Shown: positions 1 to 32,208 of the stretch, piece after piece
How positions within the stretch are numbered: position 1 is the stretch's first letter
How the letters are laid out: every line of letters begins with the position of its first letter
Assembly (NCBI GenBank): GCA_001804415.1
Contig: MHGA01000030.1
Coordinates: 1 to 32,208 of the forward strand
DNA: 32,208 nucleotides
Source: Candidatus Aquivivens invisus
GTDB taxonomy: Bacteria; Omnitrophota; Gorgyraeia; Aquiviventales; Aquiviventaceae
Direction: 5' to 3'
Made by a program: the position numbers and the translations under genes
The notes under the pieces: model-generated
The model's input: only the letters and a program-made list of their open reading frames with translations
Database searches by the model: none
Told to the model about the DNA's origin: nothing

Positions 1-2
1 TG

Positions 3-1283
3 ATCCTGCCGGCGTTTCTCTCCCGCGTTCGGGGGCCGTACCACCATCTGATGTTCGAGCCGCCATTTGACTGTCCGCCGGAACGCCCATCGGAGGAAGC
101 GGTCAAGGTGGGCCTCGAGCGGTTCGCCGCGCTCTTGGCTGGTCAGATCGAGCGGGATCCGGCCCAGTGGCTGTGGGTGCATAAACGATGGAAGCGCACC
201 CCCACCCGCCATGTGCTGATCGTCAGCGACGGCAAGCCGGGGCACGTGAAGCAGTCCCTGACGGTGGCGCGCGCCCTCAAGGAGCGTTATGACAACGTAC
301 GGGAACAGGTGATCGAGATTCGTTATCGCAACCGCCTGGCCCGCGCGCTGTGCCTGTTGTGGGCCTGGTGGATGCCGGCGGGGATTGGAGGCCGCTCGTG
401 TCTGCGGTGGACGCTGACGAGGGCGTGTTTCACGCAGCTCGTCAACGCCTATGCGGATATCGTGATCTCCTGCGGTGCCTCGACGGCGCCGGTCAACCTT
501 CTCGTCTCGGCAGAGAATCGCGCGAAATCCGTGGTGATCATGAACCCGGCACCCCTCCCGTTGAGGCGGTTTTCGCTCGCACTGGTGCCGGCCCATGACC
601 GAGTCGCTCGGCGGGGGCCTATCGTCCGCATTCCCGGAGCGCTCACGGCGGTCACCGAGGAGGAGCTGGCGCTCGCCGGCGAACGGCTCAGCCGCCATCC
701 GCAGTTCCGCGCTCAGGACACCATCCTGCGTGGAGGGGAACGGGTGGTCTCGGTGCTGCTGGGCGGAGACACGCGCCACTATGAGCTGACGACGACGTTT
801 GTCGACGGCCTCATCCAGCAGGTCTTGCAGGCCTGTGACGCGGTCGACGGGGTCTGTCTGGTGACGAGCTCGCGGCGGACGCCGCCTGATGTGGAGCGGT
901 TGCTGCAACAACGGCTCGATCGGCACCCCCGCTGCCGGATGGTGTTGCTGGCCAGCCGCGATCCGCTCAATGGCACATCTGAAGGGATGCTGGGCCTGGC
1001 GCGGGTGGTGGTGGTGACCGGCGAGAGCATCTCGATGGTGACCGAGGCATGCGCCAGCGGCCGCCCGGTCCTGGTGGTGGATCCGCCGTTGCGCAAAGCC
1101 GGGTGGGGGCGGGTGACGAAACCGCAACGCTACGTGCGCCAACTCGCGCATGACGGCTACGCCAAACCGTTGTTCCTTCGAGAGGTCAACCAGGCGATCC
1201 AACGGGCTATCGCCCAGCCGCGCGCCACACCGCGTCTCGACGCCTACGCCGCCGTGCGCGACGCCGTCGCCCGCCTCTTGTAG
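3..1283 (+). CDS. LpxL-type lipid A acyltransferase (C-terminal end) fused to ELM1-type glycosyltransferase; 5' partial
   Basis: The reading frame is open from the window edge, so the true start lies outside. The first ~65 visible residues look like the C-terminus of an LpxL/HtrB lipid A acyltransferase: a strand ending FEPP, then the WLWVHKRWK motif that closes these enzymes. With no stop codon the frame continues into a DUF1022/ELM1 domain, beginning HVLIVSDGKPGH, with LLGGDTRHYEL in the middle and VVTGESISMVTEACASGRP near the end. ELM1-type proteins have a GT-B-like fold and occur in LPS gene clusters; the mitochondrial name is historical. A GTG within HVLIVSDG could act as an internal start for a separate ELM1 protein, so fusion versus two products is not settled. 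It leads the glycosyltransferase run and ends 13 bases before the next start. I infer a role in lipid A/core assembly at the inner membrane. Confidence 0.8.
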   Translation: MLPAFLSRVRGPYHHLMFEPPFDCPPERPSEEAVKVGLERFAALLAGQIERDPAQWLWVHKRWKRTPTRHVLIVSDGKPGHVKQSLTVARALKERYDNVREQVIEIRYRNRLARALCLLWAWWMPAGIGGRSCLRWTLTRACFTQLVNAYADIVISCGASTAPVNLLVSAENRAKSVVIMNPAPLPLRRFSLALVPAHDRVARRGPIVRIPGALTAVTEEELALAGERLSRHPQFRAQDTILRGGERVVSVLLGGDTRHYELTTTFVDGLIQQVLQACDAVDGVCLVTSSRRTPPDVERLLQQRLDRHPRCRMVLLASRDPLNGTSEGMLGLARVVVVTGESISMVTEACASGRPVLVVDPPLRKAGWGRVTKPQRYVRQLAHDGYAKPLFLREVNQAIQRAIAQPRATPRLDAYAAVRDAVARLL

Positions 1284-1296
1284 CTGGTGGCGTCCC

Positions 1297-3435
1297 ATGC
1301 ACATCCTCCAACTGATTCCCAGCCTTGACGTCGGCGGCGTGGAGCGCGGCGTGCTCGATCTCACCAAGGGCTTGCTCGCCCGCGGGCATCGCGTGACCGT
1401 CGTCTCAGCCGGCGGGGCGTTGGTGGAACCCCTCACACGGTTGGGCGCGATCCATCATACCCTGCCGGTTCATCGCAAATCCCCATGGTCGATGTGGCGG
1501 ACCGTGCCGGCGTTGTGCCGCGTGATCGAAGGCACAGGGATCGAGGTGGTCCATGCGCGCTCCCGCGTCCCGGCGTGGATCGGTTATGTCGCCTCTCGAC
1601 GCACGCGCCGGCCGTTTGTGACGACCTGCCACGGGTTCTACGCGCCGCATCCGGCTTCTCGGGTGATGGCGTGGGGACGCATCGTCGTCGTGCCGTCCCA
1701 GGCGCTGGGACGCTATGTGATCGATCAGTTCCACGTGCCGCCGGAGCGGCTGCGGGTTATCCCTCGGGGCGTGGATCTGTCCGAGTTTCAGTTCGCGCAC
1801 AAGCCCCCTCCTGCTGACGGCCCGTGGCGCCTCGGGCTCATCGGGCGGCTCAGCGTGCTCAAAGGCCATGAGGTCGCCATCCGTGCCTTGCATCAACTGA
1901 GTCAGCGTCGACATCCTGTGCGCCTCTGTTTCGTCGGAGAGGCCTCCGCCCATAAGCCGCGCATGCGAAGCGGCCTGGAGCGTCTGGCGCATTCGCTTGG
2001 CGTGGCGGATCTGATCGACTGGCAGGGAATGCGCCGGGACATCCCCGAGGCGCTGCGCGCGTTGGATGCGGTGCTCGTGCCCTCCGTGTACCCGGAATCG
2101 TTTGGACGCACCGTGATCGAAGCGCAAGCCGCAGGGGTGCCGGTGATCGCCTCTCGGCTTGGGGCGTTGGCGGAAATCGTGGAGGACGGGACGACGGGTT
2201 TGTTGGTTCCCCCGGGCGACGCCGGCGCGTTGGCGGCGGCGATTGCGAGGCTAATTGGCGATGAGCCCCTGCGCCGTCGATTGGTGCAAGCCGCTCGGGA
2301 GCGCGTTGAAGGGCGGTTTCGACTCGAGGGGATGGTCGACGGCTACGAAGCGGTCTATCGTGACTGTGTGACGAACCCGCGCGTGGTGATCTGGAAGCTC
2401 AGCGCGATGGGCGATTTTGTCCTGGCCACACCGAGCCTGCGGGCGATCCGCCGTCGTTTTCCCACCTCGCACATCAGCGTGGTGGTGGGACAGGCGCTTG
2501 GCGCGTTGGCCGCGCGATGCCCGTACGTGAATGACGTCATCCTCTACGATCCGAAGCGGCGCGATTGGACCCGCCGGGCCGCCCGACGCGTCATCCGACG
2601 GGTTCGGCAAGGCGCCTTTGATCTCTCCATCGATTTGCAGAACAGCCGCCTCACGCACCTGATGGCCTGGGCCTCGGATATTCCCACACGGGTCGGCTAT
2701 GACCGTCGCTGGGGCCGGTCTCTCTCGCAGCGCGTGAGTCTCCCGCGAAGGGCCATGGATCCTGTCAGCCATCAGTTCGAGCTGCTGCGCTCCGCCGGGA
2801 TCCCACCCGACGGGATGGCCTTGGAATTGTGGCCCACCGAGCAGGATGAGCAGGCGGCGCATCGCCTGATGGCCGAGCTGCGCCTCGATTCGCGCAAACC
2901 CCTGGTGGGGCTGCATCCCGGTGGCAGCGCGCGATGGCGCACGAAGCGCTGGGCGCCGGCGCGCTGGGCGGCGCTGTGCGATCGCCTGGCGGATGCCGGC
3001 GCGCAGGTCGTCATCACGGGTAGCACCTCGGAACAGCCTCTGATCGACGCCGTGCGGCAGTTAACCGCATCAGCCCCGGCACTGGTTGTCGGACGGACGT
3101 CGCTCATGGAGCTGGCGGCGCTCATTCGGCGATGCGCGGTGTTCGTGACGCATGATTCAGCGCCGCTGCATGTCGCGGTGGCCATGGGGCGTCCCACGAT
3201 TGCGCTGTTCGGTCCTACGGATCCCGCCCGTCACGCGCCGCCGTCTCCGCTGGTGCATGTGGTCTCGAAGAAGGTGTTCTGCAGCCCCTGCTATTCCCCG
3301 CGATGCCGCACGATCACCCACGCGTGCATGACCCGCATCACCGTCGACGACGTCTTCGATACTGTCCTTGAATTGCTGAATCCAAAATCCAAAATCCAAA
3401 ATCCAAAATCTCCCTCATGCGCATCCTCCACCTGA
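1297..3435 (+). CDS. GT4-GT9 fusion glycosyltransferase (LPS core)
   Basis: A 712-residue protein with two complete glycosyltransferase modules. Residues 1-357 are a GT4 enzyme: N-terminal LIPSLDVGGVERG loop, and the retaining-transferase E-x7-E motif in PESFGRTVIEAQAAG. Residues 358-700 are a GT9 heptosyltransferase: it starts RVVIWKLSAMGD and carries HDSAPLHVAVAMG, LFGPTDP and a C-terminal cysteine cluster (CSPC...CRTITHAC). Both act on the cytoplasmic face during LPS core assembly, and the exact sugars cannot be read. ATG 1297 was chosen because the GT4 fold begins there; the longer frame from 1150 overlaps the upstream gene. A GTG at 2368 lies exactly at the module junction and could give a free GT9. 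The last ~13 residues are coded by an AATCCAA heptamer array and run over the next gene's start by 19 bases. Confidence 0.88.
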   Translation: MHILQLIPSLDVGGVERGVLDLTKGLLARGHRVTVVSAGGALVEPLTRLGAIHHTLPVHRKSPWSMWRTVPALCRVIEGTGIEVVHARSRVPAWIGYVASRRTRRPFVTTCHGFYAPHPASRVMAWGRIVVVPSQALGRYVIDQFHVPPERLRVIPRGVDLSEFQFAHKPPPADGPWRLGLIGRLSVLKGHEVAIRALHQLSQRRHPVRLCFVGEASAHKPRMRSGLERLAHSLGVADLIDWQGMRRDIPEALRALDAVLVPSVYPESFGRTVIEAQAAGVPVIASRLGALAEIVEDGTTGLLVPPGDAGALAAAIARLIGDEPLRRRLVQAARERVEGRFRLEGMVDGYEAVYRDCVTNPRVVIWKLSAMGDFVLATPSLRAIRRRFPTSHISVVVGQALGALAARCPYVNDVILYDPKRRDWTRRAARRVIRRVRQGAFDLSIDLQNSRLTHLMAWASDIPTRVGYDRRWGRSLSQRVSLPRRAMDPVSHQFELLRSAGIPPDGMALELWPTEQDEQAAHRLMAELRLDSRKPLVGLHPGGSARWRTKRWAPARWAALCDRLADAGAQVVITGSTSEQPLIDAVRQLTASAPALVVGRTSLMELAALIRRCAVFVTHDSAPLHVAVAMGRPTIALFGPTDPARHAPPSPLVHVVSKKVFCSPCYSPRCRTITHACMTRITVDDVFDTVLELLNPKSKIQNPKSPSCASST
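3379..3410 (+). repeat. Heptamer array AATCCAA x4 plus partial unit
   Basis: Four exact tandem copies of AATCCAA followed by a degenerate AATCTCC. The array lies in the last codons of the GT4-GT9 gene, giving the tail NPKSKIQNPKS, and ends just before the ATG of the next gene at 3417. No inverted partner is visible here. Confidence 0.9.
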
Positions 3436-4553
3436 CCTCGCACCTCAACGTCGGGGGGGTGACCACCTACATCGGCCAACTGGCTGAAGGCTTGAAGCGC
3501 CGGGGCCACGAAGTCATGGTGGCCTCCGGAGGGGGGGCGCTTGTGTCCCGCCTGAGCCAGGGCGGGATTCGTCACTGGCATCTGCCCCTCTCGACGAGCG
3601 CTGAGTTCAGTCCCCAGGCGGGCTGGGCCTGGTGGCGGCTGAGCCGCCGACTGACGCGGGAATCGGTTGATCTCCTTCACGCCCATACGCGGGTCGCGCA
3701 AGTCCTCGCGCACGCGCTGTGGCGCGCTCGTCGGATTCCCTATGTGACGACGTGGCATGGATTCTATCGACGGCGGCTCGGACGCCGGTGGCTGCCGTGC
3801 ACGGGTGAGCGGACGATTGCCATCAGCGAACCGGTCAGCCGCCACCTCCAGGAGGTCTTCCGCATCCCTGCGCAGCGCATCCGGTTGATTCCGCATGGCA
3901 TCGATGTGGCGTCGTTCAGCCGGCCGCTTGACCTCGCCACCCAAGAGCAGGCTCGTTGGTCCTGGGGGTTGCCGGCGAGCGGGTTGACCGTGGGGACGGT
4001 GGCGCGGCTGGTCCCGTCGAAAGGTGTTGCGCAATTGCTCGAAGCCTTCCGCGAGATTCAGCGGCGTGTCCCGGGTGTCAGCTTGCTCATCGTCGGGGAT
4101 GGACCGCAGCGTCCCAGGCTTGAACAGATGGCCGGCGCGCTCGGCTTCGCGCAGGCCGTCCGGTTTACCGGTTCGCTACCTGACACGCGGCTGGCGCTGG
4201 GCGTGATGGATGTGTTCGTCTTCCTCCCGGCCGTCGAGGAAGGGTTTGGGTTGTCGCTGCTGGAGGCGATGGCGGCTGGCAAACCCATCGTGTCGGTCCG
4301 GCGGGGAATCGGAGCCGCGTGGGTGCTGGACGGGCAGGGAATCGGGCTGACAGTCGAGCCTGATCGCCCCGATCAACTGGCCCGCGCCGTCGTGCGCATG
4401 CTGCAGGATCCGGCGGAGGCACAGCGCTTGGGCCAGCAGGCCCAGGCCCTGGCTCGGGAACGCTATGATCTGGGCCGGGTGCTCGACCAGGTGGAAGCGG
4501 TGTATGCAGAGTGCCTCAACCGAACTTCAGACTTCAGGAGAGGGGTTGTCTGA
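3417..4553 (+). CDS. GT4 family glycosyltransferase
   Basis: A 378-residue retaining glycosyltransferase of family GT4. The N-terminal HLNVGGVTTYIGQLAEGLKR follows the usual glycine-rich acceptor-site pattern. Residues around VATVARLVPSKGVAQLLEAF-type sequence (here GTVARLVPSKG) form the nucleotide-sugar half, and EEGFGLSLLEAMAAGKP carries the E-x7-E motif. It is similar in design to the GT4 half of the preceding gene, so the two may be old duplicates. It starts inside the upstream gene (19-base overlap), immediately after the AATCCAA array, and has no recognisable Shine-Dalgarno sequence, which suggests translational coupling. The last ~8 residues and the stop codon fall in a new heptamer array. 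It probably adds a core or O-chain sugar; donor and acceptor are unknown. Confidence 0.88.
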   Translation: MRILHLTSHLNVGGVTTYIGQLAEGLKRRGHEVMVASGGGALVSRLSQGGIRHWHLPLSTSAEFSPQAGWAWWRLSRRLTRESVDLLHAHTRVAQVLAHALWRARRIPYVTTWHGFYRRRLGRRWLPCTGERTIAISEPVSRHLQEVFRIPAQRIRLIPHGIDVASFSRPLDLATQEQARWSWGLPASGLTVGTVARLVPSKGVAQLLEAFREIQRRVPGVSLLIVGDGPQRPRLEQMAGALGFAQAVRFTGSLPDTRLALGVMDVFVFLPAVEEGFGLSLLEAMAAGKPIVSVRRGIGAAWVLDGQGIGLTVEPDRPDQLARAVVRMLQDPAEAQRLGQQAQALARERYDLGRVLDQVEAVYAECLNRTSDFRRGVV

Positions 4554-4590
4554 TGTCTGAGGTCTGGAGTCTGAGGTCTGATGTCTGAGC
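4525..4590 (+). repeat. Heptamer array, CTTCAGA pair and six TCTGAGG-type units
   Basis: Two units, CTTCAGA and CTTCAGG, are followed 10 bases later by six 7-base units: TCTGATG, TCTGAGG, TCTGGAG, TCTGAGG, TCTGATG, TCTGAGC. The two sets are roughly inverted relative to each other. The stop TGA (4551-4553) of the GT4 gene lies in the first TCTGATG unit and the start ATG (4581) of the GT9 gene lies in the fifth. A GAGG from the fourth unit sits 4 bases before that ATG and could serve as a Shine-Dalgarno site. Confidence 0.88.
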
Positions 4591-5618
4591 GGATTCTGGT
4601 GGTCATGCCCAACTGGTTCGGGGAGACGCTGTTCGCCACCCCGATGCTGCGAGCCTTGCGATCCGCTCAACCCCAGGCCTTCATCGCAGCGCTTGGGGTG
4701 CCGCGGGCCGCTGAGGTGCTGAAAGGCAATCCCTGCCTCGATGCGTTCATCCCCTTCGAAACCTCGGGGTTCGGGCTGCGGATGCTCCGTCACCTGCGCC
4801 GGCTTCGCTGCGACACCGCGCTGGTCCTCCGTCGCAGCCTCACCCGCACCGCCCTGCTGTGCGCCGCCGGGATTCCAAGGAGGATCGGGTTTGCGAATCG
4901 CAAGAGCGGGTGGTTGCTGACCGAAGGGGTGAAGCCGCCCGACGGGTCGCTGCACAAAGCGCAGACCTACTTCGCGTTAATGGGACCTCTGGGCATCCCG
5001 GCCGATGGAGCCGCAAGACCCTATGAGTATCACCTGACTCGAGAGGAACGCCACGAGGCTGCTGTGATCTTCGGCGCCCATGGGGTGGGGCGTGACCAGC
5101 CCGTCGCGATCCTGCACCCTGGCGCCAACTGGTTCCACAAACGCTGGCCGGCCGAGCGCTTCGCGCGGGTGGCCGATCAGCTCGCAGACTTCCGACGCTG
5201 CCGCATTGTGCTGACCGGCAGCCCGGAGGACCGCCCGCTGGCTCAGGCCATCGAGCAGGCTCTGATCGCAAAGCCCGTGAATCTCGTCGGACGGACTACC
5301 GTGCGACAATTGGCCGCCTGCCTGGAGCTGGCCGATGTGGTGGTGTCGAATGACACCGGTGTCGTGCACCTGGCCTGCGCGTTGGGCCGCCGCGTCGTGG
5401 CGTTGTATGGACCCACCTTGCCGGCCGTCACCGGACCCCTGGGCGATCCGACCAGGACGGTGGTGATTCATCATCCGGGGTGTTGTCCGTCGATCCCCTG
5501 TGTCAATCCCAACCATCCGGGGCATCCCGGGATGGAGGCCATCAGCGTCGAGGAAGTGTGTGACGCCGTGAAAGAGTTGCTTGCAAGGGAGAAGGGGGAA
5601 GGGGGAAGGCCGAACTGA
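4581..5618 (+). CDS. GT9 heptosyltransferase (WaaF-like)
   Basis: A 345-residue inverting heptosyltransferase. The opening RILVVMPNWFGETLFATPML matches the WaaF/heptosyltransferase II N-terminus, where the usual GD is replaced by GE. The C-terminal half has the ADP-heptose binding pattern HPGANWFHKRWP and SNDTGVVHLACALG...LYGPT. It would add L,D-heptose to the inner core using ADP-heptose. The C-terminal cysteines are in PGCCPSIPCVNP rather than the C-x2-C...C cluster of the neighbouring GT9 enzymes. The start codon lies inside the TCTGAGG heptamer array. The final residues (REKGEGGRPN) are coded by a separate GGGGGAA heptamer run. WaaF-like is a family assignment; which heptose it adds is not proven. 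Confidence 0.87.
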   Translation: MSERILVVMPNWFGETLFATPMLRALRSAQPQAFIAALGVPRAAEVLKGNPCLDAFIPFETSGFGLRMLRHLRRLRCDTALVLRRSLTRTALLCAAGIPRRIGFANRKSGWLLTEGVKPPDGSLHKAQTYFALMGPLGIPADGAARPYEYHLTREERHEAAVIFGAHGVGRDQPVAILHPGANWFHKRWPAERFARVADQLADFRRCRIVLTGSPEDRPLAQAIEQALIAKPVNLVGRTTVRQLAACLELADVVVSNDTGVVHLACALGRRVVALYGPTLPAVTGPLGDPTRTVVIHHPGCCPSIPCVNPNHPGHPGMEAISVEEVCDAVKELLAREKGEGGRPN

Positions 5619-5660
5619 ACAGCACACTTCCAACTGCCAACTTCCAACTTCCGACTTTCC
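5587..5660 (+). repeat. Heptamer arrays GGGGGAA and CTTCCAA
   Basis: Units GGGAGAA, GGGGGAA, GGGGGAA, GGCCGAA (5587-5614) close the upstream GT9 gene. After 12 bases come CTTCCAA, CTGCCAA, CTTCCAA, CTTCCGA (5627-5654). The arms are purine- and pyrimidine-rich respectively, so they can pair partially. The second arm occupies the intergenic gap before the next GT9 gene. Confidence 0.82.
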
Positions 5661-5677
5661 GTGCGCTTCAGCGGGTA

Positions 5678-6670
5678 TTGGTGATCGGTCCCTCCAACGT
5701 GGGGGACGGGGTGCTGATGAGCCCCGTCGTCCACGAAGTGCGCCAGGCATTCCCTGAGGCGCGCCTGACGCTGCTGGTGGGCGAGCGGGCCCGCGCCGTC
5801 TTTGAGAGCGACCTGCGCATTCACCGTCTCGTTTCCTTTGAAGAGTTTGATGGCCTGGTGGGACGACTGCGGTTGGTCCGGTGGGTCTGGCGCCTGCGCC
5901 CCGACGCGATGGTCGATCTGCGTCAGACGATCCTGCCGCTGCTGTGGCGTCCCTGGCGCGCCCTGGCGTATTTCTGGCCGGTCCCTCGTCGCATCGTGCA
6001 CATGCGGGATCGGCATCTGTGGAGACTCCAACGACAGGTTCCGGCGATGCGCCTTCGTCAAGCGACAAGCGACAAGGGACAAGCGACAAGCGAATGGGAT
6101 GGCGGGTCGTTGGGGCTGACGAACGAGGAAATCGCCTCGGTGGAACGATTGATGAAGACGTGGGCCGTCGACGGTCAGACCCCGCTGGTGGTGATCAGCC
6201 CGGGCGCGCGCAGCCACATCAAGCGCTGGTATCCGGAGCGCCTCGCGTCCATGGCGGATCGGCTCATTGAGGAGTGCCGCGCCGCGGTCGTCTTCACGGG
6301 CGAGCCGGATGAAGCCGCCCTTGTCACCGACCTCCTCAAGACGATGCGTCATCGCGCGCACAACGCCGCCGGACGCTTGACGCTGCGCCAGACCGCGGCC
6401 TTGATGCAGCGGGCTCGCTTGGTGATGACGAACGACTCCGCGGCGCTGCACCTGGCCTGCGCCGTGGACGTCCCGGTCCTGGCGCTCTTTGGCCCGACCG
6501 ACCCTCGCAAGTACGGCCCGACTGGTCCCCGCGACCGCGTGATCCGCCGCCGGCTCGTCTGCGCGCCGTGCGAACAGCCACTCTGCCGCTTTCACCACGA
6601 ATGCATGCGGTTTATCTCGGAGCATGAAGTCTACGCGGCCGCGAAAGATCTCCTGGGACAGGGGACATGA
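5678..6670 (+). CDS. GT9 heptosyltransferase with heptamer-coded linker insertion
   Basis: A GT9 family enzyme: IGPSNVGDGVLMSPVV at the N-terminus, ISPGARSHIKRWYPERLA, and NDSAALHLACAVDVPVLALFGPTDP, followed by CAPC...CRFHHEC. The start is uncertain. The family strand (RVLVIGPSNVGD) begins 3-4 codons before the TTG at 5678, but no ATG or GTG lies upstream in frame; the frame is open back into the previous gene, with only a CTG at 5615. I give the TTG. At about residues 129-138, in the linker between the two Rossmann domains, the sequence RQATSDKGQATSE is coded by a GCGACAA heptamer array, so the array is translated in frame. The gene ends in an ATGA overlap with the next one. The donor is probably ADP-heptose; the acceptor is unknown. 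Confidence 0.85.
   Translation: MVIGPSNVGDGVLMSPVVHEVRQAFPEARLTLLVGERARAVFESDLRIHRLVSFEEFDGLVGRLRLVRWVWRLRPDAMVDLRQTILPLLWRPWRALAYFWPVPRRIVHMRDRHLWRLQRQVPAMRLRQATSDKGQATSEWDGGSLGLTNEEIASVERLMKTWAVDGQTPLVVISPGARSHIKRWYPERLASMADRLIEECRAAVVFTGEPDEAALVTDLLKTMRHRAHNAAGRLTLRQTAALMQRARLVMTNDSAALHLACAVDVPVLALFGPTDPRKYGPTGPRDRVIRRRLVCAPCEQPLCRFHHECMRFISEHEVYAAAKDLLGQGT
6062..6089 (+). repeat. In-frame heptamer array GCGACAA x4 inside a GT9 gene
   Basis: Units GCGACAA, GCGACAA, GGGACAA, GCGACAA lie wholly inside the coding sequence at the inter-domain linker. Three units (21 bases) code for seven residues, so the translated array shows a 7-residue period. Confidence 0.9.
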
Positions 6671-6746
6671 GACAAGGGACAAGCGACAAGGGACAAACGA
6701 TAAGCAACACGTCTCATGTCCCATGTCGCACGTCCCATGTCGTTGC
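6655..6746 (+). repeat. Inverted heptamer pair GGGACAA / TCCCATG
   Basis: Arm 1 (6655-6710) has units GGGACAG, GGGACAT, GAGACAA, GGGACAA, GCGACAA, GGGACAA, ACGATAA, GCAACAC. Arm 2 (6712-6746) has TCTCATG, TCCCATG, TCGCACG, TCCCATG, TCGTTGC. The arms are imperfect reverse complements and could form a hairpin. The ATGA stop/start overlap of the two GT9 genes (6667-6670) lies inside arm 1. Confidence 0.88.
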
Positions 6747-7779
6747 GCCGAAGCGCATCGTAGTCGTTCGGCTCGACCGGATCGGGGACGTGGTGCTGAC
6801 CACACCGGTGGTCCAACGGCTGCGCGAGGCGTATCCGACGGCGTTCATCGCAATGATGGTGCGTCCGGTCTGCCGCGAGCTGCTTGAGGGCAATCCCGCC
6901 CTCAATGAGGTGATCTGTTATGACAAAGACGGGCTCGCGGGAGGGTGGTGGCGTACGATCCGATTCGCGAGGGCCCTTCGGCGGTATCAGTTCGACACCG
7001 CGCTCATCGCGCATCCCACCCGGCGGTCGCACTGGATCGTGCGGCTGGCCGGCATTCCGCAACGCATCGGGTATGACCGGAAAGACGGCTGGTTGCTGAC
7101 GCATCGCCTCCCGCATCGCAAGCAGGAAGGCGAGCAGCATGAAGCCGCCTATGCCATGGAGCTCTTGAGGGTCTTGGGACTTGAGCCCGCCGGAGCGCTG
7201 CGGCCCTTCGTGCCGATCGATGCCAAGCGGCAAGCTCACGTCGGCCAACTCCTCGCGCTCCACGACGCGCACGAGCAGGGCACGTTGGTCGCCATCCACC
7301 CCTCAGCCAGTTGCATCTCCAAACGGTGGATGCCGCAGCGCTTCGGGCAGGTGGCGGATCAGCTGATCGACGCCTGCCAAGCGCGCATCGTGTTGGTGGC
7401 CGGACCGGGAACGGATGCGCGCTACGCGAAGGCGGTTGAGCAGGCGATGCGCCATCGGCCGGTCAATCTGGCCGGACAGCTCTCCGTGGGCGAGCTGGCG
7501 TGCCTGCTCACACGCTGCCGGCTGCTCATCTCCAACGACTCCGGGCCGGTGCATATCGCCGCCGCCGTGGGCACCCCGGTCGTGGATATTTTCGGGCGCA
7601 ACCAAGCGGGCCTGAGCCCCGCCCGCTGGGGCCCGTTGGGCGAGGGCCATGTGGTCCTGCATAAAGAGGTCGGCTGCCGGGTGTGCCTCGCCCATCACTG
7701 CGACATCCAATTCAAGTGCCTCACCGAACTCACCGTCGACGAGGTGCGCGAGGCGGCAGCGTCGATCCTGGCGCATTGA
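6667..7779 (+). CDS. GT9 heptosyltransferase with heptamer-coded N-terminal extension
   Basis: A 370-residue GT9 enzyme. The family fold begins near residue 29 (RIVVVRLDRIGDVVLTTPVV), with HPSASCISKRWMPQRFGQVA and SNDSGPVHIAAAVGTPVVDIFG in the C-terminal domain and cysteines in GCRVCLAHHCDIQFKC. It resembles LPS heptosyltransferase II-type proteins. The first ~28 residues (MRQGTSDKGQTISN...) are coded by the inverted heptamer pair and have no counterpart in the family; ATG 6667 is kept because it overlaps the upstream stop as ATGA and no better start is visible closer to the fold. The stop codon TGA forms the first bases of the cloverleaf-like palindrome that follows. It is the last gene of the glycosyltransferase run. 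Confidence 0.87.
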   Translation: MRQGTSDKGQTISNTSHVPCRTSHVVAPKRIVVVRLDRIGDVVLTTPVVQRLREAYPTAFIAMMVRPVCRELLEGNPALNEVICYDKDGLAGGWWRTIRFARALRRYQFDTALIAHPTRRSHWIVRLAGIPQRIGYDRKDGWLLTHRLPHRKQEGEQHEAAYAMELLRVLGLEPAGALRPFVPIDAKRQAHVGQLLALHDAHEQGTLVAIHPSASCISKRWMPQRFGQVADQLIDACQARIVLVAGPGTDARYAKAVEQAMRHRPVNLAGQLSVGELACLLTRCRLLISNDSGPVHIAAAVGTPVVDIFGRNQAGLSPARWGPLGEGHVVLHKEVGCRVCLAHHCDIQFKCLTELTVDEVREAAASILAH

Positions 7780-7869
7780 TCCCACCACCTGCCGTGTTCG
7801 CCAATGGCGAATCTCGGCCGTGAAGGCCGAGACCCGTCGCACAGCGACGGAGACGGCAGGTGGTGGGAT
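7779..7869. repeat. 91-base nested palindrome, four-way-junction (cloverleaf-like) fold
   Basis: An exact 17-bp outer stem pairs 7779-7795 with 7853-7869. Inside it are three perfect hairpins in a row: 7797-7802/7806-7811 (6 bp, 3-base loop), 7812-7819/7825-7832 (8 bp, 5-base loop) and 7834-7840/7844-7850 (7 bp, 3-base loop). Only about four bases at the junction are unpaired. It starts at the last base of the upstream stop codon and ends on the first two bases of a promoter -35 box. It is not a tRNA: the closing stem is far too long and no T-arm or anticodon loop is present. Possible roles are bidirectional terminator, RNA processing site, or a REP/MITE-like mobile palindrome; the sequence does not decide. 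Confidence 0.85.
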
Positions 7870-7897
7870 TGACACCCCATGTCAACTCCGCTAAAAT
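7869..7897 (+). promoter_or_regulatory. Sigma-70 promoter for the heptose/Kdo operon
   Basis: A consensus -35 TTGACA (7869-7874) and a -10 TAAAAT (7892-7897) are separated by exactly 17 bases. The predicted transcription start, about 7 bases after the -10, falls on or next to the GTG start codon at 7904, so the transcript may be leaderless. The -35 box shares its first two bases with the end of the cloverleaf palindrome. Confidence 0.75.
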
Positions 7898-7903
7898 CTG
7901 TAC

Positions 7904-8854
7904 GTGCCGACCACCAAACTCGACTTATCCAGGCTCAAAACCTATCCCCTCGCCTCACGCAGCAGCAAAGTCAACATGGCGGCGTTTGCGCGCGTGGGCC
8001 GCAAGGGGAGCTCCTTCCGGCAGTTCTACGACTCGCTCCCTGATTTCCTCGCGGCCAAAGATCTCAAGCGCCTCGTCCGCGCCATCGTGGAGGCGCGTCG
8101 CGCCCGCAAGCCCGTCCTCTGGATGATGGGCGCGCACGTCATCAAAGTCGGCCTGAATCCCTTGCTGATCGACATGGTGCAACGCCGCGTGATCACGGCG
8201 GTGGCGCTCAACGGTGCTGGCGTGATTCATGACTTCGAGCTGGCGTACATGGGCGCGACGTCCGAAGATGTGGACAGCGCCCTGGCCGACGGGTCCTTCG
8301 GCATGGCGGAGGAGACCAGCCGCCTGATCAACCGGGCGATCCGCGCAGGCGCCACACGGCGCCTGGGACTGGGCGAGTCGGTCGGTGCGATGATCCGTGC
8401 GCAGCGGCTGCCGTACCGGCGTTTGAGTCTCTTGGCGACGTGCCATGAGCTGGGCGTTCCCGCGACGGTCCATGTGGCGATCGGGACCGACATCATCCAC
8501 CAGCAGTCCACCGCCGATGGGGCGGCCATCGGCCAGACCTCGTTGGCCGATTTCCGCACGCTGATTCAGGTCGTCTCGGGCTTGGGGCCGGGCGGGGTGG
8601 TCGGGAATGTGGGCTCGGCCGTCATCCTGCCGGAGGTGTTTTTGAAAGCGGTGTCGATTGCGCGGAATCTCGGCCACGCCGTCAAGGATTTCACCGCGTT
8701 TGATTTCGACATGATCCGCCACTACCGTCCGCATGAAAACGTGCTCAAGCGGCCGACGCTGCTCGGCGGCACCGCCGTCTCGATCATCGGGCATCACGAG
8801 CTCCTCATCCCGCTGTTGCTTCGCGCCGTTACGGAGGAGCTCGGAGGCCGGTAA
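7904..8854 (+). CDS. Deoxyhypusine synthase-like protein of unknown function
   Basis: A 316-residue protein with clear deoxyhypusine synthase family features: GAHVIKVGLNPLLIDMV, LNGAGVIHDFELAYMG, TSEDVDSALADGSFGMAEET, QTSLADFR and VVGNVGSAVILPEVFLKAV. The classical C-terminal segment with the catalytic lysine (EAVSWGK) is absent; the protein ends in a GHHELLIPLLLRAVTEEL stretch. Bacteria lack eIF5A, so hypusine formation is unlikely. Relatives can act on spermidine-type substrates, but I cannot assign a reaction here. It begins with GTG at or near the predicted transcription start and has no Shine-Dalgarno site. It leads the operon containing rfaE1 and the Kdo genes, 3 bases upstream of rfaE1, which suggests an envelope-linked role. 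Confidence 0.8.
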   Translation: MPTTKLDLSRLKTYPLASRSSKVNMAAFARVGRKGSSFRQFYDSLPDFLAAKDLKRLVRAIVEARRARKPVLWMMGAHVIKVGLNPLLIDMVQRRVITAVALNGAGVIHDFELAYMGATSEDVDSALADGSFGMAEETSRLINRAIRAGATRRLGLGESVGAMIRAQRLPYRRLSLLATCHELGVPATVHVAIGTDIIHQQSTADGAAIGQTSLADFRTLIQVVSGLGPGGVVGNVGSAVILPEVFLKAVSIARNLGHAVKDFTAFDFDMIRHYRPHENVLKRPTLLGGTAVSIIGHHELLIPLLLRAVTEELGGR

Positions 8855-8857
8855 CCC

Positions 8858-9933
8858 ATGACGACACCCGTGGTTCCTCGGCTCAATCCCGAGCGCCTGA
8901 GGCGGCTGATCGCCGCCTTCTCCAAGCCCAAAATCCTCGTCGTCGGCGATTGCATGCTCGATGAGTTCATCTGGGGCCAGGTGAACCGGATCAGCCCTGA
9001 GGCGCCGGTGCCCGTCGTCTGGGTGCAGTCCGAATCGGTGATGCCGGGGGGCGCGGCGAATGTCGCCAACAACATCCGTTCCCTCGGCGGCCGCGTGCAG
9101 ATGGCCGGCGTCATCGGGACCGACCCGTGGGGCGACACCCTGGTGGAGACCCTGACGAAGCGAGGCATCGGGACCGAGGGGCTGCTGCGCGAGCCCTCGC
9201 GAGCCACCACCGTGAAGACCCGCGTCATCGCCCATCATCAACAGGTGGTGCGCGTGGATCGGGAATCCCGACCCGCGCTCAACCCCGCAATAGTCAAACG
9301 CATGGCGGGGGCCGTGCGCAAGCAACTGGAGACGGTGGACGCGGTCATCATCGAGGACTACGGCAAAGGCGTCATCACCCGCGAGCTGCTGCAGCAGGTG
9401 GTGCCGCTCATGCGCTCGCGCCGCAAGCTCATCACCGTTGATCCCAAGGAAGAGCATTTCGATCTGTACCAGGAAGTGACCGCCATCACCCCGAACCGAG
9501 CGGAAGCCTCCGCCATGGTGGGTCGGCGCCTGGAGACGGAGCAGGAGGTGCGCCAGGCCGGCGGCGAGCTGGTGCGCCGGCTGCGGTGCGAGGCGGTGGT
9601 GATGACGCTCGGCGAGGATGGGATGTGCGTGATGGAACAGCACGGCCGGTGCACTCGGATCCCGACGGTGGCGCAAGAGGTGTTCGATGTCGCCGGGGCT
9701 GGGGATACGGTCATCGCGACGCTGACGTTGGCCTTGGCCAGCGGCGCCTCCATGCCGGAGGCCGCGGTCTTGGCTAATTATGCGGCGGGGATTGTCGTGG
9801 GCAAGCTGGGGGTCGCCACCGCGGCTCCCGAGGAGCTCTTGGCGAAACTTGACGGTACGACCACGAGGCGCACGGCGCACGGCGCACGGCGCACGGCACG
9901 GAATCGGCCTCCAGCCTTCAGCCGGAATCGGCG

Positions 9934-9937
<4 letters not shown>
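8858..9937 (+). CDS. rfaE1: D-glycero-beta-D-manno-heptose-7-phosphate kinase (RfaE1/HldE N-terminal domain)
   Basis: A PfkB-family sugar kinase that phosphorylates heptose 7-phosphate at C1 on the way to ADP-heptose, the donor for the GT9 enzymes upstream. Seen in sequence: ILVVGDCMLDEFIWG and RISPEAPVPV (typical of RfaE), PGGAANVANN at residues 63-72, and the PfkB signature DVAGAGDTVIATLTLA with the catalytic base Asp283. The C-terminal adenylyltransferase half of HldE is missing, so a separate RfaE2 must exist elsewhere. A GGAGG lies 10 bases before the ATG. The last ~25 residues, including TARRTAHGARRTA-like sequence, are coded by a GGCGCAC heptamer array and are probably disordered. The stop overlaps kdsB as ATGA. 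Confidence 0.9.
9867..9899 (+). repeat. Heptamer array GGCGCAC x4
   Basis: Four exact tandem GGCGCAC units (9867-9894) plus a partial unit. The array is inside the rfaE1 frame and codes its arginine-rich C-terminal tail. No inverted partner is visible. Confidence 0.88.
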
Positions 9938-13199
<3,262 letters not shown>

Positions 13200-13219
<20 letters not shown>

Positions 13220-14237
13220 CCGATCCCTTCGACTCGGCCGACGGCCTCGCTCAGGGCGAGTCCTGAGCGTCGTCGAAGGACGATCCCTCCGCCGGGCCAG
13301 GGAGGTCCTCCGGATTGAAGCCGAGGCGATCCAGCGGCTGATCCCGCGCCTCGGCGGCGCCTTCGCCCAAGCCGTGCGCCTTCTGCTCGCCTGCAAAGGG
13401 CGCGTGGTGGTCACCGGCATGGGCAAGGCCGGATTGATCGGCCAGAAACTCTCGGCCACCCTCGCCTCAACCGGCACGCCGAGCCTCTGGATCCATTCGG
13501 CCGAAGCGATCCACGGTGACGTCGGGCGGGTGACCAAAGACGATTGCGTGATCGCCCTCTCCAACAGCGGGCAAACCGAGGAGTTGACGCAGCTGCTGCC
13601 GGTCATCAAGCAGATCGGCGCGCGGCTCATTGCGCTGACCGGCAACATCCGCTCCACCTTGGCCCGACACACCGATGTGGCGCTTGATGTCAGCGTCAAG
13701 CGTGAGGCCTGCTCGCTCAACCTGGCTCCGACCGCCTCGACGACCGCCATGCTGGCGATGGGCGATGCCTTGGCCGTCGTCGTCGCCGAACTGAAAGGAT
13801 TTCGGGAGCGGGATTTTGCGCTGTTCCACCCCGGCGGGCAGCTGGGCCGGCGCCTGGTGCTGCGCGTGCGGGATCTCATGCGCACCGGCAGGGCCAATCC
13901 AATCGTGCGCGAGACGACATCCGTCAAGAACGTGCTCTTGGCCATCACCCGGGCGCGGGCCGGGTGTGCGGCGGTGGTGGATGCTCGAGGACAGCTCACC
14001 GGCATTTTTACCGACGGCGATCTCCGGCGCCATCTCGATATCACCCCCGATCTGCCCCGCCTGCCGGTTGCGCGGGTCATGACGCGCAACCCTAAGACGC
14101 TGGCCGCGGATCGTCTGGCCGTGGAGGCGCTGCGGTTGCTGAGGGAATACCGGATTGACGAGCTGGTTGTCGTCGAAGGCCACCGAAGACCGGTGGGTCT
14201 CCTCGACGTCCAGGATCTCCTCAAAGCCGGATTTTAA
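13200..14237 (+). CDS. kdsD: Arabinose-5-phosphate isomerase (KdsD/KpsF)
   Basis: Converts ribulose 5-phosphate to arabinose 5-phosphate, the substrate of KdsA. The SIS domain (about residues 60-190) has VVVTGMGKAGLIGQKLSATL, SAEAIHGDVG and ALSNSGQTEE; HPGGQLGRRL follows, then a CBS pair (VRDLMRTG...FTDGDLRRHL and VMTRNPKTL...DELVVVEG). ATG 13200 gives 345 residues and a 20-base overlap with kdsA. Between the start and the first helix (RAREVLRIEAEAI), residues ~9-27 are coded by a palindromic repeat and include LSVVEG, which I recognise as a typical product of a widespread palindromic element. No other start lies between it and the fold, so this segment is probably translated. Forms a contiguous Kdo pathway with kdsA and kdsC. 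Confidence 0.93.
13226..13279. repeat. Palindromic repeat inside the kdsD 5' coding region
   Basis: An 8-bp outer stem (13226-13233 CCTTCGAC with 13272-13279 GTCGAAGG) encloses a 4-bp hairpin (13236-13239/13243-13246) and an 8-bp hairpin (13248-13255 CGCTCAGG with 13262-13269 CCTGAGCG), giving a three-way junction. The CCTTCGAC...GCTCAGG...CCTGAGC...GTCGAAGG pattern is, from memory, a dispersed palindrome in many bacterial genomes. Confidence 0.82.
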
Positions 14238-14251
14238 GCACCAAGCCCAAT
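14238..14251 (+). repeat. Short heptamer pair at the kdsD-kdsC junction
   Basis: Two units, GCACCAA and GCCCAAT, bridge the 12-base gap and reach into the kdsC start codon at 14250. They belong to the same GCACCAA type seen at 15088 and 16131. Confidence 0.6.
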
Positions 14252-14783
14252 GCCTCTCAGTCCTGAAGTGCTGAAACGCGCCCGACAGATTACCACACTC
14301 GTCCTGGATGTTGATGGCGTCCTGACCGATGGGCGCATCATCTACGATGAGTGGGGGGATGAGCTGAAATGTTTCGATGTGCAGGACGGAGCGGGTCTGG
14401 TGCTCTGGCGGCGGGCTGGGTTGCGCAGCGCCATCATCACGGCACGGCACAGCCGCGTGGTCAGACGGCGGGCCAAAGAATTGCGCGTGGACTTCCTCGC
14501 CCAACGAGCGTTGGAGAAGCTGCCGGCGTATGAGAAGCTCCTGAGGCGCTGGCGGCTGCTGCCGGAGTACGTGTGCGCCATCGGGGATGACTTGATGGAG
14601 TTGCCCCTCCTCCGGCGGGTTGGGTTGGCGGTGGCCGTGCCGAATGCCGTGGATGAGGTGAAGGCCGTCAGCCACTACGTCACTCAGCGTCCAGGCGGGC
14701 GCGGAGCGGTGAGAGAAGTCGTCGATCTCCTCCTGAAAGCCTCCGGCCGTTGGGAAGACCTTCTCAAGCGTTACCAGGTTTAG
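14250..14783 (+). CDS. kdsC: Kdo-8-phosphate phosphatase (HAD superfamily)
   Basis: Removes phosphate from Kdo-8-P to give Kdo for KdsB. The HAD nucleophile motif is LDVDGVLTDG with Asp20 and Asp22; YDEWGDELKCFDVQDGAG is the KdsC-type continuation. Motif II is in SAIITARHS and the late acidic motif in AIGDDLMELPLL. Length is 177 residues, normal for the small tetrameric KdsC class without a cap. It lies 12 bases after kdsD and completes the set kdsB-pyrG-kdsA-kdsD-kdsC. No Shine-Dalgarno site is visible before the ATG. An AT-rich stretch with a new promoter follows, so this is probably the last gene of the unit. Confidence 0.94.
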   Translation: MPLSPEVLKRARQITTLVLDVDGVLTDGRIIYDEWGDELKCFDVQDGAGLVLWRRAGLRSAIITARHSRVVRRRAKELRVDFLAQRALEKLPAYEKLLRRWRLLPEYVCAIGDDLMELPLLRRVGLAVAVPNAVDEVKAVSHYVTQRPGGRGAVREVVDLLLKASGRWEDLLKRYQV

Positions 14784-14822
14784 CTATCTTTGTTCCTACA
14801 TTGTAAATATTTATCAAAAGTA

Positions 14823-14851
14823 TTGAATGATTAAGAGGTTTATGGTATGAT
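14823..14851 (+). promoter_or_regulatory. Sigma-70 promoter for the small HTH gene
   Basis: The -35 TTGAAT (14823-14828) and -10 TATGAT (14846-14851) have a 17-base spacing, within the only clearly AT-rich stretch of the window. The -10 covers an ATG at 14847, which therefore cannot be the translation start. The predicted transcript start near 14858 is 4 bases before the next in-frame ATG at 14862. Confidence 0.75.
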
Positions 14852-14861
14852 TACGGCTGTC

Positions 14862-15074
14862 ATGACACTCAACGGCAAGACGAACGACAACAATATTATG
14901 ACCCTCAGTGAAGTGGCGAATTACCTGGGCCTTCACGTGATGACGGTCTACAAGCTCACGCGGGAAGGCCGGGTGCCTGCGGCGAAGATTGGGGGTCAGT
15001 GGCGCTTCAAGCGAGACATCTTGGATGGCTGGCTTGAGGCGCAGATGCTCAGGCGAGCCGGCGCCAAGTCGTAA
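14862..15074 (+). CDS. Small excisionase/MerR-like helix-turn-helix protein
   Basis: A 70-residue protein made almost entirely of a winged HTH_17/excisionase-type DNA-binding domain: MTLSEVANYLGLHVMTVYKLTREGRVPAAKIGGQWRF with a closing WLEAQ helix. Such proteins bind DNA as small regulators or as accessory factors; there is no integrase or phage gene nearby, so a local transcription regulator is more likely than an excisionase. ATG 14862 was preferred over 14847, which lies in the -10 box; ATG 14898, exactly at the domain start, is also possible. No Shine-Dalgarno site is seen and the leader would be about 4 bases. It sits between the Kdo operon and the lipid A/LPS-export operon, so control of one of these is an inference. 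Confidence 0.8.
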   Translation: MTLNGKTNDNNIMTLSEVANYLGLHVMTVYKLTREGRVPAAKIGGQWRFKRDILDGWLEAQMLRRAGAKS

Positions 15075-15087
15075 GCCCCCAACCTAA

Positions 15088-15108
15088 GCACCAAGCACCA
15101 AGCACGAA
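15088..15108 (+). repeat. Heptamer array GCACCAA x3 in a 166-base intergenic region
   Basis: Units GCACCAA, GCACCAA, GCACGAA follow the HTH gene. The rest of the gap up to 15190 is filled with degenerate GCACG-rich sequence, including a small hairpin around 15142-15160 (ACGGT/ACCGT arms). No gene or clear terminator with a T-run is visible in the gap. Confidence 0.8.
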
Positions 15109-15194
15109 TAGACCTCTGCACGTCAGAACAGCCGCATATCCGCACGGTGGTACCGTCGCACGTTAGCACGCCGGCACGCTGGTATTTCCTGCCA

Positions 15195-15223
15195 TTGACG
15201 CTCACCATCGGGTGTAGTACCAT
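15195..15223 (+). promoter_or_regulatory. Probable sigma-70 promoter for the LpxL-LptC-LptA fusion gene
   Basis: The -35 TTGACG (15195-15200) and a weak -10 TACCAT (15218-15223) are 17 bases apart. The predicted start near 15230 would leave a leader of about 11 bases containing AAGG 4 bases before the ATG at 15241. Confidence 0.55.
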
Positions 15224-15240
15224 ACCCTGTTTAAGGTTAC

Positions 15241-17154
15241 ATGGTGATGAAACACCCGATTCGACGACGAGCGATGCTTGCGGCCTTCCTGGCCCTGCGC
15301 AGCCTCATCCGGTGGCTTCCCCTCTCGGTGGCACAGGCGTGCGGTCGGCTCCTCGGCTACCTCGGCTACGCCCTCTTAGGTCCGTATCGGCGCCTGACGT
15401 TGGCGCATCTGCATCTGGCGCTGGGTCCGCGGGCCAGTCGCGCCACGTGCGCCAGGGTGGCCCGCGGGGTGTTTGTCAACCTCGCGAAGTCGTTCCTCGA
15501 GTGGCTCGTGATGGATCGGCTCTCGCCGGAGGCGCTGAGGCGCCGGGTCGACGTCTACGGCGTGCATTACCTGCGCGAGGCCCTGGCGAACGGCCGCGGG
15601 GTGATCGCCCTCTCGGCGCATTTTGGCAACTGGGAACTCCTCGCGATGACGCTGGCCGGCCTTGGCTTTCAGGGCGGGGTGCTGGCCCGACGGCTGCGAT
15701 ATCCGGAATTTGAGCCCTTCCTGGTTGGGATGCGCGCGCGCAAAGGGGTGACGACCTACGCGCGCGGCTCGGTGAAAGAGGTCGCCCGCCTCCTGCGCGA
15801 GAACCGGATCATCGGCATGATGCCCGACCAGGACCTCGACAGCCTGGAGGGGGTGTTTGTGGACTTTTTCGATCGGCCGGCCTACACCCCGGTGGGACCC
15901 GCGGCGCTCTCCCTCATGACCGGTGCAATGATCCTGCCGTGTTTTCTCGTTCGAGACGGACGGCGGTTCCGGCTGGTGATTGAAGAACCCGTCACCGTGG
16001 CCCGTCGGGGCGACCGCGCCAAGGATCTGGTGGCGATCACCGACGCCTGGAGCCGCGTCGTGGAGTCGTATATCCGCCGGTATCCGGATCATTGGGTCTG
16101 GATGCACCGTCGCTGGAAGACCCAACCTTCAGTACCAAGCACCAAGCACCAAGCACTCAGTACCCAGCTCTCGGTTCCAAGGGTGCCTCAAGCCGCTGTT
16201 TCATCGTTCTTGTTTACGCTTACTGCTTACTGCTTAGTGCTTAGTGCTGTGCTTGGGTGCGCGAAGTCCTCACCCCCGTCTCCGCCGCAGGCCACGGCCG
16301 CCTCGTCCACGACGCCGTCAACGGAGGCTCCGCAACGCATGGATCGCTTTACCATGGTCGGCTACAGCCCCGCGGGCGCGAAGGAGTGGGACCTGGAAGG
16401 CCACGGCGCGGTCGCGGAAGGGGCGGTGGTCACCATCCAGCAGCCCCACGCGATTGGCTACGACCGCGAGCGCACGTCCGATATCACCGCGAGCCTCGCC
16501 CATGTCGATCAGCAGACCCATTACATCCGCCTTGAGCACGAGGTGACCATTCACACCTCCGACGGCCTCTGGGTGATGGCGCCGCAGCTCTACTGGTTGT
16601 CGGATCGGGACGAGATGCAGACGGACGAGCCGGTTCGGATTGAGACCGACCACATGCTCATCCGCGGTCGAGGAGCCGTCGCCCACGCCCAGGTGAAGAC
16701 GGCGATTGTCGAGCGAGACATCGAGCTGGTGCTGAATCCTTCGGACGGCGAGGCGGTGGGAGCACCTCCGGCGCATGTGACCATCACGTGCGAGGGCCCG
16801 CTTGTGTTTGAATACGAGAAAGGCATCGCGACGTTCCACACCAATGTGCACGTGAACGATCACCAAGGCGATCTCTACTCGGACACGCTCATCGCGTATG
16901 TGGATCAGAAGACGCACACGATCCGCTACGCGGATGCGATCGGCCGGGTTCGCATCGTGCAGGGACCGCACACGGCGCACGGGGATCACGCGGTGTATGA
17001 GCCGGCGCTGGCGAAAGTGACCTTGCTTGGCTCGCCGTACCTCGTCCTGTACCCCGAGGACTCGCAGCCGGCCGTGGCCCCGCACCCCCCCACGGTCGAG
17101 GCGACGCCGCGCCCGCCGTCAGAGCCGCAACAGGTTGCCGTCACCGTCCCCTGA
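15241..17154 (+). CDS. LpxL-type acyltransferase / LptC / LptA triple fusion
   Basis: A 637-residue protein. Residues 1-296 are an LpxL/HtrB-type lipid A late acyltransferase, with the catalytic H-x4-E in HFGNWE (His127, Glu132), MMPDQDLDSLEGVFVDFF, and the terminal WVWMHRRWK. Residues 297-311 are coded by AGCACCA heptamers. A hydrophobic segment (FLFTLTAYCLVLSAVLGC, ending at Cys340) follows and would span the membrane or act as a lipoprotein signal. Residues ~367-490 resemble LptC (FTMVGYSPAGAKEWDLEG). Residues ~514-615 resemble an OstA/LptA repeat (ITCEGPLVFEYEKGIATFHT). The topology is sensible: cytoplasmic acyltransferase, one span, periplasmic LptC-LptA bridge. A GTG at 16183 could alternatively start a separate LptC-LptA lipoprotein. 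It is followed 5 bases later by lptB. Confidence 0.83.
   Translation: MVMKHPIRRRAMLAAFLALRSLIRWLPLSVAQACGRLLGYLGYALLGPYRRLTLAHLHLALGPRASRATCARVARGVFVNLAKSFLEWLVMDRLSPEALRRRVDVYGVHYLREALANGRGVIALSAHFGNWELLAMTLAGLGFQGGVLARRLRYPEFEPFLVGMRARKGVTTYARGSVKEVARLLRENRIIGMMPDQDLDSLEGVFVDFFDRPAYTPVGPAALSLMTGAMILPCFLVRDGRRFRLVIEEPVTVARRGDRAKDLVAITDAWSRVVESYIRRYPDHWVWMHRRWKTQPSVPSTKHQALSTQLSVPRVPQAAVSSFLFTLTAYCLVLSAVLGCAKSSPPSPPQATAASSTTPSTEAPQRMDRFTMVGYSPAGAKEWDLEGHGAVAEGAVVTIQQPHAIGYDRERTSDITASLAHVDQQTHYIRLEHEVTIHTSDGLWVMAPQLYWLSDRDEMQTDEPVRIETDHMLIRGRGAVAHAQVKTAIVERDIELVLNPSDGEAVGAPPAHVTITCEGPLVFEYEKGIATFHTNVHVNDHQGDLYSDTLIAYVDQKTHTIRYADAIGRVRIVQGPHTAHGDHAVYEPALAKVTLLGSPYLVLYPEDSQPAVAPHPPTVEATPRPPSEPQQVAVTVP
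16131..16251 (+). repeat. Translated inverted heptamer pair AGCACCA / TGCTTAG
   Basis: Arm 1 (16131-16172): AGTACCA, AGCACCA, AGCACCA, AGCACTC, AGTACCC, AGCTCTC. Arm 2 (16217-16251): CGCTTAC, TGCTTAC, TGCTTAG, TGCTTAG, TGCTGTG. The arms are imperfect reverse complements. Both are read in frame; arm 2 codes the hydrophobic core of the membrane segment before Cys340. Confidence 0.88.
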
Positions 17155-17159
17155 TTAGC

Positions 17160-17882
17160 ATGGAACAGCTCACGACCAAGCACCTCGTCAAAGGCTACAA
17201 TGGCCGCGCCGTCGTCGACGGCGTCGAGATCGTGGTCCGCCGCGGAGAGATCGTGGGGCTCCTGGGGCCGAACGGGGCGGGGAAAACCACAACCTTTGCC
17301 ATGATCGTCGGCTATGTGAGGCCGGATGGAGGAGCGATCACCGTCGACGGCCGCGACATCACCGCGCTGCCCATGTACCAGCGCGCGCGCTTAGGGATCG
17401 GCTACCTGGCGCAGGAACCGTCGATCTTCCGCAAGCTGACCGTTGAAGACAATATCCTGGCGATCCTGGAGACCGTGGGCTGCTCGAGGACCCAGCGCCG
17501 CACGCGGCTCGACGAGTTGCTCAATGAATTGGGGATCACCCATCTGGCCCGGCAAAAAGCGTTTGTCCTCTCAGGCGGCGAGAAGCGGCGCCTGGAGATC
17601 ACGCGGGCGTTGGTCACCAATCCGCAGTTTATTCTCCTGGATGAGCCGTTTTCCGGGATTGACCCGATCACCGTGTTTGAGTGCCAGGAAATCATCCGGG
17701 AGCTGAAGGCCCGGGGGCTGGGCGTCCTCTTGACCGATCATAACGTGCGTGAGACGCTGGAGATCACCGACCGCTCCTACATCATGGCGGAGGGCCGGGT
17801 GCTCATCTCCGGCACCGCCCAGGAACTGATCACCGACCCGAAAGCCCGCGAGATCTACCTCGGCGAAAAGTTCCGGATGTAA
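17160..17882 (+). CDS. lptB: LPS export ABC transporter ATP-binding protein
   Basis: The cytoplasmic ATPase of the LptB2FG complex, which drives LPS extraction toward LptC and LptA. The 240 residues hold Walker A GPNGAGKT at 36-43, Q-loop in YLAQEPS, signature LSGGE at 137-141, Walker B ILLDEP at 158-163, and the switch His194. LNELGITHLARQKAFVLSGGEKRR and EIYLGEKFRM are typical of LptB. It begins 5 bases after the acyltransferase-LptC-LptA fusion, so the bridge proteins and the ATPase are co-transcribed. LptF and LptG are not in this window. Confidence 0.95.
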   Translation: MEQLTTKHLVKGYNGRAVVDGVEIVVRRGEIVGLLGPNGAGKTTTFAMIVGYVRPDGGAITVDGRDITALPMYQRARLGIGYLAQEPSIFRKLTVEDNILAILETVGCSRTQRRTRLDELLNELGITHLARQKAFVLSGGEKRRLEITRALVTNPQFILLDEPFSGIDPITVFECQEIIRELKARGLGVLLTDHNVRETLEITDRSYIMAEGRVLISGTAQELITDPKAREIYLGEKFRM

Positions 17883-17926
17883 ACATGCTGTTTACTCGTG
17901 CGCGAAAACCCGCGGGGCAGGAGCCG

Positions 17927-18970
17927 ATGACGGTCGCGGTGAAACAGCCGCAGCCGTGCCACTATGTGTTCACGATTCACCTCAAGGCGCAGGCCATCCA
18001 ACCCGTGCGCGAGGCGGTCATCCAGGAGGTGCAACGGGAGGCGACCATCGCCGGCTTTCGCAAGGGCAAGGCCCCCAAGGAGCTCGTGGCACAGCATCAC
18101 CCCACGGTGATCCGCGAGGAAACCCTCCGCCGGCTGACCCGCCAGGTCGTGGAGCAGGTGGCCACCGACCGCAAGCTCAAGCCCGTCGGGCCGTTTGAGG
18201 TCACCCGGGTGGAGTTCGACGAGACGAAGGGGATGCAGTTGGAAGCCCAGGTCGAAGTCGAGCCGGAGTTCGCCCTGGGGGAGTACCGCCGCATCCCGTT
18301 GAAGACATCCCCGCTGACCGTCACGCCCGATGAGGTGGCGCAAGCCCTGGCGCGGCTGCAGGACTCCATGGCGCAGCTTGTGCCGGTTGCAGGAGGCGAC
18401 GCGAAAGAAAAACGCCTCCCGGCCCTGGACGATGAGTTGGCCAAGGATGTCGGGCATGAGACGCTCGAGCACTTGAAAAGCCATCTGGAGGCGAAGCTGC
18501 GCGAGCAGAAACAGGCCCGCCTGCAGCAAGATCTCGAAAGCCAGGTGTGCGAAGCCCTGTTGGCCCGGCATCAATTCGACCTGCCCCAGCGGCTCGTGGG
18601 CCGGCAGACCGAGCGGCTGAAAAGCGAATTCCAGGCGCGCCTGGTGTTGGCAGGCACACCCGAGGAGCAGGCGCAGCAGGAGCTCATCAAGTACGAGGCG
18701 CAGGTGCACGACAACGCGAACCGGCACGTGAAGCTCGCCTTTATCCTGGAGCGCCTCGCGCGCGCCGAAGGAGTGTCGGTGACCCAGGATGAGGTGGTGG
18801 ACCGGCTGTGGAAGCTCTCCCAGCGCATGGGGAAAGATCCGGCCGAGGTGCGCCGGGCGTTGGACGCGAAAGGCCTGTGGCCCTCCGTCTTGTCGTCTAT
18901 TCTTCAGGACAAGACGATGAAGTTCCTGTTGGACTCGGCCCATGTCGAAGAAGTGGTCAGTGGCCAGTGA
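17927..18970 (+). CDS. tig: Trigger factor lacking the PPIase domain
   Basis: A ribosome-associated chaperone of 347 residues; typical trigger factors have about 430. The N-terminal ribosome-binding domain is clear, with the GFRKGKAP signature at residues 43-50. After SPLTVTPDEVAQALARLQDS...LVPV (about residue 154) the sequence jumps directly to KEKRLPALDDELAKDVG, which in ordinary trigger factors follows the FKBP-type PPIase domain. That domain is therefore absent as a clean in-frame loss, and the C-terminal helical arms follow. ATG 17927 has AGGAG three bases upstream and matches the family N-terminus; an upstream ATG at 17885 would add 14 unrelated residues. The gene precedes clpP, a common arrangement. 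The stop codon lies inside a CAGTGAT heptamer. Confidence 0.87.
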   Translation: MTVAVKQPQPCHYVFTIHLKAQAIQPVREAVIQEVQREATIAGFRKGKAPKELVAQHHPTVIREETLRRLTRQVVEQVATDRKLKPVGPFEVTRVEFDETKGMQLEAQVEVEPEFALGEYRRIPLKTSPLTVTPDEVAQALARLQDSMAQLVPVAGGDAKEKRLPALDDELAKDVGHETLEHLKSHLEAKLREQKQARLQQDLESQVCEALLARHQFDLPQRLVGRQTERLKSEFQARLVLAGTPEEQAQQELIKYEAQVHDNANRHVKLAFILERLARAEGVSVTQDEVVDRLWKLSQRMGKDPAEVRRALDAKGLWPSVLSSILQDKTMKFLLDSAHVEEVVSGQ

Positions 18971-19023
18971 TCAGTGATCAGGAGTTTCTTGTTTTGCTGA
19001 CCACTGACTACTGATCACTATCC
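18958..19023 (+). repeat. Inverted heptamer pair CAGTGAT / ACTGATC
   Basis: Arm 1: CAGTGGC, CAGTGAT, CAGTGAT (18958-18978). Arm 2: GCTGACC, ACTGACT, ACTGATC, ACTATCC (18996-19023). The arms are near reverse complements with a T-rich loop between them. The tig stop TGA (18968-18970) is within arm 1. Confidence 0.87.
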
Positions 19024-19041
19024 ACAAACTGTGAGGTATCG

Positions 19042-19653
19042 ATGAAGGAGCACGGACAGATGTTGGTGCCGGTTGTCGTGGAGCAGTCCGCCCGTGGCGA
19101 GCGGGCCTATGATATCTACTCGCGGTTGCTGAAAGACCGGATCGTCTTCATCGGGACCCCCGTGGATGACCTGGTCTCGAATCTGGTCATCGCGCAGCTG
19201 CTGTTCCTGCAGATGGAAGATCCGGACAAGGACATCAGTGTCTACATCAACACCCCGGGCGGCTCGGTGACGGCGGGGCTGGCGATTTACGACACGATGC
19301 AGTTCGTCAAGCCCGCGGTGTCCACCTACTGCGTCGGCCAAGCGGCGAGCATGGGGGCCCTGTTGCTGTGCGCAGGGACCAAGGGCAAGCGGTTTGCGCT
19401 GCCCAACTCGCGGATCATGATCCACCAGCCGTGGGGTGGCGTGGAGGGCGCGGCGGCGGATATCTCCATTCAGGCGAAAGAGATCTTGCGGTTGCGCGAG
19501 CGCATCGATGAAATTCTCGCCAAGCACACAGGACAGACGCTGGAAAAGATCCGACAGGACAGCGACCGCGACTACTTCATGTCGGCTGACGAAGCCAAAG
19601 CGTACGGCATCGTGGACGACGTGATCCACCCTGGGCCGAAAGGGAAGAAATAG
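19042..19653 (+). CDS. clpP: ATP-dependent Clp protease proteolytic subunit
   Basis: A serine protease that forms the tetradecameric Clp chamber. The triad is Ser103 (GQAASMGA), His128 (RIMIHQP) and Asp177 (DSDRDYF), with the standard spacings. The length of 203 residues is normal. GAGG lies 5 bases before the ATG. The usual downstream clpX is missing; an aminotransferase gene follows. The unfoldase partner must therefore be coded elsewhere. Confidence 0.96.
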
Positions 19654-19730
19654 TGGCCAAGTGGCCAGGTGACTGAGTGGCCAAGGGAAACGGCCACTTA
19701 GCCACTTTGTCACTAGGCCACTCACCTGAG
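19653..19730 (+). repeat. Inverted heptamer pair GTGGCCA / GCCACTT
   Basis: Arm 1 (19653-19685) is a GTGGCCA-type run with AGTGGCC, AGGTGAC and TGAGTGG units. Arm 2 (19691-19730) has CCACTTA, GCCACTT, TGTCACT, AGGCCAC, TCACCTG. The arms are imperfect reverse complements separated by a short A-rich loop. They occupy the whole clpP-aminotransferase gap. Confidence 0.84.
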
Positions 19731-19738
19731 GAAGTGAC

Positions 19739-20932
19739 ATGCAGAAGCACTATCTGCTGACGCCGGGACCGACGCCCTTACCGCCGCAAGTCCAGGAGGC
19801 GCTCGGGCGGCCGATCATCCACCATCGCACCGCGGAGTATCGGACGCTCTTCAAACGTGTGCAGCAGGGGTTGCAGGCCGTGGTGGCAACGAGCCAGCCG
19901 GTAGTGGTGTTCACCAGTTCCGGGACCGGGGCGATGGAAGGGGCCGTGTGCAATCTCCTCTCCCCGGGTGATCGGGCGCTCGTGATCCTCGGCGGGAAAT
20001 TCGCCGAGCGGTGGAGGGACGTGTGCGCGGCGTATGGGGCGCAGGTCATCCCCATCCCGGTGGCGTACGGCGAGGCCGTTGATCCCGAACAGGTCCGCCA
20101 GGCGCTGAAGCAGCATCCGGATGCGAAGGCCGTCTTTTCGACGCTGTGCGAGACGTCGACCGGCGTGGTGAATGACCTGCAGACGATCGCCTCGATCGTC
20201 CGGGCCACCAACGCGGTCCTCGTCGTCGATGCGATCAGCGGGCTGCTGGCGGATCCCTGTCAGACGGAGGCCTGGGGGATCGATGCGCTCGTCAGCGGCT
20301 CGCAGAAGGGGTTGATGCTGCCGCCCGGGCTCGCGTTCATCAGCCTCAGTCCGAAAGCCTGGGCGCTCGCCGAGCAGGCGAAGAACCCGCGGTACTACTT
20401 CGATCTTCGAGCGTACAAGAAGTCGTTAGCCGATGACGATACACCCTACACCTCGAGCGTCTCGCTGGTGGTGGCGCTGGATGAAGCCCTGAAGCTGATT
20501 CTCGCGGAGGGGGTCGAGGCCTTCCTTGCGCGGTCCGCCCTGCTGGCGAACGCGACGCGCGCCGCGATTCACGCGATGGGTCTTCAGCTCTTTGCCAAGC
20601 GGCCGTCGAACGGGGTGACGGCGGTCAGCGCGCCGGATGGCGTGGATACGAAGAAGCTGGTGAAGCAGATTCAGGATCGTTATCAGGTCACCCTCGCTGG
20701 CGGCCAGGGCGAGATGGCGGGGAAGGTGTTTCGGATCGCCCACATGGGCTACATCGGGGCGTTTGACCTGCTGGTGGCGTTGGCGTGCGTGGAGCTGAGT
20801 CTGGTGGAGTTGGGTGCCTCCCTCAGCCCCGGGCAAGGGCTGAAGGCGTTTCAATCGATGATCGGCCGCGTGCCCGCGCAGGCCCAACCGGCTTCACGTG
20901 CGAGCGCTCCGGTTGGAGCAGGAGCCCGATAA
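19739..20932 (+). CDS. Class V aminotransferase (serine-pyruvate / alanine-glyoxylate type), probable phosphoserine aminotransferase role
   Basis: A fold-type I PLP enzyme of 397 residues. It opens LLTPGPTPLPP and has SSGTGAME (cofactor phosphate site), VVDAISGLLADP with Asp164 facing the pyridine nitrogen, and the PLP lysine Lys190 in SGSQKGLMLPPG. This is the AGXT/PucG group, whose members transaminate serine, alanine or glyoxylate. Its direct linkage to serA, one base downstream, suggests it supplies the phosphoserine aminotransferase step; this is inference, since true SerC has a different signature. A GAGGA lies 6 bases before the ATG. The C-terminal ~25 residues are Ala/Pro/Ser-rich and probably disordered. 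Confidence 0.88.
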   Translation: MQKHYLLTPGPTPLPPQVQEALGRPIIHHRTAEYRTLFKRVQQGLQAVVATSQPVVVFTSSGTGAMEGAVCNLLSPGDRALVILGGKFAERWRDVCAAYGAQVIPIPVAYGEAVDPEQVRQALKQHPDAKAVFSTLCETSTGVVNDLQTIASIVRATNAVLVVDAISGLLADPCQTEAWGIDALVSGSQKGLMLPPGLAFISLSPKAWALAEQAKNPRYYFDLRAYKKSLADDDTPYTSSVSLVVALDEALKLILAEGVEAFLARSALLANATRAAIHAMGLQLFAKRPSNGVTAVSAPDGVDTKKLVKQIQDRYQVTLAGGQGEMAGKVFRIAHMGYIGAFDLLVALACVELSLVELGASLSPGQGLKAFQSMIGRVPAQAQPASRASAPVGAGAR

Positions 20933-20933
20933 C

Positions 20934-22520
20934 ATGGCGATTCAGGTCCTGGTGGCGGATCATCTCTCAGAGGAAGGTGTGGCGATTCTGAAGTCGGAAG
21001 ACGGATTGAAGGTGGATGTCAAAGTCGGCTTAAGCCCCAAGGAGCTGGCGGGTCTCATCAAGTCGTACGACGGGTTGATCGTGCGCAGCTCGACGAAGGT
21101 GACCGCCGAGGTCATCCAACAGGCCGATCGGCTGAAGGTCATCGGCCGGGCGGGCGTGGGGCTGGACAACGTCGACGTCGAGGCGGCGACCAAGCGCGGC
21201 ATCATCGTGATGAACGTGCCGGCCGGCAACACGATCTCCGCCGCCGAACATACGATGAGCCTGCTGCTCGCTCTCGCCCGGCATGTGCCGCAGGCGGATG
21301 CCCATCTGCGCGGCGGCAAATGGGAGCGGGCGGCGTTCACCGGTACGGAGCTGTTCGGGAAAACGCTCGGCGTCGTGGGGCTCGGCAAGATCGGCGCCGA
21401 AGTGGCCAAACGCGCGCAGGCCTTCGGCATGCGCCTCCTCGCCTATGACCCGTTTCTGTCGAGCGAGCGCGTGCAGCAGCTGGAGGTGCAGGTCGTGGGA
21501 TTCGATGAATTGCTGGAAGCCTCTGATTTCATCACCTTGCATGTGCCGTTGACTTCGCAAACCCGCCACCTGATCGGCCCTAAGGAGTTGGGCAAGATGC
21601 GCAAGGGGGCGCGCCTGATCAACTGCGCGCGCGGAGGGATCATCGACGAAGCCGCGCTGCACAAGGCGATTACCCAGGGCCACGTCGCCGGGGCCGCGCT
21701 CGATGTCTTCGAGCAGGAGCCGCCGGGCGACTCGCCCCTGTTGAAGCTCCCCCAGGTCGTGGCCACGCCCCACCTTGGCGCCGCCACTGAAGAGGCTCAG
21801 CTTAATGTGGCTGTTGAAGTCGCCAGGCAAGTGGCCGATACCCTGCTCGGCCGAGGCATCCGCAACGCCGTCAACATGCCCTCGGTCGATGCCAAGACGC
21901 TGAGCGTGCTGCAGCCCTACATCACCTTGGGCGAGAAGCTGGGCTCGCTGGCCGCTCAACTCGTCGGGGCTCAGGTCGCCGAAGTGCGCACGACCTTTAT
22001 CGGGGAGCTGACCGCCCATCAGACCGCGCCGGTGACCTTGGCGGTCCTGAAAGGCATCCTGGAGCCCATGGTGGGGGAGAACGTGAACTACGTCAATGCC
22101 TCGCTGATCGCCGCGGAACGGGGGGTGAAGCTCATCGAAGCGAAATCCAACCGGCCCGAGGAATTCGCGAACCTCATCATCGTCGAAGTGCACAGCAACG
22201 GGACACGGCTGGAGCTTCAAGGGACGTTGTCGGCCCGTCGGGAGCCGAGGATCGTGAAGATCGACCGCTTCTTCGTGGAAGCCGTACCCACCGGCCACAT
22301 GCTCGTCATCAAGAACCATGACAAGCCGGGGCTGATCGGCCATCTGGGCACGGTGCTGGGCAATGCGAAGATCAACATCGCGGGGATGTCGAATGGCCGC
22401 GAGAAGCCCGGTGGGCTGGCCATCACCGTTGTGAACATCGATCAGCCGGTTCCTCCTAAGGTGCTCGAGCAGATCAAGAAGTTCACCCACGTCATCGATG
22501 TCAAACTCATCAAACTCTAA
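20934..22520 (+). CDS. serA: D-3-phosphoglycerate dehydrogenase
   Basis: First step of serine synthesis: 3-phosphoglycerate to 3-phosphohydroxypyruvate with NAD. The 528-residue long form includes the substrate domain, NAD-binding GVVGLGKIGAEVA, and catalytic Arg233 (CARGGIIDE), Glu262 (DVFEQEPP) and His280 (TPHLGAAT). The intervening ASB-type domain covers about 320-450 and an ACT domain is at the C-terminus (MLVIKNHDKPGLIGHLGTVL), which usually mediates serine feedback. ATG 20934 was chosen, with AGGAG nine bases upstream; the frame extends upstream to 20898 but only through the previous gene. It forms a serine pathway pair with the preceding aminotransferase. Confidence 0.96.
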   Translation: MAIQVLVADHLSEEGVAILKSEDGLKVDVKVGLSPKELAGLIKSYDGLIVRSSTKVTAEVIQQADRLKVIGRAGVGLDNVDVEAATKRGIIVMNVPAGNTISAAEHTMSLLLALARHVPQADAHLRGGKWERAAFTGTELFGKTLGVVGLGKIGAEVAKRAQAFGMRLLAYDPFLSSERVQQLEVQVVGFDELLEASDFITLHVPLTSQTRHLIGPKELGKMRKGARLINCARGGIIDEAALHKAITQGHVAGAALDVFEQEPPGDSPLLKLPQVVATPHLGAATEEAQLNVAVEVARQVADTLLGRGIRNAVNMPSVDAKTLSVLQPYITLGEKLGSLAAQLVGAQVAEVRTTFIGELTAHQTAPVTLAVLKGILEPMVGENVNYVNASLIAAERGVKLIEAKSNRPEEFANLIIVEVHSNGTRLELQGTLSARREPRIVKIDRFFVEAVPTGHMLVIKNHDKPGLIGHLGTVLGNAKINIAGMSNGREKPGGLAITVVNIDQPVPPKVLEQIKKFTHVIDVKLIKL

Positions 22521-22523
22521 CCA

Positions 22524-23879
<1,356 letters not shown>

Positions 23880-23898
23880 CTTTTCGAATGAGGAGTCC

Positions 23899-26139
23899 AT
23901 GCAGTTCTTCACCGTGATGTCGTCGCCGGAGTTCACGCTCTGGGAGCAGGTCGCCTTGTGGGCGGTCTTAGGGATGGCCGTTCTCGGCTTGATCTACGCG
24001 GGCTTCCTGGCGGGCCAGGTCTTGCGCTACGACCAGGGCACCGAGGAGATGCAGCGGATCAGCCAGGCCATTCGCGTCGGGGCGAACGCCTACTTGGGGA
24101 AACAATTCAAGGCCATCGTGTTCCTGATCCTCATCCTCGCAGCCTTGCTGTACTTCACGGCCGCGGAAGGGCACATCGCCCTGGGACGCATGTGTGCCTT
24201 CTTGATGGGGTCGCTCTTCTCCTGGTCCGTCGGGTTCATCGGGATGAACATGGCGGTGCAGGGCAATGTCCGCGTCGCGGCGGCGTCCCGTCACAGTTTC
24301 GCCCAGGCTCTGAAGATCGCCTATCGCACCGGCACGATCACCGGCATGTTGACCGACGGCCTGGGGCTGCTCGGCGGCACCCTCATCTTCATGATCTACG
24401 GGGAGCAGGCGTATGAGGTGCTGCTGGGGTTCGGGTTCGGCGGGACTCTCTTAGCGCTCTTCATGCGCGTCGGGGGAGGGATCTACACCAAGGCGGCTGA
24501 CGTGGGCGCGGATTTGGTCGGGAAGCTGGAGAAGAATATCCCGGAGGATGACCCGCGCAACGCCGCCACGATCGCCGATAACGTGGGGGACAACGTCGGG
24601 GACTGCGCCGGGATGGCCGCCGACATCTTCGAGTCCTATGAGGTGACGATGGTCTCGGCCATGATTTTGGGATGGGCGTCCTTCGGCCACAAAGGCGTGA
24701 TTTTTCCCCTGCTGGTGAGGGCCATCGGGGTGCTCAGCTCCATCGTCGGCACCTACCTGGTTCGCACGTCGGAGCAGGCTCGCGCGGCGATGCGGGCCAT
24801 CCACGTCGGCTACGCCATCTCCGCGCTGGTGTCGATCATCGGCTTCTGCGCGGTGGGGTTCGTCTATCTGCGCTTCTCCGGCGCGCTGCTGCCGACGTGG
24901 GTCAGTTTCGGGATTCCCGGGCTTGACATGCGGCCGGTGTGGACGACGCTGGTGGGGATTGCGCTCGCCGTGGGCATCAACTATCTCACCGATTACTTCA
25001 CCGCGCCGGAAAAAGCGCCGGTGCAGTTTGTGGCCCGCTCCACCCAAACCGGGCACGCCATGACGATCATCTCCGGCATCGCCGTCGGGTATGAGTCAAG
25101 CGTCTGGGCGGTTCTCACCATTGCCTTGGCGATCTTCGCCTCCTGCCTCATCTATGCGGGAACGAACCCGACCTACATCGCCTATGGGGTGGCGATGTGC
25201 GGGATCGGGATGCTGACCCTGACCGGGAACAACATCTCGATGGATGTCTTCGGCCCGGTGGCGGACAACGCCAACGGCATCGGCGAAATGGCGCACTTGG
25301 AACCTCGAGCGCGGCAGACCCTCGCGGATCTCGATGCCTGCGGGAATACGACGAAAGCCATCACCAAAGGGATCGCGATCGGCTCGGCGGTGATCGCGGC
25401 CGTCTCGCTCTTCAACGCCTACATCACCGACATCGCCCGCCTGGTGGGGCAGGGGTACGCCGAGATCGCCGCCCGCTTGTCCATCGCGGAGCCGTTGGTC
25501 TTCATCGGCTTTCTGATCGGGGGTGCGGTGCCGTTCTTGTTCAGCTCCTTGACGATTCGCTCCGTCAGCCGAGCCGCCTTTCTCATCGTCCACGAGGTAC
25601 GCGCGCAGTTCCAGGATCGAGCCATCTGGGAAGGGCGGAAGGCCCCTGATTATGCGCGCGTCGTGTCCATCTGCACGCAGGAAGCCCAGAAGGAGCTCAT
25701 CGGACCCGGACTGCTGGCCGTGCTCGCCCCGCTCTTGGTGGGCGTGATGCTCCACAAGGAAGCCTTGGGGGGCTTCCTGGCCGGCATCATCCTCGTCGGG
25801 CAGTTGCTGGCGGTGTTCATGGCCAACGCAGGCGGGGCGTGGGACAACGCGAAGAAATTCGTCGAAGACGGGCACTACGGCGGCAAGGGCTCCGACGCGC
25901 ACAAAGCGTCCATCACCGGCGACACGGTCGGCGATCCGCTCAAAGACACCGCGGGCCCGGCGTTGAATCCGCTCATCAAGGTGATGAACCTCGTCAGCCT
26001 GCTCATCATTCCGTTTATCCTCAGGGCCGAGAGCCGGCCGCCGTGGGTGTGGGTCGTGGCGGTCCTCAGCGTGGGGGGGCTTGCCTGGGCGGTGATTCAC
26101 AGCAAGCGCGAGTCGGCCCGCCCCGGCGAGAGCGAGTGA
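23899..26139 (+). CDS. hppA: Membrane-bound proton-pumping pyrophosphatase, K+-independent type
   Basis: Couples pyrophosphate hydrolysis to proton export across the inner membrane. The 746 residues are mostly transmembrane. The catalytic core [18 protein letters not shown] and [16 protein letters not shown] lies at about residues 193-245; further acidic loops include [19 protein letters not shown]. At the position that separates subfamilies the sequence is [10 protein letters not shown] (Lys486, Thr489). In characterised enzymes Lys here replaces the bound K+ and marks K+-independent H+ pumps; Ala marks K+-dependent ones. GAGG lies about 6 bases before the ATG. Pyrophosphate is produced by several neighbours (KdsB, UppS, CdsA), so recovery of that energy is a reasonable link, but an inferred one. 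Confidence 0.96.
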
Positions 26140-26155
26140 CGGGCCGGGGGGACAC

Positions 26156-26184
26156 TTGACGCTCCTGGAAGCCTGTGAAACAAT
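26156..26184 (+). promoter_or_regulatory. Possible sigma-70 promoter for the OmpA-type lipoprotein
   Basis: The -35 TTGACG (26156-26161) and a weak -10 AACAAT (26179-26184) have 17-base spacing in the 75-base gap after hppA. It has the same -35 as the promoter at 15195. The leader of about 24 bases includes GGAGG before ATG 26215. Confidence 0.5.
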
Positions 26185-26214
26185 GAGTCGAGATCCAGCA
26201 TCTGGAGGGCTCCA

Positions 26215-26913
26215 ATGACGCATCGAACGACGGGTCTTCTCGTACTCCTGATGATGAGCAGTGGGTGCGCGGTCCGGTTCTCGCAACGCTCGCCCTGGGA
26301 TATCCAGCGGCTCCAGGCCCTCAGCGATCAGCTCGAACAGTTCAAAACCTTGGCCCACCTGAAGGCGGAAGAGGTGGAGCGGTTGCGCCAGGGCAAAGCC
26401 CTCTTGGATGAGCGGTTGTCCTCTGAGATCGACGCCGATGAGGTGTCCGTGGGGTTCGATGAGCGGGGGCTGGTCGTCCGAGTCTTGGATCGAGTGCTGT
26501 TTGATTCCGGCAAGGCCCAGGTGCGTCAGGAAGCCGGCCCGATGCTGGGTCAGGTCGCTCGCATCATGACCGGCGAGCTCGCCGATCAGCCCCTCAGCGT
26601 TGAAGGCCACACGGATAACGTCCCGATCACCCGCTCCTCCTGGAAGGACAACTGGGAGCTCTCGCTGGCTCGCGCGCGGGCGGTCTTGACCACACTCGTC
26701 AACGACTACGGGGTCCAGCCGAATCGCGTCAGCGCGGCAGGCTACGGCGAGTATCGACCCATTGCCTCAAATGAGACCGAAACCGGCCGCCAGCAAAACC
26801 GCCGGGTGGAGATTGTCGTGTTGCCGACTCGAGCCGGGGAGGCCGTCAGCGGAACCGAGCGTATGCCGGTGGGGGAGACCGTGTCGAGCACGCCATCAGG
26901 CTATGCCAAATAG
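26215..26913 (+). CDS. OmpA/Pal-family peptidoglycan-binding lipoprotein
   Basis: A 232-residue envelope protein. The N-terminus is a short lipoprotein-like signal with Cys18 in MMSSGCAV; the residue after Cys is Ala, consistent with outer-membrane sorting. A helical stretch (about 28-75, likely coiled coil) leads to an OmpA C-terminal domain: VLFDSGKAQVR, VEGHTDNVPI, NWELSLARARAV, RVSAAGYGEYRP and the closing QQNRRVEIVVLP. The Asp and Arg of this fold bind diaminopimelate in peptidoglycan. The design resembles Pal or MotB-like periplasmic domains. A GGAGG lies upstream and a possible promoter is seen. The next gene codes another small envelope coiled-coil protein 12 bases later. Confidence 0.88.
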   Translation: MTHRTTGLLVLLMMSSGCAVRFSQRSPWDIQRLQALSDQLEQFKTLAHLKAEEVERLRQGKALLDERLSSEIDADEVSVGFDERGLVVRVLDRVLFDSGKAQVRQEAGPMLGQVARIMTGELADQPLSVEGHTDNVPITRSSWKDNWELSLARARAVLTTLVNDYGVQPNRVSAAGYGEYRPIASNETETGRQQNRRVEIVVLPTRAGEAVSGTERMPVGETVSSTPSGYAK

Positions 26914-26925
26914 CAGGAGCGCATC

Positions 26926-27234
26926 ATGAGCAAGAAGCTGATGTGGGGAGCGATCGCCGTGGGTGGATTGAGCGTCGTCCTGGCGGTGACGGTGGCCGTC
27001 GTGGGATCGCGACTCGATGACGTGCAACTGGAGCGAGACGATCTGGAGGTTGAGCTCGAAGGGTTGCAGGGCGAGACCGAAAGCCTTCGCAGTGAACGCG
27101 ATATCCTGAAGGCCGAACACGGCACCTTGCAAACCCAAGTCGAGGAGCAGTTGCAATCCATCGAGCAACTCAAAGGGGAGTTGGAGCGTGCGCGGGCGCA
27201 AGCGGTAGACGCCACCTCGACGGCCACACCATAA
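26926..27234 (+). CDS. Small membrane-anchored coiled-coil protein, unknown function
   Basis: A 102-residue protein with one N-terminal membrane segment (GAIAVGGLSVVLAVTVAVVG, residues ~8-27) after MSKKLM, followed by a long charged helix with heptad-like Leu spacing (LERDDLEVELEGLQGETESL...) to about residue 92. I recognise no family. It probably faces the periplasm as an N-in, C-out protein. AGGAG sits before the ATG. It follows the OmpA-type lipoprotein by 12 bases and its stop TAA overlaps the ATA proposed as the uppS start, so the three genes are probably co-transcribed. Confidence 0.75.
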   Translation: MSKKLMWGAIAVGGLSVVLAVTVAVVGSRLDDVQLERDDLEVELEGLQGETESLRSERDILKAEHGTLQTQVEEQLQSIEQLKGELERARAQAVDATSTATP

Positions 27235-28004
27235 TTTCAACTCCACAGACCACCCTCAATCCAGCCCATCTCCCTCGGCACATCGCCATCATCATGGATG
27301 GGAATGGCCGCTGGGCTACCGCCCGCGAGTTGCCGCGCATCCTCGGCCACCGCGCAGGGGCGGCTACGGTCCGTCAGATCGTGGAGGGGTGTTGCGAGAT
27401 CGGCATTTCCGCGTTGACCCTCTATGCGTTCTCGTGGGAAAACTGGCATCGGCCCTCGCAGGAAGTTCGGGAGCTGATGGAGCTGCTGGTGGAATTCCTC
27501 ACGGGCGAGCTTGACCGCCTGCGCGCCAATCAGATTCGGTTGCAGGCGATGGGCCGTCTTGACCATCTGCCTCCCGAGGTGCGTGAGCAGCTGGACCGCG
27601 TCATGGCGGCGACCGCGTCCCACCGCCGGATGATCTTGACGCTGGCGCTCAGCTACGGAGGGCGGCAGGAGCTCGTCGATGCGACGAGAAAAATCGCCTC
27701 CTTGGTTCAGGCAGGCCGCCTGCGCCCGGAGCAGATCAATGAAGGGCTCATCGCGCAGCACCTCTACCTGCCCGAGCTGCCCGATCCCGATCTGTTGATT
27801 CGCACCTCAGGGGAACAGCGCCTCTCCAATTTCCTCCTCTGGCAGATTTCCTATTGCGAGCTCTATGTCACGCCCACGCTGTGGCCGGACTTCACCAAGC
27901 AAGAGCTCCTCGAAGCGGTGAGGGCGTATCAACACCGTGAGCGGCGGTTTGGGAATACCTCAGCCGCCCTGACCAATGGCCAACCTCGTCCAACGGCTGA
28001 GTAG
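27231..28004 (+). CDS. uppS: Undecaprenyl diphosphate synthase (non-AUG start proposed)
   Basis: cis-Prenyltransferase making C55-PP from isopentenyl units for peptidoglycan and O-antigen carriers. Motifs: HIAIIMDGNGRWA with the catalytic Asp, YAFSWENWHRP, ALSYGGRQELVDA, LLIRTSGEQRLSNFLLWQ, and ELYVTPTLWPDF. The first ATG (27294) codes the Met of IIMDGNGRWA, which would delete the first beta strand and leave the catalytic Asp as residue 2. In-frame homologous sequence (LPRHIAI) continues upstream to ATA/ATT at 27231/27234 with no ATG, GTG or TTG. The ATA overlaps the previous stop as ATAA, mimicking the ATGA overlaps elsewhere in the window. Start remains provisional: ATG 27294 is the conservative choice. 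It overlaps cdsA by 29 bases. Confidence 0.9.
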   Translation: MISTPQTTLNPAHLPRHIAIIMDGNGRWATARELPRILGHRAGAATVRQIVEGCCEIGISALTLYAFSWENWHRPSQEVRELMELLVEFLTGELDRLRANQIRLQAMGRLDHLPPEVREQLDRVMAATASHRRMILTLALSYGGRQELVDATRKIASLVQAGRLRPEQINEGLIAQHLYLPELPDPDLLIRTSGEQRLSNFLLWQISYCELYVTPTLWPDFTKQELLEAVRAYQHRERRFGNTSAALTNGQPRPTAE

Positions 28005-28839
28005 CTCCTCCGTGCTCGTTGCCGTGGTGTTGACCACGCTCTTCTGCTTCCCGCCCTGGGTCTTTGCGGTGGTGGTCACGCTCTTCATTGCGATTGCGCT
28101 TCACGAGTTCTTTACGATGGTGCGGCGCCGGGGGATTCTCGTGCACCGGCCGCTCGGCATCACCCTCGGCGTCGTGTTTTCAGGCCTGGTGGCGTGGCGC
28201 TCGCTCATCGCGCCGGGGCATGCGCTGGCCCCGTTGATCGGGGAAGGCACCACGGTCCTGAACTGGGCGTGGGATATTTTTTGGCCCCTCACCCTGATCA
28301 TCTTGTTCCTGCGGCAGTTCACGCGGCGCAACACGTTTGAAGCCCTGAGCGGGTTGGCGACCACGCTGTTCGGCTTGGCCTATATCGCTTTCCTGTTCAG
28401 TTACCTCTACTACATCCGCGCCTTCAGGGCTGAGGAAGGGGCGTGGTTGGTGCTGTTTTTTATCCTGGTGACCAAGATGGGTGACGTCGGCGCGCTGGTG
28501 ACCGGCAAATGGTTGGGACGGCACATCCTGATGCAGCGCATCAGCCCGCGCAAAACCGTCGAAGGGTTTGTGGGAGGTGTCGTCGTGAGTGCGGCAACTG
28601 CCGGCTTGTGCCATCCCATGGTGGCCCGGTTGCACGGCTCGCTGTGGGGCGGGTTTGTGTTGGGTCTGGTATTGGGCGTGGCGGCTCAGATCGGGGATCT
28701 GGCCGAGTCGTTGATCAAGCGCGATTGCCAGGTGAAGGACTCAGGGAATCTCTTTCCGGGATTAGGCGGGATGCTGGACGTGCTGGATAGCCTGTTGTTT
28801 ACGGCGCCATTATTCTATGGATTCCTGATCTACGGATAA
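27976..28839 (+). CDS. cdsA: Phosphatidate cytidylyltransferase
   Basis: Integral membrane enzyme making CDP-diacylglycerol from phosphatidate and CTP, the branch point for phospholipids. The 287 residues contain about seven or eight hydrophobic segments. The CDS signature lies at residues ~246-276: SLIKRDCQVKDSGNLFPGLGG followed by MLDVLDSLLF. In the standard signature this reads K-D-x-G...PGHGGxxDRxD; here the His is Leu and the Arg is Val, while the Lys-Arg, Lys-Asp and both final Asp positions remain. I believe similar PGLGGxLDxxDS variants exist in some non-proteobacterial groups. The start lies inside uppS (29-base overlap), the usual arrangement uppS-cdsA-dxr-rseP-ispG. Confidence 0.92.
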   Translation: MANLVQRLSSSSVLVAVVLTTLFCFPPWVFAVVVTLFIAIALHEFFTMVRRRGILVHRPLGITLGVVFSGLVAWRSLIAPGHALAPLIGEGTTVLNWAWDIFWPLTLIILFLRQFTRRNTFEALSGLATTLFGLAYIAFLFSYLYYIRAFRAEEGAWLVLFFILVTKMGDVGALVTGKWLGRHILMQRISPRKTVEGFVGGVVVSAATAGLCHPMVARLHGSLWGGFVLGLVLGVAAQIGDLAESLIKRDCQVKDSGNLFPGLGGMLDVLDSLLFTAPLFYGFLIYG

Positions 28840-28843
28840 CCGC

Positions 28844-28967
28844 GCGACAAGCGACAAGTTACAAGTGACAAGCGAAAAGATGCAAGACAACACAGGCCTG
28901 GCGCCTTGCGCCGTTTGCGTGTTTCGTGGTCGGTCACCTGTCGCTTGTCGCTTGTCGCTTGTCACCT
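28844..28967 (+). repeat. Inverted heptamer pair GCGACAA / GTCGCTT in the cdsA-dxr gap
   Basis: Arm 1 (28844-28885): GCGACAA, GCGACAA, GTTACAA, GTGACAA, GCGAAAA, GATGCAA. Arm 2 (28933-28967): GTCACCT, GTCGCTT three times, GTCACCT. The arms are reverse complements in large part, separated by ~45 bases that hold a GGC/GCC-rich small hairpin. They occupy almost the whole 132-base gap; dxr starts 4 bases after arm 2 without a Shine-Dalgarno site. Confidence 0.9.
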
Positions 28968-28971
28968 TTCA

Positions 28972-30192
28972 ATGAAACGCATCGCTGTGCTCGGATCAAC
29001 GGGGTCCATCGGGCAACAGACCCTCGAGGTGATTGCCAGCCAACCGCAGCGCCTGAAGCTCATCGGGCTCAGCGCTCATTCGCGCATTGACCTGCTGGAA
29101 CAGCAGGCGGCCCGTTACCACCCCGAAGTCGTGGCCGTGGTGGATGGGGAGCACGCGGCGCGCCTGGCCTCTCGGGTTGAGGCGCTGCCGGTGCTGGAAG
29201 GCGTTGAGGGGTTGGTCCGGGTGGCGACGGATCCTCGGGTGGACGTCGTCGTGGTCGGCACGTCAGGACGGGACGCCCTGGTCCCGTTGATGAAGGCCAT
29301 CGAATCCGGCAAGCAGATTGCGCTGGCCTCCAAGGAGCTGCTGGTGATGGCGGGGGCGCTGATCACGCGGCTTGCCCGAGCCCATCAGACGACGCTGGTG
29401 CCGATTGACAGCGAGCATGCCGCGCTCTTTCAAGCGTTGCGGGGGATCCCGAAGCCGGAAATCGCGAGCATCAGTATCACCGGAAGCGGGGGCCCCTTGT
29501 GGTCCTTCGAGGCGTCGCAGTTGCGCGACGTGAGTGTGAGCACGGTCCTCAATCACCCGAAATGGCAGATGGGGCCGAAAATCACCGTGGACTCCGCCAC
29601 CCTGATGAACAAAGGCCTCGAAGTCATCGAAGCCCGCTGGCTCTTCGACATGCCGCTTGACCGCATTCACGTCCTCATCCATCCGCAGGCGCAGGTGCAC
29701 GGTCTGGTTGAGCTCATCGACGGCACCGTCCTGGCTCAGATGAGCCCGTGCGACATGCGGCTGCCGATCCAATACGCCCTCAGTTTTCCTGAGCGTTGGC
29801 CCACCCGCGTGCCGAGCGTGTCCTTGGTCCAGCAGTCCCCGCTCACCTTTTTTGAACCGGATCTTGCGCGATTCCCCTGCCTGCGCGTTGCGCTGGACGC
29901 TGCGCGTCGCGGGGATTCGGCGTGTGCCGTGTTGTCCGCCGCCAACGACGTGGCCGTGCGAGCGTATTTGAAAGAAGAGCTCCCGTTCGGCGACATCGCC
30001 CGCATCACCGAAGAGACCCTCAGCCAACACCAGGCGGCGTCGATGCAGACGGTTGAGGAGATTCTGGCCGTGGATGCGTGGGCCCGCGCCACCGCCCAAA
30101 CACTTGTGAGTGCGGAATGCGGGATGCGGCATGCGGAATGTGAAATGGGCACCCCGCACCCCGCACCCCGCACCCCGTATCGCTCTCTATGA
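28972..30192 (+). CDS. dxr: 1-deoxy-D-xylulose-5-phosphate reductoisomerase
   Basis: Second step of the MEP isoprenoid pathway: converts DXP to MEP with NADPH, feeding UppS. MKRIAVLGSTGSIGQQTLEVI is the NADPH site; ASKELLVMAG, PIDSEHAALFQAL (metal ligands Asp and Glu), SGGPLW, and KWQMGPKITVDSATLMNKGLE are diagnostic. The protein has 406 residues. The final ~27 (from about residue 380) are coded by TGCGGAA and GCACCCC heptamers, giving a Cys/His/Pro-rich tail not typical of the family. ATG 28972 was chosen because the Rossmann strand starts there; the frame from 28906 runs through heptamer sequence. The stop overlaps rseP as ATGA. Confidence 0.95.
   Translation: MKRIAVLGSTGSIGQQTLEVIASQPQRLKLIGLSAHSRIDLLEQQAARYHPEVVAVVDGEHAARLASRVEALPVLEGVEGLVRVATDPRVDVVVVGTSGRDALVPLMKAIESGKQIALASKELLVMAGALITRLARAHQTTLVPIDSEHAALFQALRGIPKPEIASISITGSGGPLWSFEASQLRDVSVSTVLNHPKWQMGPKITVDSATLMNKGLEVIEARWLFDMPLDRIHVLIHPQAQVHGLVELIDGTVLAQMSPCDMRLPIQYALSFPERWPTRVPSVSLVQQSPLTFFEPDLARFPCLRVALDAARRGDSACAVLSAANDVAVRAYLKEELPFGDIARITEETLSQHQAASMQTVEEILAVDAWARATAQTLVSAECGMRHAECEMGTPHPAPRTPYRSL
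30111..30176 (+). repeat. Heptamer arrays TGCGGAA x5 and GCACCCC x4 in the dxr 3' end
   Basis: Units TGCGGAA, TGCGGGA, TGCGGCA, TGCGGAA, TGTGAAA (30111-30145), then four exact GCACCCC units (30149-30176). Both runs are translated as the Dxr C-terminal tail. Arm pairing is weak but G-rich opposes C-rich. Confidence 0.88.
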
Positions 30193-31271
30193 TGTCGTGG
30201 CTCATCTCCGTCTTGGTTATCAGCGTGTTGATCTTGGTCCATGAGTGGGGCCATTTTTTCGTGGCCCGTCGGTCCGGGGTGCGGGTGATGAAGTTTTCGA
30301 TCGGGTTCGGGCCTCGGCTCTGGGGGTGGCGGCGCGGAGGCACGGAGTATGCCGTCAGTCTCCTGCCGCTGGGCGGCTACGTCAAACTGGCGGGCGAGCA
30401 CGCGGAGGAGCGCACGCACGGCCCGCATGAGTTTCTCGCGCAACCCTGCGGCGTGCGAGCCCGCATCGTGGCGGCAGGCCCCCTCGTGAATGCGCTGGTG
30501 TCGAGCCTCACGTTGTGGGTCGTGCTGGTCATCGGCTATCCGGAGCTTTTGCCGACCGTGGGACGCGTGATGGACGACATGCCGGCGAAGGCGGCGGGCC
30601 TTCAGATCGGCGATGCGATCCGCGCGGCCGATGGGCACGCCGTGCGCACGTGGGACGAGCTGACCAAGATCATCCACGGTTCCCCCGATCGTCCGCTGAC
30701 ACTGCAGATTGACCGGGCGGGGCAGCCGCTGTCCGTGACGCTGACCCCCACGGCCCGTCCCTCCACGGATCCCTTTGGACGAACCCGAACGGTTGGGCTG
30801 ATCGGCATCGTGCCCCGAGGAGATTTCGAACCCTACCGAGTCGGTCCGCTTGAGGCCGTGGTGCAGACCATTCAGAAGCAAGGGGAATGGGTCGGGCAAA
30901 CCGTGCTGTCCCTGTGGTCGTTGGCGACGGGCCGCCTCTCCGCGCAAGAGTCGCTCACCGGCCCCATCGGCATTCTGTATCTCACCTCGGAAGCCGCTCG
31001 CATGGGACTCGGATCGCTGCTCTATCTGGTGAGCATCTTCAGCTTGAGCCTGGCGATCTTCAACCTGTTTCCCATTCCGATCCTCGATGGCGGGCATCTG
31101 CTGTTTCTGGCGTTGGAGAAGCTCCGCGGCCGTCCGGTGAGCGTGAAGATCCAGGAGCAGGCGACCAAAGTCAGCTTTGCGGTGCTCATGACGCTGTTGG
31201 TCTTCATCTGCGTCAACGATCTGCAACGTTTCAAGGTGGTGGACAAGGTGGTGGACTGGTGGCGGAATTGA
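30189..31271 (+). CDS. rseP: RIP metalloprotease RseP (site-2 protease family)
   Basis: Intramembrane zinc protease of family M50 that cleaves membrane-bound anti-sigma factors or signal-peptide remnants. The zinc motif HEWGH (His18, Glu19, His22) is in the first transmembrane segment; GFGPRLWGW and LLPLGGYVKLAGE follow. One PDZ domain spans about 110-205 (VGRVMDDMPAKAAGLQIGD). The second zinc/active-site motif NLFPIPILDGGHLLF is near residues 291-305. At 360 residues with one PDZ it is shorter than the two-PDZ E. coli enzyme (about 450). It starts ATGATG in overlap with the dxr stop. Its position between dxr and ispG is the common one. Confidence 0.94.
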   Translation: MMSWLISVLVISVLILVHEWGHFFVARRSGVRVMKFSIGFGPRLWGWRRGGTEYAVSLLPLGGYVKLAGEHAEERTHGPHEFLAQPCGVRARIVAAGPLVNALVSSLTLWVVLVIGYPELLPTVGRVMDDMPAKAAGLQIGDAIRAADGHAVRTWDELTKIIHGSPDRPLTLQIDRAGQPLSVTLTPTARPSTDPFGRTRTVGLIGIVPRGDFEPYRVGPLEAVVQTIQKQGEWVGQTVLSLWSLATGRLSAQESLTGPIGILYLTSEAARMGLGSLLYLVSIFSLSLAIFNLFPIPILDGGHLLFLALEKLRGRPVSVKIQEQATKVSFAVLMTLLVFICVNDLQRFKVVDKVVDWWRN

Positions 31272-31274
31272 AGA

Positions 31275-31348
31275 GTGACAAGCGACAAGTGACAAGCGAC
31301 AAGCGACAAGTGGATCCACAACCTGTCACGTGTCACCTGTCACTTGTC
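31275..31348 (+). repeat. Inverted heptamer pair GCGACAA / ACCTGTC
   Basis: Arm 1: GTGACAA, GCGACAA, GTGACAA, GCGACAA, GCGACAA (31275-31309). Arm 2: ACCTGTC, ACGTGTC, ACCTGTC, ACTTGTC (31321-31348). The arms are near reverse complements around a GTGGATCCAC palindrome, so this is one of the cleanest hairpins in the set. It fills the rseP-ispG gap. Confidence 0.92.
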
Positions 31349-31371
31349 ACCATCGAGTTGGTGAGCGGCGG

Positions 31372-32208
31372 ATGATTGTGCGGCGTACCACGCGGCAGGT
31401 ACGGGTTGGGTCGGTGCTCATCGGCGGGGAGGCGCCGGTCTCCATCCAGTCGATGACGAAGACCGACACGACGGACATCGAGGCGACGGCGCGCCAGATT
31501 CGAGCCCTCGCCACGGCGGGCTGCGAGATCGTGCGCGTGGCGGTGCCGACGATCGAGGCGGCCAAGGCCCTTCCGGCGATTCGACGGGAGTGTGACAAGG
31601 TTCCTCTCGTCGCCGACATTCACTTCCATCCCCAGTTCGCTGTGGCCGCAATTGAGGCGGGCTTCGACAAGATCCGCTGGAACCCTGGGAATATCCGTGA
31701 CACGAAACGGGTGCGCGACGTCGTCGACCGGGCGAAGGAGCGTCGGATCCCCATGCGGATCGGGGTCAATGTGGGCTCGCTCGATCCTGAATGCGAGCAC
31801 GCGCACCAGGACGATCTGGTCGAGGCGATCGTCCAGAGCGCCCTCAAGTCAGTCCGGTTGCTGGAGTCGTTCGGCTTCTATGACATCGTGGTGTCGCTGA
31901 AGTCGTCCGACGTGATTCAGATGCTCCAGGCGTACCGCCGCATGAGCCGGCTGTGCGACTACCCGTTTCACCTGGGTGTGACGGAGGCGGGCCTGCTTGA
32001 TGCCTCAACGGTGAAATCATCCATCGGCATCGGCGCGCTCTTGGCCGAAGGGATCGGCGAGACAATCCGCGTGTCGATCACCGGCGATCCCATCGAAGAG
32101 GTGAAGGTGGCCCAGCGGATTCTCTCGGCGCTTGAGCTGCGCCGGTTCTCGACGAATGTCATCGCCTGTCCCTCATGCGGGCGGTGCGAGATTGACGTCG
32201 TCGGCATC
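31372..32208 (+). CDS. ispG: 4-hydroxy-3-methylbut-2-en-1-yl diphosphate synthase (IspG/GcpE), 3' partial
   Basis: Penultimate step of the MEP pathway, an iron-sulfur enzyme converting MEcPP to HMBPP. The 279 visible residues start MIVRRTTRQVRVGSVLIGG and include PVSIQSMTKTDTTD, CEIVRVAVPT, PLVADIHFHPQFA, KIRWNPGNI, RIGVNVGSLD, and LGVTEAGLLD. The frame leaves the window at the first cluster cysteines (IACPSCGRCEID), so the C-terminal cluster domain is cut off. ATG 31372 was chosen; no strong Shine-Dalgarno site is visible, and the start lies 23 bases after the heptamer hairpin. It continues the uppS-cdsA-dxr-rseP operon. Confidence 0.95.
   Translation, partial: MIVRRTTRQVRVGSVLIGGEAPVSIQSMTKTDTTDIEATARQIRALATAGCEIVRVAVPTIEAAKALPAIRRECDKVPLVADIHFHPQFAVAAIEAGFDKIRWNPGNIRDTKRVRDVVDRAKERRIPMRIGVNVGSLDPECEHAHQDDLVEAIVQSALKSVRLLESFGFYDIVVSLKSSDVIQMLQAYRRMSRLCDYPFHLGVTEAGLLDASTVKSSIGIGALLAEGIGETIRVSITGDPIEEVKVAQRILSALELRRFSTNVIACPSCGRCEIDVVGI

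Follow-up and report, generated by a model that had tools for sequence, protein, structure and literature searches.

What is the palindrome that lies, without a gap, between the stop codon of one gene and the -35 box of the next in the window, by which we mean the whole 32,208-nt stretch of DNA analyzed? Our answer is that it is very probably one copy of a new MITE-like, non-autonomous, transposon-like family in a single Omnitrophota family.

The cloverleaf at 7779–7869

The coordinates and stems given in the preliminary description were reproduced. The outer stem (7779–7795 paired with 7853–7869) comprises 17 perfect base pairs and encloses three hairpins, likewise perfect (6, 8 and 7 bp), and 4 unpaired linker bases. 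Its predicted RNA minimum free energy, -76.5 kcal/mol, is far below that of shuffled sequences (-39.9 ± 3.3 kcal/mol; z -11.2), and folding as DNA gave z -10.5. Heptamer arrays at 28844–28958 aside, this is the only place in the whole window with perfect 14-bp arms within 150 bp. Both junctions are gapless as had been claimed, with TGA (7777–7779) and TTGACA (7869–7874) abutting the palindrome. Pairing is indeed perfect over the 17 bp first described, but the mobile unit covers 7780–7868: A7779 and T7869 belong to a duplicated flank, TTGA, so that the stem proper has 16 bp and matches that of other copies. The features of the locus are as follows.

7780..7868, unstranded: cloverleaf mobile element, 89 bp, TCCCACCACCTG...CAGGTGGTGGGA (longer ends TCCCACCACCTGCCGT...ACGGCAGGTGGTGGGA)
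7776..7779, + strand: left flank TTGA, a 4-nt direct repeat that holds the stop codon TGA 7777–7779 and is repeated at 7869–7872
7780..7795, unstranded: left arm of the outer stem, 16 bp; the first 12 nt are the family end, the last 4 are variable but paired
7797..7811, unstranded: arm 1, 6-bp hairpin, TTCGCC-AAT-GGCGAA
7812..7832, unstranded: arm 2, 8-bp hairpin, TCTCGGCC-GTGAA-GGCCGAGA
7834..7850, unstranded: arm 3, 7-bp hairpin, CCGTCGC-ACA-GCGACGG
7853..7868, unstranded: right arm of the outer stem, ending AGGTGGTGGGA; in most copies Shine-Dalgarno-like and directly 5' of the next start codon
7869..7872, + strand: right flank TTGA, the direct repeat again, with which the -35 box TTGACA (7869–7874) begins
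7869..7897, + strand: promoter-like TTGACA-17-TAAAAT of the downstream gene, 11/12 matches
6667..7779, + strand: upstream gene, glycosyltransferase family 9 (heptosyltransferase-like; PF01075, E 1.2e-35)
7904..8854, + strand: downstream gene, 316 aa, no Pfam match, conserved in Omnitrophota and Nitrospirota

Relatives of the downstream gene, which we take to be deoxyhypusine-synthase-like, come mostly from Candidatus Omnitrophota among the top matches listed. At this locus the element entered a stop codon that shares bases with a -35 box (..ATTGACA..), not an ATGA overlap. Duplication of TTGA, 4 nt rather than 3, means that both the stop codon and the full TTGACA were kept. TTGACA followed by TAAAAT or TAGAAT is also present 5' of the downstream gene in element-free relatives. 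At locus L196, an element lies against the same promoter without a matching left repeat.

Several further features of the window were recorded. Positions 1–17154 form a glycosyltransferase and LPS-type cluster, with Pfam matches to GT9, GT4, CTP_transf_3, CTP synthase, SIS/CBS, lipid A acyltransferase and LptC/LptA-like proteins. Degenerate heptamer arrays (GACAAGC/GACAAGT, reverse GCTTGTC) occur at 6043–6099, 6643–6713, 10404–10460, 10713–10746, 12333–12403, 28832–28963 and 31256–31351. They often form inverted pairs around gene ends, one of which is the 14-bp perfect inverted repeat at 28844–28958. A short tandem-like repeat, AAGCACCAAGCACCAA, is found at 15073–15108 and 16117–16152; its two occurrences are 81% alike and about 1 kb apart.

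A dispersed family and its insertion sites

The preliminary description had suggested a search of the genome for further copies with the same or covarying stems, and this search uncovered a family with a covarying 16-bp stem. The palindrome is thus not a single unconserved copy, many others being present in the genome and in relatives. A blastn search of the source genome with the element returned only 14–15-nt matches to its ends, several of which proved to be whole elements with different arms inside the same outer stem. Combining an end search with mismatches, a structure-like pattern (TCCCNCCNCCT, 60–120 nt, AGGNGGNGGGA) and a motif search, we found that this 1.42-Mb Omnitrophota draft genome carries about 19 simple copies, together with six composite copies and two pairs of a sister subtype. 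Exact palindromic pairs numbered 12 in the source genome and 0 in the reversed control.

In total, 128 distinct copies were collected, nearly all from one Omnitrophota family. Six family members carry the end motif TSATCCCNCCNCCTG, counted on both strands, 12–83 times per genome (19 in G000, 12 in G024 and 83 in G022; control 0). A survey of 117 genomes of the class detected the strict pattern within the family and in a single genome outside it. The sister subtype, with ends CCCCGCCCCT, extends to further families of the class, including f18; locus L497 is one such pair in the source genome. Core copies measure 47–211 bp and code for no transposase inside, and hairpin-only remnants of ~30–40 nt retain their flanking repeats. 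An exact-arm search of 84,980 species genomes gave no match, as expected because stem positions 13–16 and the inner arms vary. In viral contigs, a 14-mer of the end gave chance matches only, the whole-element pattern none, and the composite 16-mer 19 matches, about the chance level. The earlier remark that the palindrome fits no known RNA class was borne out by Rfam 15, where the element had no match at the gathering score.

Exact direct repeats flank 111/128 copies. They are TGA in 103 cases (87 of these ATGA and 10 GTGA), the others being CCA, TGG, TTA, TCG, CGA and CGC, with a few of 4 nt. The motif used to select some of the loci contained T[CG]A at one flank; among the 23 copies selected with a flank-blind pattern, 18 have 3-nt direct repeats, and one more is listed with a 4-nt repeat or none. 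TGA belongs to the target and not to the element, since flanking repeats that differ from TGA also agree on the two sides.

Empty sites were found beside filled ones. L200 reads GCGGTGACCCGG where L198 reads GCGGTGA-element-TGACCCGG, and L195 reads ...CTATGACGG where L193 reads ...CCATGA-element-TGACGT, both 5' of the same PfkB-type kinase gene. At the site of the window copy (ATTGA-element-TTGACA), L193 and L194 carry a single ...AATTGACA. In L403, one copy is nested in the apical loop of another copy's arm 1, with CGC repeated; excision with one CGC leaves a hairpin, TTGGCCGCAGGCC, that is present as such in other copies. The empty sites and the nested copy establish true insertion with target duplication. 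Tandem and nested copies that share or split a TGA/TCA repeat were seen at L189, L403 and L281, as expected because each insertion makes a new ATGA at its edge.

Cloverleaf architecture and gene junctions

All copies share the 12-nt end TCCCACCACCTG within a 16-bp stem. Stem and arm statistics were calculated on the 127 of 128 copies longer than 60 bp. Positions 1–16 are paired in nearly all of these, the first 12 being the conserved end, and compensated changes occur at positions 5, 8 and 13–16. At positions 13–16, Watson-Crick pairs are present in 108–115 copies versus 42–58 in shuffles, and at position 17 pairing drops to 7/127, under the shuffled value. Exactly three arms, mostly joined by 0–2 linker bases, are found in 106/127 copies; the first arms of 99 of these 106 differ in sequence. 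When no more than 4 unpaired linker nt are allowed, three arms are seen in 97/127 copies versus 39/1270 dinucleotide shuffles. Since the three-arm fold recurs while arm sequences differ, the cloverleaf is a family trait and the sequence of the arms is not; the fold is held constant while almost all inner sequence changes. Near-perfect pairing in arms of differing sequence exceeds what a transposase binding two ends needs.

Perfect arms whose sequence differs in nearly every copy would also arise if template-switching palindrome correction kept inverted repeats perfect, the cloverleaf being a by-product that nothing recognizes. We consider this unlikely, as correction leaves unaccounted for both the three near-linkerless arms in 106/127 copies and the sharp end of the 16-bp stem.

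Mobile elements usually live in gaps between genes or break genes. The present family appears instead to fit dense operons, entering the 4-base overlap of two genes with both coding sequences intact. On insertion, ATGA becomes ATGA-[TCCC...GGGA]-TGA: the upstream gene still stops at the left TGA, and ATGA is rebuilt from the element's terminal A and the right TGA, which leaves the downstream coding sequence as it was. As controls for 98 TGA copies with enough flank, we took 1251 ATGA sites from these flanks. The left TGA was exactly the end of an ORF of ≥100 codons in 66/98 copies (control 11%), and an ORF of such length started at the rebuilt ATG in 79/98 (control 28%). Both ORFs abut the element in 57/98 copies versus 41/1251 control sites (3.3%; Fisher P 7e-47). 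The element end AGGTGGTGGG lies directly 5' of the rebuilt ATG and, judged by its resemblance to a Shine-Dalgarno sequence, may serve as a ribosome-binding site. A relic Shine-Dalgarno sequence before the left ATGA is weakly enriched (14/86 versus 213/2673).

According to N-terminal profile matches, genes starting 3' of copies include rpoC, rplN, rplR, tuf, pnp, purL, accD, coaD and nrdR. A further protein, extended in part past its contig by extrapolation, had no match and was left out. Entry into the 4-base overlap without coding change would account for the copies in ribosomal protein operons and for those separating rpoB from rpoC. Two nearly identical copies were noted at contig ends, L502 (G023:C82) and L377 (G023:C5), beside ribosomal-protein-like genes that a few N-terminal residues suggest to be L29 and S17; these copies may have caused the contig break there. 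The family probably accounts for some contig breaks in Omnitrophota draft genomes.

Exact placement between stop and start, a covarying stem and recurrence at the same genes in different genera (pnp in three, purL in two) would equally suit a cis-regulatory RNA or translational-coupling device of the host, vertically inherited and kept for its function. Such an origin is improbable given the direct repeats, the empty sites, the nested and tandem copies and the copies at unrelated genes; moreover, where a gene carries elements in more than one genus, their lengths and arms are not alike. Some copies of what we regard as a mobile family may nevertheless have been domesticated.

For these mobile copies we tentatively propose, as a possibility somewhat short of even, a specialization for operon stop/start overlaps. 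It would combine the ATGA target, the terminal base, the Shine-Dalgarno-like end and a cloverleaf RNA, and would let the element enter essential operons with neither protein changed, because the fold would keep stop and start side by side and allow termination-reinitiation across ~100 nt of inserted RNA. On the main reading, the cloverleaf in the transcript would keep stop and start adjacent at the foot of its stem. Termination at TGA would bring the ribosome to open this foot and uncover the Shine-Dalgarno-like strand, so that downstream translation would still be possible. It is an established principle that translation of an upstream gene can open structure at the start of a downstream one (PMC6728339). 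Copies in harmful places would be lost and those at gene junctions kept. With more than 100 natural inserts of known structure, the family offers a series for testing ribosome passage (termination-reinitiation, translational coupling).

Candidate transposases and comparison with known systems

A transposase gene carrying the element ends was not found. Neither PF01797 (Y1) nor PF01609 was detected in the assembled source genome, and PF01609 is also missing from most relatives; at the transposase loci tested in relatives (14 Y1 loci and few of PF01609), no element ends lay alongside. Among unpaired ends in relatives, a search for a long, transposase-bearing version yielded nothing but truncated copies, a nested copy and deletion forms reduced to a hairpin.

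The source assembly holds a further form. At six contig ends (C18, C19, C22, C23, C31 and C37), the far end of a cloverleaf leads into the same stretch each time, GATGCCATGAAAGGCTGCGCAC..., which contains a -10-like TAGAAT and GGAGGTG deeper inside. At a further four contig ends (C1, C5, C7 and C11), the sequence is TCCCCCCATCTATGAAAGGCTGCGCAC... with an ATGA flank. The inner inverted repeat of the composite is ATGAAAGGCTGCGCAC, and its interior is missing from the assembly. We take these ten contig ends, all in G000, to represent both termini of a composite element that is present in several copies and whose interior the assembler failed to place. The interior, which was not found in relatives, probably holds the transposase.

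Among the direct repeats, TGA, TCA and TTA predominate, in keeping with a TNA rule to which CCA, TGG, TCG, CGA and CGC are exceptions. Three-bp TNA repeats are made by IS5 transposases of the IS1031 group, TGA having been observed for ISLrh (PMC12016507). By this analogy an IS5/IS1031-like transposase is our tentative best guess for the mover of the element. In the proposed mechanism, a DDE transposase of this type, encoded by the composite copies, would recognize the ends and cut at TNA/TGA.

Folded single-strand recognition, as by the tyrosine transposases of HUH/Y1 elements (REP/RAYT or IS200/IS605 type), would suit a conserved fold with unconserved arm sequence, the cloverleaf then being the single-stranded substrate, and Y1 genes are present in 8/12 genomes searched. 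Yet the exact 3-nt duplications change together on both sides (TGA, CCA, TGG, TTA, TCG, CGA, CGC), and we know of no Y1 enzyme that makes exact 3-nt target duplications. The source genome has no Y1 gene, 0/14 Y1 loci are near element ends and there is no GTAG tag. We therefore regard a Y1-mobilized element as very improbable. The guess of a REP/MITE-type palindrome in the preliminary description consequently stands for its MITE half, on the strength of dispersed copies, terminal inverted repeats, target duplications and empty sites. The REP half is unsupported: no GTAG tag was found, the stems are far longer, the target is duplicated and the genome has no Y1/RAYT gene. The RAYT-type transposase suggested as a check was absent from the genome, and none lay beside element ends in relatives.

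The position between a stop codon and a promoter had also prompted a terminator-insulator reading, but a local terminator or insulator, or a chance palindrome at an operon boundary, is hardly credible, as the element has no T-run and no terminator match and belongs to a family of >100 copies with direct repeats, many of them inside operons directly before essential genes.

Comparison with known systems places the MITE-like family as follows. It shares 3-bp TNA direct repeats with the IS1031 subgroup of the IS5 family, the ISLrh end GAACCTGTCTAGTATCT being unlike the element end TCCCACCACCTG. REP elements are single hairpins of 20–40 bp with a GTAG or CGTC tag (PMC3733652). The element resembles REP/RAYT systems in its dispersed palindromes that may act as RNA hairpins, and differs from them in its cloverleaves of about 80–170 bp, its target duplications and the lack of a RAYT link; in the copies read, flanks and ends are TGA/TCCC, with no GTAG (or CGTC) tag at the hairpin foot. 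Integron attC sites are imperfect palindromes between co-directional genes. Unlike these, the elements show no GTTRRRY/RYYYAAC core and are inserted into conserved operons with a duplicated target. The target duplications and empty sites led us to abandon both the attC and the retron readings.

The closest likeness is to bacterial MITEs such as QMITE2 of Coxiella burnetii and MITEAba12, which are likewise short, non-coding and dispersed, with terminal inverted repeats, target duplications and a stable stem-loop transcript (PMC10969869). A description of the family was not found in the searched literature, whose coverage excludes subscription papers, and the terms 'stop codon', 'start codon', 'ribosome binding' and 'cloverleaf' are absent from the same MITE review (PMC10969869). 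Typical MITEs as described there are AT-rich and tend toward AT-rich intergenic regions (PMC10969869), whereas the element is G+C-rich, forms a near-linkerless cloverleaf with unconserved arms and lies at ATGA stop/start overlaps. What is new relative to known MITEs is the combination of a constant cloverleaf of changing sequence with a stop/start target.

Follow-up and report, generated by a model that had tools for sequence, protein, structure and literature searches.

LptC and LptA of the Escherichia coli lipopolysaccharide (LPS) transport bridge are separate proteins, and LptC has an N-terminal transmembrane anchor. A bacterial chain that contains an internal signal sequence and is cut into two membrane proteins is exemplified by the FbcH cytochrome b/c1 precursor. 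The transmembrane domain of E. coli LptC is described as dispensable in one report (PMC4986956), and the Borrelia LptC, BB0464, is given as a predicted lipoprotein with a signal-II peptide in another (PMC10353723); because of these two reports a lipid anchor on LptC is credible. Arrays of the heptamer TAACTGA in the Beggiatoaceae are, according to a further report (PMC4679880), intergenic, sometimes entering reading frames, mostly at protein edges. Here we describe a locus in which an acyltransferase of lipid A and the LptC and LptA-like parts of the bridge share one reading frame, with heptamer repeats between them.

Organization of the fused gene

An overview of the fused gene and its neighbors in the window (the whole stretch of DNA analyzed, 32,208 nucleotides) is as follows:

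14250–14783, + strand: kdsC-like Kdo-8-phosphate phosphatase gene, upstream neighbor of the fusion
15241–17154, + strand: lpxL-lptC-lptA fused reading frame, 637 amino acids
15277–16122, + strand: lipid A acyltransferase domain PF03279, residues 13–294
15619–15636, + strand: HFGNWE motif, H-x4-E in the acyltransferase domain
16234–16692, + strand: LptC match PF06835, residues 332–484
16807–17043, + strand: LptA-like / LptD_N domain PF03968, residues 523–601
17160–17882, + strand: lptB, 240 amino acids, 3′ of the fusion

The initial annotation had proposed that LpxL, LptC and LptA are fused in one frame followed by lptB, and this is borne out: the frame contains no internal stops, and a domain search of the full chain places PF03279, PF06835 and PF03968 above their Pfam cut-offs (163.5 bits against 22.3, 32.5 against 21, and 24.5 against 20.4, respectively). 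The true start may be the ATG at 15247 and not 15241, because most relatives open with MKHPIRRR. The acyltransferase domain also matches the PDB acyltransferases 5f2t and 5kn7 (phmmer), and H127 and E132 of HFGNWE, which we take to be the H-x4-E catalytic motif of PF03279 acyltransferases, are invariant in the alignment of all 20 fusions; none of the listed acyltransferase NCBIfam equivalog cut-offs for LpxL or LpxM specificity was reached (best 147 bits against 248). The LptC part passes the NCBIfam model TIGR04409 (44 bits, cut-off 38), and lptB passes TIGR04406 (352 bits, cut-off 240). The last domain misses the cut-off of the LptA equivalog TIGR03002 (17.9 against 71.7 bits), and is thus named LptA-like.

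Several further features of the surroundings are apparent. A 75-residue protein with an excisionase-type helix-turn-helix is encoded between kdsC and the fusion (14847–15074). At the contig edge (3–1283) there is the C-terminal part of a second LpxL-type domain, fused to an ELM1-like PF06258 domain, and LpxL paralogs in frames of about 650 amino acids, as judged from frame lengths in the search listing, recur across the class. A 761-residue frame at 1150–3435 joins GT4-type and GT9 (heptosyltransferase) domains.

Structure prediction, suggested by the initial annotation for the full chain, succeeded for the LptC-LptA half. Modeled alone, this C-terminal half forms two beta-domains with a mean pLDDT of 83, whereas a full-length AlphaFold model from a 3-row alignment had a mean pLDDT of 39 and was left unused. 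The LptC-LptA model resembles the LptC structures 6mit, 4b54 and 3my2, as well as LptA, LptH and the N-domains of LptD; Foldseek finds the beta-taco LptC fold (6mit chain C, E 3.1e-7), and VIA-align superimposes model residues 157–290 on 4b54 chain B (Z 16.0, rmsd 2.3, 120 aligned) and residues 48–176 on chain C of the LptB2FGC structure 9doq (Z 11.7, rmsd 2.2, 129 aligned). MORN, OspA and similar beta-sheet proteins in the VIA-align list were treated as sharing only the arrangement. The genome G000 (93% complete) encodes two LptF/LptG genes together with a single LptC match and a single PF03968 match, both in the fused gene; because these matches are single, the fused gene probably supplies the only bridge there.

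Distribution and history of the fusion

The order is represented in our data set by 28 genomes, 27 in the Omnitrophota family of the window and one outside it. Because listed frame lengths can span stops (that of G020 is listed as 714 amino acids, and yet has four stops in the linker), fused or unfused status within the family was taken from the DNA itself. The survey of relatives proposed by the initial annotation found the uninterrupted fusion in 20 of the 27 family genomes, representing 19 genera, with 46–71% identity to the window protein. Among the other seven, G019 has a joined junction with a frameshift in lpxL, the locus breaks off at a contig end within or at the linker in G005 and G041, no ortholog of the locus was found in G007 and G040, and G004 and G020 are unfused. 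We note that the linker repeats may perhaps have broken the assembly where the G005 and G041 contigs (L056 and L144) end.

A survey of the phylum searched 384 genomes, of which 125 matched at E 1e-55, 14 in the family and 111 outside; the 259 below the threshold are uninformative as to fused or unfused status. An uninterrupted frame across both parts is listed for none of the 111 matched non-family genomes. Long non-family frames either have stops in the match or were read as separate genes in the DNA, with G068 and G228 judged by the listed stop only; the frames of 710 and 657 amino acids in G127 and G134 were ruled out as fusions, the DNA showing lpxL separate from lptC-lptA. In the unfused relatives that were read, lpxL mostly adjoins lptC-lptA, often with an overlap or a single stop between them. 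The fusion is a mark of a single family of uncultured bacteria. No LpxL-LptC fusion was found described in the open-access papers searched. A weak LptC-like stretch at G039:C39:136067-136357 lies in a listed open frame of 24135 amino acids, possibly a giant gene.

In a phylogeny built from both domains in concatenation (36 tips, of which 13 are unfused), the unfused G004 branches off as the sister group of the fused members as a whole (support 90). The unfused G020 is nested among fused members with a local support of 88, with several deeper nodes at 46–79, and its linker contains a new ATG as well as four stops. Junction stops in orthologs, named earlier as an observation that would count against the fusion, are present in two of 27 family genomes, one basal and one nested, while 20 are open throughout. 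This pattern suggests a single fusion followed by a single later split in G020.

The junction and its repeats

Between the two halves of the protein lie the following elements:

16123–16203, + strand: variable linker, residues 295–321, presumably cytoplasmic
16204–16257, + strand: hydrophobic segment SFLFTLTAYCLVLSAVLG, residues 322–339, h-region of a putative internal lipoprotein signal peptide
16258–16260, + strand: Cys340 of the putative lipobox VLG-C, with Cys in 19 of 20 fusions

In the alignment of 20 sequences from T294, the end of LpxL, to F370 in the LptC core, only P296, G339, C340 and M367 reach at least 90% column conservation. A hydrophobic stretch is present in all 20 fusions, with a mean hydropathy of 1.2–2.2 over 18 residues, and that of the window protein corresponds to helix 6–24 of the LptC-LptA model, where confidence is low. 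In 19 fusions the stretch is closed by Gly-Cys, and the mature LptC domain would begin at Cys340. A strict, PS51257-like lipobox pattern fits 13 of the 20, including the window protein; among the seven that fail, residues near positions −3/−2 are in some cases H, D, E or N. In 16 of the 20, a Lys or Arg stands at position +3 after the Cys. The only fusion that has no Cys (L038) has GWAEA at this position, which could serve signal peptidase I. As in lipoproteins, then, a hydrophobic stretch precedes a lipobox Cys, but here the signal is preceded by about 320 residues of the frame and is not at the N-terminus of the primary product.

The N-termini of unfused LptC-LptA proteins were sorted by eye into three types. 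Lipobox signals are seen in L057, L058, L059, L061, L071, L073, L076, L154, L159 and others, transmembrane anchors in, for example, L060, L068 and L077, and signals resembling those of signal peptidase I substrates in, for example, L063, L072 and L152. Both unfused family members, the basal L057 and the nested split L054, have the lipobox type. The anchor of unfused Omnitrophota LptC-LptA thus appears to alternate among lipobox, transmembrane helix and cleavable signal (L058–L063, L068–L077, L149–L163).

At the DNA level the linker and hydrophobic core are built largely from heptamer repeats, in two arrays:

16129–16167, + strand: heptamer array of the CACCAAG type, inside the linker
16213–16248, + strand: heptamer array in inverse orientation, encoding most of the hydrophobic segment

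Identity at a lag of 7 is 0.428 over the linker and hydrophobic stretch, compared to 0.278 in codon shuffles (maximum 0.303 of 1000) and 0.26–0.27 in the two domains. The heptamer varies between genera (11 of the 20 junctions were displayed), and it contributes codons of the hydrophobic stretch in L034, L035, L036 and L048. Some of these heptamers are dispersed in the genome: AAGCACYAAGCAC has 45 sites in G000 against a control of 0, and AGCACACAGCACACAG has 61, 53 and 77 sites in G000, G016 and G023, respectively, again with a control of 0. The AGCACACAGCACACAG pattern is absent from G018, G003 and G008, and its 13 sites in G013 are not clearly above the 4 of the control; GGGCTCAGGGCTCAG occurs only at the junction in G008 and G017. 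Because heptamers are not dispersed in some genomes, the array at the junction belongs to a genome-wide repeat in some cases only. A crude gene caller applied to ten G000 repeat clusters places six outside frames of at least 110 amino acids and four inside. Several heptamer types occur in G000, many of them dispersed and mostly outside frames, with some at protein starts; another instance is at 15085–15105 of the window. A plausible origin of the fusion is that repeat expansion erased the stop between two coupled genes.

Translation and fate of the chain

Because the linker, hydrophobic stretch and Gly-Cys have the layout of a lipoprotein signal, we favor the reading, with a probability of about 0.6, that the fused gene encodes a polyprotein that Lgt and LspA would process into LpxL on the one hand and a lipidated LptC-LptA on the other. 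We infer export, lipidation, cleavage and function of this polyprotein as follows. The N-terminal LpxL-type acyltransferase would remain on the cytoplasmic side of the inner membrane, and the hydrophobic stretch would act as a late signal sequence that engages Sec, carrying the LptC-LptA part to the periplasm. The conserved Cys would be lipidated by Lgt and LspA would cleave before it, so that mature LpxL would retain a membrane tail at its C-terminus, and the lipid-anchored LptC-LptA bridge would work with LptB, LptF and LptG. What the fusion would provide is one-to-one co-translation, not permanent coupling. Lgt and LspA genes are both present in G000; of the 20 fused genomes, 16 have a detected Lgt and 15 a detected LspA, and the misses may be explained by incompleteness of the metagenome-assembled genomes or by true absence. 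We know of no processed case of a lipoprotein signal some 320 residues into a chain.

Alternatively, the hydrophobic stretch could be a membrane anchor in an uncleaved chain that tethers the acylation enzyme permanently to the export bridge, the physical linkage of acylation to export that the initial annotation had envisaged. The inside-to-outside topology that it described is supported and makes such a tether feasible, the frame is maintained across 19 genera, and a plain transmembrane anchor is found on many unfused Omnitrophota LptC-LptA proteins. However, a tether requires no Gly-Cys, and yet this pair is conserved in an otherwise free linker, and the unfused members of the family as well as several unfused relatives have lipobox signals. 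Because the Gly-Cys resembles a lipoprotein signal cleaved by LspA, the mature proteins are probably separate, and permanent tethering is the less likely mechanism. Should all of the chain, or some persistent share of it, stay uncut, which we doubt, the last lipid A acylation would occur at the point of entry to the Lpt exporter, with the product passed on directly.

A third reading, which we regard as quite improbable, is that independent initiation in or near the linker yields two proteins, the open frame being incidental. A restart had been proposed earlier as a finding that would undo the fusion, at the following codon:

16183–16185, + strand: GTG, proposed restart, not conserved

The Shine-Dalgarno match of this GTG never exceeds 3. 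Elsewhere there is something to be said for internal initiation: an in-frame start-like codon 14 or more residues ahead of the Cys is present in 16 of the 20 fusions, slightly above the 11.6 (sd 2.1) of nucleotide shuffles, and L047 has an ATG with a 4-base Shine-Dalgarno match. However, L037, L039, L049 and L051 have no in-frame ATG, GTG or TTG at that distance, ATG alone is at chance (5 against 4.7 in shuffles), and GTG and TTG double as the Val and Leu codons of the hydrophobic part. Shine-Dalgarno matches at the candidate restarts are mostly no better than background, although true starts of genes in the window are likewise weak. Moreover, the coding frame has no stops over 947 linker-to-Cys codons in the 20 fusions, compared to 27 and 14 in the other forward frames. 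From the open frame and the missing restart codons, translation of LptC-LptA most likely occurs, in at least several genera, as a continuation of LpxL. Finally, although the titled relatives are metagenome assemblies, two contigs stop within or at the linker and one lpxL is frameshifted, an artefact of assembly or reading is hardly tenable given the same junction in 20 separate genomes whose proteins have 46–71% identity with that of the window.

Comparison with known systems

If the chain is cut as we favor, it would be a natural bacterial polyprotein split by way of an internal lipoprotein signal, for which no described route is known to us, and LPS maturation and export would be bound to one translation event; if it is uncut, completion of lipid A would be physically coupled to export. 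The fusion is like FbcH in being a single chain with an internal signal sequence, although FbcH involves signal peptidase I and respiratory proteins, and the present locus a lipobox and LPS proteins. It resembles the LpxL/HtrB-type late acyltransferases (PF03279) in having the domain above cut-off with an invariant H-x4-E, and differs in that a linker, a hydrophobic segment and two periplasmic domains are added at its C-terminus. Likewise it resembles LptC and LptA of the Lpt bridge, as seen from the LptC cut-offs passed, the similar model and the adjoining lptB, but here LptC and LptA share one chain that is translated behind LpxL. Borrelia BB0464 is an LptC with a predicted signal-II peptide, like the LptC part of the fusion; in contrast, its signal is N-terminal and there is no acyltransferase in front. 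The heptamer arrays run into reading frames as the TAACTGA repeats of the Beggiatoaceae sometimes do, although the heptamers are different and are positioned here between two fused domains. Known parts are combined here into what we predict to be a polyprotein of LpxL and LptC-LptA, with a lipoprotein signal inside the chain.
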